Shown: piece by piece, positions 1 through 64,000 of the stretch
Layout: each line of letters opens with the position of its first letter
Numbering within the stretch: the first letter of the stretch is position 1
Origin: Brevundimonas naejangsanensis DSM 23858
GTDB taxonomy: Bacteria; Pseudomonadota; Alphaproteobacteria; Caulobacterales; Caulobacteraceae
Direction: 5' to 3'
Assembly: GCF_000421705.1 (NCBI RefSeq)
Contig: NZ_ATXN01000002.1
Coordinates: 1,178,001-1,242,000 of the forward strand
Length of the DNA stretch: 64,000 nt
The notes under the pieces: generated by a model
The model's database searches: none
Told to the model about the DNA's origin: nothing
What the model saw: the letters and a program-made list of their open reading frames with translations, nothing else
Made by a program: the position numbers and the translations under genes

Positions 1-41
1 TAACCCCCCCGGAGTTGGGCCGGGCACGAAGGAGACTTGAT

Positions 42-611
42 TTGATCAAATTGGCACCCAGGACCGCCGTCGTCGGCGCTATCGCCATTCTTGGCGTCGC
101 CGTCAGCGGCTGCGCCAGCCATCGGTTCGTCCGCGACAACGTCCAGGTCGTGAACGAGCGCGTCGACGGCGTCGACAGCCATCTGACGCAGGTCGAAGGC
201 ACGGCAGGCGAAGCCCTGGCCCGCGCCAACGCCGCGCACAAACTGGCCCAGGGCAAATTCCTGTACGAAGTCGTTCTGTCGGACGACTCGGTGAAGTTCC
301 CGGTCAACCACACCGAACTGTCGCCGGAAGCCGAACAACGCCTGGCCGAACTGGTCCAGCGTCTGCGCGCCGAGAACGCCAACGTCTACCTGGAAATCCA
401 GGGCCACACGGACTCGACCGGCACCAACCAGATCAATGAGCGTCTGGGCCAGGAACGCGCCGAAGCGGTGCGTCGCTTCCTCAGCGATCAGGGCATCGCC
501 CTGAACCGCATGGCGACCATCTCCTATGGCGCCGCCAAGCCGGTCGCCCCCAACAACACCCGTGAAGGCCGCGCCCAGAACCGCCGCGTCGCCATCATGG
601 TTCTGGCCTAA
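42..611 (+). CDS. OmpA-family outer-membrane lipoprotein
   Basis: Encodes a 189-residue lipoprotein with a C-terminal OmpA/Pal peptidoglycan-binding domain that should tie the outer membrane to the cell wall. The N-terminus has a hydrophobic signal ending in a lipobox (AVSGC, Cys about residue 24). A short helical stretch rich in V/D/H follows (about 30-70). The OmpA domain occupies about 85-189, with the motif GHTDSTGTNQ and the NRRV segment typical of the peptidoglycan-binding fold. I chose the TTG at 42 because GGAG lies 7 bases before it; an in-frame TTG at 15 would put this ribosome site inside the gene and extend the signal peptide. The family is certain, the specific paralogue is not. 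Confidence 0.85.
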   Translation: MIKLAPRTAVVGAIAILGVAVSGCASHRFVRDNVQVVNERVDGVDSHLTQVEGTAGEALARANAAHKLAQGKFLYEVVLSDDSVKFPVNHTELSPEAEQRLAELVQRLRAENANVYLEIQGHTDSTGTNQINERLGQERAEAVRRFLSDQGIALNRMATISYGAAKPVAPNNTREGRAQNRRVAIMVLA

Positions 612-630
612 CAGCCAAGAGCGAAATCGG

Positions 631-730
631 TTGAGTTGGACGCATGTCCAACTCAACTCGGATATTCGCTCCAGATAGTTCTGGACCCTTGTTCTGGGTG
701 CAGTCGATTCCGACTGAACCGAAAAGGGTC
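631..730. repeat. Structured intergenic element with nested hairpins
   Basis: A perfect 11-bp stem (631-641 with 646-656, loop GCAT) is followed by a nested structure: GACCCTT (684-690) pairs with AAGGGTC (724-730), and inside it CAGTCG (701-706) pairs with CGACTG (711-716). Neither arm is followed by a T tract, so a simple intrinsic terminator is unlikely. It could be an interspersed palindromic repeat or an mRNA-stabilising structure at the 3' end of the OmpA gene. Confidence 0.45.
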
Positions 731-770
731 TAGGCATTCGTTCCGGCCTCCTGCCCCGGCCGGAACGAGA

Positions 771-802
771 AACGGCGGCGTCCTGTCAGGGGCGCCGCCG
801 TT
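771..802. terminator. Bidirectional terminator between OmpA gene and cueR
   Basis: AACGGCGGCG (771-780) pairs with CGCCGCCGTT (793-802). The stem is followed by GTCATTTT on the plus strand and TTTCTCG on the minus strand. It lies 20 bp past the cueR stop and is the natural end of the copA-cueR transcript. Confidence 0.7.
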
Positions 803-821
803 GTCATTTTGACTTTCAGGT

Positions 822-1238
822 TCAGTCCGCGCGCTGTTCCTGCCCGGTCGGTGCGCCCGCCAGATCCGACAGGATGGGACAGTCCGGGCGGTCATCGCCG
901 GCGCAGCAATGGGCCAGGTGGCGCAGGGTGTCGGCCATCTCGCGCATTTCGCGGATGCGGGCGTCCAGGTCCTCCAGATGCTTCTGCGCCATCGCCTTGA
1001 CCTCGCGACTGGGGCGGGCGTCGTCGCGCCACAGGGACAGAAGGCGGCTGATCTCCTCAATCGAAAAGCCCAGCCCGCGCGCCCGCCGGATGAAGCGCAG
1101 GTCGTTCAGGTCGCGCTCTGAAAAGTCGCGGTAATTGCCCTCGGTGCGATCGGCGGGGCGGATCAGGCCCTGCGCCTCATAATAGCGGATCATCTTGGCC
1201 GAGACGCCGGTCGCCTGGGCCGCCTTGCCGATGTTCAT
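822..1238 (-). CDS. cueR: CueR-type copper-sensing MerR regulator
   Basis: A 138-residue MerR-family activator that senses Cu(I) in the cytoplasm and switches on copper export. It has an N-terminal winged helix (about 1-70, IGKAAQATGVSAKMIRYYE), a dimerisation coiled coil (about 75-110) and the C-terminal metal loop CCAGDDRPDC, which matches the CueR Cys-x7-Cys Cu(I) site. The ATG at 1238 overlaps the copA stop as TGATG, so the two genes are translationally coupled; the GTG one codon earlier is less likely. The protein should bind the operator upstream of copA (3773-3793), making the operon autoregulated. Confidence 0.93.
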   Translation of the reverse strand: MNIGKAAQATGVSAKMIRYYEAQGLIRPADRTEGNYRDFSERDLNDLRFIRRARGLGFSIEEISRLLSLWRDDARPSREVKAMAQKHLEDLDARIREMREMADTLRHLAHCCAGDDRPDCPILSDLAGAPTGQEQRAD

Positions 1239-3733
1239 CACGCGGCTCCCTTCGTGCTGCCGGTGTTGATATGGGGTTTGAAGGTCTTCAGACGCAGGGC
1301 GTTCAGCACCACGCTGACGCTGGACAGGGCCATGGCCCCCGCCGCCAACATGGGCGACAGCATCAGGCCGAAGACCGGGTACAGCACCCCCGCCGCCACC
1401 GGGATCAGCAGGACGTTGTAGCCGAAGGCCCAGGCCAGGTTTTGGCGGATGTTGTTCATCGTCGCCCTCGACAGGCCGATGGCGCTGACCGCGCCGCGCA
1501 GGTCGCCGCCGGTCAGGACCACGTCCGCGCTCTCGATCGCCACGTCCGAGCCGCCGCCGACCGCCAGACCCACGTCCGCCGCCGCCAGGGCCGGGGCGTC
1601 GTTCACCCCGTCGCCGACGAAGGCGACCTTGCGTCCGCTCGCTTTCAGCGCCTCGATCACGGCCACCTTGCCGTCTGGCATGACCTCGGCGTGGACTTCA
1701 TCAATGCCCAGACGGCGCGCCACGGCTGCGGCGGTGCGGCGGTTGTCGCCGCTGATGACCGCAACCTTCAATCCCAGCTCGTGCAGGGCGGCGATAGCCT
1801 CGGCCGTCGTCGCCTTGACCGGGTCGGCCACGGCGATGATGGCGGCCAGTCGACCGTCCACGGCGGCGTAGAGCGGCGTCTTGCCCTCATCGCCCAGACG
1901 GGCCGCCGCCTCGGCGAACACGGCCACGTCGCAGCCCAGCTCGGCCATGTAGCGGTCGGCGCCGACGGCGACGCGCGCGCCATCGACCAGACCCGTCACC
2001 CCCTTGCCGGGGATGGAGGCGAAGTCCTGCGGCTCGACCACGCTGACGCCGCGCGCCTCGGCGGCGGCGACCAGGGCGCGAGCCACCGGGTGCTCGGAGC
2101 GGATCTCGAGCGCCGCCACCTGGGCCAGCACGGTCGCATCGTCAAAGCCCTCGGCCGTGACCAGATCGGTCAGCGTCGGCTTGCCTTCGGTCAGGGTGCC
2201 GGTCTTGTCGAAGGCGACGACCTCGACGCCCTGCAGGGCCTGAAGCGCCTCGCCCTTTCGGAACAGCACGCCCAACTCCGCCGCGCGGCCTACGCCCACC
2301 ATGATGGAGGTCGGCGTCGCCAGACCCATGGCGCACGGGCAGGCGATGATCAGCACGGACACGGTCGCGACCAGCGCCATACCCATCGCCGGATCAGGCC
2401 CGAACAGGAACCACACGACGAAGGTCAGGGCGGCGATGGCCATGACGGCGGGCACGAACCAGCCCGTCACCTTGTCCACCAGCGCCTGAATAGGCAGCTT
2501 GGCTCCCTGCGCCGCCTCGACCATCCTGACGATCTGGGCCAGCACGGTCTGCGAGCCGACCTGACGCGCCTCGAAGCGGAAGGCGCCCGTGGTGTTCAGC
2601 GTGCCGCCTGTGACCTCGGCCCCGGCGGCCTTCTCGACCGGGATCGGCTCGCCCGTCAGCATGGTTTCATCGACGAAGGAGGCGCCGTCCGTGACCACGC
2701 CGTCGACCGGCACCCGCTCGCCGGGGCGCACCACGACCAGGTCGCCGACCTTGACCGTATCGACGGCTACGTCCTGCTCGACGCCGCCCCGCACCACACG
2801 CGCGGTCTTGGCCTGCAGCGACATCAGGCGGCGGATCGCCTGACCCGTGCGCCCCTTGGCCCGCGCCTCGATCCAGCGCCCGACCAGGATCAGGGTGACG
2901 ATCACCGCCGCCGCCTCGAAATAGATGTTGGCCGTGCCTTCAGGCAGCCACTGCGGCGCGAAGGTCGCCACCGTCGAGAAGGCCCAGGCCGCCGTCGCGC
3001 CCAGCACGACGAGGGAGTTCATGTCCGGCGCCGCGCGCAGCAGGGCGGGCACGCCTTTACGGAAGAAAACGGCACCCGGCACGAACAGGACGAAGGTCGC
3101 CAGCACGAAGCTGATGACCTTCCAGTTGAAGGCGCCGATCGTCTCGCCGATCCAGTGATGCATCCCCGGCACGAAGTGCGAACCCATCTCCAGCACGAAC
3201 AGCGGCAGGGTCGCCGCGCCTGCGATCAGCACCGCGCGGCCCAGCTTGCTGATCTCGGCGTCACGGGCGGCCTGTTCGCGGTCGCCGGCGTCGGGACCGG
3301 CGTCCTGCGGCGCCTCCAGCACATAGCCCGCCTGTTCGACGGCGGCGGCCAGATCCTGGAACGTCGTCGCCCCCGACAGGAAGCGCACCGTCGCCCGCTC
3401 GGTCGCCAGATTGACGCTGGCCGACAGCACGCCCGGCACGGCGGCCAGCGCCTTTTCGACGCGGCCGACACAGGAGGCGCAGGTCATCCCCCGCACGGGA
3501 TAGACGACCTCCTCCCCCATCGGCTCATAGCCCGCGCTCTTAATGGCGGCGGCGACGGCGGCGGCGGAACCGTCAGGCGACAGCGACACCTGCGCCCGTT
3601 CGGCGGCCAGATTGACCTGCGCCTGCGCCACGCCCGGCACGGCGCGGATGGCCTTTTCAACCCGCCCCACGCAGCTGGCGCAGGTCATGCCCAGCACGGG
3701 CAGATCCAGTGTTCTGAAGCCTTCGGCGGCCAT
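1238..3733 (-). CDS. copA: Copper-exporting P1B-type ATPase CopA
   Basis: An 831-residue inner-membrane pump that exports Cu(I) using ATP. There are two N-terminal heavy-metal domains, each with GMTCASC. Transmembrane helices follow, with the CPC ion-binding motif ([15 protein letters not shown]), the phosphorylation site DKTGTLTEG and the hinge [10 protein letters not shown]. The C-terminal membrane helix carries [15 protein letters not shown], typical of CopA. I place the start at the ATG at 3733, with GAGGAC just before it. An in-frame GTG at 3766 overlaps the predicted -10 box, so it probably lies at or upstream of the transcript start. First gene of the copA-cueR operon. Confidence 0.95.
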
Positions 3734-3760
3734 GACGTCGTCCTCGCAAACCTTTGACGA

Positions 3761-3800
3761 CAACACTGCTAAACCTTCCCATCAAGGGAAGGTCAACACC
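3761..3800 (-). promoter_or_regulatory. CueR operator and copA promoter
   Basis: A perfect inverted repeat, ACCTTCCC-N5-GGGAAGGT, spans 3773-3793 and matches the CueR operator type. On the minus strand TTGACC (3796-3791) serves as -35 and TAGCAG (about 3771-3766) as -10, with a 19-bp spacer, the overlong spacing that MerR-family activators correct. The Tn7-like element begins about 140 bp upstream and leaves this promoter intact. Confidence 0.85.
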
Positions 3801-3928
3801 CCCTCGACACACCACGGCCCAAAGCCCCGCCAACAGCAGGACGCACGGGTGAGGATTGAGGTTCACAGGCTGGCGCAGACCAAGGCCCTGCCGACGCCAC
3901 GCGCCTGCGCCCCATGACCCACGGAATA

Positions 3929-3933
3929 AGGGA
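3929..3933. repeat. Left target-site duplication AGGGA
   Basis: Five bases, AGGGA, flank the left transposon end directly and recur at 19403-19407 immediately after the right end. Five-base duplications are the rule for Tn7-family transposition. Confidence 0.85.
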
Positions 3934-4058
3934 TATCCGGACCACTTAAGAGCGGGTCACCGAAGGCCGATAGCCGCTGCGTCTAGCCGGCTCTGACTAA
4001 CTGGCGCGACCACCTAAGGGCGGCTCAAATCCGCACGAGACCACCTAAGAGTGGCTTA
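3934..4058 (+). repeat. Transposon left end with three TnsB-type sites
   Basis: Three related 19-bp sites in the same orientation: 3941-3959 (ACCACTTAAGAGCGGGTCA), 4009-4027 (ACCACCTAAGGGCGGCTCA) and 4040-4058 (ACCACCTAAGAGTGGCTTA). The wide spacing resembles the three separated TnsB sites of the Tn7 left end. The remaining 4059-4280 up to the recombinase shows no gene or clear signal. Confidence 0.8.
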
Positions 4059-4280
4059 GTCGCTCGCCCCTAACATCATCGCAGCAATATGTCAGTGCTC
4101 AGCTTACGCCCGCGAAGCGCCATGCGTGAGTGATGGATGCGCGTGACCGCGTCGGCGGGGGCAGCTGGGAGATTTACTGTCGAACTGTCGCAAATCTAGA
4201 AGGTCTGCCCTGCAAGCGTCGAGCAGCGGTAAAAACATCGGCAGCGGATGAGGGATCCGCGAAAGCTAAAGGGTAAGTCG

Positions 4281-5678
4281 ATGTCGAAAAACGCGGAGGC
4301 GGCGGTCGGCGAGCGCGCTGCTTTGATACCTGCCGCCCAGTACCTCAGGGCTTCGTCAGAAGTGCAGAAATACTCCAGCTTCCACCAGCGAGCCTCCATC
4401 GCCGAGTTCAGCAAGCGAGAGGGCTATGACATCGTTCGAACCTATGTCGATGAGGGCAAGAGCGGGGTCTCGACAAAAGGGCGGAAGGGCCTCAGCGACA
4501 TGCTAGCGGACATAGTGGCCGGGCGCGCGGAATACAGGACAATCCTCGTGCTCGATGTCAGCAGATGGGGCCGGTACCAGGACCCAGATGAAGCTGCCCA
4601 CTATGAATTTCTCTGTCGCTCCTCAGGGATAAGCGTCCGCTATGTGGCGGAGGCCTTCGACGAGAACCCAACGGGGGCGATCCTCAAGCAGCTCAAGCGA
4701 GTCATGGCGGGCGAATATAGCCGCGAGCTTTCCGAAAGAATCCGCCGCGCGAAGCGGATCAATAGGGCGCTCGGGCTAGTCCAGGGAGGGTCTTGCCCCT
4801 ACGGGGTTGCCCGGCAGGAACTCCTGCCGGATGGGTCTCTCGGCAAGGTGCTCCGCCGAGGGGAGAGGAAAAGCCATCCGGAATACAGATTAAGATATGT
4901 GCACGGGGACGAACGGGAAATCGGAGTCGTTCGAAAGATCTTCGACCTCTACCTGGTGCGGAAGAAACTTCCCGCTCAGATTGCCCGAATTCTCCAGCGA
5001 GATGGAGAGACTTGGACTTCGGGCGAGCCTATCACCTTCCAACATGTGCGACGTGTCCTAACGTGCGAACTGCTGACCGGCGTGCTCAGGTTTGGCAAGG
5101 AAGCTCGTACATTCGGCGGGCCTCGGACGATCCAACCCAGAAGCACTTGGGGCGAGGTTCGCGTGATGGAGCCAATCGTTCCTCCACGCACATATGCCGC
5201 CGCCCAGCGAAGACGTGCATGGTTGGCGGACAACCGGCGGCGATCCGAGGAGAGGATGCTATCGGATCTCCGTCGAGTTCGAGACCGGGTTGGCCGACTC
5301 TCGACGAGTGTCGTCGATGAGGCTCCTGAATGCTGCAACGCAAGCTATTACGACAAGCGGTTCGGCACACTGGGGCGAGCAATGGCGCTGGTTGGCGAAA
5401 AGCCTCGCCTCAATCGCCTAGGCAGCGTGCTTGGTCGGAAGATCGGTGAAGAACAGCTCCTAGCGGTTCTCCGAAGGATAGAGCACGAGCGCGGGAGCGT
5501 CTCCACTTCATTGCTCATCAAGACCCCCGATGCACCTTCGTACATGACCTACATAAAGCGGTTCGGCTCTGTCGCCGCCGCGTGTGAAGCAGCGGGAGCG
5601 CGCTACTCGCGGCTTCGGCCCGGGCCAGCCGCCCTAGTTCCTGTGCAGGGAGATGCCGCGATCAATAGGCGCAGCTGA
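4281..5678 (+). CDS. Large serine recombinase with homing-type C-terminal repeats
   Basis: A 465-residue site-specific DNA recombinase. The N-terminal resolvase domain (about 20-165) has the catalytic serine in YLRASSEVQ, corresponding to the family's Y-x-R-x-S, and SRWGR at the DR(L)SR position. A recombinase domain follows (about 170-300, with the QGGSCPYGVARQ segment). The usual zinc ribbon and coiled coil of phage integrases are not visible. Instead, two tandem copies of about 55 residues (KRFGTLGRAMALVG and KRFGSVAAACEAAG) resemble homing-endonuclease-associated repeats, probably DNA-binding. The start is the ATG at 4281, preceded by AAGGG; an ATG at 4248 is possible. It is cargo near the left end, and its job in an element with its own TnsA is unclear. 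Confidence 0.8.
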   Translation: MSKNAEAAVGERAALIPAAQYLRASSEVQKYSSFHQRASIAEFSKREGYDIVRTYVDEGKSGVSTKGRKGLSDMLADIVAGRAEYRTILVLDVSRWGRYQDPDEAAHYEFLCRSSGISVRYVAEAFDENPTGAILKQLKRVMAGEYSRELSERIRRAKRINRALGLVQGGSCPYGVARQELLPDGSLGKVLRRGERKSHPEYRLRYVHGDEREIGVVRKIFDLYLVRKKLPAQIARILQRDGETWTSGEPITFQHVRRVLTCELLTGVLRFGKEARTFGGPRTIQPRSTWGEVRVMEPIVPPRTYAAAQRRRAWLADNRRRSEERMLSDLRRVRDRVGRLSTSVVDEAPECCNASYYDKRFGTLGRAMALVGEKPRLNRLGSVLGRKIGEEQLLAVLRRIEHERGSVSTSLLIKTPDAPSYMTYIKRFGSVAAACEAAGARYSRLRPGPAALVPVQGDAAINRRS

Positions 5679-5785
5679 CCGCGTCTATTACGCGCCAGCA
5701 ACGGACATTGACCGTGCGCCGGACAACGGACCATCGCTAGCCGATCCGACGAACAGTCGCTGCTTGGCGAGCCGGCAGAGGCAGC

Positions 5786-6400
5786 TTACGCCGTGTCGTC
5801 GGGCCAAGACGGTGCCGGAGGATAGGGATGGGCGCCCTGAGAGAAGATCGGGACGCCCTGCATCGCCGAGGTGATCCGGATGTGGGTGTATTCGTACAGC
5901 TGCAGGTCAGAATTTAGCCGTCGACTGGCCTCGTACAGCGATGCAGCCAGCTGGCCCAAGCCGATGATGTCTAAGGCGTCATTCCCGCCCTCATAGACGT
6001 AGCGAAACTCGACGAAGGCGTTGGCGAACGTCACCAGATCGTGCTCTAGCACGGAGCCCAGCCCATCCCGGCGCTGCTCATAGCGGACCTTCACGAGCGC
6101 CCTGACGTCGTCGGGCAGCTTGGCGAACAGGACGTTGAGCCTATGGCCGTGCGGTGCCTTTCCGTAGGCGATCAGCAGCAGGGTTTTCAGGTAGAGCTCA
6201 CAGGCGAACGCCAATCCGACGACGCCAGCAGTGAAGGGAAACGCATAGCGACCGTCCGGCCCGACCCGCTGCTCGAAATTCCGCTGCGCGCTCTCGTGGA
6301 ACGAGACGGCTTCGCGCCACATCTGATCACGCAGCGACACAGGCCCCAGAGCCTTCGCCCGCGCCTTCAGGGCGGAAATCACATGGGGCGGTACATTCAT
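5786..6400 (-). CDS. HEPN-like protein downstream of OLD nuclease
   Basis: A 204-residue, mainly helical protein. The central segment FACELYLKTLLLI followed by HGHRLNVLFAKLP has the ExxLK...GH-L--L pattern of HEPN-fold proteins. A canonical R-x4-6-H ribonuclease motif is not clear, so this may be a non-catalytic or divergent HEPN. It begins 43 bp after the stop of the ATPase-TOPRIM gene on the same strand, which suggests one transcript and a joint role, plausibly in phage defence. The fold call rests on pattern resemblance only. Confidence 0.5.
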   Translation of the reverse strand: MNVPPHVISALKARAKALGPVSLRDQMWREAVSFHESAQRNFEQRVGPDGRYAFPFTAGVVGLAFACELYLKTLLLIAYGKAPHGHRLNVLFAKLPDDVRALVKVRYEQRRDGLGSVLEHDLVTFANAFVEFRYVYEGGNDALDIIGLGQLAASLYEASRRLNSDLQLYEYTHIRITSAMQGVPIFSQGAHPYPPAPSWPDDTA

Positions 6401-6443
6401 CGGCCGACCATTGCCGAAGCAGCAGCCGTCGGTACCTCCAACA

Positions 6444-8408
6444 TCAGGGGAGAAGTGCGTTGAACGTCGCGAAAACCTTCTCTGCTCGTTCGAGAGTCTT
6501 CGCGACGGCTGGAGACTTGCTTTCGAGCACCTTCGGATTTCGGATCAGCCACGCGGCCGGCGTAAAGTGATCGAAAGTCGGGACCGTATCGGGCAACACG
6601 TTGAAGGCAGCTTCCGCTTTCTTCAGCAGGCGGGTCGTATTCAGATCAGCCTCGTCCAAGGTCTTGGTGGTGAGAAGATGGCTCTCTGGAACTTGGAAGG
6701 CAGCGTTGATGATGGACACAAATATCGACGGATCGAACAGGTCCTCGATGTCGGCCTCAGCTGCGTCGACGAAGTCTGCGATGGAATAGAAGTGGCCCGC
6801 CTTTAGGACGTCGCTCCGTTTGAGGTCTTCGATCTTCCGCTTGTCGCCCTTCGCCTCATCCGACAGCGCTGCCACATTGAGCTGATTAGCGCTGAACAGG
6901 CTGACAAACGGGCGGATCTTGTCGATGCCGCCCGCCGGACACAGGACCCATCGCGGATCGAGTCCGGTGCGTTGACGCCTGTTCAACGCGTCGGAGAGCG
7001 CCTGCAGGTAAAGAATGTCTCCCGGTCCCTCGACGAGTAAGGTGTTCTTCCCAACAAACAGAGACTGGCTGATTTCGTAGCCGAGCGCGCCCTGCAGCGG
7101 AAAAACCGTATCGGGGTCTCGGCCGAGGACATCTTCTCGCACCTTCGTGCCAATCGGCACGCGTCGCGGTCCCTTCAGCTCGACTTGGTCTTCAACAATC
7201 CTAACGGATGCTAGGTCGTCGGCCGGGACCATGAATGGCGAGTGTGTCGAGTAGATGATCTGGTGATGGGGTGCCAGCTTCTCCGCAAAGAAGCGAAGAA
7301 GGTCAGCCTGCGCCTTGCCGTGTAAGGTTAGCCCCGGTTCGTCCAAGAGCAGGACGACGGGCGACGTCTCGTCCTTCACTTGGGCGAACTTTACGAGGAA
7401 GGAGAAGAACCAAACGAATCCGGCGCTCCGTTCTGAAAAAGGGGTATCTACCCTATGCAAGCGGTTCTCGATACGCGCCCTGGCTATGGTCCCGCTGTTG
7501 AAGGGGGCCGGGTCGCCCGGCCTCGCTTGCTCGACACGCACAGCGACGTTCAAGTCTGGATTCTGGGTCCAATATTCGAGAATCTGATCCGTGATATTGT
7601 TGGAAGCTGCCTGAAGCTTGGCATTGAATGTCTCGTAGGTTTGGACACCTGCGATTTCGTCAATGCTGACGCCAGCATACTCTAGAAACTCAGCGAAAAG
7701 CTTTTGGCCGCGGTGAGCGTCGTTGTCGATTGTGTCGTTGGCGATCAGCTGGCGCGTCTGCTCGATCTGAATGGCACCGTCCATTCGGTCATAGGACGAG
7801 AAATACATAAATTTCGGCAGCCGCTTAGCTAGGATTGCCTTCACCCGACCCGTGGCTGATCCGTTCTTGGCAAGATCAGCCTTCAGAGCTTGCTGGCGCT
7901 CTGAAAGCGCGGTCATGCCGTTGAGCGTTTCGATAAGAGCTGTTGTCGTTCCAGCAGTCGACAATACGGCCACTTCGGACTCATCGAGATTATGTTTACT
8001 GTAGAGAAATTTTAGCACCACGCCGAAGTCCAAATCGAATTGGAATTCCGGAGCCTCACCGTACGAACGTGACACCTCGACCCGGTCGCCTCGGAAAGCT
8101 CCTGGACCAACTGCGAGTGCGATGGCCGCTAGGTCGGATCCCTCAAGTTTCCAGCTCGTTGAAACCGCGACAGCGGCCGCAGACAAATGCAGTTCGTCAT
8201 ACTTCAGCAATGAAGCTCTGGGATAATCGCGTTCTTTATCCAATACGGCGGGCGTGGCGGAATGAGGATTGAGCGCGGCAAGCGCCATGAGTACGGCGCT
8301 TTTTCCGGCTTCATTCTTTCCAACCAAACACGTCACCTGCGAGATGGCGAACTCTCCCGTATCCATTGCAGACCGGAAGTTCGTGACGTGCGCTCGCTCG
8401 AGAAGCAT
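6444..8408 (-). CDS. OLD-family ATPase with TOPRIM nuclease domain
   Basis: A 654-residue protein with an ABC-type ATPase joined to a TOPRIM nuclease, the layout of OLD-family (overcoming lysogenisation defect) proteins, many of which defend against phages. Walker A is GKNEAGKSA near residue 30; the signature and Walker B region is VVLLLDEPGLTLHG, followed by the STHSPF switch histidine. The TOPRIM domain begins at LLVEGPGD (catalytic Glu) and continues to LSDEAKGD (acidic pair), about 455-535. No UvrD-like helicase is adjacent, so it is not a standard Gabija pair. It heads a two-gene leftward unit with the HEPN-like gene, and is cargo of the transposon. Confidence 0.85.
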   Translation of the reverse strand: MLLERAHVTNFRSAMDTGEFAISQVTCLVGKNEAGKSAVLMALAALNPHSATPAVLDKERDYPRASLLKYDELHLSAAAVAVSTSWKLEGSDLAAIALAVGPGAFRGDRVEVSRSYGEAPEFQFDLDFGVVLKFLYSKHNLDESEVAVLSTAGTTTALIETLNGMTALSERQQALKADLAKNGSATGRVKAILAKRLPKFMYFSSYDRMDGAIQIEQTRQLIANDTIDNDAHRGQKLFAEFLEYAGVSIDEIAGVQTYETFNAKLQAASNNITDQILEYWTQNPDLNVAVRVEQARPGDPAPFNSGTIARARIENRLHRVDTPFSERSAGFVWFFSFLVKFAQVKDETSPVVLLLDEPGLTLHGKAQADLLRFFAEKLAPHHQIIYSTHSPFMVPADDLASVRIVEDQVELKGPRRVPIGTKVREDVLGRDPDTVFPLQGALGYEISQSLFVGKNTLLVEGPGDILYLQALSDALNRRQRTGLDPRWVLCPAGGIDKIRPFVSLFSANQLNVAALSDEAKGDKRKIEDLKRSDVLKAGHFYSIADFVDAAEADIEDLFDPSIFVSIINAAFQVPESHLLTTKTLDEADLNTTRLLKKAEAAFNVLPDTVPTFDHFTPAAWLIRNPKVLESKSPAVAKTLERAEKVFATFNALLP

Positions 8409-8702
8409 GGGTTGGTTTCCTCTCCGGCTCTAGATGGCCGCGTTGCAAGAACAACAGACCGCACAACCGCAAGAGTCAACGTTCACTGAACGAAGAATGT
8501 TACGGACGAACCCTTAGTCGATCGATTGGGCAGACGATTGTGTCGATGTGCTTCTGATGATCGAGGATCCGCCGCTTGGTGACTCTGGCTTGGGGTGGTG
8601 CCTGCAACAGTTGTTGGGCTTCACCGAGGCTGCAGCGATCTGACTGTCCGCCTGCTTGATGGACTTACGCCAGACCAGGCCGCGGAGGCGCAGACCATGG
8701 TT
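8409..8702. other. Intergenic gap between OLD and HNH genes
   Basis: 294 bp lie between the start of the OLD gene and the end of the HNH gene. This stretch must hold the OLD promoter (minus strand) and the end of the tns transcript. I see no convincing open frame, strong hairpin or repeat. Confidence 0.4.
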
Positions 8703-9068
8703 TCAATCCACCTCCTGGCGTCCGACTACGAAGGTTTGAGGCCTGTGCATTTCGAGCTGCCAACGCGCGGTCGCGGCGGGAGAGTAGATTCGCTCCAAAA
8801 CCAACGCATGCCAAATGCGATCACACCCCGTCGGCGGATCTGATCCTCGCCGCATGTTGCAGGCGAAGTGTTTGAGCAACCCGTTGATCAGACCGTGCCC
8901 ACCACCTCGGCTCTTCTGCACGATATGATCATAGGTCGGATAGTCAGAACGGTCTCTCGGCAAACCGCGCTTCAGGGTCATCGGCTGACCGCAACCTGCA
9001 CAGCGCCCACCCTGCGCCCAGTGCAATATCTGGCGCTGGCGGACCTTTCGTTTGGCATCCTTGCTCAT
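8703..9068 (-). CDS. Small HNH endonuclease at end of tns operon
   Basis: A 121-residue HNH-fold protein. A zinc knuckle CAGCG (about residue 24) leads to the core YDHIVQKSRGGG and then HFACNMRRG, matching H-x-N/H positions of HNH nucleases. It starts 11 bp after the tniQ stop on the same strand, so it is probably the fifth gene of the tnsA-tnsB-tnsC-tniQ transcript. Its function could be a nuclease that assists transposition or protects the element, or unrelated cargo riding on the operon; the sequence does not decide. Confidence 0.7.
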   Translation of the reverse strand: MSKDAKRKVRQRQILHWAQGGRCAGCGQPMTLKRGLPRDRSDYPTYDHIVQKSRGGGHGLINGLLKHFACNMRRGSDPPTGCDRIWHALVLERIYSPAATARWQLEMHRPQTFVVGRQEVD

Positions 9069-9079
9069 CGCCTAGCCAT

Positions 9080-11083
9080 TCACCCCGGCCGCGGTCGCTT
9101 TTCGCCCATAGAAGCCTTGACCCAGCCCCCTCGTAAGCCTCTAGGCTGGAGCCCTGGCCAGCGCTCCACCAGTGTCCTTCGCTCGGAGGCCAGGGTGTTC
9201 ACTATCCTCTCGAGATCAGAGCGAAGATAGAACCCCCGACCAAGGCCGGGCTCGATGGGATAGGCTTCGATGAGACGCCATAAGCCACGAGGTTCGACTT
9301 CCAGCCTTGCAGCCGCTTCCCGCGTGCTCATCCAGTGGCATCCGAAAGCCTCAACCCTGATGCGCTCGTAACTCGTGGGCGAGACCCACTGTCGCGGCGC
9401 CAACAGGTCGCGTTCCCGCAGCCAAGAAATTTCTACGGCGGAGCAGTTGAGATAGTCCATCACTTCGCCTGGCGTCATAGTCGGCGGCGCAGAGCTTCCC
9501 GAACTCTCATACAGGACGGTTAAAGGGGATCGGGAACCTGGCCCACCTGCGACGAACTCTCGGGCCGCGAGGCGGGCCATCGAAAGCGTACCGCGTTCGT
9601 GATGGGAAGAGGCCGCAAATACGAGACCGCCGGGCAGTTCCCGCGAGAGAGCTGCCTTGATTACCGCGGCCCAAGGCTTGTCTCTGCCCCCAACGGCCGT
9701 GAAAGCTTCGCTGAGCGAAATCCATTCTCGCGATGGCGGAACAAGTGGGAGAGCCGCTAGCCAATCAGCAATCTTCTCAACGTCCTCGGCGCCCACCCGA
9801 TGGTCGCCTCGCAGGAACATCGAGAGCTCACTTGGCTGAGGCTGCAGGATGTTGAGCGCAACAAGTTGCGGGATTGCATAGAGAGGCAGACCCAAAAGCT
9901 GCGCGGCACGACGGGCGCTCATCCCAGCCGTCAACTCCGCCCGCATGCCCTCTACAACATGGGTGTCGAAAAGGTACTGCTTACGCTGCGTGCCTGAGCT
10001 CGACAGCGGGGTGAGAAAGCCTGCTTCGACAAGGCGTCCCACGTCGCCTGGCGGCACGCCAAGGACGGAAGCAGCACCTCGCGAGTTCAACTCGCCCGGC
10101 GGCGGCCGACGGTCCTGCTTCACCAACATCAGCGGGCAATCGGCGAGGATTTCGATCAGCGCCTGTCGGACCACGGGCACGGCGGTGTCCCGAGAAATCC
10201 GCGCCATGACGCCGTATAGCTTATCGCGCTCGCCAGGCGACCTTTGGAGAAGGTCCCACCTCGACTTCGGGTATTCGAGAACGAAGCTCACAGCTTCGCA
10301 AAGCGCCCGATGACCGACAGGTGCGTCGTCCATGTCCAGCCCAGCGTCAGATACAAGTTGCCAGGCTCGCACGATCGCGAGAACAAACTCATAGACGTCC
10401 GTCTCGCAATGCAACGGCAAAGCAGCGGGCACGCGGCGCATCGCAGCAAGCCGGATCTCCGCACTTTCGTCGAACAGGTCCGCGAGCCAGCGAAGATTCG
10501 GCCGGTGATGTTTGGCGACCTTGTCCGAAGCAGCCGAGACCAAAGGCTCACGACAGTGCCGGCACTCTCTTAAGCTATCGGCGCGTGGCCATGTCAGCGG
10601 CTTGCCGCAGAACCGGTTGGGACAGGAGCGGATCAGGATGTCCCAGCTCACCGGGCAGAAGTCGAAATGGCGGAGCATCCAGACGGCTTGGTCTCCGTCC
10701 GATTTGGCCAGTCCGGGCCTGACCCGTCGACGCGCTTGGTCAATGAGGTGGGGCCGCAGGAATACTCCGCCCAACCGACGACGCCCGAGTTCGTCCAAGG
10801 GCTCAGCGCCCCAGAGCTTGGCAATAGAGTGTGGGGGCGCTCCAAGCAGCATCTCGATCGCAGGAAGCGACCGTTGTAGTCGGCCAAGGAAATCACCGGA
10901 TATCGAAAGATCGATTTCGGCCTGTCGCAGGAACTGCACAGGAGACTGCAGGTGGTTTCGCTCCACGCACCTGACGAGGTAACTCAGAAGCGTTTCGCCG
11001 GCGGTCGGCTCAACGGGGAAGAGCAAGCTCTTCCCCGCATACGACCGAGCCTCACACGGAGCCAAAGTCGAACCATCAGCCAT
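9080..11083 (-). CDS. tniQ: TniQ/TnsD-type target selector
   Basis: A 667-residue protein that should choose the insertion site and recruit TnsC. The N-terminal TniQ domain (about 18-180) has FPVEPTAGETLLSYLVR and a zinc-binding set, C143, C154, C159, C174, C177 (CPVSWD, CPNRFCG, CRHC). The long remainder shows several helix-turn-helix-like units, such as RGAASVLGVPPGDVGRLVE, MSARRAAQLLGLPLYAIP, MTPGEVMDYLNCSAVEIS and STREAAARLEVEPRGLWRL. That is expected of a sequence-reading TnsD rather than a short guide-dependent TniQ. The start is the ATG at 11083, overlapping the tnsC stop by 8 bp. Its likely target is the adjacent tRNA-Arg gene (inference from position). Confidence 0.85.
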   Translation of the reverse strand: MADGSTLAPCEARSYAGKSLLFPVEPTAGETLLSYLVRCVERNHLQSPVQFLRQAEIDLSISGDFLGRLQRSLPAIEMLLGAPPHSIAKLWGAEPLDELGRRRLGGVFLRPHLIDQARRRVRPGLAKSDGDQAVWMLRHFDFCPVSWDILIRSCPNRFCGKPLTWPRADSLRECRHCREPLVSAASDKVAKHHRPNLRWLADLFDESAEIRLAAMRRVPAALPLHCETDVYEFVLAIVRAWQLVSDAGLDMDDAPVGHRALCEAVSFVLEYPKSRWDLLQRSPGERDKLYGVMARISRDTAVPVVRQALIEILADCPLMLVKQDRRPPPGELNSRGAASVLGVPPGDVGRLVEAGFLTPLSSSGTQRKQYLFDTHVVEGMRAELTAGMSARRAAQLLGLPLYAIPQLVALNILQPQPSELSMFLRGDHRVGAEDVEKIADWLAALPLVPPSREWISLSEAFTAVGGRDKPWAAVIKAALSRELPGGLVFAASSHHERGTLSMARLAAREFVAGGPGSRSPLTVLYESSGSSAPPTMTPGEVMDYLNCSAVEISWLRERDLLAPRQWVSPTSYERIRVEAFGCHWMSTREAAARLEVEPRGLWRLIEAYPIEPGLGRGFYLRSDLERIVNTLASERRTLVERWPGLQPRGLRGGWVKASMGEKRPRPG

Positions 11084-11996
11084 GGCGCCGCTTCCTGAAC
11101 GGGTTGTGGTCGATGAACGACTGCTCCACCGCCCAAGCATCTACCGCCCAGGAGAGGTCGGCGATCTCAAGCCGGGCGGCGCCTCGACGAACGGCGACCT
11201 CAATCGCCGCATGCATCAGGCGGTTAACCCGCCCGACCACCCCCTTCGACACATCAAACAGTGCGGCCAGTATCTCCGGTTCGTTGAGGCCTGACTGTTG
11301 GCCGAAGATGCCCTCGTCGACCAAGACCTGATCGAGCCGAGTGACGTAGCCTGCGAACAGCTTCTGATCCCGCCCACTGCGGGCCTTCAACGGATGAAGG
11401 TCACAAGGGGGCAGCAGCCGGCCATTCAGTTGAAGGTTCCTCCTGAACATCGGAAGCGCCTCGTCCGTGCCCAGAAAGGCGATAGGGATAAGGCCTGTAT
11501 CGAGCATCCCTTTGAGGGTGTCGGTTACGTCGTTCCGCAAGCCGTTCCGGTAGTTGAGATGCTGCACCTCATCGACGATGAGCAACTCCGTCCCGAACCG
11601 CTCAAAGCAGCTTAGCACTCGCCGCTTGAGCGTTAGCTCATTGCCGTAAGAGGCATATGGATCCCGAAACGCCTCAAGGATCAGGACCATCAGCTTCTTC
11701 GATGTCGTGTGCCGTTCGAGATCGACCTTAATGACCGGCACATACTCAGGCGTCCGGGGTCGACGCGTCTCGACCAAATCGACGTAGGCCTTTGCCGCAG
11801 TACTCTTGCCGGATCCCGAGGGGGCAAGGACACGCAACCCCATCTGAGGTTCTCCGCGCGTGCGCCGACCGATTTTTTGTAGGTAATCCAATCGGCCATG
11901 GAGACTGACGTGTGGCGGATAATGGATGAACACCGATCTGAAGCGGGCGACCATGTCAGCCGCCTCGTCATTGAGCTCCGCTGCGGTCCGGTTCAT
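11076..11996 (-). CDS. tnsC: TnsC/TniB AAA+ transposition regulator
   Basis: A 306-residue AAA+ ATPase linking the target selector to the transposase. Walker A is APSGSGKST (about residue 60), Walker B LLIVDEVQHL, then sensor-like FLGTDEALPMF. The length suits the TniB/short-TnsC group; the 555-residue Tn7 TnsC has long extensions that are missing here. I prefer the ATG at 11996, which overlaps the tnsB stop as ATGA and has GGGAGG seven bases upstream; an in-frame ATG at 12011 is less likely. Confidence 0.9.
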   Translation of the reverse strand: MNRTAAELNDEAADMVARFRSVFIHYPPHVSLHGRLDYLQKIGRRTRGEPQMGLRVLAPSGSGKSTAAKAYVDLVETRRPRTPEYVPVIKVDLERHTTSKKLMVLILEAFRDPYASYGNELTLKRRVLSCFERFGTELLIVDEVQHLNYRNGLRNDVTDTLKGMLDTGLIPIAFLGTDEALPMFRRNLQLNGRLLPPCDLHPLKARSGRDQKLFAGYVTRLDQVLVDEGIFGQQSGLNEPEILAALFDVSKGVVGRVNRLMHAAIEVAVRRGAARLEIADLSWAVDAWAVEQSFIDHNPFRKRRHG

Positions 11997-14179
11997 TGGA
12001 ATGCCTCCCAATGCTCGTCACTGGAGGACGCAACGGCGGTCCAACCAGATTCGGTCGAAACCTCGGAAACCGGCTCAGCCTTCGGCACTCGCTTGGTCTT
12101 CGGCTTTCCGCCGCGTGCCGGACGGACAGGTTTGACATGGTCGTCTGTTCGTTCGGGCGCCAATGCGACGGTCGGTATGGTTGGCGCCATGCCGTCGTGC
12201 CGCGCCTCCGCGTATTCGATGCGGAGGCTTCCCTTGGCCATTGCTTCAACCTTCGGTGAAGCCAACAGACGGGCTTGGGTCCGCTTGTTCCGGGTGAGCA
12301 CCCGAACCGGCGTTTCAGCCTCGATTTCCCTCCTCAGCTCGATGCGACGTCGACGCCTGTCGTCCTTCGTCGAGTCTTTCTCCTCGCGGGACCAGGCCTC
12401 GATCAGGTCGTGACGCCACTTGCAGAGCCCTTCGGCATACTCCGGGTCGGTACAGGGCAAAGCGACAAACTCGCCATTGCCCGGACACCAGATATAGATC
12501 TGGCCGAGGTTGGCAGGATTGTATTTGATCACCACCTTGGCGGTAGCAGAACCCTTCCGCTGTCCCCTTCGTGGCTCACGCCTCGCGAGATCCTCAAGCA
12601 GGCGACCCGTTATTGCTGGATCCTGGTACTGAAGATTGAAAAGGTTCACGCCAGAGCGCGTCAGAGTGGCGTCGCGGCGGGCGCCAAGCATTCGATCAAG
12701 CTGACTATCGTCACCGATCACTTGTACCCCACCCTGCTCCCGAACTTTTCGGTCCCACGCTGTCACCGGAGGTTCCCCCAAGGTGGAGTGCAGCTCCTGA
12801 TGATAGATACCGATGGCGGAGATCAGGAGGTCTTCAGCCTGCTGGAGGGTGAGGACCGCATCCTTCCGCGGGTCGAGCCCCCATTCCCGCAGTTGCGCTA
12901 CCGGAAAGGTCCCCCCGGGCATTTTGCGGTGCAAGCGGGTGTTCAAGGTGCCGAACAAGCGCTCGATCACAGCCTTGTAGGTCGGGGACCGCACGGGGGC
13001 CCAGCGAACACTGACGCCCATATCGATCATGGCCGACTCAAAGGAAGTTCCGGTGAACTCCCAGCCGTTGTCGACGACGATCTCGTCGAACTTCCCGTGA
13101 ATGCTGACGAGCTCCGGCTTCTCAGGGAAACGGTCCCCCATCCGAATTTTGGGCCGGTTTGCGCGCTTGATGCACTCTGTGACCGAGTAGAGTGAGGGCG
13201 GTTCAAAGCTCAAAACCCAGCCAACAATGCAGCGCGTGTAAACGTCGAGGATAATCGTGAGCCAAGGCCGCCCGAGCAGCCTCCAGCCCTTGGAGTTGAT
13301 GACGACGTGATAGTCGACCTGGGTGTGGTCCATAGCGCCCAGCATCAAAGGACGTTGGGAGGCCAGCCCTTGACCACAGGCCTTGAACCTTTGGTCAGCG
13401 ACCTTTTTGCCGAACTTCGCAGCCACCGTTTCGTAGCATTCGATCGACCGAACATACTTTCGAAATGTCTCTTTCGCAGGCACAGGCACTGTCATCCATC
13501 TGGACGAACGCTGGCGAATCCATTTGTTCAGTGCGCCGAGATGTTCACAGAGATCGTCGTAGGCGTCGCCGAGGGACTTCTTATGGTCGGCCCAGTAGGC
13601 CGTCGCCTCCTCATGCATCCGTCGGCGCACTGATGCCGGAAGGCGATGCTTGCGCGGCACCTTCCCAGACATGTTGACCATCGCCTTCAACGGTCGCTCG
13701 CCGACGTCGCCGCGATCGGCAAGCCATCTGCGAACCGTCGTCGGCGACGGGGGTTTCTTGCCGCTGAAGAACTCTGGCTTCTTGCTCCAGACGACCGCCA
13801 ATGCCTTGCGTATCCCGTCGGCGCTTCGAGAGAATGGTGCGATACGATCCAGGGAGGTGATCACTGCCAAACGGAAGGTCGCCGACGGATCGCGCGACAC
13901 GATCATCTCGTAGTCGCCTCCGAAGGCGAGAGCGCCTTTTCGAACTGACGACTTCGCTTGCTTGAGGTCGATACGACGAGCCTGGCCGGCAGCGAACTGC
14001 TCCACGAGCCAAGCCGAACTAGGGCACACCAGATCGTTCTGTTCGCCCCTCACCTGCAGCGGCGCTCCGGTCCGTTCGCATCGCAGGTGGAGCAGCCCAT
14101 TGCCCATCACCTGATCAAGGACATAGCGGTTCGAGCCGATGGCCCAGGTTTCACCGGCGGTCAGTCGAATAGTGTTCAT
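11993..14179 (-). CDS. tnsB: TnsB DDE transposase (Mu/IS481-like integrase core)
   Basis: A 728-residue transposase that binds the element's terminal repeats and catalyses 3' end cleavage and strand transfer. The rve-type catalytic core has D284 (MDHTQ), D370 (VVDNGWEF) and E406 (AVIERLFGT), with the classic 35-residue D-E gap. The N-terminal 250 residues are basic and helical (end-binding), and the Mu-type C-terminal beta-barrel follows the core. The ATG at 14179 overlaps the tnsA stop as ATGA. Confidence 0.93.
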   Translation of the reverse strand: MNTIRLTAGETWAIGSNRYVLDQVMGNGLLHLRCERTGAPLQVRGEQNDLVCPSSAWLVEQFAAGQARRIDLKQAKSSVRKGALAFGGDYEMIVSRDPSATFRLAVITSLDRIAPFSRSADGIRKALAVVWSKKPEFFSGKKPPSPTTVRRWLADRGDVGERPLKAMVNMSGKVPRKHRLPASVRRRMHEEATAYWADHKKSLGDAYDDLCEHLGALNKWIRQRSSRWMTVPVPAKETFRKYVRSIECYETVAAKFGKKVADQRFKACGQGLASQRPLMLGAMDHTQVDYHVVINSKGWRLLGRPWLTIILDVYTRCIVGWVLSFEPPSLYSVTECIKRANRPKIRMGDRFPEKPELVSIHGKFDEIVVDNGWEFTGTSFESAMIDMGVSVRWAPVRSPTYKAVIERLFGTLNTRLHRKMPGGTFPVAQLREWGLDPRKDAVLTLQQAEDLLISAIGIYHQELHSTLGEPPVTAWDRKVREQGGVQVIGDDSQLDRMLGARRDATLTRSGVNLFNLQYQDPAITGRLLEDLARREPRRGQRKGSATAKVVIKYNPANLGQIYIWCPGNGEFVALPCTDPEYAEGLCKWRHDLIEAWSREEKDSTKDDRRRRRIELRREIEAETPVRVLTRNKRTQARLLASPKVEAMAKGSLRIEYAEARHDGMAPTIPTVALAPERTDDHVKPVRPARGGKPKTKRVPKAEPVSEVSTESGWTAVASSSDEHWEAFQ

Positions 14180-15093
14180 TGGATTTCCTCCTGCGGCCCT
14201 TCGACCAGCGTCACGGGGGTCGAGCTGTCGGGGATGTTGGTGAGGTCGAGCCTGACGATGCGGCCGACCATCATGGCCTTCAGCTTGGCCAGGCCGCGCA
14301 GCCGTTCATCAAAGCTGTCGGCCAGCTGACCGAGTGGCAGCTGACCATGCTGGCGCAGTTGTCGGACGACCTCGAAGACCTCAGCGTCGCTGAACTTTGT
14401 GAAGGCCCATGACTGGACGTCCTCCACCGCACGATAGAAACGGGATGGCTCGGTCAGGTCGGTGCGGAACAGGATATGGAACCGCCAACCGATCCGATCG
14501 CAGATTTCGCGAACCGCCTGAAGTTTCAGCCGATACTCCGGATCTCTGAGGTCCCCGGGATCGCGCTTGATTTCGATTACTTCGACCGTTCCATCGGCAC
14601 GGAGCGTAACCGCGTCCGGCAGATATGCGCGCTTGATGCCATCAACGACGAACTCGAACCGGAACGGTTGTGCCCGGTAGTCGACGACGTCGGTGTCGAC
14701 TTCACAGAGCATGAAGAACGCCTTTTCGAGCATGCTCTCGTAGGGCTGCCCGCAGCCGGTTTTTCGACTGGCATAGACACCTGTTGTGATGATGCGCCGG
14801 CCGGTGACGATGGTCCTGATGGATCCGCCAGACTTCGACAAAACCATCGTAGCAGTTGCGGAAAGGCTCTCCCAAGCCTCCCTGTTTTCGTCGCAGGCCA
14901 AACCGAGTAGCGCCTCATTTAGGGGCGCTGGGTCTCTTGCGGGCGTGCCTGCCCGCGGATGAACGATGTCCATCTTGATCTCCACATTTGGGAAGTTCGC
15001 TGGGTTCAGGGCGAGCGAGGGCGTCACGCGTCTCTGAGAGAACGCGTTGACTTCTTGCGCGGTGCGGAGGATCATTTGCCAAGTCGTCGGCAC
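14176..15093 (-). CDS. tnsA: TnsA endonuclease of Tn7-like element
   Basis: A 305-residue PD-(D/E)xK nuclease that cuts the 5' strands at the transposon ends, making transposition cut-and-paste. The catalytic set is visible: E119 (YESMLEKAFF), D160 (YLPDAVT) and the E174-x-K176 pair (VIEIKR). The C-terminal part (about 200-305) fits the TnsA C-terminal domain that contacts TnsC. First gene of the tns operon. The start is a GTG at 15093; an ATG six codons later (15075) is an alternative, and neither has a strong ribosome site. Confidence 0.88.
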   Translation of the reverse strand: MPTTWQMILRTAQEVNAFSQRRVTPSLALNPANFPNVEIKMDIVHPRAGTPARDPAPLNEALLGLACDENREAWESLSATATMVLSKSGGSIRTIVTGRRIITTGVYASRKTGCGQPYESMLEKAFFMLCEVDTDVVDYRAQPFRFEFVVDGIKRAYLPDAVTLRADGTVEVIEIKRDPGDLRDPEYRLKLQAVREICDRIGWRFHILFRTDLTEPSRFYRAVEDVQSWAFTKFSDAEVFEVVRQLRQHGQLPLGQLADSFDERLRGLAKLKAMMVGRIVRLDLTNIPDSSTPVTLVEGPQEEIQ

Positions 15094-15361
15094 AACGATT
15101 GGGGACTTGATCCTCCGACCGAGCCTTGGGTTTACGCCCGGGGCTCGCGTCGTTTCTGCGCTAAGCCACAGAATTGACGTCTGATTTTCATGGCGGTCGG
15201 GACATTGTTGCTCCTGTTTTCAGTTAGCCCGTTCGAATCTAAGGCCTAGCAGGAGGGTCTTGGAGGACTCACCGCCGGCTCGAAGAGTGTTCCAGAGCGA
15301 TGAAGCGGAGTCACAGGGATTTTTTACTACGCCAACCGAGCTGCAATCGGCCGGTCAGCTA

Positions 15362-15383
15362 AATATATACTATGCTATATATT
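15362..15383. promoter_or_regulatory. AT-rich palindrome upstream of tnsA
   Basis: AATATATA-CTATGC-TATATATT forms a perfect 8-bp inverted repeat in an otherwise GC-rich setting, about 270 bp before the tnsA start. It could be an operator or a promoter -10 region for the tns operon. No regulator gene in the element obviously pairs with it. Confidence 0.35.
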
Positions 15384-15699
15384 CTGAATGCTTACGAACG
15401 ACATAGAACGGCGGTCTCATTTGAGAGCTCCGCGACCCAAAAAAGAGGCCTGATCCGACCAGCAGTTCGAAGCTTGGCCGCGCGAGCGATCGCTGACCCC
15501 ATCTTGCGTCGGTTCAACTCTGCGCCATTAGCGGACGTTGACGCTCTGCCAAAAGGTGGACGTCCCCCTCCTCGGCGCAGGATCGGGCGCGCGCTACCTA
15601 TGCTACACGAATCGAACGATCGGACAGGCAGCAGCTGTTAGGCACCTTCCGATAACGAGGCGCCCACCATCAGACATTGACTTGGCGACACGACCAGAC

Positions 15700-15955
15700 C
15701 TTGAGCATGAGTGCATCATTTCGATGCCATTCCTCCGAAAAAGCTCCAGGCCTCAGGAGAGTCGTCTAGCGCCCCCGTCCACGGTTTCTCCACCAACGAT
15801 GCGCCAGACGGTCGATTGGCTAGCTGCTGCGCCGAGCCGTGTGTGCCTGACAACGCCAGGTCCCGGATCAGACCAACACTGCCCCAAAGGGCAGTTTCGA
15901 TCCTCACTCGTCATCGGCCACCCGAAAGCGACCGCATTCGGCGCAGCAACCAACG
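15700..15955 (-). ncRNA. Candidate DRT3-type non-coding RNA region
   Basis: Downstream of the second RT on its strand there is a perfect 7-bp hairpin (ACTGCCC/GGGCAGT, 15878-15884 with 15889-15895, loop 4). A second small stem follows (CCTG/CAGG, about 15846-15860), then at once an alternating CACACAC run (15845-15839). DRT type 3 systems have two RTs plus a structured RNA, and, from memory, an ACACAC template in that RNA has been reported. The boundaries are guesses, and a six-base run can occur by chance in this length. Confidence 0.35.
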
Positions 15956-15960
15956 GAACA

Positions 15961-17919
15961 CTAGGTCCAAGCGTAGACAGGACGCAATGCCTTTCGCTGC
16001 AACTGGTGATCGACGCTCAACCCGGACCAATCTGCAAAACCTGCGTAGCTGCCGAATTCAGCCCATGTCGCCAGCCTAGGCTCGCCACCAAAAACGGCTC
16101 TGAAGAGTGACCGCTTGTCATGAGGGCCAACATCCGGTGACGCCAGGTAATCGATGGCAATCAGATACTCTTCTGTGTCACGCCATATATCGACATCTGC
16201 TGCCAAGACTCTGTCGCGCGCGCGTTGTTTCAACATGCCGATCTCGACTTGAAATTCGCCGGCCTGCTTTCGAATGCAAAACATCAAAGTGATATAGGCG
16301 AAATAGGTCAGCCGAGGCTCGTCCAGCAGTCGCTCTAAGCAGTCCCTGAACGCGGTCGAAGCAAGGAAATCATTCCCGATAAAATGAGCCCCGCATATCA
16401 GGAGATTAAACAGCTCGACATTATCCTCCACCTTCGCCCCGTCCGAGGGTGTCTGGCGGCGGATTAGACTCGAGAGGCTGTCCGATATGAGATGGATCGC
16501 AAGATCATATTGCTCGGGGGGCATGACATCACGAGACCGTTCTACCACCTGGACAAGCTGGCAGAGTGAGTATGTCGTACGAACTCGCAGATCCACTGCG
16601 CACACGTAAAGAGCCGTCTCTAAGGCGCTTATAACCACCGATGAGTACGGATCTTGCACGTCCTGATCTGCTGTCTCGCTCATTACGTTCAAGCACCGGC
16701 TAATCAGCCGTCGGAGCCTAGACAGCAACCAGCCTGAGAGGTTGGCGAACTGGATCTCATGTTCGGCCACGATCAGTCGGATATGGTTCAGCCGCGCCCG
16801 GATGGCGCGAGCCTGCTGCGCATTCTCGTTGGAGGCCCCACCTCGACCTGCAGCCCTCTCTTCGGCAGCGTCCTGCGCTCGCATTCGCGTGACTGCCGTA
16901 GACACCTCCCGCAGCGTGGCGGCGACGTGTTCCCGCGCGATGGAAAGCCCGGACACAAATGGCCTGCGACTGGTCGCAACCTTTCTGTCGTTAACGTAGA
17001 GCTTGTAACGTTCAAGATGGTGTCGGATGCGCCCTTCGAGAAGGTCAGCATGCTCGATTGACCCCGTGAATACGAAGTAGTCATCGACGTACCGTCGAAC
17101 GTCGTAATGCCGACCATGTATCAGTCCACGCTCCAGCATATCAGCCCTCACGCAATCATCAATGTCTTGGAATATGATTTCGGCAAATACTCTCGATATC
17201 TCCGGACCCACTACAATGCCATTGGTCTCGTTGTAGTTTGCCCTCTGCATCAACCCATCAAACGCGGACTCAAAACTGTATGTCGATCGATGCTCTTTCG
17301 CAAAAGACTTGTCTTTTACAGCCCACGTGATTGAATGGGTGTAAATATTGTAGAAGCATTTCGACACATCGATAGTTCGCATGACTGGGTGTCGTTCTTC
17401 TAAGCGAATGTATTCGCGAGAAGAGACGAATTTTCCCAAAAGATTGTACTTGCCATAGACGAAGTATGACGTCATGTGGGATGGGTCGGGCTCGCCTTCG
17501 GCGGCGAGCATTTGCGGAATGCCCGACCTGGACTGATCGTTTTCAACAGAAACCTCCGTCGTGAACGGAGACGCCAGTGCGGCGGGATGGCGTAGCGAAA
17601 AGTCGCCTCGGCTACAGTGCGCCAACATTCCCATCGCGTGGAGTTCGTAGAAGTCAGCCATCTCCCTTTGGAGCAGCGGGTGGACAACGCTGAGCGTCGT
17701 TGTTCGCTCGCGATCCTTGGTAATCCCGTAGTTGTACGGGATGGTGTAGGCAGGTCTTCGGACGGCTACCCGATCGAGGACATCCTGAACCGCTGCAGTT
17801 GGTGTGGTCGAGAGACCAGCGTGCAGGCGGTCATTCGAAAAGATGACCGGCAGCTCGTACGGAAGTGTTTCGGTCAGGAGCGCTCTATGCCTGAGCGACT
17901 TCTTCGACTGGTCAGACAT
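15961..17919 (-). CDS. Second reverse transcriptase (Drt3b-like, UG8-type)
   Basis: A 652-residue unknown-group reverse transcriptase. Motif A is RTIDVSKCFYNIYTHS (D184); the B-like motif is NGIVVGPEISRVFAE; the active site is YVDD at 277-280. The C-terminal 300 residues are helical with no recognised domain: there is no maturase, retron or Cas1 fusion. The ATG at 17919 overlaps the stop of the first RT by 8 bp (ATGTCTGA), so the two are co-translated. A 425-residue YSDD RT followed by a 650-residue YVDD RT matches DRT type 3 (UG3 plus UG8), an anti-phage system that also needs a non-coding RNA. Assignment to that type is by architecture and motif resemblance. Confidence 0.75.
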   Translation of the reverse strand: MSDQSKKSLRHRALLTETLPYELPVIFSNDRLHAGLSTTPTAAVQDVLDRVAVRRPAYTIPYNYGITKDRERTTTLSVVHPLLQREMADFYELHAMGMLAHCSRGDFSLRHPAALASPFTTEVSVENDQSRSGIPQMLAAEGEPDPSHMTSYFVYGKYNLLGKFVSSREYIRLEERHPVMRTIDVSKCFYNIYTHSITWAVKDKSFAKEHRSTYSFESAFDGLMQRANYNETNGIVVGPEISRVFAEIIFQDIDDCVRADMLERGLIHGRHYDVRRYVDDYFVFTGSIEHADLLEGRIRHHLERYKLYVNDRKVATSRRPFVSGLSIAREHVAATLREVSTAVTRMRAQDAAEERAAGRGGASNENAQQARAIRARLNHIRLIVAEHEIQFANLSGWLLSRLRRLISRCLNVMSETADQDVQDPYSSVVISALETALYVCAVDLRVRTTYSLCQLVQVVERSRDVMPPEQYDLAIHLISDSLSSLIRRQTPSDGAKVEDNVELFNLLICGAHFIGNDFLASTAFRDCLERLLDEPRLTYFAYITLMFCIRKQAGEFQVEIGMLKQRARDRVLAADVDIWRDTEEYLIAIDYLASPDVGPHDKRSLFRAVFGGEPRLATWAEFGSYAGFADWSGLSVDHQLQRKALRPVYAWT

Positions 17920-19189
17920 TGCGCCATGCTTCCCGTGCCTGAGCCAGACGTTCATTGCTGAGGCGGACCAGGCGTCGGGATTTGAAGCCCAGACGGAACG
18001 AAATTCCGTCCAACAAGATCAGGTGCCGCAAGCCCATTGCGGCCCGCAGGCGAGCAGAGAATTCGCTGTGTCGGCTTCGCAATAGATGGTGAGTGAAGGT
18101 GTCCAAGGCTCCAAGCTCGGGCGGCTCGACGCAATTGTATGATCTGTGATTATAAATTCCACAGCGTCTATAGTTGTAGAATATACCGGTGCGCACACGC
18201 TTCCTTGGCCCCCAAAAACTCACGCCGTGTCTTTGGAGCTGGTGATTAGAAGAAAGCAATCGTAAGCGATCGAACAGAAGGTTAGTATTACCGTCTTTCA
18301 TGAAGCGCTTCAGAGACATGATCACACGAGTCTTCAAGCGTTTGATTTTTTCAGGCGCGATGGTGACGACGATCGTTCGGGATTCTCTGCTACCGGTCCC
18401 CGACGTCGTCGAAAACCTGTAGCCGAGATAGTCGAGATGGCGGGAGTTTGACGTGCGGTCGACAAAAGCCGTCTCAGAACGCTTTTTGGCGTGAAACAGC
18501 ATGCCGGTAGGCAGGGCGCCGACCATATCGTTCGCTATGCCTGCCGCGCGGTCGTAGCAGAAGACGACGATGTCATCGGAGTATCGGAAATAACGGTAGA
18601 CGCCTGGCATGGCGCGCACCCGACGGTCGAACTGCTCCATCGCGAGTTCTGCGAGGACACCCGACAAACCCACTCCTCGGGGCAAGCCGAGAACGCCCGG
18701 CAAGCAATGCGCATCGAAGTATTGCTGCAAAAAGGTTCGTACGATGCGCGGGAGCGAGGTGTCGTAGACAAGCCTCTCACGAAGAGCGTCTGCGTCTATG
18801 GACTCGTAGAATGAGGTCACATCCCTCCTGATGACCGTGTATGGCGTGGCATCGAACATCGTCTCGATGACCCCGCTGACGACACGGTCCCTGTTGGGTG
18901 GCGTTATTCGGAAACGCTTGGCGATGTAGCCGGCTAAAACTCGTAATATGATTGACCGTTCATAGGATGGGTAAGTGACGCAGGGCTTGCCGCGCGCGCG
19001 TCCGCGCACAAAAGTACTGAGATCTACGGCTCGATTGCCTATGTCATCAGCGAGTTGCTCGGCAATGGCTTGGCCTTCAGCGGCAACATCGATGTCAAAT
19101 CGATGGGAGTCGCCTGCGCGCATCACGCGCGATAAGGCGCGTACTGAGAATACCGACTTCAAGCCAACGCCTCCCCGCCTGACGTGCAT
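17912..19189 (-). CDS. First reverse transcriptase (Drt3a-like, UG3-type)
   Basis: A 425-residue reverse transcriptase. Motif A is IRRDVTSFYESID (D123); the B-like motif is GLPRGVGLSGVLAELAM; the active site is YSDD at 203-206, followed by LDYLGYRFS, the usual motif E region. The thumb-like C-terminus is basic. No endonuclease, maturase or protease domain is fused. It is the first gene of the pair, starts about 165 bp from the transposon's right-end binding sites, and overlaps the second RT. Likely an anti-phage DRT system carried as cargo. The start at 19189 is the first ATG; later starts would still leave motif A intact. Confidence 0.75.
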   Translation of the reverse strand: MHVRRGGVGLKSVFSVRALSRVMRAGDSHRFDIDVAAEGQAIAEQLADDIGNRAVDLSTFVRGRARGKPCVTYPSYERSIILRVLAGYIAKRFRITPPNRDRVVSGVIETMFDATPYTVIRRDVTSFYESIDADALRERLVYDTSLPRIVRTFLQQYFDAHCLPGVLGLPRGVGLSGVLAELAMEQFDRRVRAMPGVYRYFRYSDDIVVFCYDRAAGIANDMVGALPTGMLFHAKKRSETAFVDRTSNSRHLDYLGYRFSTTSGTGSRESRTIVVTIAPEKIKRLKTRVIMSLKRFMKDGNTNLLFDRLRLLSSNHQLQRHGVSFWGPRKRVRTGIFYNYRRCGIYNHRSYNCVEPPELGALDTFTHHLLRSRHSEFSARLRAAMGLRHLILLDGISFRLGFKSRRLVRLSNERLAQAREAWRNV

Positions 19190-19282
19190 CGGGATGGTTG
19201 ATGGCGCAACCCAGCCGCGTCAAGGTAGCCTGCGCAATCGGAGACTCCGCGCCGCCGGGTGACAATGCGACGGACAGCGGAC

Positions 19283-19310
19283 GTTCTGACATTCCGCTAT
19301 GAGTCAGAAC
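19283..19310. promoter_or_regulatory. Inverted repeat upstream of first RT
   Basis: GTTCTGAC (19283-19290) and GTCAGAAC (19303-19310) form a perfect 8-bp inverted repeat, 94 bp before the RT start. AGCGGA/TCCGCT nearby can form an alternative stem. It may be an operator of the RT operon or part of a structured leader RNA. Confidence 0.35.
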
Positions 19311-19355
19311 CGGCTGCTACGAGGCTTGGCGCGAAATTGCGATCGGCTCTCATGT

Positions 19356-19402
19356 TGAGCCACTTCTAACTGGTTTTGAGCCAGTTCTAAGTGGTCCCGA
19401 CA
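19356..19402 (-). repeat. Transposon right end with two TnsB-type sites
   Basis: Reading inward on the minus strand, ACCACTTAGAACTGGCTCA (19395-19377) and ACCAGTTAGAAGTGGCTCA (19374-19356) lie in direct orientation with a 21-bp period. The close packing resembles the Tn7 right end. The two also form an imperfect 14-bp hairpin (12 matches, 7-base loop). The outer terminus is TGTCGG. Confidence 0.82.
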
Positions 19403-19407
19403 AGGGA
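19403..19407. repeat. Right target-site duplication AGGGA
   Basis: AGGGA follows the right terminus ...CCGACA and repeats the five bases at 3929-3933. One base (19408) separates it from the tRNA-Arg CCA end. Confidence 0.85.
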
Positions 19408-19408
19408 A

Positions 19409-19485
19409 TGGCGACCCCGGGAGGACTCCAACCTCCGACCTCGGCTTTAGGAAAGCCTTGCTCTATGCAGCTGAGCTACGGGGCC
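19409..19485 (-). tRNA. tRNA-Arg (anticodon CCT)
   Basis: A 77-base cloverleaf with an encoded CCA. The acceptor GGCCCCG pairs with CGGGGTC (one G-U), the D arm is GCTC/GAGC, the anticodon loop TTCCTAA gives CCT (reads AGG), and the T arm is GGAGG/CCTCC around TTGGAGT. The 27-43 pair is an A-G mismatch. The gene is intact. The Tn7-like element is inserted just past its 3' end, so the original downstream sequence (now at 3933 and leftward) is displaced by 15 kb. Confidence 0.93.
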
Positions 19486-19770
19486 ACGCGCGTCTGCCTA
19501 AAGGAGGTTGGGGCGTCAGGGAAGCCCCTGCGAAACCTGAACGCGTGACGGCGACCGTGCGAGGGTTCGGCCTTGTGGTTAAGGCGTGTTAAGCTACTAT
19601 ACCTAGTATGGAACAAAGCCTGAATCGGCGAACGTCGCTGATTCGGTCATGATTCGTTTCGCCCGTGTTCCAGGGGCTGGTAAGGTTCCGCTTACCAATT
19701 CTTTTTCGTTCATATCGAGATCGCCGCGCCGCTTGTGAAAGCAGGCGGGGTTCGCCACCTTGGGCCGGTC
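19486..19770. other. Promoter region between tRNA-Arg and helicase gene
   Basis: 285 bp between two divergent genes. It should hold both promoters. A short AT-rich run near 19590-19610 (CTACTATACCTAGTATGG) is a possible -10 region for the helicase gene. No open frame in it looks real. Confidence 0.4.
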
Positions 19771-22305
19771 ATGAGCGACCGTTCCGCAGGCATGGCCCTT
19801 TCGCGCGTCACGGCGATCCTGGGGCCCACCAACACCGGCAAGACCCATCTGGCGGTCGAGCGGATGCTGGGTCACGCCTCGGGCATGATCGGCCTGCCGC
19901 TGCGGCTGCTGGCGCGCGAGATCTATGAGCGGATCGTCAAGCGGCGGGGGGCGGCCTCGGTCGCCCTGATCACCGGCGAGGAGAAGATCGTCCCGCCGCG
20001 TCCCGCCTTCTTCGTCTGCACGGTCGAGGCCATGCCGCTGGAGCGGTCGGTCGACTTCCTAGCGGTGGATGAGATCCAGCTGGTCGCCGATCCCGAGCGC
20101 GGCCACGTCTTTACGCAAAGACTGCTGCACGCGCGCGGCCGGTTCGAGACCATGTTCCTGGGCGCCGGGACGATGGCCCCGCTGATGCGGTCGCTGGTTC
20201 CGGATGCGGAGATCGTGACCCGCGACCGGCTGTCGATGCTGTCTTACGCGGGGTCGAAGAAGCTGACCCGCCTGCCCCGGCGCAGCGCCGTCGTCGCCTT
20301 CTCGACCGAGCAGGTCTACGCCATCGCCGAGCTGCTACGGCGTCAGAGAGGCGGGGCGGCCGTAGTCATGGGCTCGCTTTCGCCCCGCACCCGCAACGCC
20401 CAGGTCGAGCTGTTCCAGTCGGGCGAGGTGGACTTCCTGGTCGCCACCGACGCCATTGGCATGGGGCTGAACATGGACGTGGACCATGTGGCCTTTGCGG
20501 GCCTGCGGAAGTTCGACGGGCGGCGCACGCGCTGGCTGCACGCCGCGGAGATCGGCCAGATCGCCGGGCGGGCCGGGCGTCACCTGCGCGACGGCACCTT
20601 CGGCGTCACGGGCGAGGCCGAGGAACTGGACGAAGACCTGGTCGAACAGGTGGTCGATCACCGCTTCGATCCGGTCGAGGCGGCCGAGTGGCGCAGCGGG
20701 AGGCTGGATTTCGACACGCTGCCCGACCTGCTGCGCTCGCTTACGGTGACGCCGGATCGGCACGGGCTGCGGCTGACGGCGCAGGCGCTGGACGAGACCC
20801 TGCTGCGGCGCTTTGCGGTCGATGAGGACGTCAGGAAGATCGCCCGCTCACGCGGGGCCCTGATGCGGCTGTGGGAGGCGTGTCAGTTGCCCGACTTCCA
20901 GAAGACGACGCTGGACGAACACGCCCGCCTGTCGAAGGAGATCTTCACCGCCCTGACCAGTCATGGCCCTCACGGGAGGGGCGGCCGCCTGACCGAGGAC
21001 TGGGTGGCGCCGCGCTTCAATGATCTGGATCGCGACGACGGCCAGATCGACCAGCTTTCGGCGCGGCTGTCTGGGGTGCGGACGCTGAGCTACATCGCCA
21101 ACCGGCCCGACTGGATGGCGGGGGCGCAGGAGTGGCGCGACAGGACCAAGGCGCTGGAGGAACGGCTCAGCGACGTGCTGCACGAACGGCTGACGGCGCG
21201 TTTCGTCGATCGGCGCACGGCGGCCCTGATGCGGGCGCTGAACGTGCGCTCCGACGTGCTGGCGGGCGTGGCCGAGGACGGCGAGGTCACAGTCGAGGGC
21301 GAGGTCGTCGGTCATCTGGACGGCGTCTGCTTCACCGTCGATGCGGGCGGATCGGCGCTGGCCGACCGCGCGCTAAGGCAGGCGGCGACGCGCGCCGTGG
21401 GGCCGGAGGTGGCGCGGCGGCTTGGGCGGCTCGCGGCCGACGAGGACGCGGCTTTTTCCGTTACGCCGGACGGCGGGGTGCTGTGGAACGGGGCCCTGAC
21501 CGGGCGCATCACCAACGAAGACCCCTTCTCGCCGCGCGTGCGGCTGCTGGGCGAGTTGGGGCCGGTCCCGGCGCGCGAGCGGGCCGAGCGGCGCATGGAG
21601 GCCTGGCTGGCGGGCGAGGCCGGGCGGGCGCTGAAGCCGCTGAAACGCCTGCGCCACGCGATCGAGAGCGGCGCCCTGACCGGCCTGCCGCGCGGGCTGG
21701 CGTTCCGCCTGATCGAGGCGGGCGGCCTGATCCCCCGACGCGAGGTCGAGCGCGACCTGGCGGCCCTGAGCCAGCATGAGCGGCGCACGCTGAAGACCTT
21801 CGCCATCCGCGTCGGCGCCCATTCGGTGTGGCTGCCCGGCGTGATGAAGCCGCGGGGGGCGACGCTGGCGCAGGCCTTCCTGCCGCGTGAGGCGACGAAG
21901 GGGCTGGCGGGTGAGGGCCTTCTGCCCCTGCCCGAGCCGGCGCCGTCGGCGCGCGCCCTGTCGGCGTTCGGACGCCGCGCCGTCGGCCGTTGGACCGCGC
22001 CGGTCGAGGCGCTGGAAACCTTCGCCGAGACTCAGCGCGCTGCGGGAAAGGCGCCGCTGTCGGATCAGGCGCTGAACGACCTCGGCTGGACGGCGGATCA
22101 AGCGAAGGCGATCCACGCCGCCCTGCGCACCCCGCGCGCCGAACGGGCGCCGCGCCCCGGCAAGCCCACGCCGCCGCCCAAGGATTCGCCCTTCGCCGCC
22201 CTGGCTCAACTGACCCAGCCGCCACGGCCCGCCGCCAACCCCAAGGCGGCGCGCAGGCCCCGTCGGCGTCCTCGGCGGGCCCCGTCGGGCAAGCCCGCCG
22301 AATGA
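19771..22305 (+). CDS. SUV3-like ATP-dependent RNA helicase
   Basis: An 844-residue superfamily 2 helicase related to the mitochondrial degradosome helicase SUV3, common in alphaproteobacteria; it likely unwinds RNA for decay. Motif I is GPTNTGKTH close to the N-terminus, motif II is VDEIQL, motif III-like GAGTM, and motif VI QIAGRAGRHLRDG, all in the first 300 residues. A SUV3-type C-terminal region follows, and the last 60 residues are a basic, proline-rich tail. Start at 19771 (ATGAGCGACCG); an ATG at 19792 is possible. It overlaps the S4 gene as ATGA. Confidence 0.88.
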   Translation: MSDRSAGMALSRVTAILGPTNTGKTHLAVERMLGHASGMIGLPLRLLAREIYERIVKRRGAASVALITGEEKIVPPRPAFFVCTVEAMPLERSVDFLAVDEIQLVADPERGHVFTQRLLHARGRFETMFLGAGTMAPLMRSLVPDAEIVTRDRLSMLSYAGSKKLTRLPRRSAVVAFSTEQVYAIAELLRRQRGGAAVVMGSLSPRTRNAQVELFQSGEVDFLVATDAIGMGLNMDVDHVAFAGLRKFDGRRTRWLHAAEIGQIAGRAGRHLRDGTFGVTGEAEELDEDLVEQVVDHRFDPVEAAEWRSGRLDFDTLPDLLRSLTVTPDRHGLRLTAQALDETLLRRFAVDEDVRKIARSRGALMRLWEACQLPDFQKTTLDEHARLSKEIFTALTSHGPHGRGGRLTEDWVAPRFNDLDRDDGQIDQLSARLSGVRTLSYIANRPDWMAGAQEWRDRTKALEERLSDVLHERLTARFVDRRTAALMRALNVRSDVLAGVAEDGEVTVEGEVVGHLDGVCFTVDAGGSALADRALRQAATRAVGPEVARRLGRLAADEDAAFSVTPDGGVLWNGALTGRITNEDPFSPRVRLLGELGPVPARERAERRMEAWLAGEAGRALKPLKRLRHAIESGALTGLPRGLAFRLIEAGGLIPRREVERDLAALSQHERRTLKTFAIRVGAHSVWLPGVMKPRGATLAQAFLPREATKGLAGEGLLPLPEPAPSARALSAFGRRAVGRWTAPVEALETFAETQRAAGKAPLSDQALNDLGWTADQAKAIHAALRTPRAERAPRPGKPTPPPKDSPFAALAQLTQPPRPAANPKAARRPRRRPRRAPSGKPAE

Positions 22306-22586
22306 CCATCGAGAGCTGCCGCATCGACGTCTGGCTGTGGCGCGCCCGCTTCGCCAAGACGCGCAGTCTGGCCGCCGCCATGGTCGAGAAAGGCGCCATC
22401 CGCCTGACGCACAACGGCGTCCAGACCCGCCTCGACAAGCCCAGCCGCAGCGTCCATCCCGGCGATGAGGTGCTGTTCGCCCAGGCCGGGCGGCTGATCG
22501 CCGTGCGCGTGGTGCAGATGGGCGACCGACGCGGACCTGCGCAGGAAGCCCACGCCCTTTATGAACCGCTGGACGCGGCGGACTAA
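22302..22586 (+). CDS. S4-domain RNA-binding protein (Hsp15-like)
   Basis: A 94-residue protein made almost entirely of an S4 RNA-binding fold: RIDVWLWRARFAKTRSLAA, then the GAIRLTHNGV beta segment and a basic tail. E. coli Hsp15 of this family binds stalled 50S subunits. The ATG at 22302 overlaps the helicase stop, so the two are coupled; a shared role in RNA handling is plausible. Its stop codon overlaps the stop of the convergent yceI gene by two bases. Confidence 0.85.
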   Translation: MTIESCRIDVWLWRARFAKTRSLAAAMVEKGAIRLTHNGVQTRLDKPSRSVHPGDEVLFAQAGRLIAVRVVQMGDRRGPAQEAHALYEPLDAAD

Positions 22587-23233
22587 CCCGCCGCCATCAC
22601 GAACTCGCCCTCGATGTGCAGCTTCACCTCGTCGCCCAGGGCGGGCAGGCCGAAGGTGATGCCGAAGTCGGACCGCTTGATCGTCGCCTCACCGTCGAAA
22701 CCCGCCTTGTAGCCGCCGCGCGTCGGGCCGGCCTGGTTGAACTCGACCTCCATGACCACGGGGCGCGTGACGCCGCGCAGGGTCAGGTCGCCATGGACCG
22801 TCGCCTCGTCGCGATCGTCGGCGTCGACCACGATCCGGGTCGAACGGAAGGTCGCCACCGGATGGTTGGCGGTGTCGAAGAAGTCCGCCGTCTGCAGGTG
22901 TTTGTTCAACCCGTCCGAGTTGGACGCCACGTCCGTCAGAGGAATGGTCGCGGTCAGGGTGCTGGCGGACGGGTTGGCGGGGTCCAGCTTCAGCTCGGCC
23001 TGGACGTTCACGAACTGGCCGACATAGGTGGAGAAACCCAGGTGATCGACGGACCAGGTGATCTTGCCGTGCTCCGGATCCAGCTTGTAGTCGCCGGACT
23101 GAACCTCGGACGGAACCTTGGTCAGGGCGGCCTGGGCGACGACCGCGCCCCCGGCCAGAAGGCTGAGCGCCACGCTCGCGGCGCCGATGCGGCCTATGGC
23201 GGAACGCGTGATGAAACCTTGATTGAAACGCAT
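22583..23233 (-). CDS. YceI-family periplasmic lipid-binding protein
   Basis: A 216-residue exported protein with a signal peptide (about 1-36, ending VAQAA). The YceI beta-barrel follows: YKLDPEHGKITWSVDHLGFSTY, then DFFDTANHP and HGDLTLRGVTRPV. YceI proteins bind isoprenoid lipids in the periplasm; the ligand here is unknown. Single gene, convergent with the S4 gene. Confidence 0.9.
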   Translation of the reverse strand: MRFNQGFITRSAIGRIGAASVALSLLAGGAVVAQAALTKVPSEVQSGDYKLDPEHGKITWSVDHLGFSTYVGQFVNVQAELKLDPANPSASTLTATIPLTDVASNSDGLNKHLQTADFFDTANHPVATFRSTRIVVDADDRDEATVHGDLTLRGVTRPVVMEVEFNQAGPTRGGYKAGFDGEATIKRSDFGITFGLPALGDEVKLHIEGEFVMAAG

Positions 23234-23401
23234 GGGACAGGTCTCCGGGCGGATGATGATCCGGCGTCAAGAAGAGGGAGCGCGGCCCGGCGCCGTCGAG
23301 CCTGAACAGCTTTGCATCAGCGCCTTCGGTTGACAGTTGGTTCCGACGGGGCCATTTGCCCGCCCTCGACCTCCTCGCTGCCACGGGCCCATCCGAACGC
23401 C

Positions 23402-23743
23402 ATGACCTACATCGTCACCGACGCTTGCGTGAAATGTAAGTTCATGGACTGCGTCGAGGTGTGTCCGGTGGACTGCTTCTACGAGGGCGAAAACTTCCTG
23501 GTCATCGCCCCTGACGAATGCATCGACTGCGGCGTGTGCGAGCCTGAATGCCCCGTCGACGCCATCGTGCCCGACACCGAGGACGAACCGGACGGCAAGT
23601 GGCTGCAGGTCAACGCCGAATACGCCAAGGTCTGGCCGAACATCACGGTCAAGGGCGTGCCCCCGGCGGATCGTGAGCAGTATGAGCGCGAAACCGGCAA
23701 GTTCGAGAAGTATTTCAGCCCCAAGCCGGGCAAGGGCTCCTAA
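23402..23743 (+). CDS. fdxA: Seven-iron ferredoxin FdxA
   Basis: A 113-residue electron carrier. The N-terminal half has [17 protein letters not shown] and [15 protein letters not shown], the spacing for one 3Fe-4S and one 4Fe-4S cluster as in FdxA of alphaproteobacteria; the C-terminal tail (about 60-113) is typical of the 7Fe type. Start at the ATG at 23402, where the conserved [13 protein letters not shown] begins. Confidence 0.94.
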
Positions 23744-24052
23744 GAATCCGCCACATTGCAGTCACAATGTGCCGCTCGTCGCCGACGGCCCTGTGGATGT
23801 TTTGAGATTTCCTAATTTTATGATAGGTTCCTCCCTATTCGAAACGGGCGGTTCCGCAACTCTGCGCGCCGCCCGCATTTACGACAGAACCTCGCCGCGA
23901 GGACGGGGTCGGCCAGAGGTTCGGTGATCCTTTTTCGCGTCTGACAATGCGACCTTCCGCTCAACCGCCTGGCTTACGCCCGGCGGCGGGGTGGATTTTG
24001 CTTTCAAAGATGCGGCGGAGATCTCGCCCCTTCGGTTCGGGAAAGGAATGAC
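23744..24052. other. Leader between fdxA and carD
   Basis: 309 bp. A weak 7-bp hairpin (CACATTG 23752-23758 with CAATGTG 23765-23771) sits just after fdxA without a T tract. An AT-rich patch near 23805-23830 could carry the carD promoter. GGAAAGGA precedes the carD start. Nothing else is evident. Confidence 0.4.
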
Positions 24053-24595
24053 ATGACGAGCAAGACCGGTCTGGAATTCAAGGTTGGCGATGCGGTGGTC
24101 TATCCCGCGCATGGCGTCGGCAAGGTCGCTGCGATCGAGACTCAGGAAGTCGCCGGCATGGCGCTCGAAGTCTACGTCGTGACCTTCGAGCACGAAAAAA
24201 TGACCCTGCGCGTCCCGACCAAGAAGGCCAAGACCGCCGGCCTGCGCACCCTGGCCGCCGATGACACCGTGACCAAGGCCCTGACGACCCTGAAGGGCCG
24301 CGCCCGCGTCAAGCGCACCATGTGGTCGCGCCGCGCCCAGGAATACGAAGCCAAGATCAACTCGGGCGACCTGATCTCCATCGCCGAAGTGGTCCGCGAC
24401 CTGCACCGCGCCGACACCCAGCCGGAACAGTCCTATTCCGAGCGCCAGCTCTATGAATCGGCCCTGGACCGCATGGCCCGCGAAGTCGCCGCCGCCAACA
24501 AGATCGACAAGGACGCCGCCATGGCCCTGCTGGGCAAGTCGCTCAGCGCCAAGAAGCCGGTCGCCCCTGCCGCAGAAGAGGCCGAGGCCGCCTGA
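24053..24595 (+). CDS. carD: CarD-family transcription regulator
   Basis: A 180-residue RNA-polymerase-binding regulator. The N-terminal Tudor-like RNAP-interacting domain (KVGDAVVYPAHGVGKV, about 8-65) is followed by a helical DNA-binding domain with the conserved WSRRAQEYEAKINSGDL segment (about 90-150). In Caulobacter and relatives CarD/CdnL controls rRNA, ribosomal and metabolic promoters. The Ala/Glu-rich tail is variable. A strong terminator follows. Confidence 0.93.
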   Translation: MTSKTGLEFKVGDAVVYPAHGVGKVAAIETQEVAGMALEVYVVTFEHEKMTLRVPTKKAKTAGLRTLAADDTVTKALTTLKGRARVKRTMWSRRAQEYEAKINSGDLISIAEVVRDLHRADTQPEQSYSERQLYESALDRMAREVAAANKIDKDAAMALLGKSLSAKKPVAPAAEEAEAA

Positions 24596-24619
24596 TCTCA
24601 GGCGACCGACTGATGATAA

Positions 24620-24650
24620 AAAAGGCCCGGCGTCGCCGCCGGGCCTTTTT
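24620..24650. terminator. Terminator after carD, shared with ankyrin gene
   Basis: AAAGGCCCGGC (24621-24631) pairs with GCCGGGCCTTT (24638-24648), with T runs on one side and A runs on the other. It can stop carD rightward and the ankyrin gene leftward. Confidence 0.88.
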
Positions 24651-24661
24651 ACTGTGCGGCT

Positions 24662-27472
24662 CTAGAAATCGACGCTCTGCTCCAGGTCGAGATCATCCTG
24701 CGTCCGCCGTTCGGCCTTGCGCGCCTGATCCGCGTCCGGCGCCACGACGGCGGCGGTCAGCCCGCCCAGAAGCCTGAGCGCCTCGGCGTTGACCAGACGA
24801 TTGTATCTCACCGCCACATCCAGCGCCGTTCCGCCGTCAACCCCGACCTCATTGACGTCCATCCCGCCTTCGCGGACCAGGACGTCCGCCACACGCGCGT
24901 CGGCGCAACCTGCGGCGAAGCTCTGAACGGGCGACCAGTGCGTATAGTCGTTGGGCGCATAGGTCTGTGTCAGACGGTTGGCGATCAGCAACCGCGCCGT
25001 CGACGGCTTACACGGCGTACCCGATTGCGTGAGGTTGCTCCATATCCGCTCCGGCGCCTCGACCTTCGACAGATCCAGTCCGGCATCTAGCATCACCTGA
25101 AGAGCGTCATTGTAGCCGCTGTATACCCCACTCCTAAAGGCGTCCTCCAGGCTTTGGGGCCCCTCCACGCGCGCCGCCTCAGCGATCAGCAGGCGATAGA
25201 CTTCAAAGTCCCGATCCACGGCGCGGTTCGGCAGATCTTCGTGATCCGCAGAACGATCGGGCGCCAGAAACAGGCTGGTCAGACCGGCCGGCGGATTGCC
25301 CAGATTGCCCGCCCATTTCGCCAGATTGGCGGCGCCGCGCGCTCCGGCGTCCGACAGGGCGCGCATCATGGCGACGTCGCCGCGCTCGGCCGCACGCTGC
25401 AGCAGCGACTGATCGTGCCGCAGCGCCTGTTCATAGCCGTTGGCCGTCGCAATGGCGTCCGCGCGGGCCTTCAGACTGCCGCCATAGGCGATGCGCTCAC
25501 GCTCCGGCGCATAGGTCGGCGTCAGGTTCGCCCCGCGCTTCAACAGGGCCTGCACCATCTCCAGACTGCCGCTGTCGACCGCGACGGCCAGTTGGCTGCC
25601 CTTCCCCCGTTCGCGCAGATCCGCCGCCTCGGCGACCAGACGCGCAAACTCGGGCTCGTTTCCACCGCGTATCGCCGCATGAAGCGCCTGACGCCTGCGC
25701 CCCGCCTCCTCCACGCAAACCAGCAGGCCCTCGATATCCCCGGCCCGCGCCCTGTCGGCGCAACCTGCCAGCGCGTCGAGAGGCAGCAGATTGAGGTCCG
25801 CCCCATAGTCCCAGAGGAAGGTCAGGGCCTCCATCTGGCCGCCCTCGGCCGCCGCGCGCCAGGCGGTGGCTTCGGCCTCGGATCGCGCCGCCTCTGCGCC
25901 ATGATGCAGGACATAGGGCGCAACCAGATCAGGCCGCTGGGCAAGCAGGCGCTTCAGCACCTCGCCGCCCCTTGAGCCCGGATAGCCGACATGAGGCAAC
26001 AACCGCGCCGCTACGGCCTCATCCCTCGCCGCGGCCGCCGTCAGGAAGGCGCCCGCCAGATCGCCTGTGCTGTCGATCGTCGCCAGCCGCCCTTGCGCCG
26101 CCTGCTGGTCCAGAAGATCAAAGGCGCCCGCCTGGATCAGCAAACCGGCCCAGGAACAGCCCGAGTTTGTGAACGGTTCGGGCGGCGCCTCATAGAACCC
26201 GATACGGCACGCGCCGGTCGAACCCTCCATCACGGCGCCGGCCTCGATAAGGCGATGCGCCAGTTCAACGCGCTTCTGGCTGAGCGCCCGCGCCAGCGGC
26301 AGCCCTTCATCGCGGCCCGCCGAGGGATCATTGCGCGGGTCCGCCCCTGCCGCCAGCAGGGCCATGGCCATGGGCTCGTCCTCACGGCGCATCGCCCAGC
26401 CCAGCGCCGTCACGCCCAGGGCATCCGGCGCGTTCACGTCCTGACCGGCCGGGACCTCCGACAGGCGCGCCAGGTCGCCGCTGCGCGCCGCATGGGCCCA
26501 GTTCGCCACGGCGCCCTCGTAACGCTCCGCCGGACCGACCATGGTTTCGGCGCAGACATCGGCGTAGGCGAAAGCCGGATCCGTCACCATGGCGCGATTA
26601 TAGGCGGCGATGAAGCCGACGGCGGCGCTGGTGTGCTGGCTGTCGCCGGGCATGATCACGTCCTGGTTGACGTGCCATTTGCCGATCATGTCGCGCGTCC
26701 AGACCGTGCAGGAAACGCCGGGCAGGCTCCAGCCCATCGGCATGGGGCCGATATGATTGAACCCGCCCAGGCGGAAATCCCCCCTCGCCGCCGCCTCTTT
26801 CGCCTCTCGCGCTGGATCACGAGCGTTCAGGCGCGCAATCTTCTGCGCCAGAATCTGACAGCGTTCATTCTCGTCGCAATCCGGTAGTGGGCGGTCTCCC
26901 CATGGCCGCGACTCGTCCCAAAGACTGCGGAGAATGGCGTATCGTTCTTCGCCGCCGCAGATCGCTTCGGCCTCTCGCTGCCGCCGCTCAAAGGCCTCAA
27001 GGTTCCCATCCTCGTCATAGAGGACCGCCAGAAAGGCCTCCAGGCCCCGATCCGGTTCGCGTTTCAGCACGCTGACGCACTCGTCGGCCCGGCGGATGGC
27101 GAGGCGCAGAGAGGCGTCCCCCGGAACATTGATCAGGGCTGTCCGGCCGGGCGCGCCGTTAACGCCGGGGATATATTGGGTGATCGTCGTCGGGGCCGCC
27201 CGCGACAGCGCCTGCTTCTTCAGGGTTTCAGCTTCCGCCAGCTCGACGGGCGCCCCGCGCAATCCCTCTGCCTTGACGATCGAAAGCGCTGCCTGGGCGC
27301 CGGCGTCCCCATTGGCCGCCTGGCGGCTCAGATCATCCATGCGCGTGGAAAAGGCCCGCATCAGCGGATCGCCCGCCACCGCCGCCTCGAAAGGGGTCAG
27401 GGCCGCCCCTGCGCCGCACCCCGCCGTCACCAGCGCTGATGACGTCGCCAGAATACGCAAGAACAGTCGCAC
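24662..27472 (-). CDS. Large ankyrin-repeat lipoprotein
   Basis: A 936-residue protein. A lipoprotein signal (LVTAGC, Cys about 19) is followed by a region without recognised domain (about 30-330) that includes paired cysteines (CDENERC). Ankyrin-like repeats then run to the C-terminus (for example DALGVTALGWAMRREDEPMA, DSGSLEMVQALLKRGANL and GGTALDVAVRYNRLVNAEAL). Likely a periplasmic or membrane-anchored protein-interaction scaffold; the partner is unknown. It is convergent with carD and seems to be a single gene. Confidence 0.8.
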   Translation of the reverse strand: MRLFLRILATSSALVTAGCGAGAALTPFEAAVAGDPLMRAFSTRMDDLSRQAANGDAGAQAALSIVKAEGLRGAPVELAEAETLKKQALSRAAPTTITQYIPGVNGAPGRTALINVPGDASLRLAIRRADECVSVLKREPDRGLEAFLAVLYDEDGNLEAFERRQREAEAICGGEERYAILRSLWDESRPWGDRPLPDCDENERCQILAQKIARLNARDPAREAKEAAARGDFRLGGFNHIGPMPMGWSLPGVSCTVWTRDMIGKWHVNQDVIMPGDSQHTSAAVGFIAAYNRAMVTDPAFAYADVCAETMVGPAERYEGAVANWAHAARSGDLARLSEVPAGQDVNAPDALGVTALGWAMRREDEPMAMALLAAGADPRNDPSAGRDEGLPLARALSQKRVELAHRLIEAGAVMEGSTGACRIGFYEAPPEPFTNSGCSWAGLLIQAGAFDLLDQQAAQGRLATIDSTGDLAGAFLTAAAARDEAVAARLLPHVGYPGSRGGEVLKRLLAQRPDLVAPYVLHHGAEAARSEAEATAWRAAAEGGQMEALTFLWDYGADLNLLPLDALAGCADRARAGDIEGLLVCVEEAGRRRQALHAAIRGGNEPEFARLVAEAADLRERGKGSQLAVAVDSGSLEMVQALLKRGANLTPTYAPERERIAYGGSLKARADAIATANGYEQALRHDQSLLQRAAERGDVAMMRALSDAGARGAANLAKWAGNLGNPPAGLTSLFLAPDRSADHEDLPNRAVDRDFEVYRLLIAEAARVEGPQSLEDAFRSGVYSGYNDALQVMLDAGLDLSKVEAPERIWSNLTQSGTPCKPSTARLLIANRLTQTYAPNDYTHWSPVQSFAAGCADARVADVLVREGGMDVNEVGVDGGTALDVAVRYNRLVNAEALRLLGGLTAAVVAPDADQARKAERRTQDDLDLEQSVDF

Positions 27473-27572
27473 CGTGTCACCCCCCCCCGAACGTGACAGC
27501 GTTCTACCATTCTTTTTTCATGCGCCGACAATGAAACGCGCGCCGTCAGCTTCAGGACACGGTGTCGAGGCG

Positions 27573-28070
27573 TTAGAAATACTCCGCTCCGGCCGGGCAT
27601 TGGGCGGCCAGACGCCGCGCCGTGATGCTGGCGGGAATGTAGGGGGTGCCGCGCGCCAGTTGGGCGCCGCCGTTGAAGCGGAAGGCCTGTTCTTCATAGG
27701 TGCCGTTCAGGCGCACATTGATGCGGCGGCCCTTGTGATCCTGGCAACTGCCTTCAAAGCGGGCCTTGCCGTCGCCGACCTGGCGGGTCGGATAGGTGCA
27801 CCGCCATTTGCGCGTCGACAGACCGCCGAAGAAACGGTTGATCTCGCTGGGACGGACGCACTTCTGCTCCGTGTCGCGCGAACCCATCACGCTGGTGGTG
27901 TACTCCCAATAGCCGGGCAGGACCTCGGATTGGGCGGCCGACTGGGCCTGGGGCGCCGACGCGGGCGCGGCCAGCATCACAGCGCCCGCGACCATGGGGG
28001 CCGCGACAGCCATCAGCTTGGCCAGGTGGGGCAGGGTCTTCATGGATTTGCCGTTCATGGGACTCATCAT
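27573..28070 (-). CDS. Secreted DUF3617-like protein
   Basis: About 165 residues with a signal peptide (hydrophobic segment ending APASA, mature from about 35). The mature part has LPGYWEYTTSVMGS, a cysteine pair region (QKCVRPSEINRFFGGL; WRCTYP) and SCQDHKGRRINVRLNGTY, the pattern of DUF3617 proteins. Function unknown. I chose the ATG at 28070; the ATGs at 28067, 28058 and 28043 are also possible. Confidence 0.65.
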   Translation of the reverse strand: MMSPMNGKSMKTLPHLAKLMAVAAPMVAGAVMLAAPASAPQAQSAAQSEVLPGYWEYTTSVMGSRDTEQKCVRPSEINRFFGGLSTRKWRCTYPTRQVGDGKARFEGSCQDHKGRRINVRLNGTYEEQAFRFNGGAQLARGTPYIPASITARRLAAQCPAGAEYF

Positions 28071-28309
28071 GGGGTTCTCTATATAGTCACGGCTTGAACG
28101 GCTGCTGAACAAAGGCGATCCCTCGCCTTCACAATGACTCAGCGCCAGCCGCGCGACGACCGCACGACGACCGCACGACGACTCTGGCCTTGACGCGCGA
28201 TGATTCATTCCTCTATACGGCCCCCTCTCGCGCAGGCCTCCTTGGCTTGCCGCGCCCCTGTTTCATGCGTCCGCGCCCGTATTGCGGATGTGACCTTGAG
28301 GATCTTCAG

Positions 28310-28606
28310 ATGTCGCGTCGCTGCGAACTCACCGGTATCGGCCCGATGGTCGGCAATCACGTGAGCCACTCCAACATCAAGACCAAGCGTCGTTTCCTGC
28401 CGTCGCTGAAGACGGTCAAGGTTCAGTCGGACGCTCTGGGCCAAACCTTCTCGCTGCGTATCTCGAACGCCGCCCTGCGCACCCTGGACTTCAAGGGCGG
28501 CCTGGACGCCTTTATCGTCAAGGCCCGCGACGAGCAGCTGTCGATCGCCGCCCTGCGCATCAAGCGTCAGGTCCGCGCCAAGCTGGCCGAGCAAGCCGCC
28601 GCCTGA
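28310..28606 (+). CDS. rpmB: 50S ribosomal protein L28
   Basis: A 98-residue L28 protein with the conserved start MSRRCELTGIGPMVGN, the SHSNIKTKRRFLPSL segment and the basic helical tail of the alphaproteobacterial form. The start is fixed by conservation. A clean terminator follows at 28633. Confidence 0.96.
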   Translation: MSRRCELTGIGPMVGNHVSHSNIKTKRRFLPSLKTVKVQSDALGQTFSLRISNAALRTLDFKGGLDAFIVKARDEQLSIAALRIKRQVRAKLAEQAAA

Positions 28607-28632
28607 TCGGCGTCGACTGACGGATTTTGAAG

Positions 28633-28660
28633 AGGCCGGTGGAAACACCGGCCTTTTTCT
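28633..28660 (+). terminator. rpmB terminator
   Basis: AGGCCGGTG (28633-28641), GAAA loop, CACCGGCCT (28646-28654), then TTTTCTTTT. A textbook intrinsic terminator. Confidence 0.92.
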
Positions 28661-28711
28661 TTTAAGCGCGCTCCCGCTACCCTCACGGCTCGTCCAGCCG
28701 GAGCCTCAGCC

Positions 28712-30394
28712 TTGCGTCCTCTCGCCGCCCTCATCCTGACCACGACCCTGCTGTCGTGGCCCGCTGTCGCGCAGGAGGCCGCGCGCGAAACCTCCGCCTT
28801 CACCCTGTCCAGCGGCACGCCGCGCACGCCTGAACAACTAGCCCTGCGTTTCGACAAGGCGGACCTGTCCTTCAAACTGCTCCCTGAGACGCAGTCGCTG
28901 GAAGGCGTCGCCGTTCTGGACTTCACCGCCACAGCGCCGACGGCGGCGGTCGTGGTCGAGTTGGACGCCGCATTCGCCATCGCCGCCGTCACCGTGGACG
29001 GTCAGGCCGTCGCCGACTGGTCCAATCCCGAGGGGCGGCTGACCATTCCCCTGCCCCGCGCCCTGGCTGCGGGTGAGACGGCCAGCGTCCGCATCGCCTA
29101 TTCCGGCCGGCCGCATCAGGCCCAGCGCGCCCCCTGGGACGGCGGCTTCGTCTGGACGACAACGCCCGACGGCCAGCCGTGGGTCGCCAGCGCGGTTCAG
29201 GGCGAGGGCTGCGACCTGTTCTGGCCCTGCATCGACCATCCGCAGGGCGAGCCGGAGCGCGTTGACCTGCATATCACCGTGCCCTCTGCCCTCAGCGCCC
29301 CCGCTAATGGCCGTTTCCTGGGCAAGACCGACAACGGCGACGGCACGACCACCTGGAACTGGACCACGCGCCAGCCCGACACCTACGCCATCAGCCTGAA
29401 CATCGGCCCCTATGTTGAGATGGCCGCCGACTATCAAAGCCGGTTCGGCAATGTGATTCCCATGCGTTTCTGGCGGCTGGCATCCGCTGACCCGGCCAAG
29501 GCGCAGCGTCTGTTCGACGAATTCCCGCAGATGCTCGACTTCTATGAGGCGACGATCGGCCCCTTCCCCTTCGGCGACGAGAAGATGGGCGTGGTCGAGA
29601 CGCCGCACCTGGGCATGGAGCACCAGACCATCAACGCTTACGGCAACGGCTATAAGCTGGACGGCAAGGGCTACGACTGGCTGCTGCAGCACGAACTGGC
29701 GCACGAATGGTTCGGCAATCAGCTGACCAACGCCGACTGGGACGACATGTGGCTGCACGAAGGGTTCGGCACCTACATGCAGCCCCTCTACGCCCGCTGG
29801 CTGAACGGCGAACGGGCCATGCAGGCCGAGCTCCAGACCATGCGGCTGACCCTGGCCAACCGCTTCCCCGTGGTGTCAGGCAGGCCGCAGGACGCGGCCA
29901 CCGTCTATGACGACAAGACCGGCCCGGCGCTGGACCTCTATTACAAGGGCGCACTGATCGCCCACACCCTGCGCCTCTTCATCGGCGACGACGCCTTCTA
30001 TGAGAGCCTGCGCCGCCTGGTCTACGGCCGCCCCGATCCGCAGCCGGGGAACTTTCGGCCCCGCTACGCCACGACGCCGGATTATGTCGCCATCGTCAAT
30101 GAAGTAACCGGCCGCGACATGGGCTGGTTCTTCGACGCCTACCTCTATCAGGCCACTCTGCCCGATCTGGTCATGACACGGCAGGGCGAGCAGGTGACGC
30201 TGGAGTGGAAGACCGGAAACAGCCGCCCCTTCCCCCTGCCGGTCGAGGTCGAGGTCGACGGCGAATTGCTCTCTCTGCCCATGACCAACAGCCGCGCAAT
30301 CTTCACCGCTCCTGCGCGCGCGCACATCCTCCTAGACCCCGGCTCAAAAGTGCTGAGGCGGCTGGAGTATCTGGAGCGGTGGAAGGCATCGTAA
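28712..30394 (+). CDS. M1-family zinc aminopeptidase, secreted
   Basis: A 560-residue metallopeptidase. A signal peptide (about 1-20, ending AVAQ) precedes the N-terminal beta domain. The substrate-recognition GxMEN-like motif is GMEHQ. The zinc site is HELAHEWFG with the third ligand in WLHEGFGTY, and the catalytic tyrosine is probably in the DLYYKGALIAH region. The usual long C-terminal helical domain of PepN is missing, as in the short bacterial M1 group. Expected to trim peptides in the periplasm or outside the cell. Confidence 0.88.
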   Translation: MRPLAALILTTTLLSWPAVAQEAARETSAFTLSSGTPRTPEQLALRFDKADLSFKLLPETQSLEGVAVLDFTATAPTAAVVVELDAAFAIAAVTVDGQAVADWSNPEGRLTIPLPRALAAGETASVRIAYSGRPHQAQRAPWDGGFVWTTTPDGQPWVASAVQGEGCDLFWPCIDHPQGEPERVDLHITVPSALSAPANGRFLGKTDNGDGTTTWNWTTRQPDTYAISLNIGPYVEMAADYQSRFGNVIPMRFWRLASADPAKAQRLFDEFPQMLDFYEATIGPFPFGDEKMGVVETPHLGMEHQTINAYGNGYKLDGKGYDWLLQHELAHEWFGNQLTNADWDDMWLHEGFGTYMQPLYARWLNGERAMQAELQTMRLTLANRFPVVSGRPQDAATVYDDKTGPALDLYYKGALIAHTLRLFIGDDAFYESLRRLVYGRPDPQPGNFRPRYATTPDYVAIVNEVTGRDMGWFFDAYLYQATLPDLVMTRQGEQVTLEWKTGNSRPFPLPVEVEVDGELLSLPMTNSRAIFTAPARAHILLDPGSKVLRRLEYLERWKAS

Positions 30395-30474
30395 GCGAGA
30401 TCTGACGTTTCAGTGGCGCTTGAAGGCGCCCGAGGCTCCATCCAGACTTGCTGAATGCTAAGCACTTAAAAAGA

Positions 30475-30503
30475 AAACCGGATGAAATCATCCGGTTTAG
30501 TTA
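30475..30503. terminator. Bidirectional terminator between M1 peptidase and PraB-like gene
   Basis: AAACCGGATG (30475-30484) pairs with CATCCGGTTT (30489-30498), loop AAAT, with AT-rich flanks on both sides. It lies between two convergent genes. Confidence 0.8.
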
Positions 30504-30566
30504 ACTCAGGGGAGCTTAAATATTAGCATAGAGAATTATCATTAATAGCTTAGCTATTAGCCAGCT

Positions 30567-31088
30567 TTACATTTTTAGCTCGCCAGTAGTCGGAGCAACT
30601 GGAGTGATATTCAGATATCCTGTTGCGTAACAAGTAGAAGGAGATCCAGTAACAGTAGCCGTAGGATCAGTTACAATACGATTAGGACCCTTAGTACCCC
30701 AATAAAGCTTTAGTGGAGCCAGAACACCAGAGCATGTTCCTGCTCCAGCCTGAATATTAACATTAATATTGATAGAGCCTTCATCTGTGCCACTAGGGGA
30801 ACCGGTGATGAGTTGCGGCGGCGGGGGGCTCAGAGGGCGGATCAAGGTGCCGCAAAGCGGATGCCCCGGAGAGAATGTCATACTGGTGATGTAAGCTTGA
30901 CCAGCAGCATTAACCTCTATGGTAGCGTCAACATTACAGTCTACACCATCAATCGTCTGATAGAGCTCAAGATTTCCAACAGCCTTAAAAATACCTGGGG
31001 CCGGTTGAAAGGATTGAGCATTAGCCACTCCAAAGCTGGAAACAGCCAAAACAGCCGCACAAGAAACTACAGAAAGCGTCTTAGTCAT
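30567..31088 (-). CDS. Secreted PraB-like protein in TonB/FecR cluster
   Basis: A 173-residue exported protein. The signal peptide ends FGVANAQS (about 25). The mature protein is beta-rich with four cysteines (DGVDCNVD, HPLCGTLI, GTCSGVL, STCYATG). The layout resembles the PraB/alkane-oxidation activator family of small secreted proteins, but I can only claim resemblance. Base composition is clearly more AT-rich than the neighbours. It lies 79 bp after the TonB-receptor stop, on the same strand, and may be transcribed with it. Confidence 0.5.
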   Translation of the reverse strand: MTKTLSVVSCAAVLAVSSFGVANAQSFQPAPGIFKAVGNLELYQTIDGVDCNVDATIEVNAAGQAYITSMTFSPGHPLCGTLIRPLSPPPPQLITGSPSGTDEGSININVNIQAGAGTCSGVLAPLKLYWGTKGPNRIVTDPTATVTGSPSTCYATGYLNITPVAPTTGELKM

Positions 31089-31167
31089 AACATATAACTC
31101 CGTCTTTCATAAGTAGCTATTATAGGCGAGATTTATACTACACAATTACTGAAAAAAGCCAACAGAA

Positions 31168-34100
31168 CTAGAACATTTTTTGTAGGGAAAATCCAAAAAC
31201 TCTTGGATCAAGAGTAAATACATTTGTAGTTAACATCGTATCGTCGCTATTGGTAAACGCATCCACAATAGGGGTATCGTCAAAAACATTCTTTACGTAT
31301 GCACTTACAGTCAGACCGTTGGAAGGATTCTCGAGAGATATAGACAAGTTTGCATTACCCCACCCCTTAAGTCTATCATACTCTGTATTATAGACTCGGA
31401 AATAGCTTTCAGCCTGCCTATAGTAATCGGCTCTGAACGTAATGCTTGAGGCTCCGATATCCCAGACGTACTGGGCTCCGATGTTTGCCGTCCATCGCGG
31501 CGAGTTCGGCAGTTCGTTTCCACTGAGGTCCGCCAAGAAGCCGCGACCGCTATTCGGCGCATCGGTCAGTGGATTATATATAATGCCGTACAATGCCCAG
31601 AATGGCGTACCGCCCACAAAGCTCGGATCGAACGAACCATAGTTCTTTGAACCTCCGCACAAGACCTGAAGAGCCAGTTGATTCAGGCTGTCGCCGAAGT
31701 TGCTGCTTACAATCTTCTCGACAAGCGCGGTCGGCGCCACACAATTTGACGGCACCTGGACCCAGGGCCTCAATACCATCCACTCGGGATTTCCCTGAGT
31801 GCGATCCATGACATTGATGGAGCCTTCACCGTCGGCAATCCGCGTTTTCAGATAACCAAAGTTGCCATCGATCCGGAACCGTGGCGTGACCTGATAATTG
31901 ACCTCAAGCTCTAACCCCATGCTTTCCGCATCGAAATTCTCGTTCAGAGAAATACGGTCAACGATCTGAGACACCTGATAGTCGGTATAGTCGTAGTAGA
32001 AGGCTGTTGCGTTCAAGCGCAGACGGCGATCCAACAGACTGGTCTTGATCCCGAGCTCATAGGCGTTGAGGAATTCAGGCTCGAAAATGCTCGACTGCGG
32101 CAGATACTGCACCACCCTCGGATCGAGGCCCGCCCGCGGAGGGTTGGTCCCCCCGCCTTTATAGCCGCGCGCGTAGGACGCATAGGCCATCAGATTGGCC
32201 GACGGCTTCCAGTCCAGAACAAGACGGCCCGTCATTTCAGACCAGTTTTGCTCAATGTCCGGCAAAGCTTCAAAGCCCCTGGAGAACGAACCGCCAGTCA
32301 AATGACCGTAGCCTAGACTATCCCTGGTCCCTAAAAGCAGTTGCGTCGGATATGGCGTTGACGTCTTGCTGTCGTCGGTATAGCGGAGGCCAGCCGTCAG
32401 GCGAAAAATATCTGAAAGATCAACATATACCTCACCAAATACACCATAAGATTCAGTTGTTACTTCATTTTTACTTCTAAAATAATTATGCCCGTCGCCC
32501 GCAATGTTTTTGATAGAGGATCGGTCAACGTAGACACATTCATTCTGGCTTCCATCCACACAGGGGATCGACATGCCACCGTCAGTTGGATTTGAAGGAT
32601 CTATAGGAACCCTATTGTACCAGTATTCAGCAATAAGTGTGAAAACATTATTGAATACATAATAATCATCCCTTGTATCAAATTTGAGGTAATTCACTCC
32701 TAGATTAAAATTAAATCGTCCGGAGTAGTTTGATTGTAACCTGAATTCTTGGAAAAATTGCTCATTTTTTGACTTACTAAGATCAACGGCAAGCATTCTT
32801 TTAGATGGCCCAAGCTGAGGATCCGTATACACCCCCTCCGGTGCTGCATTGTAAATACTGCTATGAAGAGGTCGCGGATTTCCCCACGCATCTATAATAT
32901 CGTCGTAATTACTTTTATTAAAAATTTCATTAGAAACATATCTCATATAGTCCTGAGACGACCAGAAATAGTCTTTTGCATATGTTGTTTGCGACACAAG
33001 TGTAATATTAGGATTAAAATCATACTCAAGATTTAGCTGATAAACATCATTATTAGCTACAAATTTCGGATCATAGCTCGTAGAGACCTCACGAAGATCT
33101 GTTGACTGAACGACGCCTTCATAGGGATTTATCCCTACATCAATTCCCCGTGTTGAAATTCTGACGCCATTTACGAGACGCTGCCCATAACCGACGTTCG
33201 CTGCCGCCCAGATCTGGCCCATGCTAGTGCCATTAGGCGTGCCATAGGCCGCATCTTCATAAAGGCTCCCCGGCTGACAGCCCTGACTTAGAACCCCCTG
33301 CAGGAATTTACTGGTGAGCGTAAAATTCCCCACCTGCGTCGGGCCGTCGTCAGTCGTACACAGTTGCTTGCCGGTACGAGAACGATTGTCGTCTTCCCCG
33401 AAATGTTCCCAGATCAGATTGGCGCGGAAACGATCCGTCGGCTCCCAAGCTGCGGACAGCCGCACAGAATGCAGATCACGTCCGTTGACGTGTGTATCGT
33501 TGAAGGAATTGTAATCAAATCCATCCCGCTTGGTCAGGCCCGCAGCCGCCCGAACCCAGAAGGTGTCGGTGATCGGGACATTGACCATCATCTGGCCGCG
33601 CATCGTGCCGAAGTTGCCGGTCTCAGCCTTCAGCATCGCCTCAAAGTCCGGACCGGGCAGTTTGGGGAACATGTTGACCACGCCGGCCGTAGCGTTACGG
33701 CCATAGAGCGTTCCCTGCGGCCCGCGCAGGACCTCTACCCGGTTCACGTCCAGGTATTCCTGTTCGAAAAGACGGTTTCGGATGAGGGGGGTATTGTTGA
33801 AACTGACGGCGACAGCAGGGTCAGACGATGCTGAAACCGCCTTGGTCCCGATCCCACGGATCGAGAAATTGTACATGCTGAAATTGCCCTTGGAGAAAGC
33901 CACGTTCGGGATGGCGCGCATCAGTTCCGAACCGCCTTCAATCTTCATCGCGTCCAAGTTCTCTGCCGAGAAGGCGGAGACCGCGATGGGCACGCTCTGA
34001 ATGGATTCCTCACGCTTCTGAGCCGTCACGATCACGTCGGCGACGCTGGTCGTCTCTTGGGCGATCGGGCCCTGCAGAAGGTCGTTTCCCCCCGCATCGC

Positions 34101-34446
34101 CCTGGCCGCCGCGTACCAGACGAACAGCATTCGGGCCGGCGAATTCGGCGGTAAGCCCCGTACCGACCAACAGTCGGTCCAGGGCTTCGCCGACCGGCAG
34201 GTCGCCCGACACGGCGCGGCCGCGCAGGCCGGATGTCAGAGATTGATCTACAGCGACCGAAATTCCGGCCTGGCGTCCGAATTCAAGCAGGCTTTGCGAC
34301 AGCGGCGCCGAACGGATGTTGAATGAGGTCACCGCCGACTGAGCTGTCGCGCCCACGGGCGACGCCGCAATCATCAATGCGGCGCATCCCGCCCCCGCCA
34401 ACATGCGCAAACGTGAAATACCGACGCGCGAAGACCGCAACACCAT
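31168..34446 (-). CDS. TonB-dependent receptor with STN signalling domain
   Basis: A 1092-residue outer-membrane transporter. A signal peptide (about 1-36) is followed by an STN domain (FNIRSAPLSQSLLEFGRQAG, about 40-110), a TonB box-like region (SVADVIVTAQKREES), the plug (about 145-265) and a barrel ending in FGFSLQKMF. The STN domain marks it as a transducer that signals through FecR to an ECF sigma factor, both encoded just upstream. The substrate is unknown; siderophore, vitamin or a carbohydrate are all possible. The stretch at about 32400-33200, coding for part of the barrel, is strikingly AT-rich compared with the plug half. Confidence 0.9.
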   Translation of the reverse strand: MVLRSSRVGISRLRMLAGAGCAALMIAASPVGATAQSAVTSFNIRSAPLSQSLLEFGRQAGISVAVDQSLTSGLRGRAVSGDLPVGEALDRLLVGTGLTAEFAGPNAVRLVRGGQGDAGGNDLLQGPIAQETTSVADVIVTAQKREESIQSVPIAVSAFSAENLDAMKIEGGSELMRAIPNVAFSKGNFSMYNFSIRGIGTKAVSASSDPAVAVSFNNTPLIRNRLFEQEYLDVNRVEVLRGPQGTLYGRNATAGVVNMFPKLPGPDFEAMLKAETGNFGTMRGQMMVNVPITDTFWVRAAAGLTKRDGFDYNSFNDTHVNGRDLHSVRLSAAWEPTDRFRANLIWEHFGEDDNRSRTGKQLCTTDDGPTQVGNFTLTSKFLQGVLSQGCQPGSLYEDAAYGTPNGTSMGQIWAAANVGYGQRLVNGVRISTRGIDVGINPYEGVVQSTDLREVSTSYDPKFVANNDVYQLNLEYDFNPNITLVSQTTYAKDYFWSSQDYMRYVSNEIFNKSNYDDIIDAWGNPRPLHSSIYNAAPEGVYTDPQLGPSKRMLAVDLSKSKNEQFFQEFRLQSNYSGRFNFNLGVNYLKFDTRDDYYVFNNVFTLIAEYWYNRVPIDPSNPTDGGMSIPCVDGSQNECVYVDRSSIKNIAGDGHNYFRSKNEVTTESYGVFGEVYVDLSDIFRLTAGLRYTDDSKTSTPYPTQLLLGTRDSLGYGHLTGGSFSRGFEALPDIEQNWSEMTGRLVLDWKPSANLMAYASYARGYKGGGTNPPRAGLDPRVVQYLPQSSIFEPEFLNAYELGIKTSLLDRRLRLNATAFYYDYTDYQVSQIVDRISLNENFDAESMGLELEVNYQVTPRFRIDGNFGYLKTRIADGEGSINVMDRTQGNPEWMVLRPWVQVPSNCVAPTALVEKIVSSNFGDSLNQLALQVLCGGSKNYGSFDPSFVGGTPFWALYGIIYNPLTDAPNSGRGFLADLSGNELPNSPRWTANIGAQYVWDIGASSITFRADYYRQAESYFRVYNTEYDRLKGWGNANLSISLENPSNGLTVSAYVKNVFDDTPIVDAFTNSDDTMLTTNVFTLDPRVFGFSLQKMF

Positions 34447-34548
34447 AGACCTCTCCCTCCCAAGAGATGGTTGTTTTGAGAGATTGACGTTTCAGGCGAC
34501 AGAAACCCTACCTGCCCCGACGCATATTTTTGCAGGGATCGTAAAATC

Positions 34549-35490
34549 TCAGCTTGCGGGCTTGAGGCGGTCCTCGCGACCCGCATCGCGGATGTCGGCG
34601 TCGAGCAGGGCGGCGAGGCGCTGCACCGTGTCGGCCCGGTCGTCGATCACAAGGCGCAACGTCACATGACGGCGTCCCAAGGAGGGCTCTGCCGAAACAG
34701 GGCGCTCGTAGAAGCGATTGAGGTCGCGGATCACCTGATCGACCGGCGCATCTTCATAAGTCAGGACACGCTGGCGCCATTCATCGACGGACGTCGTCGG
34801 GATCGTCGAGATCCGCGTCTGCTTGAACGTGTGTTGGTTCGTATTCTTAACTTGAAATCTCTGCCCGGCGCGCAGGAGAATCGGCTTTCCGCCCCCTGCC
34901 AGGGAGCGGACCTCGACCACGCCTTCCTTCACGGCGACGTCCAGGCTGTGGTCACGGCTACGAACATTGAACGCCGTGCCGATCGCCCGGACTTCATAGC
35001 CGCTCGCCCGTACCAGGAAGGGACGATCAGGGTCCTTACGGACGACGAAGGTCGCCTCGCCTTCTTTCAGATTCACCACTCGTTCGCGGCGATTAAGATC
35101 ATATTGAGCGCGCGTTACGACGTTCAGCGCGACAATACTGCCATCCGGCAACTCCTGACTGCGTTGTTCGCCGACACCCGTTTCACTGGACGTGCGATCC
35201 AGCCGCCAGAGGGCGCCCAGGCCCACGCTCGCAGTCAGTCCCAACACCAGAACGGCGGCTATGGCGGCGAGGCGGACCTGTCGGGGAGCCCTGCGGCGCG
35301 GCGCCGGAACCATTTCAGCGACGTTTGAAAGCTCGCCCCACACCTCGTGCATACTGTTCAAGGCGGCCTGATGCAGAGGATGGGAACGCCAGACGTCAAA
35401 AGCCTGTCGCTCTTCCAGCGACATAGGACCTCTTCGCTGGGCGGCGAACCACCGAGCAGCCTCCTGCTGGATTTCTTCGTTTAAGATCAT
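34549..35490 (-). CDS. FecR-type anti-sigma/transducer protein
   Basis: A 313-residue inner-membrane regulator. The N-terminal cytoplasmic DUF4880 region has EEIQQEAARWFAAQRRG and LEERQAFDVWRSHPLHQAAL. One membrane helix lies at about 72-92 (LAAIAAVLVLGLTASVGLGAL). The periplasmic FecR domain (SQELPDGSIVALN, then YEVRAIGTAFNVR and VDVAVKEG-like strands) follows, then a short C-terminal STN-contact domain. It should pass the receptor's signal to the sigma factor. Confidence 0.92.
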   Translation of the reverse strand: MILNEEIQQEAARWFAAQRRGPMSLEERQAFDVWRSHPLHQAALNSMHEVWGELSNVAEMVPAPRRRAPRQVRLAAIAAVLVLGLTASVGLGALWRLDRTSSETGVGEQRSQELPDGSIVALNVVTRAQYDLNRRERVVNLKEGEATFVVRKDPDRPFLVRASGYEVRAIGTAFNVRSRDHSLDVAVKEGVVEVRSLAGGGKPILLRAGQRFQVKNTNQHTFKQTRISTIPTTSVDEWRQRVLTYEDAPVDQVIRDLNRFYERPVSAEPSLGRRHVTLRLVIDDRADTVQRLAALLDADIRDAGREDRLKPAS

Positions 35491-35557
35491 GACCGGCGAA
35501 TTGGCGGCGTGTAGAGCCGAAGGATTACCACCATAGACGAATGAAGGAGCTTATTCC

Positions 35558-36085
35558 CTACTCATCCAATTCGTCTGCCTGCATTTTTTGTACCAATTCC
35601 AGCATGGCGGCCGAAAGATGCTTTTCCACCGCCTTCACGCCAATTCCCATTGTACGGGCGATTTCGAGATAGCTGAGACCGTCGATGCGATGCAGGAGAA
35701 AGGCCTCGCGACGGCGGCCAGGCATGGCGTCGATGACCGCCAGCGCCCTGCGCAGCCTTTCAGTCGCAAGCAGGACGCGCTCTGGGTCAGCCAGATTGCA
35801 CGGCCCCTGCTCATAATGGTCTTCCGGACGAAACAAGCGCAGCGTCCGCGCCCGACTGCGCAGTCGATCAATCACCAGATTGCGTGCGAGACGGAAAAGC
35901 AAATGAGTCGGTGCTTTAACCGGCTCGCGCCTTGCTGTTTCGACAAGCTTTAAACAAGCGTCCTGAGCAAGATCGGCTTCGTCTCCCTGCACGCGGCGCG
36001 TGATCGCGCGCAAACCTTGTGCGCTGGATCGAAACGTCTCGTCCAGTTCATGTGGCGCTGTAATCCGTGCTTGCCTCTCGCCCAT
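35558..36085 (-). CDS. ECF sigma factor, FecI type
   Basis: A 175-residue sigma factor. Region 2 (EADLAQDACLKLVE, then LFRLARNLVIDRLRSRAR) and region 4 (MPGRRREAFLLHRIDGLSYLEIARTMGI) are clear. The ATG at 36085 has GGGGAG five bases upstream and is preferred to the ATG at 36103. It directs transcription of the TonB receptor when FecR is triggered. Sigma, FecR and receptor follow each other on the same strand. Confidence 0.9.
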   Translation of the reverse strand: MGERQARITAPHELDETFRSSAQGLRAITRRVQGDEADLAQDACLKLVETARREPVKAPTHLLFRLARNLVIDRLRSRARTLRLFRPEDHYEQGPCNLADPERVLLATERLRRALAVIDAMPGRRREAFLLHRIDGLSYLEIARTMGIGVKAVEKHLSAAMLELVQKMQADELDE

Positions 36086-36161
36086 GGTCTCTCCCCAGAC
36101 CATTGTTCGCTAGATTGACACTCTCACGAAGCGTGCGGACTTCGTCAAGTCGCCCCTTCCA

Positions 36162-38330
36162 TCAGAACCGGCGCTGCAACGTCAGGCGCACGGCGCGGCC
36201 CAAGGGATCCTGCATGTCGCGCCCATAGCCTTGAGCTGGCGATCCGTCGCCCAGGCGCGCCTCACGGCGCGTATCGAACAGATTGCTGATCTCCAGATTG
36301 ACCTGCAGGCCTGTACTGCGACGACGAGGCGTCTCGATGGCTCCGGTTCCGGATCGACTACGACCGGACATCATCTGAAAGCTGAACCTCAGATCAGCCG
36401 TCATGAAATCCGCGATGACCAGATCATCGGGACCATCCAGTCCGCCAAGGCGCCGCGTTCGATAACCTTCCTGCCAATGAGCCGAAAGATTCGCGCGCCA
36501 CCGCCCCCGCTGAGCGTCAATCAAAACGCTGGCGTTCTGGCGTGAAATTCCTCCGCCATCTCCCTTGAGGCGATCTAATTCGGCCAACCCTGCGCGCAAA
36601 CGCGTGACGCTGGCGAGTTGAAGACTGTGACTGATCGCGACGCGCATGATCGTCGCCTCTTGCCCCGCCGCCCCTGCCGGACGAGGAAGATTGAAGTTCG
36701 CGCCCGTGGTCAGACTCTCGGAAAACGTCGAACTCAGATTAAGCGGCCGATAGTCGATACTTGCCAACCTACCATTGATATCCCGATGGAAACGGTCGGG
36801 AAACGCCATCTCCACGTCTTCGGTCAACTCGGGCAGCGAGCCGATCCCATTTGTATGGGCGTTGCGCACATAACCCAGATTGCCCGACAGTCCCCATGAT
36901 GTGAAAGGCCCCCATGAGGCCGAGACGCTCCAACGTTCGGATTCGGGCGGCGTCAGATCCGGATTGCCCCCCCTGATAGGCAAAACCTCGACTGCCTCTC
37001 CGCTCCGGAAGTCGAAAACAACGATCGGAGGGCCGTAATACTCCGGCTCAGAACGCTGGATATCCGGCACGCTATCCGTCGACGCCCCCCATTCGCCGTT
37101 TAAACGTATGCCCCGGCGGGGAGTCCAGGCCAGCCCTGCGCTGACATCCTCGCCACTGGCGCCGCCGCTGCTGCGCATTCCCACGCCGAAGGTCGCCACA
37201 ATATCACCCAGGCGATCCCTCCCTCCGGGACCGCCTGACTTCGTCAAGGGGATGCTCAGCGCGCCTCGAGCACTGTTCGTCTGGAAACTGTGAACCGACC
37301 GGTCCAGGTCACGCTCAACAGTCGCCCGGCTGCCCTGGAAGCCGGCGCTCACATTGGCGGTCATAGGTCCGGACGGCAGTTCAATAAGCGACCGCTGACC
37401 TGCACCCGTAATCCCGAACGACAAGGTGTCGCTGCTCATGTCCTGCAGGCCGTCTTCCTGACTGCGCGCAATCTGGCCGTTCAGATTCGTCTGCACCATC
37501 CAGCCCGCCACTTGCCCACTGGCGCCGCCGGACACGCCGAGGCTTTGCGAACGGCGACGGCTTTCGACCACGCCGACGCCTATCTGCGCCACTGAACGGC
37601 TCTCTTGCGCCTGTCCATTCAGGCTGAAGACCCCGGACCACTCGCCCAGCCCGCGCGTAAGGCTGATATTAGCCGAAAGGAGTTCCGATTGCGGGCGCAA
37701 CGTCACGAGGTCCGCGTCCGGTCCATCTGTCGCCAGGGCGCGGTCTCTTTCCCCTGCCCGCAGCGCCGTGTCGCGCGAGAGACGCAGGCCGAGTTGATGC
37801 GTATTTCTTCCGGCGATAGCGGAACGCCTCAGATCGCCGGACAAAGTCGAAGTTCCGCCCTGGGTCGGCCGCGATCCGACAGCCCGCCCGTCATAGCTGG
37901 AGAAATTCTGCTGCAGCACCAGGTTGACGACACGTTGTCCCGGAACGGCGCCGTAGAGGCCTGCAGCTTCAGGAGGCAGAACTTCGGCGCGCACAAGGGC
38001 GTCAGGCGGAAACCCCGTATAAGCGCTGACATTAGGCGTCGGTCGCCCATTGATCAGCACCAGAGGCTGGCCGCCAAGCGCCAGGGTTTCATCCATGCGC
38101 TTCAAAACATCGTCGATGCTCCACGCGCCCAGAGCATCAATATCGGCGCCGTCTAATTCGATCTCCGGGGGCGTCAGCGCCGCGCCGCGCCGCCCGAACA
38201 CCTCCACATCCTCGACCTGGACCGGCTCTTCCAGATCAAGATCCGGGCGCACATTCTGCCCCGCCGCCGCTTCAGCCGAAGCGCCGCCATGCCCCATGAC
38301 GACAGCGGCGACTAAGGGGAGCCACCCCAT
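36162..38330 (-). CDS. Plug/beta-barrel outer-membrane receptor-like protein
   Basis: A 722-residue outer-membrane protein. A signal peptide (about 1-25) is followed by a TonB-plug-like domain (DLEEPVQVEDVEVFGRRGAAL; LVLINGRPTPNVS) and a barrel ending in VRLTLQRRF with a terminal Phe. It is shorter than typical receptors and has no STN domain. The stop is 76 bp before the sigma gene on the same strand. It could be an associated receptor or an unrelated outer-membrane protein; the substrate is unknown. Confidence 0.7.
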   Translation of the reverse strand: MGWLPLVAAVVMGHGGASAEAAAGQNVRPDLDLEEPVQVEDVEVFGRRGAALTPPEIELDGADIDALGAWSIDDVLKRMDETLALGGQPLVLINGRPTPNVSAYTGFPPDALVRAEVLPPEAAGLYGAVPGQRVVNLVLQQNFSSYDGRAVGSRPTQGGTSTLSGDLRRSAIAGRNTHQLGLRLSRDTALRAGERDRALATDGPDADLVTLRPQSELLSANISLTRGLGEWSGVFSLNGQAQESRSVAQIGVGVVESRRRSQSLGVSGGASGQVAGWMVQTNLNGQIARSQEDGLQDMSSDTLSFGITGAGQRSLIELPSGPMTANVSAGFQGSRATVERDLDRSVHSFQTNSARGALSIPLTKSGGPGGRDRLGDIVATFGVGMRSSGGASGEDVSAGLAWTPRRGIRLNGEWGASTDSVPDIQRSEPEYYGPPIVVFDFRSGEAVEVLPIRGGNPDLTPPESERWSVSASWGPFTSWGLSGNLGYVRNAHTNGIGSLPELTEDVEMAFPDRFHRDINGRLASIDYRPLNLSSTFSESLTTGANFNLPRPAGAAGQEATIMRVAISHSLQLASVTRLRAGLAELDRLKGDGGGISRQNASVLIDAQRGRWRANLSAHWQEGYRTRRLGGLDGPDDLVIADFMTADLRFSFQMMSGRSRSGTGAIETPRRRSTGLQVNLEISNLFDTRREARLGDGSPAQGYGRDMQDPLGRAVRLTLQRRF

Positions 38331-38559
38331 ACTATTCCTCGCCCCCCAACTGCATCATGGCATGAAGCCTCGCGCGTTATTCACGGCACGACAAGACGAA
38401 ACATAAAAAGATAGCTGATGTCGGGCGCTATTGACGCCAGGGAACAGCAATGAAGCTGAACATCATCTGAAAAGACGAGAAACCAGCCGCACTTCGTCAA
38501 GGACACCGCTCAAAATCCAACGCCAACGCATCAAGATCGAGCGCCAAGACGCTCGCCGA

Positions 38560-39129
38560 TCAGGGCTCCAGCTCGATGTCCCAATAGAGGTAGTCGAGCC
38601 AGCTCTGGTGCAGGAAGTGGGGCGGGAAGCGCCGCCCCGCCTGCTGAAGCTGCCAGGCGCTGGGCTGGTGGGCGGTGCGGCGCAGGGGCATATGCGCCTG
38701 GCCGGGCGTGCGGCCGCCCTTCCTCAGGTTGCAGGGTCCGCAGGCGGCGACGATATTCTGCCAGGTCGTGCGCCCGCCGCGCGAGCGCGGGATGACGTGG
38801 TCGAAGGTCAGGTCCTGGGACGTACCCGGCTCGCCGCAGTACTGGCAGGCGAAACCGTCGCGCAGGAAGACGTTGAAACGGGTGAAGGCCGGTTTGCGGT
38901 CCTGGTCCACATAGGACTTCAGGCAGACTACGCTGGGCAGCTGCATCTCCAGCGAAGGGCTGCGGACAACCTTGTCATAGGTGGCGACCACGTCGACGCG
39001 GTCCTGCCACACGGCCTTGACCACCTCTTCCCAAGGCCACAACGACAGGGGGAAATAGGACAAGGGCCTGAAATCGGCGTTCAGCACCAGGGCTGGAAAG
39101 CCGGACGGCGGGCGGGACAGGACCTGCAT
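38560..39129 (-). CDS. HNH endonuclease domain protein
   Basis: A 189-residue protein of the widespread chromosomal HNH family. The N-terminal part (LVLNADFRPLSYFPLSLW, about 14-60) is conserved in this group. The HNH core is FACQYCG, LTFDHVIPRSRGG and NIVAACGPCNLRKGG with two CxxC knuckles. Present in most alphaproteobacteria as a core gene; its role is not known. Confidence 0.85.
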   Translation of the reverse strand: MQVLSRPPSGFPALVLNADFRPLSYFPLSLWPWEEVVKAVWQDRVDVVATYDKVVRSPSLEMQLPSVVCLKSYVDQDRKPAFTRFNVFLRDGFACQYCGEPGTSQDLTFDHVIPRSRGGRTTWQNIVAACGPCNLRKGGRTPGQAHMPLRRTAHQPSAWQLQQAGRRFPPHFLHQSWLDYLYWDIELEP

Positions 39130-39270
39130 CAGGCCCTCCCGCAGATACGGGGGGTTATCGACGCGACAGGACTGAAGACACGTCTCCTTCCTTGGTCTGA
39201 TGCAGGAAACCCTACGCCTGATTCCCTCGCATCGCCATGACCGGCATGAGGAGTTTTCGTGACGGCGGCG

Positions 39271-39939
39271 TCATGGGCGACGACCGTAACTGGGGAAGGC
39301 CGGCAGGCTCCAGCCCCACTGCAAGGCGCCGGCGCGCAGCATGAATCCCGCCGCCAGCCCGGCGCCGACCGCAGGCCAGGTCCCAACCATCAGCGCCTTC
39401 AGGCCGACAAAGACGCTGGCGGACACCAGCGCCGCCGTGATGTTCAGCTCGCGTCGCAACAAAATGGAGGGCTGGTGCGCCAGCACGTCGCGCACGATGC
39501 CGCCGAAACAGGCCGTCAGCACCCCCATGACGATGCAGATCAGCGGCGCCGCATTATAGGACGCCGCCTTGGCCGCTCCCATGACGCCATAGGCGGCCAG
39601 CCCGACCGCATCCAGCCACAGCAAGGCCCGGAACCGCCACGAGCGTGCGCCCAGCAGCCAGAAGCCGACCGCCACCACCAGACAGACCGCCACATAGACC
39701 CAGTCCTGCACCCAGAAGACCGGCGCCCCGATCAAAAGGTCGCGCAACGTGCCTCCGCCCATGCCGGTGACGGCGGCGAAGAAGGCGAAGGTCAGAACAT
39801 CGTGCTTGGCCCGGGACGCGGCCAGGGCTCCGGTGGCGGCGAACACGGCCACGCCCGCAAAATCCAGCAACGGAAGCACCGCAGCCGGACGAACCAGGTC
39901 TGCGCCCGCGATCGGCTCCAACATCGTCATCATCCCCAA
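39271..39939 (-). CDS. TRIC-like / UPF0126 membrane channel protein
   Basis: A 222-residue inner-membrane protein with about seven helices. Two tandem glycine-rich repeats, TGMGGGTLRDLL and TACFGGIVRDVL, are the signature of the YicG/UPF0126 family, bacterial relatives of trimeric intracellular cation channels. The ion carried is not determined. The start may be any of the Met codons in the first five residues. Confidence 0.88.
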   Translation of the reverse strand: MGMMTMLEPIAGADLVRPAAVLPLLDFAGVAVFAATGALAASRAKHDVLTFAFFAAVTGMGGGTLRDLLIGAPVFWVQDWVYVAVCLVVAVGFWLLGARSWRFRALLWLDAVGLAAYGVMGAAKAASYNAAPLICIVMGVLTACFGGIVRDVLAHQPSILLRRELNITAALVSASVFVGLKALMVGTWPAVGAGLAAGFMLRAGALQWGWSLPAFPSYGRRP

Positions 39940-39993
39940 GGCGCCGCCCGGCGCCGTCTTCGGGGTCGCCCCCGGCCTTCGTGAAGACGAGAG

Positions 39994-40647
39994 TCAGGCC
40001 CCCTCGTCCAGCGCGATTTCGCCGCGCCGAACGCCACCATACCACCCCCAGAGCAAATGCGCCGCCACCGCGCGATGCGGCCGCCATATCTCGGCGCGGG
40101 CGTAGGCCTGTTTCTCGTTCGGACGGTCCTCGGCGCGGTCCGCCCAGCGCATGGCCTCCTGCAGGGCCACGTCGCCGCCGGGAAAGACATCCAGTCGGCC
40201 CTCGCAGAACATCAGGAAGGTCTCGGCCGTCCACCGCCCCACCCCCTTGATGGCCACAAGGGAGGCGATGGCCTGGGCGTCGTCCAGCCGCTCCAGATGG
40301 TCGAAGTCGATGTGCCCCTCGGTCTGGGCGCGGGCGATCTCATGGCCGTATTTCGCCTTCTGGCCGGACAGGCCGAAGGTGCGCAGCGTCTCGACGTCGC
40401 GCGCCAGAACGGCGTCAGGCGTCACCTGCCCCTCCAGCCCTTCGACCACCCGTTTCCAGATCGAGGCGGCGGCCGCCACTGAGACCTGCTGCTCCACGAT
40501 CATGCGGAACAGACCTTCATAGCCGCCGGTCCGCAGCCGCCATTCAAACACGGGCGTCGAGGCATGCGCCCGCGCCAACGCCGGATCGGCGGCGGCCAGA
40601 GCCTCGCGGGCGGCGGCGACGGAGGCGGGAGACGGAGCTGAGGCCAT
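39994..40647 (-). CDS. DNA-3-methyladenine glycosylase (AlkA-type)
   Basis: A 217-residue HhH-GPD base-excision enzyme that removes alkylated bases. The segment RMIVEQQVSVAAAASIWKR begins the core, the helix-hairpin-helix is LVAIKGVGRWTAETFLMF and the catalytic Asp is in DVFPGGDVAL. It lacks the N-terminal AlkA beta domain, as in the short family. Confidence 0.88.
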   Translation of the reverse strand: MASAPSPASVAAAREALAAADPALARAHASTPVFEWRLRTGGYEGLFRMIVEQQVSVAAAASIWKRVVEGLEGQVTPDAVLARDVETLRTFGLSGQKAKYGHEIARAQTEGHIDFDHLERLDDAQAIASLVAIKGVGRWTAETFLMFCEGRLDVFPGGDVALQEAMRWADRAEDRPNEKQAYARAEIWRPHRAVAAHLLWGWYGGVRRGEIALDEGA

Positions 40648-40691
40648 GGCATCGTATCGACAGAAAAACGGCGCCGCTTTAGCATCGCGCC

Positions 40692-41825
40692 ATGCGTACT
40701 CTGGACGATCTTCTACACCCGATCACGCCTGATCGTTTCTTTGCGGAGTTCCACGGCCGAAAACCGCTGTACATCCCCGCTGAGGAAGGCGCCGCCAAGC
40801 AGTCGCTGCTGGACTGGGCCACGTTCAACGGCCTGCTGAACCAGCCGTCGATCTGGACGGCGCAAAGCCTCAAACTGGTGCAAAACACCGAGCCGGTCCC
40901 GCCCGAACGCTATTGCCGCACCGTCTCGACCCAGTCGGGGCCCGCCTTTCGGCCCGACCCGGCCAAGGTGGCGCTGTTCGTCGCTGAAGGCGCCAGCCTG
41001 ATCGCCGGCGACGTGCAGGACCTAACCCCGCCGATCGCCGAACTGTCCGGCGTCCTCAGCCGCACCTTCGCCGCCAGCGCAGGCGCCAACATCTATTGCT
41101 CATTCAAGGGGGTGCAGGCCTTCGGCGCCCACTTCGACCTGACCGATGTCTTCGCCGTCCAGACCGAGGGCGAGAAGCTGTGGCGCATCTATGAAAACCG
41201 CGCCGACGCCCCGGTCGAGATGCCGTCCGACGTCGGCGACATGCGCCGCTGGCTCGACCAGACGAAAGGCCGCCTTCTGGCCGAGGTGATGATGCGGCCG
41301 GGCGATGTGCTCTATCTGCCGCGCGGCTGCTATCACGACGCCCTCGCTCAGGACGCGGCCTCTCTGCACGTCACCTACTCCATCGCCTCCCTGCATGGCC
41401 GCATCATCTTCAACCTGCTGGAACAGGCGGCCATGCAAGACCCGGCCTTCCGAGCGTATCTGCCGCCCTCCGGTCAGGACGGCGGTCGCGCCCTGCAACA
41501 GCACCTGGCCGGGCTGGGCCAGAGGCTGTCGCAGCTGGCCGCCTCATCCGCCTTCCGCGATGAGATCGCCATGACGCAGGAACGTCTGTCGCCGCGCGCC
41601 CACCGCTTCACCCTGCCCCATCGTGAAGCGCTGACCCGCTACAGCCGCACCGCCATGATGGCCCCCGCCTACGCCGGCCCTGTCGCCCACGCCATGCACT
41701 GGGCGCTGTCGCAGCACGTCTTCACCCTCGAAGACCTGATCGCCCAGTTCGACTTCGTGTCCGAGGCCGACATCCGCGCCGCCGTAGATCAGGCCAAGAA
41801 GGCAGGAGCCTTGAAGCGGGTCTGA
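40692..41825 (+). CDS. JmjC/cupin Fe(II)/2-oxoglutarate oxygenase-like protein
   Basis: A 377-residue cupin-fold protein of the ribosomal-oxygenase/JmjC class. The iron facial triad is visible as HFDLTDVF (His-x-Asp) and the distal His in GCYHDAL. The flanking RPGDVLYLPRG is typical of the family. A helical C-terminal dimerisation/winged region follows. Such enzymes hydroxylate ribosomal proteins; the substrate here is not known. It sits 17 bp ahead of gluQ, suggesting one transcript. Confidence 0.82.
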   Translation: MRTLDDLLHPITPDRFFAEFHGRKPLYIPAEEGAAKQSLLDWATFNGLLNQPSIWTAQSLKLVQNTEPVPPERYCRTVSTQSGPAFRPDPAKVALFVAEGASLIAGDVQDLTPPIAELSGVLSRTFAASAGANIYCSFKGVQAFGAHFDLTDVFAVQTEGEKLWRIYENRADAPVEMPSDVGDMRRWLDQTKGRLLAEVMMRPGDVLYLPRGCYHDALAQDAASLHVTYSIASLHGRIIFNLLEQAAMQDPAFRAYLPPSGQDGGRALQQHLAGLGQRLSQLAASSAFRDEIAMTQERLSPRAHRFTLPHREALTRYSRTAMMAPAYAGPVAHAMHWALSQHVFTLEDLIAQFDFVSEADIRAAVDQAKKAGALKRV

Positions 41826-41842
41826 CCCGTTTCGTCGCCGCC

Positions 41843-42691
41843 ATGTTCGTCACCCGTTTCGCGCCTTCGCCCACCGGCCGCCTGCACAAGGGGCACGCCT
41901 TCTCGGCCCTGACAGCGTGGCGGGCGGCGAAGGGTGCGGGCGGGCGCTTCCTGCTGCGGATTGAGGATATCGACCCGACGCGGTGTCGGCCCGAGTTCGA
42001 GGTCGGGATTTTCGAGGATCTGGCCTGGCTGGGGCTGGATTGGGAGACGCCCGTGCGGCGTCAGTCCGATCACCTGACCGACTACGCCGCCGTGGTGGAG
42101 ACGCTGGACCGCCACGGCCTGCTCTACCGCTGTTTCCGCACGCGCAAGGAGATACTGGACGCCATCGGCGATGCGCCCCACGGCCCCGCCGAGGCGGCCC
42201 GGCCCGGCCCCCATCCGGTCGAAGAAGAAGCGCGTCTGCTGGCTGAAGGGCGTCCTTTCGCCTGGCGACTGTCGCTGGATCGCGCCAGGGAGGCGCTGGG
42301 CGGCGCCGCCTGGGACGCCTTGAGCTTCATTGAGGAAGGCTCAGGCCCCGACGGCGAAACCGGCCGCATCAAGGCGCGGCCGGAGACGGCGGGCGACGTG
42401 GTGCTGGCGCGCAAGGACGCCGGGACGGCCTATCATCTGGCGGTGACCCACGACGACGCCCTGCAAGGGGTCAGCCATGTCATTCGCGGTCAGGACCTGT
42501 TCGAAGCGACCCATATCCAGCGGTTGATCCAGGCTCTCATGGGCTGGCCCGCGCCCGTTTATCGCCACCACCGCCTGCTGGCCGGGCCGGACGGCCGCCG
42601 CTACGCCAAACGCGACCGCTCCGTCACCCTGGCCGAGTTGCGGGCGGGCGGCCTGACGCCGGATCGCCTCCGCGCGGAGCTGGCGCTCTAA
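41843..42691 (+). CDS. gluQ: Glutamyl-Q tRNA(Asp) synthetase
   Basis: A 282-residue truncated glutamyl-tRNA synthetase paralogue that charges glutamate onto queuosine at position 34 of tRNA-Asp. The Rossmann fold has FAPSPTGRLHKGHAF (HIGH motif as HKGH) and LLRIEDIDPTRCRP. RRYAKRDRSVTL replaces KMSKS. It lacks the anticodon-binding domain, as expected. Confidence 0.92.
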   Translation: MFVTRFAPSPTGRLHKGHAFSALTAWRAAKGAGGRFLLRIEDIDPTRCRPEFEVGIFEDLAWLGLDWETPVRRQSDHLTDYAAVVETLDRHGLLYRCFRTRKEILDAIGDAPHGPAEAARPGPHPVEEEARLLAEGRPFAWRLSLDRAREALGGAAWDALSFIEEGSGPDGETGRIKARPETAGDVVLARKDAGTAYHLAVTHDDALQGVSHVIRGQDLFEATHIQRLIQALMGWPAPVYRHHRLLAGPDGRRYAKRDRSVTLAELRAGGLTPDRLRAELAL

Positions 42692-42718
42692 AGCTCGCAA
42701 AAAGCGTCCAACAAAAAA

Positions 42719-42742
42719 GACGCGGAGGTCACCCTCCGCGTC
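42719..42742. terminator. Bidirectional terminator between gluQ and csp
   Basis: GACGCGGAGG (42719-42728) pairs with CCTCCGCGTC (42733-42742), loop TCAC, with an A run before and TCTTCC after. It serves gluQ rightward and the cold-shock gene leftward, where the A run reads as T. Confidence 0.85.
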
Positions 42743-42773
42743 TCTTCCTAGAATCCTTGAGGATTCGCGGCCT

Positions 42774-42977
42774 TTAGAGAACCTTGAGGTCCACAGCCGA
42801 GGTCTTGCCGCGCTGGGTTTCCAGCTCGTATTCGACCTTGGCGTTTTCATCGAGGCCCACCAGACCAGCCTTCTGAACGGCGGTGATGTGGACGAAAACG
42901 TCCGAGCCGCCGGTGTCGGGTTGAATGAAGCCGAAGCCCTTGGTGGGGTTGAACCACTTGACCGTGCCGGTCGCCAT
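42774..42977 (-). CDS. Cold-shock domain protein
   Basis: A 67-residue single cold-shock domain that binds single-stranded nucleic acid. RNP1 is KGFGFIQP and RNP2 is VFVHITAV; the length is that of CspA-type proteins. It has an upstream gap of nearly 490 bp to ppk2, which allows the long leader common in csp genes. Which Csp paralogue it is cannot be told. Confidence 0.93.
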
Positions 42978-43463
42978 ATTGCGTCTCCGTAAACGCGCTT
43001 TTCCAGGCGGACGTCCTTGCAGGATCGCCCGTCAGCCCATCTGGACAAGCTCGTTCAGGCGAAGGAGCAAGACGCGGGTTTGGACCCCACGTGAAATCCG
43101 GACTGCAGCGATGTTGTCACCCGACTATCCACAGCGGTCAACTGTAAAGCGAATAGGGGCGTACGGGCTTTACAGTTAATTCGGCGCCTGCGCGCACAGG
43201 TCGCGCCCCGCCTGCTCGGGCCTACGCATCCCGCTGCGCCCCCAATATCGTCCGACATCAGCATATCGCCGGACAGACAACAGGATTAGCCGCAGAACTG
43301 ACGAAAAACCTGCGCCCTTCTAGGGCTGCATACGACAACTTCCGATAGTTCAGGTCGAAATCTCCTTTTCGGGATGCTGACCCGGAGAAGAGGTTGGAAC
43401 TCGGGCTGGCGACGCCCGCTGTTTCATCGCAAGGTCGATACATCACGACACAGGGACACGCCG
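42978..43463. other. Divergent leader between csp and ppk2
   Basis: 486 bp with no gene I can support. It holds a perfect 11-bp inverted repeat at 43140-43177 and must contain promoters for both csp (minus) and ppk2 (plus). Confidence 0.5.
43140..43177. promoter_or_regulatory. Perfect 11-bp inverted repeat upstream of csp
   Basis: AACTGTAAAGC (43140-43150) and GCTTTACAGTT (43167-43177) are perfect inverse copies with a 16-base spacer. On the minus strand a possible -35 box, TTGACC, follows directly. It could be an operator or a structured leader element. Confidence 0.4.
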
Positions 43464-44207
43464 ATGGCCAAGGACGACTATGCCGACATCCTCGAAGCCC
43501 TGCAGATCCAGATGGTCGAGACTCAGGCCTGGGCGATCGAACAGGGGCTGAAGGTCGTCATCGTCTTCGAAGGGCGCGACGCCGCCGGCAAGGACGGGGC
43601 GATCAAGCGGATGACCGAGTATATGGCGCCGCGCCAGACGCGGGTCGTCGCCCTGCCCAAGCCCACCGAGCGCGAGACGACCCAATGGTATTTCCAGCGC
43701 TACGCCGCCCATCTGCCGGCGGCGGGCGAAATCGTGATCTTCAACCGCTCCTGGTACAACCGGGCCGGGGTCGAGCCCGTCATGGGCTTCTGCACGCCGG
43801 AGCAACATGAGCGGTTCCTGCACGACGCTCCGCATTTCGAGCGGATGCTGACCCAGTCGGGGACCTTGCTGATCAAGCTGTGGCTGGACATCAGCCGCGA
43901 CGAACAGGCCCGCCGTCTGGAGGAGCGCGTCGACCATCCGCTGAAGCGTTTCAAGGTCTCAGCTCTGGACGCCGAGGCCCAGGCCCGCTGGAGCGCCTAT
44001 TCCGCCGCCCGCGACGAAATGCTGAAGCGCACCCATGCCGACTATGCGCCCTGGACCGTGGTGGCGACCGACAAGAAGAAGACGGCGCGGCTGAACATCC
44101 TGCGCCACGTCCTGCGCCGCCTGAACCGTCCCGGCCTGGAGTGCCGCGAACCGGACCCTGCGATCGTCTTCTCCGCCGATGCAGCGCCGGGGCGGCTGGC
44201 GCAATAG
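43464..44207 (+). CDS. ppk2: Polyphosphate kinase 2 (PPK2)
   Basis: A 247-residue single-domain PPK2 that moves phosphate between polyphosphate and nucleotides. Walker A is FEGRDAAGKDGAIKRM; the lid and Walker B regions are NRSWYNRAGVEPVMGFC and KLWLDISRDEQARR. Start at the ATG at 43464, preceded by AGGGA. The one-domain length points to a class I or III enzyme; nucleotide preference is undecided. Confidence 0.92.
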   Translation: MAKDDYADILEALQIQMVETQAWAIEQGLKVVIVFEGRDAAGKDGAIKRMTEYMAPRQTRVVALPKPTERETTQWYFQRYAAHLPAAGEIVIFNRSWYNRAGVEPVMGFCTPEQHERFLHDAPHFERMLTQSGTLLIKLWLDISRDEQARRLEERVDHPLKRFKVSALDAEAQARWSAYSAARDEMLKRTHADYAPWTVVATDKKKTARLNILRHVLRRLNRPGLECREPDPAIVFSADAAPGRLAQ

Positions 44208-44213
44208 GCGTCC

Positions 44214-44852
44214 TCAGCCGCCGAACAGGCGCCGGTTCCTGTCGATGAAAGCGCGCATGGCCCGCACCAGCGGCCCGCCTTCGCGCCCTTTCAGATAGGC
44301 CCAGCCGGCGCCGGCCCCGATCAGCGCGCCGATGGCGTCGACGATCAGGTCCCACATGGTGTCGACCAGGCCGGACTTCTGGGTGTTGAGGCCGAATACC
44401 TGGTCCAGCATGAACTCCCAGATCTCCCACAGGGCGCCGATGGTCACGGCGAAGCAGAAGGCGAAGAAGGCCACCGTGAGGGGCGCCGCCTTCAGCTGGC
44501 TTCCCTGCACCAGCATCAGCATCAGCAGGGCGCCGACCAGGCCGAAGGCCACGGCCGAGCCCCCGTGCAGCACCACGTCCCACCACCAGTAGCGTTCGTA
44601 GAAATCGCCCAGTTCGCCCAGGAACAGGGTCGCGCACAGGAAGACGGCGATGGCGGTGACGAAGCCGATCGGCAGGTTCAGCCCGACGCGCGGCGCCAGC
44701 CAGAACGGGACAAGCGTCAGCAGGAAGGTCCCGGCGCCGACGAAGGTGACGCTGAACTCCCCCGTCAACAGGCCGCCGACGGCCGCGCCCAGCAGCACCA
44801 GCCAAGTCAGGACGAGCAGCCAGGGGAATGGTGACTTCCTGCGTGTCGTCAT
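44214..44852 (-). CDS. YjdF/DUF2238-like membrane protein
   Basis: A 212-residue inner-membrane protein with about six helices. Conserved acidic and His residues sit in WDVVLHGGSAVAFG, GALWEIWEF and DTMWDLIVDAIGALIGA, the pattern of the DUF2238 (YjdF-like) family. Function unknown. The start overlaps the stop of the upstream acyltransferase by 4 bp. Confidence 0.78.
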   Translation of the reverse strand: MTTRRKSPFPWLLVLTWLVLLGAAVGGLLTGEFSVTFVGAGTFLLTLVPFWLAPRVGLNLPIGFVTAIAVFLCATLFLGELGDFYERYWWWDVVLHGGSAVAFGLVGALLMLMLVQGSQLKAAPLTVAFFAFCFAVTIGALWEIWEFMLDQVFGLNTQKSGLVDTMWDLIVDAIGALIGAGAGWAYLKGREGGPLVRAMRAFIDRNRRLFGG

Positions 44853-46135
44853 CCGTCCCGTCCGACCGGCTGCTGTTCTCGGGTCTCGAACCTAACCGGA
44901 CGGCTCCGAGGCGCAAGCCCGGCGTTTCGCTTCACTCCCAGCACCAGGCCCAGCGGTCCCAGGCGGCGCGCCGCCTCATAGGCCGCCCAGCAACCGCCGA
45001 AGGTGACGACGACCAGCAGCCCCGCCTCCAGCCCCTGCGGCAGACCCAGCTTGGACAGGTGATAGGCCGCGACGACGGTCAGGGTCTGGTGGACGATGTA
45101 GAAACAGAAGACGCCGCCCGTCAGATAGCGCAGCCACGGCCCGCCCCGGTTCAGATAGCGCGCGCCATAGCCCAGCACCGCGGCGATGAAGGACCACTGA
45201 TCGAGGGCGTAAACCAGTCGCATGGCGGCCCTCAGCGCTTCGGGCGGCGTTCCCCCGTCACGATAGGTCCAGGCATAGGTCGCCCATCCCGCCCAGGCGC
45301 ACAGGGCCAGGATCAGCGCCGGTCGCCGCAGCCGTTCATAGGCTGCCTTCAGCACCGCTGAGCGGACGCTGAGAAAGCCGAACAGGAAGGCGCTGAACGA
45401 CACCGCGTGGTTGTACCAGTCGTCGGTCAGGGCGTGGGTCGTCGGAAAGATCCGCGCCAGGGTCCAGCGCAGCAGGAACAGCCATAACACCGGCCAGATT
45501 AGCAGGCCCCAGCCCTTCAGGGCGCGCTCCAGCCCTGACTGGATCGCGGGCAGCAAACCCCGCTCGAACGCCAGCAGGCCCGCCAGCACGAGGCTGTAGA
45601 CGAACAGATAGGCCACGAACCACATATGGTTCCACGTCGGCGTAGTCAGGCAGCCGTCGGCGTCGCACCAGCCGCCGGACGCCGTGGCGTACTTCACCCA
45701 GAAGTCGGCCAGCCATGGCGAGCGCGCCGGATCGATCACGCCCAACCCCTGAGCCGCCTCGACCACCTCGTAATAGGACTGCGGCGGCACGATCACGAAC
45801 ATGGCGAACAGCAGCGGCGGCAGCAGACGCCAGGTACGCGACCCGGCGAAACGGCGCGCGGCGCCCTTCCCCTCACCCTCCAGACTGTCGAACAGGAAAC
45901 GGGTCGCCGCGCCCGAGACCAGAAACAGCAGGGTCAGTCGCCAGGGGTTGGTCAGTTGCATGACCGGCTCCAGCCATTCGACCGGCTGCGGGCTGTTCAC
46001 ATGCCAGTCCCAAGGCACGTAGAACATGCCGACGTGGTAGAGGATCAACAGCATGAAGGCGCCGACCCGGATCCAGTCCAGGTCATGGCGGCGCAGGGCT
46101 GCGGGGGTTTCGGATGCGAGGAGTTCTGAGGACAT
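44849..46135 (-). CDS. Acyltransferase-3 family membrane protein
   Basis: A 428-residue polytopic protein of the acyltransferase-3/OpgC class, which transfers acyl groups to sugars or glycans of the envelope. The start RRHDLDWIRVGAFMLLILYH carries the conserved Arg and the catalytic-type His. About ten helices follow, including FWVKYATASGGWCDADGC in a periplasmic loop. The ATG at 46135 is preferred because it begins at the family's conserved N-terminus. The start lies 12 bp from the divergent LytTR gene. Confidence 0.82.
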   Translation of the reverse strand: MSSELLASETPAALRRHDLDWIRVGAFMLLILYHVGMFYVPWDWHVNSPQPVEWLEPVMQLTNPWRLTLLFLVSGAATRFLFDSLEGEGKGAARRFAGSRTWRLLPPLLFAMFVIVPPQSYYEVVEAAQGLGVIDPARSPWLADFWVKYATASGGWCDADGCLTTPTWNHMWFVAYLFVYSLVLAGLLAFERGLLPAIQSGLERALKGWGLLIWPVLWLFLLRWTLARIFPTTHALTDDWYNHAVSFSAFLFGFLSVRSAVLKAAYERLRRPALILALCAWAGWATYAWTYRDGGTPPEALRAAMRLVYALDQWSFIAAVLGYGARYLNRGGPWLRYLTGGVFCFYIVHQTLTVVAAYHLSKLGLPQGLEAGLLVVVTFGGCWAAYEAARRLGPLGLVLGVKRNAGLAPRSRPVRFETREQQPVGRDG

Positions 46136-46147
46136 GGACGACCTGAC

Positions 46148-47092
46148 ATGACGGAAACGACGCCATCGGCCGTGCCTCGGGCGCCCGGCGCCCGGCAAGG
46201 CGCGGGGGCTGAACAGTCGGACGCCGGGGCCGGGTTGCAGGCGTCAGTGACGAACGGCGCGCCTGTCGGGACGAAAAGCGCGGACAGACGCGACCTGCTG
46301 GCCGGCGGGACGATTCTGCTCGCCGTTACCCTGGCGTTTCTGGTGGTCAACGCCCTGACTGTTCTGGCGGACTGGCCGGACCTGCGCCCCTGGGCGCCGT
46401 GGCTGTGGGAAGGGTCCAGCGCCCTTGCGCTGATGCTTTTGATCTGGCTGCCGTGGCGGGCGTCGGGCGCGGCGCCGTCATCGCTGTTGCACGAAGGATG
46501 GCGGGCGCGGGGGCGGTTTCTGGCCGTGCATCTGGGCGCCGCCATCCTGTTCAGCCTGCTGCACGTCGTGCTGATGGTGGGGATGCGGCACGGGGTCTAC
46601 GCCCTGCTGGGAGAGGTCTATGACTATGGACCGCCCATCGAGAAGTTCATCTATGAACTGCGCAAGGATGTGCTGAGCTACGCCCTGTTCGTCGGCGTCT
46701 TCTGGGGATCGCGCAGCCTGCGCGAGGCGCGCGAGACGCCGCTGCGACCCGTCAGCTTCGACATCCGCGACGGGGGGCGGCTGATCCGGGCGCCGCTGAA
46801 CGACATTCTGGCCGCGACCTCGGCGGGCAACTATGTCGAGTTCGTGCTGGCCGACGGGCGCAGACCGCTGATGCGCGTCACCCTGTCGGCGGTCGAGGGC
46901 GAACTGGCGCGCTTCGGCTTTGTGCGGACGCACCGGGGCTGGCTGGTCAACGCCGCGAGGATGACCGGACTGCGGCCCGAAGGCTCAGGCGACTGGACGG
47001 TGGAGCTGGGCGCGCTGGAGGCCCCCCTGTCGCGCCGTTACGCCGAAGCGCTGGACCGGCTGCGGACACAGGGGTTAAGACCGCCCGCATGA
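46148..47092 (+). CDS. Membrane-bound LytTR transcription regulator
   Basis: A 314-residue protein. About four helices (such as LLAVTLAFLVVNALTVLA and AAILFSLLHVVLMVGM) are followed by a cytoplasmic LytTR DNA-binding domain (about 205-310: DILAATSAGNYVEFVLADGR, FVRTHRGWLVN). This layout suits a membrane sensor that binds DNA directly. The first 50 residues are low in complexity, so the true start may be later. It overlaps ubiA as ATGA and is divergent from the acyltransferase, a plausible target. Confidence 0.82.
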   Translation: MTETTPSAVPRAPGARQGAGAEQSDAGAGLQASVTNGAPVGTKSADRRDLLAGGTILLAVTLAFLVVNALTVLADWPDLRPWAPWLWEGSSALALMLLIWLPWRASGAAPSSLLHEGWRARGRFLAVHLGAAILFSLLHVVLMVGMRHGVYALLGEVYDYGPPIEKFIYELRKDVLSYALFVGVFWGSRSLREARETPLRPVSFDIRDGGRLIRAPLNDILAATSAGNYVEFVLADGRRPLMRVTLSAVEGELARFGFVRTHRGWLVNAARMTGLRPEGSGDWTVELGALEAPLSRRYAEALDRLRTQGLRPPA

Positions 47093-48108
47093 ACACAGCC
47101 CCGCTTCCCGACGCCGCCGGCCAGAACTGGGTCGACCGTCATGCGCCCGAGCGTCTGAAGCCTTGGCTGAAGCTGGGCCGCTTCGACCGGCCGATCGGGA
47201 CATGGCTGCTGCTGCTGCCCGGCTGGCAGGGGATCATGCTGGCGCTGAACCAGTATGATCGACCGTTCGGCGGCTATGAGCTGTGGCTGGTCATCGGCTT
47301 CGCCATCGGGGCCGCCCTGATGCGCGGAGCGGGCTGTGCGGTGAACGATATCGTCGACCGCGACTTCGACGCCCGAGTGGCGCGCACCGCCCTGCGCCCC
47401 ATTCCGGCGGGCCAGATCAGCGTCAAGCAGGCCTGGGCCTTCGTCGGCGGCCTCAGCCTTATCAGCCTGTGCATCCTGCTGACGATGAACCTGGCGTCGG
47501 TGCTGCTGGGCGCCCTGTCGCTGGGGCTGGTGGCGGCCTATCCCTTCATGAAGCGCATCACCTGGTGGCCGCAGGCGTGGCTGGGCCTGACATTCAACTG
47601 GGGCGCCCTGCTGGGGTTCGCGGCCGCGACGGGGGGCCTGTTCGCCCTGGGCTGGCTGTATGTGCTGCAGGTCAAGATCAGCGGCGACAGCTACTGGATG
47701 GCCGAGGGGCTGAACCGGATGGGGAACCTGGCCCTGTCGGCGGGGCTGCTCTACGCGGGCGGCGTCTTCTGGACCCTGGGCTATGACACCATCTACGCGC
47801 TTCAGGACATCGAGGACGACGTCATGGCCGGGGTGAAGTCCTCGGCCCGCGCCCTGGGCGGCAAGGTCAGGGAAGGCGTGGCCGTCTTTTACATCCTGGC
47901 CGTGGCCCTGGCGGGCGCGGCGGGCTACGTCGCCGGTCTGGGGCCGGTCTTCTATGTCGGTCTGGCGCTCTACGCCCTGCATTTTGTCTGGCAGGTGCGG
48001 CGACTGCAGCCGGACGATCCGAAACTTTCCCTGCGTCTTTTCAAATCAAATCGCGATGCGGGGTTGATCCTTCTGGCCGCCATCGCGTTCAACGGCCTAG
48101 CTTTCTGA
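47089..48108 (+). CDS. ubiA: 4-hydroxybenzoate polyprenyltransferase
   Basis: A 339-residue integral-membrane prenyltransferase of ubiquinone synthesis. It attaches the polyprenyl tail to 4-hydroxybenzoate. The two Asp-rich motifs are NDIVDRDFD and the DTIYALQDIEDD region. YPFMKRITWWPQ is typical of UbiA. Coupled to the LytTR gene by a 4-bp overlap. Confidence 0.92.
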   Translation: MNTAPLPDAAGQNWVDRHAPERLKPWLKLGRFDRPIGTWLLLLPGWQGIMLALNQYDRPFGGYELWLVIGFAIGAALMRGAGCAVNDIVDRDFDARVARTALRPIPAGQISVKQAWAFVGGLSLISLCILLTMNLASVLLGALSLGLVAAYPFMKRITWWPQAWLGLTFNWGALLGFAAATGGLFALGWLYVLQVKISGDSYWMAEGLNRMGNLALSAGLLYAGGVFWTLGYDTIYALQDIEDDVMAGVKSSARALGGKVREGVAVFYILAVALAGAAGYVAGLGPVFYVGLALYALHFVWQVRRLQPDDPKLSLRLFKSNRDAGLILLAAIAFNGLAF

Positions 48109-48133
48109 TCGAACCGTTCCAAAGGAGCCCGGC

Positions 48134-48976
48134 ATGATCCCTTCGCGCCCCCTTCGCGCCCTTCTCGTCACCGCCGCCGTCGCGGCCTCGCTCGCAGCGT
48201 GCCAGCGCAATGAGAAGAAGGAGGCCCCTGCTGCGCCGACCGCCTCCGCCCATGCCGTCGAAGGGCCGCTGAAGTACGACAGCGCCACGCCCTACGCCAA
48301 GGTCAGCCTGAGCCTGCCCGAGGCCGTGCTGTCCTATCCGGCGCTCTACACCCCGCTGTACCGCGACGAGGTGGCCAAGCTGAAAGAATACGCCGAGGGG
48401 GCCCAGGCCGACCGCACCGAGGCGGGCTCGCCGGAAGGCATGCCCCCCTACGAAAAGACCATCGTCTACGGCGCCCCGATCGAGACCGGCCGCCTGTTCA
48501 GCCTGATGCGGACCGACTTCGACTATTCGGGCGGCGCCCACCCGAACACCGTGGCCACGGGCCTGCTTTGGGACAAGTCCGAAGGCCGTCGCATCGCCGC
48601 CGCCGATCTGCTCGCCGAAAAGGCTGACAAGACCAATCTGGAGCGCGCCCTGTGCCAGGCGGTGAACACCGCTAAGACCAAGCGTCCCGGCGCCACGCCC
48701 GTCTCGACCACCGGCGAGATGTGGACCTGTCCCAAGCTGAAGGACGTGGCCGTGACGCTGGCTCCGGGCTCCACGCCGGGCAAGGCGGGGGGCCTGACCT
48801 TCCTGCTCGACGCCTATGCGGTTGGTCCCTATGTCGAGGGCGCATACTACCTGACCCTGCCGCTGTCGGCCTTCCAGAGCGCCCTGTCGCCGGAATATGC
48901 GGGCGAGTTCGAGGGCGCTCCGATCAAGTCGGGGGACGTGACCGACGACCTGCGACTAAAGGCGCCGGCCGCCTGA
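48134..48976 (+). CDS. DUF3298/RsiV-like lipoprotein
   Basis: A 280-residue lipoprotein (lipobox SLAACQ, Cys about 23). The body has FSLMRTDFDYSGGAHPNT, the GGAHP motif of DUF3298/DUF4163 proteins related to RsiV, and ends with a C-terminal beta region (VGPYVEGAYYLTLPLSAF). The related RsiV binds lysozyme; whether this one does is unknown. Confidence 0.8.
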   Translation: MIPSRPLRALLVTAAVAASLAACQRNEKKEAPAAPTASAHAVEGPLKYDSATPYAKVSLSLPEAVLSYPALYTPLYRDEVAKLKEYAEGAQADRTEAGSPEGMPPYEKTIVYGAPIETGRLFSLMRTDFDYSGGAHPNTVATGLLWDKSEGRRIAAADLLAEKADKTNLERALCQAVNTAKTKRPGATPVSTTGEMWTCPKLKDVAVTLAPGSTPGKAGGLTFLLDAYAVGPYVEGAYYLTLPLSAFQSALSPEYAGEFEGAPIKSGDVTDDLRLKAPAA

Positions 48977-48983
48977 TCAGCGG

Positions 48984-49913
48984 TCAGTCCTCGCTCTTGA
49001 GGAAGGCGTCGATCAGGGCGTTCAGCCGCTCCGGCTGATCGATCATGATGAAGTGCCGGGCGTCGTCGACGCGCTTCAGCGTCACGCCCGGCAAGGCGGC
49101 GTACTCGCGGCTCCAGACGGCGTCGGCCAGGGCGGCGGGGGCCCCGCCGTTCGCGTCCGAGGCGTAGATGGCCCAGACCGGCGTGGTCATGGCCGCCAGT
49201 CCGGGGCGCGCGTCGGCCGTCATCACTTCGCTGATGGCGGACGCCATCGCCTGGCGGTCGGAGGCCATCGACCAATCGACCATGGCGCTGCGCCCGGCCT
49301 CGTTTCGCATCATGCCCACGGCCGTCTGCTGCTGCTGGACACGGAAGGCCGCCTCGTCTGCGCTCAGAATGGCGGCGGCGGCCTGATCGGCGAAGGGCTG
49401 GGCCGTCTGCGGCGTGACCTGCGGGCCGAACATGGCGCTGAAGAAGGGCAGGCTGTCCACGCTCATCACGCGACTGACCGCCTCGGGATGCTGCTGCGCC
49501 AACAGCAGACTGCTGAGCCCGCCCATCGAATGGCCGATGACGGCAGGCCTGTTGAGCGTCGCCGCATAGCGGGCCAACTCATCGACGACCGGCTGAACAA
49601 AGGCGTCGTCCCCGTGCGCCCACGGCTCGCCTGCAAAGCCCGCCAGCTGCACCAGATGAACGCGATGCGAGGCCGACAGGCGCCGGGCCAGCGGCCGCCA
49701 GACTTCGCGCGAAGAGGCGAAGCCGGGGATCAGGATCACGTCCGGCCCCTGTCCGATCACCTCGACCGACAGACGGTCGGAAACGAAGGCGGGCGCCTCG
49801 GCAACGGCCGGTTCGGCCTGGGCAGGCGAGACGATACTGGCGACGCTGAAGCCGACGGCGGCGGCCAGGATGAAGGCGCGCAGAGCCTTGGCGGGAGCGG
49901 AGATCTTGGTCAT
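48984..49913 (-). CDS. Secreted alpha/beta hydrolase
   Basis: A 309-residue alpha/beta-fold hydrolase. The signal peptide ends near SPAQAEPA (about 35). The nucleophile elbow is GHSMGG; the acid is probably in WAIYASD and the His in DARHFIMID. The substrate is unknown. A CTGAC-N7-GTCAG palindrome lies about 110 bp upstream, similar to the sites near the XRE operon, so the XRE regulator may control it. Confidence 0.85.
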   Translation of the reverse strand: MTKISAPAKALRAFILAAAVGFSVASIVSPAQAEPAVAEAPAFVSDRLSVEVIGQGPDVILIPGFASSREVWRPLARRLSASHRVHLVQLAGFAGEPWAHGDDAFVQPVVDELARYAATLNRPAVIGHSMGGLSSLLLAQQHPEAVSRVMSVDSLPFFSAMFGPQVTPQTAQPFADQAAAAILSADEAAFRVQQQQTAVGMMRNEAGRSAMVDWSMASDRQAMASAISEVMTADARPGLAAMTTPVWAIYASDANGGAPAALADAVWSREYAALPGVTLKRVDDARHFIMIDQPERLNALIDAFLKSED

Positions 49914-50024
49914 GGCGTTTCCTTATGTGTCGGCCCTGCCCGCTGTTCAGCGCACAGCAGGGTTCGCCCCTCGGATCAGGCCCGAGGATGAAAGCGATGA
50001 AGCGAAACAGGGAGAGTAAGGTTT

Positions 50025-50043
50025 TCCTGACTTTACGCGTCAG
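50025..50043. promoter_or_regulatory. Possible XRE operator upstream of hydrolase
   Basis: CTGACTTTACGCGTCAG has perfect CTGAC/GTCAG arms and shares CTGACTTTA with three copies in the 50655-50733 region. It overlaps the end of the XRE gene and precedes the hydrolase gene on the minus strand. Confidence 0.4.
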
Positions 50044-50237
50044 GCGTGCGGGTTCTCGAAGATGTCCTCGACCGGCCGCTCGAACAGGGCGGCGATGCGA
50101 TAGGCCAGGTCCAGCGAAGGGTCGTGCTTCTCTGTCTCCAGAGCGTTGACCGCCTGGCGGGATACGCCCAGCGCCTGACCCAACTGCTCCTGGGTCCAGT
50201 TACGCTCGGCGCGTAGCAGCTTCAGCTTGTTCTTCAT
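50040..50237 (-). CDS. Small XRE-family regulator
   Basis: A 65-residue Cro/CI-type DNA-binding protein, made up only of the helix-turn-helix domain: LRAERNWTQEQLGQALGVSRQAV with a following LETEKHDPSLDLAYRIA. The ATG overlaps the stop of the upstream membrane-protein gene as TGATG. This gene pair (membrane protein plus 65-residue XRE) is common in bacteria. Likely autoregulates through TGAC/GTCA sites ahead of the operon. Confidence 0.9.
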   Translation of the reverse strand: MKNKLKLLRAERNWTQEQLGQALGVSRQAVNALETEKHDPSLDLAYRIAALFERPVEDIFENPHA

Positions 50238-50644
50238 CAGTTCGACGACCGGATGAAGGGCGCCACCAGGCCGAACGCAGCCCAGAACAGCGGATAGATC
50301 AGCCAGGCCGGCAGATGCGGCGCCCCGGCGAAACTCTCGCCGAAGCCCCAGAATGTCGCCGCCGCCATCGCCAGTCCCGACGCGATGATGAACTGCTTGG
50401 CGGTGACCATGCGCACGAACTCGTCGCTTTCGCGCATCAAGGCCAGGGTGGCCCAGAGCTGGCCCACCACCGGCGCGGCGACCGCCGCCGCCAGCGCCCA
50501 TCCTGCCGGCTTGCCCATCAGTTCGTCAAAAGCGTCCGTGGTCATCATCGCCACGCAGATCAGCGCATAGGGGATCATGAAGGCGAAGGTGCGCAGGACA
50601 TAGCGGCGTCCCGCCGGGGTGTGTTGCTTGGAAAGGGTCAGCAT
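50237..50644 (-). CDS. Membrane protein partner of XRE regulator
   Basis: A 135-residue protein with about four membrane helices (FAFMIPYALICVAMMTT, WALAAAVAAPVVGQLWATLAL, FIIASGLAMAAATFWGF and LPAWLIYPLFWAAFGLVAPF). There is no known domain function. I prefer the ATG at 50644, preceded by AGGAGCG, to the upstream ATGs near 50686, which would overlap the operator repeats. Confidence 0.72.
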   Translation of the reverse strand: MLTLSKQHTPAGRRYVLRTFAFMIPYALICVAMMTTDAFDELMGKPAGWALAAAVAAPVVGQLWATLALMRESDEFVRMVTAKQFIIASGLAMAAATFWGFGESFAGAPHLPAWLIYPLFWAAFGLVAPFIRSSN

Positions 50645-50654
50645 GGCAGGCGCT

Positions 50655-50733
50655 CCTGACTTTATGTCATGAAAACCTGACATCATGCTCGTGTCATGTC
50701 AACCTGACTTTTATCAGCCCGTGCTGACTTTAT
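50655..50733. promoter_or_regulatory. Operator/promoter of membrane-XRE operon
   Basis: Several TGAC/GTCA palindromes overlap here: TGACTTTATGTCA (50657-50669), TGTCA-N8-TGACA (50665-50682) and GTCAACCTGAC (50698-50708). CTGACTTT(T)AT occurs three times. The cluster directly precedes the operon and looks like a multi-site repressor target. Confidence 0.6.
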
Positions 50734-50767
50734 TGCCACGAGCTTCGGCGCCCCCTAGCTTGCCCTC

Positions 50768-51340
50768 ATGCGTAGTCTTCTCGCCCTCGTCGCTGCTTTC
50801 CTGACGACAGCCGCGCCGCTCTCAGCGCTGGCTTCGGCCACCGCGCCATTCCATGCGGAAGACGTGCGCGGCGCCCGCGACTACAGGGACCTGCCGCGCC
50901 TGGACGGGGCGCGTATTCGCGCCTGGCGGCAGTTGTCGGTAGCCGAGATCACCTTGCCGACCGCCGCCGTGGCCGAAGGCGCCGCCACCGAAGACGCCCA
51001 TCGCATCCAGGGTCAGATCAATCATCTGGACTACGTCGTCCGCCCCGCCATCGCGTCGATCGACATGGCCCGGCACTACGAAGACGCCCTTCGCGAGGGC
51101 GGTTATGAGACCGTCTTCTCCTGCACCGGCATCGCCCGCTGCGGCTCGGGCATGGGCGCCCTGATCCTGCTCAGCGACACGGTGGCGCCCGCCGGGTTCG
51201 CCGACGGCGTGTTCAACGATCAGTTGCGGGTCATCGTGGCGCGCAAGGGTTCGACCTGGGTGCTGCTGCACATGACGCGCGGGCCGGACCGGTCGCTGGT
51301 CTATCAGGCCGTCATCGAGGGCGCCCGTGAGCTCGACTAG
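50768..51340 (+). CDS. Secreted DUF4892-like protein
   Basis: A 190-residue exported protein. The signal peptide is about residues 1-24. The mature region includes HRIQGQINHLDYVVRPAIAS, then HYEDALREGGYETVFSC and ARCGSGMG, resembling DUF4892 proteins, which are often found fused to OmpA domains. Function unknown. Its stop overlaps the methyltransferase start by 14 bp. Confidence 0.6.
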   Translation: MRSLLALVAAFLTTAAPLSALASATAPFHAEDVRGARDYRDLPRLDGARIRAWRQLSVAEITLPTAAVAEGAATEDAHRIQGQINHLDYVVRPAIASIDMARHYEDALREGGYETVFSCTGIARCGSGMGALILLSDTVAPAGFADGVFNDQLRVIVARKGSTWVLLHMTRGPDRSLVYQAVIEGARELD

Positions 51341-51992
51341 GCGGATCGCCGACCCTGCCCGCTTCATACGCGATAACACCCGCCTTCAACCCGTTTCGCA
51401 TACGCCCGAAATCTCCCTGTGGCTGGCCGATGAGGTCACGCCGATCTGGCGCCTGACCGAGGAGGAACTGGGCGAGATGGGCCTGCCTCCGCCGTTCTGG
51501 GCCTTCGCCTGGGCGGGGGGACAGGCGCTGGCGCGCTGGTTGCTGGACCATCCGCAGGCGGTTGCGGGGCGCCGGGTGCTGGACCTGGCCGCCGGATCGG
51601 GTCTGGTGGGGATTGCGGCGATGAAGGCGGGCGCGGCCTCGGTTCTGGCCGCCGACATCGACCCCTTCTGCGCCGCCGCCGTCGCCGCGAACGCGCAGGC
51701 CAACGGCGTTCAGATCGCCTTCACCGCCGACAATCTGCTGGAGGCCGCGCCCGCGTCGTTCGACCTGATCTGCGCAGGGGATGTCTTCTATGAGGGGCCG
51801 ATGGCGCAGGCGATGCTGGTGTGGCTGAAACAGGCGCGGGCGACCGGGACAACCGTGCTGGTCGGCGACCCCGGCCGCACCTACTTCCCTAAGGAAGGCC
51901 TCAGCCTGCTGGCCGAATACCGGGTGCCGACAACGCGCGAGTTGGAGGACCAGGAGGTCAAGCGCACGCGGGTCTGGTCGCTGGACGCCTGA
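51327..51992 (+). CDS. Class I SAM methyltransferase (METTL20-like)
   Basis: A 221-residue methyltransferase. The SAM motif I is VLDLAAGSGLVGIAA, followed by an acidic VLAADIDPFC. The PPPFWAFAWAGGQALARWLLD segment is characteristic of the ETFB-lysine/nicotinamide N-methyltransferase-like family. Bacterial members methylate the electron-transfer flavoprotein beta subunit, a likely but unproven target here. Confidence 0.82.
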   Translation: MSSTRRIADPARFIRDNTRLQPVSHTPEISLWLADEVTPIWRLTEEELGEMGLPPPFWAFAWAGGQALARWLLDHPQAVAGRRVLDLAAGSGLVGIAAMKAGAASVLAADIDPFCAAAVAANAQANGVQIAFTADNLLEAAPASFDLICAGDVFYEGPMAQAMLVWLKQARATGTTVLVGDPGRTYFPKEGLSLLAEYRVPTTRELEDQEVKRTRVWSLDA

Positions 51993-51999
51993 CGCCCCC

Positions 52000-52572
52000 T
52001 CAGGCGTCTCTCGGCAGGACGGTCAGCACCCGCGCCATGTGCTGGTGGAAGGCTTCCATATAATCGCGCAGGAACTGTTCCGTGTCGGGAACCGAGACGT
52101 TGCCGTCATCGTCGATCAGGTCCGGCTTGAACTGGATATAGGCCTCGACCGCGTTCATCTGCGGTGCGTTCAGGAAGCCCAGGATCGGGCGCAGGGCCTG
52201 CTGCCCGACCGCCGTGCCGATGGCCCCGATGGAGGCGCCGATGACCGCCGTCGGCTTGTTCTTGAAGACATTGGTCCCATAGGGGCGGCTGGCCCAGTCG
52301 ATGGCGTTCTTCAGCCCGCCGGGGATGGAGCGGTTGTATTCCGGCGTAACAATCAGGATGGCGTCCGAGCCCTTGATCGCCGCCTTGAAGTCGTTGGCGA
52401 CGGCCGGATAGTCGGCGTCGTAATCGTAGGAATAGAGCGGCAGATCGGCGAAGCTGATCTCGGTCATGTTCAGCTTGTCCGGCGCCAGCCGAACCAGGGC
52501 CTTGGCCAGTTTGCGGTTGATCGAGCCCTTGGCCAGGCTGCCGATGATATAGCCGACGTTGTAGGTGGTCAT
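52000..52572 (-). CDS. NADPH-dependent FMN reductase
   Basis: A 190-residue flavodoxin-fold quinone/FMN reductase. The FMN loop is IIGSLAKGSINRKLA; ILIVTPEYNRSIPGGLKNAIDW is the family signature. The ATG at 52572 is chosen because the fold starts there. Confidence 0.9.
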   Translation of the reverse strand: MTTYNVGYIIGSLAKGSINRKLAKALVRLAPDKLNMTEISFADLPLYSYDYDADYPAVANDFKAAIKGSDAILIVTPEYNRSIPGGLKNAIDWASRPYGTNVFKNKPTAVIGASIGAIGTAVGQQALRPILGFLNAPQMNAVEAYIQFKPDLIDDDGNVSVPDTEQFLRDYMEAFHQHMARVLTVLPRDA

Positions 52573-52650
52573 GAGGGGCGTCCTGCTGGGTGAGGGCGGC
52601 GTCCACGGCCGCTGGCGAGTCAATGCCCAGCCAAGCTTGGCGGTTCCCCC

Positions 52651-53961
52651 TCAGACGCGAACGGCCTGACGCCCCCGCCCCGCCTCGCCGAAGACGCGCA
52701 GATAGCGTTCGATCTCGGCGCGGTCGCCGGTGGCCTTTTCGACGTTGTCCGACAGTTTGACCGCCGGACGGCCCGCCGCCTGCGTCACCTTGCACACCAG
52801 CGACAGGGGCAGCAGTTCCGGCGCCTCTACGGGGGCGCAGTCGCGGAAGTCGTTGGTCAGATTGGTGCCCCAGCCGAAGCTGGTGCGCACCCGACCCTTG
52901 AAGTGGGCGTGGGCCGCCTCGATGCCGTCTACGTCCAGACCGTCGGCCAGGACCAGCAGCCGCTGGCGCGGGTCGCGGCCCTTGGACTCCCACCACCCCA
53001 TGATGATCTCGCCGCCCTCGATCGGCGGGGCGGAATCTGGGCGGAAGCCTTTCCAGTCGGCCAGCCAGTCGGGCGCGTCGTCCAGAAACGCCTGCGTTCC
53101 GAAGGCGTCCGGCAGGGCGATCAGCAGATTGCCGTCATAGGCCGCGCGCCATTCCTCCAGCACCCGATAGGGCGCGGCGCGCAGGGCCGCCTCGTCCTCG
53201 CCCGCCATCGCCGCCAGGACCATCGGCAGTTCGTGGCCGTTGGTGCCGATGGCCTCAAGGTCGTTGTTCATGGCCAGCAACACGTTGGACGTGCCGATGA
53301 AAGCGCTTCCCAGCCCCTCCTTCAGCGCCTCGACGCACCAGCCCTGCCACAGAAAGCCGTGGCGGCGTCGCGTGCCGAAGTCAGACAGGGCCAGCGGCTC
53401 CAGCTTTCTCAGCCGCTCGATCTTGCTCCACAGCCGGGTCTTGGCGCGCGAATAGAGGATGTCCAGTTCGAACCGGCCCATGCGGCGCAGGGCGCGGCGG
53501 CTGCGCAGCTCGTTCAGGATCGACAGGGCGGGGATTTCCCACAGGGTGACGTCGGCCCAGCTTCCCGAAAACTCGAGCCGATACTGGCCGTCGGCGCTGC
53601 GCGAGAGGTCGTATTCCGGCAGACGATACTCGGCCAGCCACGCCAGGAAATCAGGGCTGAAGATCTGCTTCACCCCATAGAAGGTGTTGCCGCCCAGCCA
53701 GATCAGCTCGCGGTTGGTGAAGCGCAGGGACCGGGCGTGGTCCAGTTGGGCGCGCAGTTCGGCCTCGTCCACCTCTTCGGCCAGCCGCACCGAAGTCGTG
53801 CGGTTGATCACCGAGAAGGTCACCGGCACGTCGCGGAACCGCCGCCAGATCAGCTGCAGCATCAGCAGCTTGTAGAAGTCGGTGTCCAGCAGGCTGCGGA
53901 CGATGGGGTCCAGACGCCAGCCGTGGTCATAGGCCCGCTTGGCCAGGTCGATGTTCGCCAT
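52651..53961 (-). CDS. pncB: Nicotinate phosphoribosyltransferase
   Basis: A 436-residue enzyme of NAD salvage that converts nicotinate and PRPP to nicotinate mononucleotide. Conserved segments are [16 protein letters not shown], the active-site histidine region TNGHELPMV and the phosphate-binding [10 protein letters not shown] near the C-terminus. It starts 6 bp after the antiporter stop on the same strand. Confidence 0.93.
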
Positions 53962-53967
53962 ACCCGA

Positions 53968-55833
53968 TCAGTCCGCCTTTCGTTCCGCCGGTTCGAGAAC
54001 CGCTTCCGCCGGGGCCTCGTCCTCATTGACCAGCCGCCCCTCGCGGTGCGGCTTGATATAGGGAGTCGGCTTGGGCGTCGGCATATTGCCCCGCATCATG
54101 GCCCGCCCGGCCCCCAGACCGCCGGTGACCTCCAGGTCCAGCCGCGCCTCGTCGCGGCGGCGCACGTCGGCGATGACTTCGGCCGCTTCGTCCTGCGGCA
54201 GGCCTAGTTCCTCCAGCACGGCCTGACCGAACTTGAGGGCGGATTCGAAGGTCTCGCGCACCTGATAGTCCACGCCCGCCTGGATCAGGCGCAGCGAATG
54301 CCCCCGGTCGAAGGCGCGAACCAGAAGCTTCACGCCCGGAAACTCGGACTTGACCAGTTGGACGATGCGGTCGGCGGTCTCGGGCCTGTCGACGCAGACC
54401 AGCACCGCCTCGGCCCGCCCCGCGCCCGAGGCCCGCAGCGTGTCCAGCCGCGTGCCGTCGCCGTAATAGACCTTGAAGCCGAAGTTCCCCGCCGCCTGAA
54501 TCATCTCCACGTCGTTCTCGATAATCGACACGTCCACGTCGCGCGCCAGCAGGGGCTGGGACACCACCTGGGCGAAACGGCCGAAGCCGATGATCAGCAC
54601 CTGGCCGCCCAGGCCGTCGGCGGCATCGACGCCCTCGGCCTCTTCGGGCGACAGGCCCGCCTCTTTCGGCAGGAGCCGCTTCAGGGCCAGCGTCGTCAGC
54701 GGCGTCAGCGCCATCGACAGAATGACGATGGCCGTCAGGGCCGCGCTAGCCTGTGCGTCGATCACGCCGGCGCTGGCCGCCGCGCCGTACAGGACAAAGG
54801 CGAACTCGCCGCCCTGTGCGAACAGGGCCGCCCGCTCGACTGCTTCATGATGGCGCGCCCTGAACAGGCGGGCGACGACATAGATGACCAGCGCCTTGAC
54901 CGCCATGAAGGCGGCCAGCCCGGCGACGACGATGCGCCAGTCGTTGATGACCACGCCGATGTCCAGCGCCATGCCCACCGACAGGAAGAACAGGCCCAGC
55001 AGGATGGCGCGGAACGGCTCCACATCGGCTTCCAGCTGGTGCCGGAAGGCCGAGTCCGACAGCAGCACCCCGGCCAGGAAGGCGCCCATGGCCATCGACA
55101 GGCCGACCTCGTCCATGATCCACGCCGTGCCCGCCACCACCAGCAGGGCGGCGGCCGTCATCACCTCGCGCCCGCCGTTGCGGGCCAGGAAGCGGAACGC
55201 CGGATTGATGGCGTAGACCCCGACCGCCAGCACCCCCGCGAGGGCCGCCAGCGCCAGCCCAATCGACCGCCACAGCGGCGTCTCGCTCTCGGCCGCATGC
55301 CCAAGGGACGCGCCCAGCAGGGCGACGATGGCCAGCAGGGGCACGATAGCCAGATCCTCGAACAACAGGATGCTGACCGCCCTCTGGCCGCCGGGCGTGG
55401 GCAGGTCGCCGCGCTCTTCCAGCATCTGGATGATGACAGCGGTCGAGGACATGACGAAGCCCATCGCCCCGACAAAGGCGACCGGCGCCGAAACTCCTGC
55501 CGCCATCGCCACGCCGGTCAGGGCCAGCCCCGCCAGCCCGACCTGTGCAGAACCGAGGCCGAAAATCTCCCGCCGCATCCCCCACAGGCGCTTGGGCCGC
55601 ATCTCCAGCCCGATGATGAACAGGAAGATGACCACGCCGAACTCGGCGACGTGCAGGATGACTTCAGGCTCACGGAACAGGGCCAGACCGAAAGGACCGA
55701 TGGCGACCCCCGCCGCCAGATAGCCGAGCACCGAGCCCAGCCCCAGCTTGCGGAACACAGGCACAGCCACGACGCCCGCCGCCAGCAGGGCCGCCACATG
55801 GCCCAGGTCCAGTCCCGTCGCAGCCTCGGCCAT
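53968..55833 (-). CDS. Kef-type potassium/proton antiporter
   Basis: A 621-residue CPA2 antiporter. About twelve helices (1-385) include the GSVLGYLAAGVAIGP motif. An RCK/TrkA-N domain (about 410-530) has VLIIGFGRFAQVV, the NAD-binding loop, and YYGDGTRLDTL. A C-terminal tail of about 80 residues is variable. KefB/C proteins release K+ under glutathione-adduct stress; the gating ligand is not evident. Confidence 0.9.
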   Translation of the reverse strand: MAEAATGLDLGHVAALLAAGVVAVPVFRKLGLGSVLGYLAAGVAIGPFGLALFREPEVILHVAEFGVVIFLFIIGLEMRPKRLWGMRREIFGLGSAQVGLAGLALTGVAMAAGVSAPVAFVGAMGFVMSSTAVIIQMLEERGDLPTPGGQRAVSILLFEDLAIVPLLAIVALLGASLGHAAESETPLWRSIGLALAALAGVLAVGVYAINPAFRFLARNGGREVMTAAALLVVAGTAWIMDEVGLSMAMGAFLAGVLLSDSAFRHQLEADVEPFRAILLGLFFLSVGMALDIGVVINDWRIVVAGLAAFMAVKALVIYVVARLFRARHHEAVERAALFAQGGEFAFVLYGAAASAGVIDAQASAALTAIVILSMALTPLTTLALKRLLPKEAGLSPEEAEGVDAADGLGGQVLIIGFGRFAQVVSQPLLARDVDVSIIENDVEMIQAAGNFGFKVYYGDGTRLDTLRASGAGRAEAVLVCVDRPETADRIVQLVKSEFPGVKLLVRAFDRGHSLRLIQAGVDYQVRETFESALKFGQAVLEELGLPQDEAAEVIADVRRRDEARLDLEVTGGLGAGRAMMRGNMPTPKPTPYIKPHREGRLVNEDEAPAEAVLEPAERKAD

Positions 55834-56001
55834 CGCTCACCTTTGATGATCTGGTTTCTAATAGTGGGGGCGAACGCAGTCGATTGCGAGAGGCGCCATC
55901 GCTCCGCCCGCGCCGCCAAATGCGCCCCTGTCGGAACTGCGTCCCCCGCACGCGGGTTTCCCCGCAGGGCCGCAAGGAGCCCCTTTCACCGGGAGAACGC
56001 C

Positions 56002-56415
56002 ATGAAGATTCGCGACGTGATGAGCAAGGACGTGCAGGTCGCTCGCCCCGAAGACACTCTGCAGACCGTCGCCGGACGGATGGCGGCGGGCGACTTCGGC
56101 TTCATCCCCGTGGCCGACGGCGATCGGCTGATCGGCGCCCTGACCGACCGCGACATCGTCGTGCGCGGCGTGGCCTCGGGCGCCGGGCCGGAGGCGAGGG
56201 TGCTGGACGTTCTGTCGCGCGACGCCCTTGTGGTGCGGGCCGACGATGACTTGAAAGTTGCGCTGGACCTGATGTCGTCGCGTCAGATCCGCCGCCTGCC
56301 GGTGGTGGACAAGGACGGCCGTCTGGTCGGGGTGGTGTCGCTGGGCGACCTGTCCACGCGGGTCAAGGAACGCTACGCGGGAGAGGCGCTGGAAGAGATT
56401 TCCCGTCCCAGCTGA
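56002..56415 (+). CDS. Two-CBS-domain protein
   Basis: A 137-residue protein built from two CBS repeats: MKIRDVMSKDVQVARPEDTL with LIGALTDRDIVVR, then VLDVLSRDALVV with LVGVVSLGDLS. CBS pairs bind adenine nucleotides. A stand-alone regulator of unknown partner. GGGAGAAC precedes the ATG at 56002; the long open frame continuing upstream is antisense to the antiporter and not real. Confidence 0.88.
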   Translation: MKIRDVMSKDVQVARPEDTLQTVAGRMAAGDFGFIPVADGDRLIGALTDRDIVVRGVASGAGPEARVLDVLSRDALVVRADDDLKVALDLMSSRQIRRLPVVDKDGRLVGVVSLGDLSTRVKERYAGEALEEISRPS

Positions 56416-56505
56416 CAGCCTTAAGGCCCCGCTAACCACGTCGCGGAACCCCGCGATAACAGCTGATGCGCCATGCTGCCTCTTTGATTTTCAGGGGAGA
56501 TCGGC

Positions 56506-57096
56506 ATGGCGCGCGCCCAGTTCCAGAAGGGCCAGAAGGTCTGGGTCGAAAGCGTCGGCGTCTGGGCCCAGGTCGAGAAGGTCAATCCCGTCTGGGCCAA
56601 GGGCTTCGACGAGCCTGTCCGCATCACCTATGACGTAGGTCTGGGCCGTGAGTTCGCCGGCGCAGAGTTGCAACTGCCCGCAGAGGATCGCGCGGCCACG
56701 GCCATAGGCGACTGGCGCATCCTGCGCGCGCGCAACAAATGGCAGGATGTCGCCGATTGCGCGCACCATCCCTTTCCCGGCAGCTATCCGGTCGTCGTTA
56801 CCGACAAGGCTGACTGGGGCGGATGGCGCGTGCCCGGCGCCGAATACGACCGCGATCCCCAGCGCATCGAGTTCCAGTCGCGCCTGATCGCCGCCGCGCC
56901 CGAACTGATGGATCTGGCGCGTGAAATCCTGGCCTCAGTGGCCGAGGCGCCCGATGACGCTCCACCCGAGACCGTCCGCTTGGCGCGACGGGCCCAGACG
57001 GTGCTGCGCCGGATCACCGACGTTCTCGCCCCTCCGCCCGAAGCCTTGCGAACGGGGTCAGGCGACACCGCAGCGCCTTTCGAAACTGAGGCTTAG
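56506..57096 (+). CDS. Conserved hypothetical protein
   Basis: A 196-residue soluble protein with no signal peptide or membrane segment. A beta-rich N-terminus (FQKGQKVWVESVGVWAQVEKV, possibly a small SH3-like barrel) is followed by a middle with WRILRARNKWQDVADCAHHP and a helical end. I do not recognise a family function. Single gene, with GGGGAG 6 bases before the ATG. Confidence 0.65.
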   Translation: MARAQFQKGQKVWVESVGVWAQVEKVNPVWAKGFDEPVRITYDVGLGREFAGAELQLPAEDRAATAIGDWRILRARNKWQDVADCAHHPFPGSYPVVVTDKADWGGWRVPGAEYDRDPQRIEFQSRLIAAAPELMDLAREILASVAEAPDDAPPETVRLARRAQTVLRRITDVLAPPPEALRTGSGDTAAPFETEA

Positions 57097-57198
57097 CGGC
57101 CAGACTCCGCCTTGATGTCGCCTCCCGGCTGCCGACCCTCGACAGGAGTCGGCGACACAGCCTAGATTCTTCGCTGAATCGGCACAGGAGGTCGCCTT

Positions 57199-59586
57199 TT
57201 GCAGGGCATAGAGCGGCGCAGCTATGGGCCGGGCCGCAGGGCCACGGACCGACAGGGCGCGCGATCGGCGCCCTGGGCGCGCATCCTTGCGCTTGCCGTC
57301 GCCATTGCACTTGTGGCTTACGCCCTTCTGGTCCTGCGTGAGGCTGATCGACCCCGCCGCGAAGCTGAGGCCGCCCGCATCGAAGCTCTCAGTCTGGAAG
57401 CGCGACTGGCCGCGTCGCAGGTCGAGGCCCAGGCCAGCCGCGCCGCCCTGGCCCTGCGCGCGGGCGCGCGCGCGCTGAACCAGACGCCCGCCCAACCCGC
57501 CGCCGCCCTTGACCATGCGCGCGGCCTGGCGCCCGAAGCCGCCTTCATGATCGTGGATCCGCAGGGTCGGATTCTTGCCGCCAGCGGCGCGCGCCTTTCC
57601 GCCCCCGCCGCCGCCATCTCCGCCGTCCAGCTGGGGGAGGACGGCATGACCCAGAGCGTCACGACAGGCGGCGGCGCCGTCCTGCTGGCCCGCACGCCCC
57701 TGCCTGAACTCAAGCCCAGCCTGAGGGACGTGACCCTGTCGGTCATGCCCGCGGGCCAGACCCCGGCTGAGCCGGGCCGCGCGGTCAAGGGACCGGACGG
57801 ACAGGCGCGCTCGGCCGCCGTCGCGCCCATCGGCGACACCGGGCTGGCCGTGGTGGCCGCCCTGCCCCGCGCCCACGGCCTGGCCGCCTGGCTGGAAGAC
57901 GCCTGGATGCTGGCCGGGCCCTTGCTGCTGGTGGTGCTGATGCTGGGCGTCATCGCCGTCCAGAACAGCCGCCAGATGCGGGCAGGCCGTCGCTGGGCCG
58001 AGACCGAGCGGCGCTTCCGCGTGGCGGTCGAGGCCGCGCGTTGCGGCATATGGGAGTGGGACATCGGTCGCGGCGAGATGGTGCTGTCCGACTATATGGC
58101 CGCCCTTCTGGAGGTCGAAGAAGGCTCGCGCCTGACGACCCAGGCGCTGATCGAACGCGTCCATCCCTCCTATCGCGACGTGCTGCATCAGGCGCTGGAC
58201 GAGGCGGCCCTGAACGGCGCCTTCGAAGCCGCCTTTCCGATCCCGCTGAAGTCGGGCGGCGTCCGCTGGATCGACGCGCGCGGCCAGTCGCGTCAGCCGC
58301 GCCGCGACGGCGTCTTCGTCAGCCTGATGGGCGTGGCGCTGGACGTGACCGATGCGCGCCGCACCAAGGCCCAGGCCCAGGCCGCCGAGGGTCGGCTGCG
58401 CGACGCGATCGAGAGCGTGTCGGACGCCTTCGTCCTGTTCGACCGACGCGGCCGCCTGATCCTGTGGAACCAGGGCTTTCAGGACGCCTTCGCCTTTCCG
58501 CCCGGCGTCGTGCGACGCGGCGCGCTGAAGGACGAGCTGAACCGCATCGCCGCCGACGCCATCAAGTCCGAACGCCCATCCGTCGAAGGGCGCGCGGGCG
58601 TGCGCGAGGTCGAACTGAAGGACGGCCGCTGGTTGCAGATGGCCGAACGCTTCACCGGCGACGGCGGCACGGTGGTGATCTGCGCCGACATCACCGTCGT
58701 CCGCCGCCAGGAAGCCGAGCGCCGCCGCGCCGCCGATGAACTGCGCGCCATGGTCGAGGAACTGGAGGCCAGCCAGGACAAGCTGTCCCTGCTTGCGCGC
58801 AAATATGAGGTCGCCATGACCCGCGCCGAAGACGCCAACCGCGCCAAGTCCGAGTTCCTGGCCAATATGAGCCATGAACTGCGCACGCCGCTGAACGCCA
58901 TCAACGGCTTCTCGGAGATCATGGCGGGTGAAATGTTCGGGCCGCTGGGCGACCCGCGCTACAAGGGCTACGCCGCCGACATCCACGCCTCGGGCCAGCA
59001 TCTGCTTAGCCTGATCAACGACATCCTCGACATGGCCAAGATCGAGGCGGGCAAGCTAACCCTGCACTATGAGGCGGTGGCGCTGGACGTGCTGTGCGGC
59101 GAGGCGGTGCGGCTGATGCGCGGCAAGGCGCTGGAGTCCCAGTTGCGGCTGGCCCTGTCCTGCCCGGACGGGCTGCGCGTCGAGGCCGATCAGCGCGGCC
59201 TGAAACAGGTCCTGCTGAACCTGATCTCAAACGCCGTGAAGTTCACGCCCGAGGGCGGGGCGGTGAGAGTCAGCGTGATGCCCAGAGACGATGAGACGGT
59301 GCGCATCGCCGTGGCCGATACCGGCATCGGCATCTCGGCGGACGACCTGGCGCGTCTGGCCCAGCCGTTCGAACAGGTCGAAGGCCAGCATTCCAAATCG
59401 ACGCAGGGCACGGGCCTCGGCCTGGCCCTGACCAAGTCGCTGATCGAACTGCATCGCGGCCGGATGACGATCGACAGCGAGCCGGGGCGGGGCACCACCG
59501 TCTGGTTCGACCTGCCCGTCAAAGCCCCGCAAGGCGCCATGAAGCCTGTGAGCGGCCCGGTTCAGCGGGTTCAGCGCGCGGCCTGA
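57199..59586 (+). CDS. PAS-domain sensor histidine kinase
   Basis: A 795-residue membrane histidine kinase. Two helices (about 32-52 and 234-255) enclose a periplasmic sensor. Two PAS domains follow (about 270-395, 400-500), then a HisKA domain with MSHELRTPLNAINGFSEIM (His about 560) and the GPLGDPRYKGYAADI segment seen in PleC-like kinases, and a HATPase with NLISNAVKFTPEGG, ADTGIGIS and GTGLGLAL. No receiver is fused. The start is the TTG at 57199, seven bases after AGGAGG. Its 3' end overlaps the convergent gene by 16 bp. Confidence 0.9.
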   Translation: MQGIERRSYGPGRRATDRQGARSAPWARILALAVAIALVAYALLVLREADRPRREAEAARIEALSLEARLAASQVEAQASRAALALRAGARALNQTPAQPAAALDHARGLAPEAAFMIVDPQGRILAASGARLSAPAAAISAVQLGEDGMTQSVTTGGGAVLLARTPLPELKPSLRDVTLSVMPAGQTPAEPGRAVKGPDGQARSAAVAPIGDTGLAVVAALPRAHGLAAWLEDAWMLAGPLLLVVLMLGVIAVQNSRQMRAGRRWAETERRFRVAVEAARCGIWEWDIGRGEMVLSDYMAALLEVEEGSRLTTQALIERVHPSYRDVLHQALDEAALNGAFEAAFPIPLKSGGVRWIDARGQSRQPRRDGVFVSLMGVALDVTDARRTKAQAQAAEGRLRDAIESVSDAFVLFDRRGRLILWNQGFQDAFAFPPGVVRRGALKDELNRIAADAIKSERPSVEGRAGVREVELKDGRWLQMAERFTGDGGTVVICADITVVRRQEAERRRAADELRAMVEELEASQDKLSLLARKYEVAMTRAEDANRAKSEFLANMSHELRTPLNAINGFSEIMAGEMFGPLGDPRYKGYAADIHASGQHLLSLINDILDMAKIEAGKLTLHYEAVALDVLCGEAVRLMRGKALESQLRLALSCPDGLRVEADQRGLKQVLLNLISNAVKFTPEGGAVRVSVMPRDDETVRIAVADTGIGISADDLARLAQPFEQVEGQHSKSTQGTGLGLALTKSLIELHRGRMTIDSEPGRGTTVWFDLPVKAPQGAMKPVSGPVQRVQRAA

Positions 59587-60107
59587 TCGTCCGTAGGAGC
59601 CCCCGCATTGTCTGCGGCCTTGTGCTCCGGATGCGGCGTCGCGCACGTATCGCGGGTCCTCGACTTATGCCGCGACAGGATGGGCGCGAGGGCCTTGCGA
59701 TTGTCGGGCGACAGGCGGCCCAGCGTCTCGACCGCGCCGGCCTCCAGACGAGCGCGCCCGCGCATCTCTGAGGCGCGAGACCTTTCCAACAGAGCGGCGA
59801 CCGTCACGGCGTCGAAGCGATCCGACGCCGTCATGACGATGGCTTCACGCCGCGCGGCGCGGGAGTCCTCGAAATCCGGCCGCGCTTCAAGGGCGTTGGC
59901 GCGCAGCTCGCTCCGGACCTGATCGCGGACGGCAGGCGGCAAGGCCTCGACCACGGCCCAAACGGGTTCGCTGCGACCCGGCCTGCGCCCTTCGATCGCC
60001 TGATTCTCGGCCTTGCGTGACAGCACCCAGGCGGTGCCTCCGCCGACGACGGCGAAGATGTTGAGCGCGACCGAGGCCGCCAGGGCGATCTTCAGACCCT
60101 TGTTCAT
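59571..60107 (-). CDS. Periplasmic CpxP/ZraP-like protein
   Basis: A 178-residue protein with an N-terminal helix that anchors or exports it (KIALAASVALNIFAVVGG). The body is helical and charged, with EPVWAVVEALPPAVRDQVR and a His-rich tail (CATPHPEHKAAD). It resembles the periplasmic heavy-metal-sensor/CpxP group. It follows the anti-sigma-like gene after 2 bp and should belong to the same operon as the ECF sigma factor. Confidence 0.6.
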   Translation of the reverse strand: MNKGLKIALAASVALNIFAVVGGGTAWVLSRKAENQAIEGRRPGRSEPVWAVVEALPPAVRDQVRSELRANALEARPDFEDSRAARREAIVMTASDRFDAVTVAALLERSRASEMRGRARLEAGAVETLGRLSPDNRKALAPILSRHKSRTRDTCATPHPEHKAADNAGAPTDDQAAR

Positions 60108-60109
60108 AC

Positions 60110-60550
60110 TTATCCCCCCAGGCCGGCGGCCAGGATTTCAGCGTCGTCCGCCGCTGTCAGACTGGCTTGATACAAGACGGTGTCGGCGCGGATTTCCGCC
60201 GTCATCTGACTGGTCAGCACCATGCCGAAGGCCACGCCTGCACAGGCGGCGGCGGCCCAGCCCGCGCCCGACATCCAGGCGAACGGCCCCCACAGGCCTC
60301 GACGCCGCCCAAGATGGGCGCCCGCCGCATCAGCGATGACCCGCTCGCGCAGGGCGTGAGACGGCGCCGGACGCGGCGCTGCGTCGAGAAAGGCGTCCAG
60401 CACGTCCGCCTCGCCCAGAACCCGCCCTGCGCGCGGATCGGCGGCCAACAACCGGCGCGCGGCCTCGCGCTCCGCTTCGGGCCAGCGTCTCAGGTCGGCG
60501 CCATAGGCGTCAGCCAGATGCTCAAAACGTTCCAGGTCCATCGTCGTCAT
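60110..60550 (-). CDS. Probable anti-sigma-type membrane protein
   Basis: A 146-residue protein. A cytoplasmic N-terminal part (LERFEHLADAYGADLRRWPEAEREAARRLLAADP) precedes one membrane helix (about 97-117, WAAAACAGVAFGMVLTSQM). Its position 10 bp after an ECF sigma gene suggests an anti-sigma factor, though no zinc motif is present. Confidence 0.55.
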   Translation of the reverse strand: MTTMDLERFEHLADAYGADLRRWPEAEREAARRLLAADPRAGRVLGEADVLDAFLDAAPRPAPSHALRERVIADAAGAHLGRRRGLWGPFAWMSGAGWAAAACAGVAFGMVLTSQMTAEIRADTVLYQASLTAADDAEILAAGLGG

Positions 60551-60560
60551 CTTCAGCCCC

Positions 60561-61136
60561 TTATCTCCCCGTCGCCTTCACGACGCCCTGCGGCGCGAGA
60601 TCCGCCAGCGCCGCCCGCAACGCCCGCCGCCCGCGTGACAACAGGCTTTCCAGCGCCTCGACGCTGATCTCCATCAGAGCGGCGGCTTCGATATTGCCCA
60701 GCTCCTGATAGTGGCACAGGACGATGGCCTCGCGCTGGCGCGGCGGCAGGCGCGACAGGGCCGCCTGAACCTGGGCGCCCGTCTCGGCGGCCAGAAGCCC
60801 CCGATCCGGCGCCGGACCGTCGTCGATATGGTCAGGAATGACGTCCGTCGCGATCTCGCGGCGGCGACGCAGCCGGTCGTAACAGAGATTGAGGGCCACG
60901 CGATGCAGCCAGGTATCGAAGCGCGCCTGTCCGGGCGTCCAGCGCGGCGCCTGTTTCCAGGCTCTGAGCATCGCCTCCTGGGCCACGTCCTCAGCCTCCG
61001 CCGCATCGCCCAGCATCCGCTGAGCGAGCGACAACATGCGCGGCAGTTTGCGCGCGACCATGGCCTGAACGGCGGCAGGATCGCCCGCGCCCACGCGCTT
61101 CACCAGGTCCTCGTCGGGGTCGGCGACCTTCGCCAA
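60561..61136 (-). CDS. ECF sigma factor
   Basis: A 191-residue sigma factor. Region 2 has AEDVAQEAMLRAWKQAP, FDTWLHRVALNLCYDRLRRRR; region 4 has RLPPRQREAIVLCHYQELGNIEAAALM. It belongs with the two small membrane/periplasmic genes downstream and the EF-hand gene 62 bp upstream. The trigger is unknown. Confidence 0.9.
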   Translation of the reverse strand: MAKVADPDEDLVKRVGAGDPAAVQAMVARKLPRMLSLAQRMLGDAAEAEDVAQEAMLRAWKQAPRWTPGQARFDTWLHRVALNLCYDRLRRRREIATDVIPDHIDDGPAPDRGLLAAETGAQVQAALSRLPPRQREAIVLCHYQELGNIEAAALMEISVEALESLLSRGRRALRAALADLAPQGVVKATGR

Positions 61137-61198
61137 TCACGCCTCTTTGCTTGGCTGCAACAAGGGCAAGCGGTCCAGCCGCCGTCCCCGACATCACC

Positions 61199-61849
61199 TT
61201 ACTCCGAAACGGGCGCCGAAGGCGACGCCGTCCCCTGCGAACTGACCGCCGGGCGCTGCATCCGGCGCATGTCGCGCTTCTGACGCATCTCGGCGCGGCC
61301 CGCCTGCATGGCGGCCCGGCGCTCTTCGACGCTCAGCGTCCCGTCGCTGTTCGCGTCCATGCGGGCGAAGGCCTCGGTCGCCTTACGCTCCACTTCGGCG
61401 ATGACGATAGGGAAGCGGTCGGCGTCGCCGCGCGCGGCGTGCCCCCCCATGCGCCCCTGCTTCATGCCTCCCCGCGCGTGGCCCCAACGGCCGGCGCCCA
61501 TACGGCCTTCGCCGCGGGCCTGCTGGCGCGGCGCCTCAAACTCGGCGCGGCTGATGGAGCCGTCCTTGTCGGCGTCCAGGCGGTCGAACTGGGCGGCGCG
61601 ACTTTCGGCGCGGCGGGCCTGGGCATGGGCGCGCATTTCCTCGGCCGTCACCTGACCGTCCCCGTTCGCGTCGGCGGCGCGCAGTCGCTCCACGCGTCGC
61701 TGAACAAAGTCAGCCTGACTGATCGGCTGACCCGCAGACTGGGCCATGCGCGCCTGGCGTCCTGTTTCCGGCGTCGTCTGTGCAGCAGCGGCGCCGCCCA
61801 GCGTCAGCATGAGGGCGGATACGGCGGCGGCGGCGAATATGGTCTTCAT
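61199..61849 (-). CDS. Secreted EF-hand calcium-binding protein
   Basis: A 216-residue exported protein. The signal peptide (about 1-22) ends AAAAQ. EF-hand-type loops are DANGDGQVTAEEM, DADKDGSISRAEF and DANSDGTLSVEE. The linker is rich in Gln/Arg/Gly. Likely binds calcium in the periplasm. The ATG at 61849, with GGAG before it, is preferred because the signal peptide starts there. Confidence 0.85.
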   Translation of the reverse strand: MKTIFAAAAVSALMLTLGGAAAAQTTPETGRQARMAQSAGQPISQADFVQRRVERLRAADANGDGQVTAEEMRAHAQARRAESRAAQFDRLDADKDGSISRAEFEAPRQQARGEGRMGAGRWGHARGGMKQGRMGGHAARGDADRFPIVIAEVERKATEAFARMDANSDGTLSVEERRAAMQAGRAEMRQKRDMRRMQRPAVSSQGTASPSAPVSE

Positions 61850-61916
61850 CTCGATGGTCTCCTGGGGCGAAGCCGCCCCGAAAGCATCCCTGTCGAGAGA
61901 TAGAACGGCGCCCGGA

Positions 61917-64000
61917 TCAGTTTCCGTCGCTGATCGGCGGCAAAACCGCATCAAACGCCCGCCGCGCCCGCAGACGCAGGTCGATCAGACGCGCCTTCAG
62001 CGTTTCAAAATCCGGCGCCCCGACCGCTGCAGCCAGACGCTTCTGAAAGCCCGGCGGCTCCTGATCGGGGTCGTTCTTATCCTCGAAAGCGCAGGCGGTT
62101 AGTTGTGACAGCTGTTGATGCATGCGCCAGCTGTCGGCCAGCACAGGGTCGTCCTTCAGCGCCTCCAGCGTCGAGACGGTCAGGGGCCGGCCCGCCGCCC
62201 CCGCCATCAGCTGGCGGTATTGGCCGACGAACTCGGCGTCCACCTGAGCTCCCGCCGACAGCTTCAGGTCCCAGAAGCCCTTGGCCGCCCGTTCGCGCTC
62301 CATCAGGTCGCGCATCGCCCGCACTTCGCGCGCGGTTTGCGCAGCATCCCTGGGCCGCCGCAAGGCCTCGTCCAGCGCCGCCGTGACCTCGGCGCCGAAG
62401 CCGTCGTCGCTGGCCCACACCACGCGCGCGCGGGTCAGGGCCATGTATTCCCAGGTATCGGCCTCTTCGCCGTAATAGGCGCGCAGGGTCTCCAGCCGCA
62501 CCGAGACCGGCCCCTTCGAACCCGTGGGCCGCAGGCGCATGTCGACCTCATACAGACCACCCTCGGCGGTGTGGGCGGACAGGGCGGCAATGAGCCGCTG
62601 GGTGAAACGGCCATAGAAGGTCTCGGCGCTCCAGCCGCGCCCGGCGGACACGGCCTCGGGCGGCGCCGCATAGACGGTCATCAGGTCCAGGTCCGAGCCC
62701 GCCGACATCTCGCGCGAGCCCGCCTTGCCCAGGGCGACGACGGCGACCGCGCCCGCCAGCGCTCCGCCCAGACGCTCGGCCTCCTTCAAGGCCGCCGGGG
62801 CCAGCGCCCGCATACAGGCCTCGGCCATATCGGTATTGGCGCGCCCCGCCTCTTCCGGTCCCGCGCGGCCGGTGATGGTGTGCATGCCGATGCGGAAGAC
62901 CTGTTCGCGATGCTGGCGGCGCACCACGTTCATCGCCTCCTCGAAATCGGTCGCGGCGGCGGCCTCGGCCAGAAGCTGGCCGACGACGCCCGAGTCAGCG
63001 TCCAGGTCCGTCAGGAAGCGCGCATCCAGCACCCCGTCCAGCGCCTGCGGACGCCGCCCCAGCATCCGCGCCAGTCGTGGCGCAAAGGCCATCACCTCGA
63101 CCACCAGTTCGAACAGCTTGGGCTGGTTCAGGAACAGGGCCTGCACCTGCACCCCGGCGCTGAGCCCGGCAAAGAAGACGGCGAACCGACGGAAGGCCGC
63201 GTCCGGGGCCCCCGTCTTGGCCACCGCCGTCAGCAGTTGCGGCGCCAACCGGGTGAACAGCTCGCGTCCCCGCGCCGTGCGCGTCGCCTGAATACGGCCG
63301 TGATGCCAGCTGCGGATCGTATCGGACACGCTGGCGGGCTCGGAGAAGCCCATGCGGGCCAACGTCTCCAGCGTGCCGGGGTCGTTCTCCACCCCGGTGA
63401 AGACGAGGCTGCCATAGGGAGAGGAAAGGTCTTCGCCCCCCTCGAACAGTTCGCCGTAGCGGGCGTTGACCCGCACCAACAGGCGCTCGATCCCGCCGTC
63501 GAAGGCCGCCAGATCGCCCTGCCCCGCCAGAGCCGCCACATCGGCGCGGCGTTCAGGATCGACGGGCAGGATATGCGTCTGTTCGTCCGCCAGCATCTGA
63601 GCCCGGTGCTCCAGCGCGCGCAGCTCGACATAGGCGGCGCGCAGTTCGTCGCGCGCCTCGGGGCTGACATGACCCGCCTTGGTCAGGGCGTCCAGCGCCT
63701 CCAGGGTGCGCGGCGAGCGCAAGGCCCGGTTCCGCCCGCCCAGGATCAGCTGCTGGGTCTGGACGTAGAACTCGATCTCACGGATGCCGCCGCGACCCAG
63801 CTTCAGATTGGCGCCCGCCGCCTCCAGCCCCTCGCCGGTTTTGTGGACGTGGATCTGTTTCTTGATCGACTGGATGTCGAGCACCGCCTGATAGTCCAGA
63901 CTGCGGCGCCAGATGTAGGGGACCAGCGCCTTCAGGAAGTTGGCGCCCTCGGCCGCATCGCCCGCGCAGACGCGGGCCTTGATAAAGGCCGCTCGCTCCC
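61917..64000 (-). CDS. glnE: Glutamine synthetase adenylyltransferase, 5' part missing
   Basis: At least 694 residues are visible; the gene enters from beyond the right edge. The bifunctional enzyme adenylylates and deadenylylates glutamine synthetase. Seen are VPYIWRRSLDYQAVLDIQ near the edge, GRGGIREIEFYVQTQQL (first nucleotidyltransferase domain), and SAGSDLDLMTVY plus YEVDMRLRPTGSKGP of the second. Translation continues in frame past 63884, so a start there is not real. Confidence 0.94.
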   Translation of the reverse strand, partial: ERAAFIKARVCAGDAAEGANFLKALVPYIWRRSLDYQAVLDIQSIKKQIHVHKTGEGLEAAGANLKLGRGGIREIEFYVQTQQLILGGRNRALRSPRTLEALDALTKAGHVSPEARDELRAAYVELRALEHRAQMLADEQTHILPVDPERRADVAALAGQGDLAAFDGGIERLLVRVNARYGELFEGGEDLSSPYGSLVFTGVENDPGTLETLARMGFSEPASVSDTIRSWHHGRIQATRTARGRELFTRLAPQLLTAVAKTGAPDAAFRRFAVFFAGLSAGVQVQALFLNQPKLFELVVEVMAFAPRLARMLGRRPQALDGVLDARFLTDLDADSGVVGQLLAEAAAATDFEEAMNVVRRQHREQVFRIGMHTITGRAGPEEAGRANTDMAEACMRALAPAALKEAERLGGALAGAVAVVALGKAGSREMSAGSDLDLMTVYAAPPEAVSAGRGWSAETFYGRFTQRLIAALSAHTAEGGLYEVDMRLRPTGSKGPVSVRLETLRAYYGEEADTWEYMALTRARVVWASDDGFGAEVTAALDEALRRPRDAAQTAREVRAMRDLMERERAAKGFWDLKLSAGAQVDAEFVGQYRQLMAGAAGRPLTVSTLEALKDDPVLADSWRMHQQLSQLTACAFEDKNDPDQEPPGFQKRLAAAVGAPDFETLKARLIDLRLRARRAFDAVLPPISDGN

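Follow-up and report, generated by a model that had tools for sequence, protein, structure and literature searches.

Two reverse transcriptase (RT) genes lie side by side in Brevundimonas naejangsanensis DSM 23858, and the question is whether they constitute a DRT3 anti-phage system, with which further parts, and in what genetic setting. Within the window, the 64,000-nucleotide stretch analysed here, both genes are on the reverse strand. The first, drt3a (17912-19189), encodes a 425-amino-acid RT of group UG3 with a YSDD motif, and the second, drt3b (15961-17919), encodes a UG8 RT with an alpha-helical repeat domain, 652 amino acids long and with a YVDD motif. The 652-residue form starts at the second ATG of a longest open reading frame of 664 amino acids (15961-17955), and given that start the two genes overlap by 8 bp (17912-17919). 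These coordinates agree with the preliminary description, which had reported two RTs of these sizes, motifs and overlap. We regard the locus as a complete DRT3 anti-phage system made up of drt3a, drt3b and a putative downstream non-coding RNA (ncRNA), with a probability of roughly 0.9 for its identity as DRT3.

The RTs are assigned by their profile matches. Drt3a scores 328.2 bits with NF041747, for which the curated NCBIfam equivalog cut-off is 200, and 305 bits with the PADLOC Drt3a profile; Drt3b scores 563.4 bits with NF041748 (curated cut-off 350) and 535 bits with the PADLOC Drt3b profile. The profile search with UG3 and UG8 models that the preliminary description had suggested thus bears out its DRT3 (UG3+UG8) assignment, both RTs being above the equivalog cut-offs. 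Other RT families score far below these profiles for both proteins. The best PDB sequence matches of both RTs are solved DRT3a/b chains, namely the Drt3a chain of 9z6y for Drt3a (2e-23) and 26cz (4e-83) and 9z6y (2e-73) for Drt3b. Judging from matching residue numbers, 26cz appears to be E. coli DRT3b. AF2 models were predicted with a pLDDT of 86 for Drt3a and 78.9 for Drt3b, the latter with helices from residue 336 on, as in the class-1 architecture of an RT followed by an alpha-helical repeat domain. The closest folds to the Drt3b model are the class-1 enzymes DRT6, DRT4, UG15 and AbiK (Z 21.9 to 16.4), with AbiP2 also among the top matches. The fold-comparison library ends in April 2026 and solved DRT3 chains are absent from the matches shown, which is no argument against membership.

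A candidate ncRNA core follows drt3b on the same strand (15819-15954); its ends, 15938-15954 and 15819-15835, are predicted to pair into a 17-bp closing stem around internal hairpins. It includes an ACACAC motif (15839-15844, reverse strand), a candidate RNA template for Drt3a, 116 nt beyond the drt3b stop and inside the predicted fold. One model's fold of the template region (15795-15960) gives -77.1 kcal/mol and a z of -2.68. The motif was found 3' of drt3b in all 21 DRT3 loci with downstream DNA read, against a background of 63 among 5102 stretches of 225 nt in the window (1.2%). Pairing of the closing stem over the 21 loci sums to -514 kcal/mol for each locus's own partner versus a permuted mean of -373 (sd 17), a value equalled in none of 20,000 permutations, while in 11 of the 21 loci the true partner was not the best one. 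At gathering thresholds Rfam returned a tRNA alone and no ncRNA match. The preliminary description made no mention of a downstream ncRNA. A consensus scan for sigma-70-like promoters in 15000-19500 rendered a sole call, on the opposite strand, with 1 found and 1.8 expected.

Both drt3 genes are carried by a Tn7-like transposon of 15,469 bp (3934-19402), as cargo, beside tRNA-Arg(CCT). Its termini are identical at 19 of 26 positions as inverted repeats and are flanked by the target-site duplication AGGGA (3929-3933 and 19403-19407). Three TnsB-site-like repeats form the left-end array (3940-4058, forward strand; 3940-3959, 4008-4027 and 4039-4058) and two the right-end array (19356-19396, reverse strand; 19356-19375 and 19377-19396); these five are found at the transposon ends and nowhere else in the genome. 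The right end is 6 bp from the tRNA (19409-19485, reverse strand), the attachment site, with one base between the 3' end of the tRNA and the duplication. The Tn7-like setting by a tRNA, proposed in the preliminary description, is confirmed by the ends and the duplication.

The transposition genes are all on the reverse strand. tnsA (14176-15093) matches Pfam Tn7_TnsA-like_N with 32.3 bits (cut-off 26.5), tnsB (11993-14179) matches Mu-transpos_C with 32.7 bits (cut-off 21.7) and PADLOC TnsB at 2e-22, with rve at 31.1 bits, 1.5 under its cut-off of 32.6, and tnsC (11076-12011) matches TniB with 74.2 bits (cut-off 22.4) and AAA_22. The 686-amino-acid protein that comes after tnsC (9080-11140) may be a TniQ/TnsD-like target selector, given its position and a weak PADLOC TniQ match (5e-5); Pfam gives HTH_17 alone and no TniQ. 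Next to it are an HNH-like protein below the Pfam cut-off (8703-9068, reverse strand) and a second cargo, an OLD-like ATPase/TOPRIM protein (6444-8408, reverse strand; PADLOC Old 7e-24, with Pfam AAA_15, AAA_21 and OLD-like_TOPRIM above cut-off). A large serine recombinase (4248-5678, forward strand; Pfam Resolvase and Recombinase) lies near the left end.

In the closest relatives, similarity to the left chromosomal flank ends about 130 bp before the insertion. This flank therefore yields no empty site, and the boundaries are claimed from the repeats and the target duplication. One relative (G1143) has about 34.5 kb between the tRNA and copA on a single contig, and by eye this interval has open reading frames resembling phage tail genes and an integrase. 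Where the present element carries DRT3, between tnsA and its right end, two related elements located at the same tRNA have Gabija or Pycsar-like genes instead. No NCBIfam model names their GajB, GajA or PycC at E up to 1e-20, and the sole NCBIfam match of their TIR effector is CBASS Cap12 (87.5 bits; cut-off 450), so that the Gabija and Pycsar-like names rest on PADLOC. A single slot by the right end of a transposon, at one tRNA, is filled by differing defence systems.

Comparisons were made over 23 DRT3 loci: the window, seven of eight from one search, nine with Drt3b above cut-off in genome searches and six plasmid regions (H1-H6) taken from 166 plasmid records, of which H8, with an annotated drt3b, and the rest stayed outside the set. 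Dropped were L004, with the same strain label and match as L003, two entries from the window's own genome (L001 and L014) and genome matches below cut-off; two loci with a Drt3b reading frame cut short (L008 and L009) do not enter the tree or the tail and RNA counts. When viral contigs were scanned with Drt3b, none of the 11 pattern matches proved to be a relative. TnsABCD queries were run on 16 of the 22 other loci, with flanks from below 1 to about 9 kb and L010, L011, L012, L037, L054 and L055 outside the search, and matched none of them; among the loci searched, transposon carriage is therefore known in the window alone.

The two base gates of E. coli DRT3b, E22 and R241, correspond to E34 and R255 in the window Drt3b (664-residue numbering), and the priming tyrosine Y666 to Y661, followed by AWT. 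The E22 position holds E in 21 loci and D in two, R241 is kept in all 23, YxDD is intact in 22 of 23 and the C-terminal tyrosine aligns in 20 of 21 complete Drt3b proteins. All four are intact in the window. The adenine-stacking R71 is replaced by Thr86, a departure from the E. coli-type active site that bears on sub-type and does not define DRT3.

For product, trigger and defence we infer a mechanism from the E. coli DRT3 model, as given in PMC13174585. Drt3a would copy ACACAC of the ncRNA into poly(GT), whereas Drt3b, primed on Y661, would build poly(AC) on a protein template with E34 and R255 as base gates. The strands would anneal to double-stranded DNA, which a host exonuclease might hold low until a phage disables the nuclease, after which accumulating DNA would lead to cell arrest. 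The GT/AC-repeat product named in the preliminary description agrees with the E. coli DRT3 papers (PMC13174585), and would apply to the locus by analogy. Of AddA and RecB, the two proteins sought, the host genome has AddA and no RecB match above cut-off; any guard nuclease would thus differ, and the restraining nuclease would be AddAB rather than RecBCD. This host context raises the question of whether the guard model, framed for RecBCD, also applies to hosts in which AddAB fills that role.

It is extremely improbable that chance has brought together two RTs outside DRT3, for instance retron or group II intron-like enzymes. Both match the general Pfam profile RVT_1, as such enzymes might, but the matches to Drt3a and Drt3b are at equivalog level and the two genes are neighbours in all 23 loci. 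The preliminary description had named placement with group II introns as the outcome that would overturn it; by profile scores this did not occur, with 328 versus 53 bits for Drt3a and 563 versus 29 for Drt3b (group II cut-off 300). Its statement that maturase, Cas1 and retron features are lacking holds at curated cut-offs, where no group II intron, retron or Cas1 model matched among eight proteins scanned, both RTs included. Matches below cut-off exist, such as the OLD-like ATPase with a retron Eco8 effector model (31.6 bits, cut-off 250), and PADLOC, the output of which is without cut-offs, lists weak RT-Cas1 matches. From the profile scores we reject an identity as CRISPR-associated, retron or group II intron RTs. 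A decayed or silent copy, non-functional and kept by the transposon, is very unlikely. The left terminus starts with TA and the right with TG, and no other genome of the genus is among those with a Drt3b match, as might be expected of such a copy, but both reading frames have full profile length and the catalytic motifs and the predicted RNA closing stem are intact.

The remaining alternative keeps the three parts and concerns how Drt3b selects nucleotides. The locus belongs to a six-member clade (tree support 100/100; the members 30-44% identical to its Drt3b) in which R71 is absent from all six (T in four, L and N), whereas it is kept in the 15 other tree members. In the same clade the YVDD of Drt3a is changed to YADD, FADD or YSDD in five of six, with V in 17 of 17 others, and Drt3a position 199, four residues ahead of the tyrosine of YxDD, is R or K in all six. 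The R71A mutant of E. coli DRT3b gives partial synthesis in vitro and no detectable product in cells (PMC13174585). The Thr in place of R71 speaks against the preferred mechanism, as do the missing RecB match above cut-off, the 11 loci whose true stem partner is not the best one and the promoter call on the opposite strand. With the R71 contact gone, poly(AC) might be less strict in this clade, or another residue might replace the stack. This is unlikely, since all six members keep both gates and have ACACAC downstream, from which a poly(AC) partner strand is to be expected, and no single residue stands out as a replacement. A wider proposal, that a deep, mostly alphaproteobacterial clade has lost the arginine, altered the Drt3a motif and come to choose dATP and dCTP by other contacts, so that nature would have a second way to template DNA on a protein, with AddAB and not RecBCD as the restraint, is unlikely. 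A strict poly(GT/AC) product alone is likely for the preferred DRT3 system, by analogy, but less certain than its identity, and for that reason the alternatives overlap with it. A clade keeping two gates without R71 is in any case a natural experiment on the residues that the rule needs.

Alternating-repeat DNA on a protein template has been shown for E. coli DRT3 (PMC13174585), and Deng et al. 2026 on DRT3 is cited here through a review (PMC13314766). The locus resembles E. coli DRT3 (PDB 26cz, 9z6y/9z6z) in the gene order drt3a-drt3b-ncRNA, YxDD, E22, R241, the priming tyrosine and the ACACAC template. The solved systems are nevertheless distant, with phmmer scores for Drt3b of 283 and 251 bits along roughly 650 residues, and the locus differs in having Thr for R71, YSDD for YVDD in Drt3a, three residues after the priming tyrosine and a host with AddA. 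Methylobacterium sp. J-026 (L002) and a genome of the same order (L057/L117) are closer, with 43-44% Drt3b identity, and share the R71 loss and a YAW[TSA] tail; unlike the present locus, they have no TnsABCD match in the flanks fetched. Among the literature search results examined, no description of DRT3 inside a Tn7-like element was found, and the word DRT is absent from the main text of Benler et al. 2021 (PMC8649781). The same text already lists 'defensive' reverse transcriptases as Tn7-like cargo, and the defence-carrying transposons described there resemble the present element in having TnsABC with a target selector, putative in the present case, repeat arrays at both ends and insertion downstream of a tRNA.

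The two reverse transcriptase (RT) genes, drt3a (17912-19189, minus strand) and, after it and overlapping it by 8 bp, drt3b (15961-17919, minus strand; 652 amino acids, or 664 if an upstream ATG is used), are well supported by their sequences as a DRT3 system. Profile searches gave 328 bits for Drt3a against its NCBI model (cut-off 200) and 563 bits for Drt3b (cut-off 350), and the PADLOC assignments of both RTs are concordant with these models, which confirms the DRT3 pair proposed in the preliminary description. The group II intron identity named there as the opposing outcome is rejected, the model giving only 53 bits for Drt3a and 29 for Drt3b against a cut-off of 300. Among PDB sequences, Drt3b is matched best by 26cz and 9z6y, and Drt3a by 9z6y. 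The window system presumably has an antiviral function.

The AF2 model of Drt3a (pLDDT 86.2, 11 sequences) is closest to the G2L4 RT 9d4s (Z 22.7, rmsd 3.0, 317 residues aligned), with lower matches to DGR and group II RTs, DRT9 9vma (18.6, 5.2, 348) and DRT2 9c0i (17.4, 4.0, 312). The Drt3b model (pLDDT 78.9, 15 sequences), weak at both ends and at 131-161 and 244-246, is closest to DRT6 9wy8 (Z 21.9, rmsd 3.3, 477 aligned), followed by DRT4 9vdo (19.6, 4.1, 475), UG15 9l9s (18.0, 4.0, 471), AbiP2 7r08 (17.2, 11.7, 356) and AbiK 7z0z (16.7, 4.0, 500). These matches of predicted structures speak for fold and not for function.

The placement of the pair in a Tn7-like element beside a tRNA also holds. 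The element is well delimited and 15,469 bp long. A scan of the 3.16-Mb genome for its end-repeat motif, with up to three mismatches allowed, gave five copies, three at 3940-4058, two at 19356-19396 and none elsewhere; a reversed control motif was not found at all. The termini are identical at 19 of 26 positions and flanked on both sides by AGGGA, and tRNA-Arg(CCT) (19409-19485) lies 6 bp from the element end, corresponding to the 5-bp duplication plus one base. The left terminus (3934-3935) reads TA versus TG at the right (19401-19402, minus strand), a difference that might influence how the left end mobilises. The element encodes TnsA, TnsB, TnsC, a weakly matching TniQ/TnsD-like protein, an OLD-like ATPase and a serine recombinase. 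The OLD-like ATPase/TOPRIM gene (6444-8408) is a second possible defence cargo, and no adjoining helicase gene was seen. An HNH-like protein (8703-9068) shares 83% identity with one encoded by the element of genome G1073, although identity between the adjacent TniQ/TnsD-like proteins is only 34%, a sequence pattern as if the HNH-like protein had been moved separately. Outside the element, a tRNA-Met called by ARAGORN inside a Suv3-like helicase gene (21736-21813) is probably false because Rfam does not report it.

Related elements carry other genes in the same slot between tnsA and the right end. In G892 an element with 64% TnsB identity ends at the same tRNA-Arg(CCT) and holds Gabija genes on one contig (L120 2336-8131; PADLOC, GajB 742 bits, GajA 876 bits). 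The more distant Tn7-like element of G1125 (TnsB 41%), at the same tRNA, has a Pycsar-like pair (L156 791-9904; PADLOC, PycC 576 bits; TIR effector 340 bits as PycTIR and 373 with the TIR effector model) together with an E2-like protein, a TPR/ATPase protein lacking a PADLOC match and an HTH protein. An NCBIfam search run on GajB, GajA, PycC and the TIR effector did not confirm these four names. A third related element, in G1055 (L122 10533-17521), has a PD-Lambda-4_A homologue (1100 bits) roughly 2 kb away from tnsA; as its right end falls on a different contig, this gene is unproven as a slot occupant. The two G1073 proteins tested had no PADLOC match, and the right end there was not located. 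When the region left of the tRNA was surveyed by eye in 20 loci (19 of a set of 30, plus G892, chosen for its TnsB), such right ends were seen in five: the window, G892, G1055, G1125 and G1128; L151 was too short to judge. The 17.8 kb fetched from G1128, which contains a run of N, gave no TnsABCD match. Neither did G1143 (L158 1-19901), where an integrase-like ORF beside the same tRNA-Arg and phage-tail-like ORFs beyond it were noted by eye. Tn7-like insertion downstream of tRNAs, and cargo including defence genes with 'defensive' RTs among them, are already described in PMC8649781.

In E. coli DRT3 an ncRNA downstream of drt3b is described whose ACACAC is the template for poly(dTdG) (PMC13174585). 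A candidate counterpart is found in the window, with ACACAC on the coding strand at 15839-15844, 116 nt beyond the drt3b stop. The motif lies within 227 nt of the stop in all 21 DRT3 loci with downstream DNA read, against a background of 63 in 5102 225-nt stretches of the window. Region 15795-15960 has a predicted fold of -77.1 kcal/mol (z -2.68; matched by 2 of 200 shuffles) in which the 3' strand of a 17-bp stem starts 3 nt past ACACAC, and across the 21 loci the best duplex of the stop-codon region with the 32 nt that follow the AC run starts 0-5 nt from the run. True pairing sums to -514 kcal/mol versus -373 (sd 17) when permuted; none of 20,000 permutations was as good, a figure that is not a strict probability given the sequence shared among related loci. 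Within the six-locus clade that contains the window, true pairing comes first among 720 arrangements. Against the stem counts that the true partner outranks all others in no more than 10 of the 21 loci. For the remaining 11, the number of foreign partners, out of 20, that pair equally well ranges from 1 to 15 (L034 and L057, 1; L002, L054 and L056, 4; L012, 5; L036, 6; L011, L033 and L037, 9; L055, 15).

Drt3b residues are numbered as in E. coli (PMC13174585) and were located in alignments over 23 loci, window included. Position E22 is Glu in 21 loci and Asp in two, and E22D is reported to retain partial activity (Wang et al., PMC13174585). R241 is Arg in all 23, and YxDD is unbroken in 22 (YVDN in L013). 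Of the 21 complete proteins, 20 have the C-terminal Tyr aligned, and L005 terminates in Tyr two residues further on. The window Drt3b keeps all four features.

Drt3b above the cut-off is rare, in 5 of 385 genomes of the class sample, 2 of 398 of the phylum sample and 5 of 398 of the order sample, the window's own included each time. The host has AddA (1175 bits against the alphaproteobacterial model, cut-off 861) and no RecB above the cut-off of 696, the best hit (96 bits) being the AddA ORF itself. In E. coli, RecBCD is reported to restrain DRT3 (PMC13174585).

A maximum-likelihood tree built from 21 Drt3b sequences and drawn from the midpoint sets six members apart from the other 15 with 100/100 support: the window, L002 (Methylobacterium), L057 (same order), L003 (Xenophilus), L005 (Sphingomonas) and L031 (a Phaeobacter plasmid), with the caveats that the L031 branch is long and that the residue make-up of the window Drt3b deviates from that of the alignment. 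All six lack Arg at position R71, with Thr in the window, L002, L003 and L057, Leu in L005 and Asn in L031; the other 15 and both cut-short Drt3b have Arg. R71 is described as stacking on adenine in E. coli DRT3b; with R71A, synthesis in vitro is partly retained and no product is detected in cells, and R71K performs better (PMC13174585). In the Drt3a motif, five of the six have A or S as the middle residue (L005 keeps V), against V in all 17 others, and Drt3a position 199 is R or K in all six and F, Y or L in the others. Comparison of residues between the clade and the other loci revealed no single residue obviously substituting for R71. An altered product in this clade would be hypothetical, E22, R241 and ACACAC all being retained. 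The clade without R71 and the presence of AddA in the host merit experimental follow-up. Compared with E. coli DRT3, the window system has Thr in place of R71, while E22, R241 and ACACAC are common to both.
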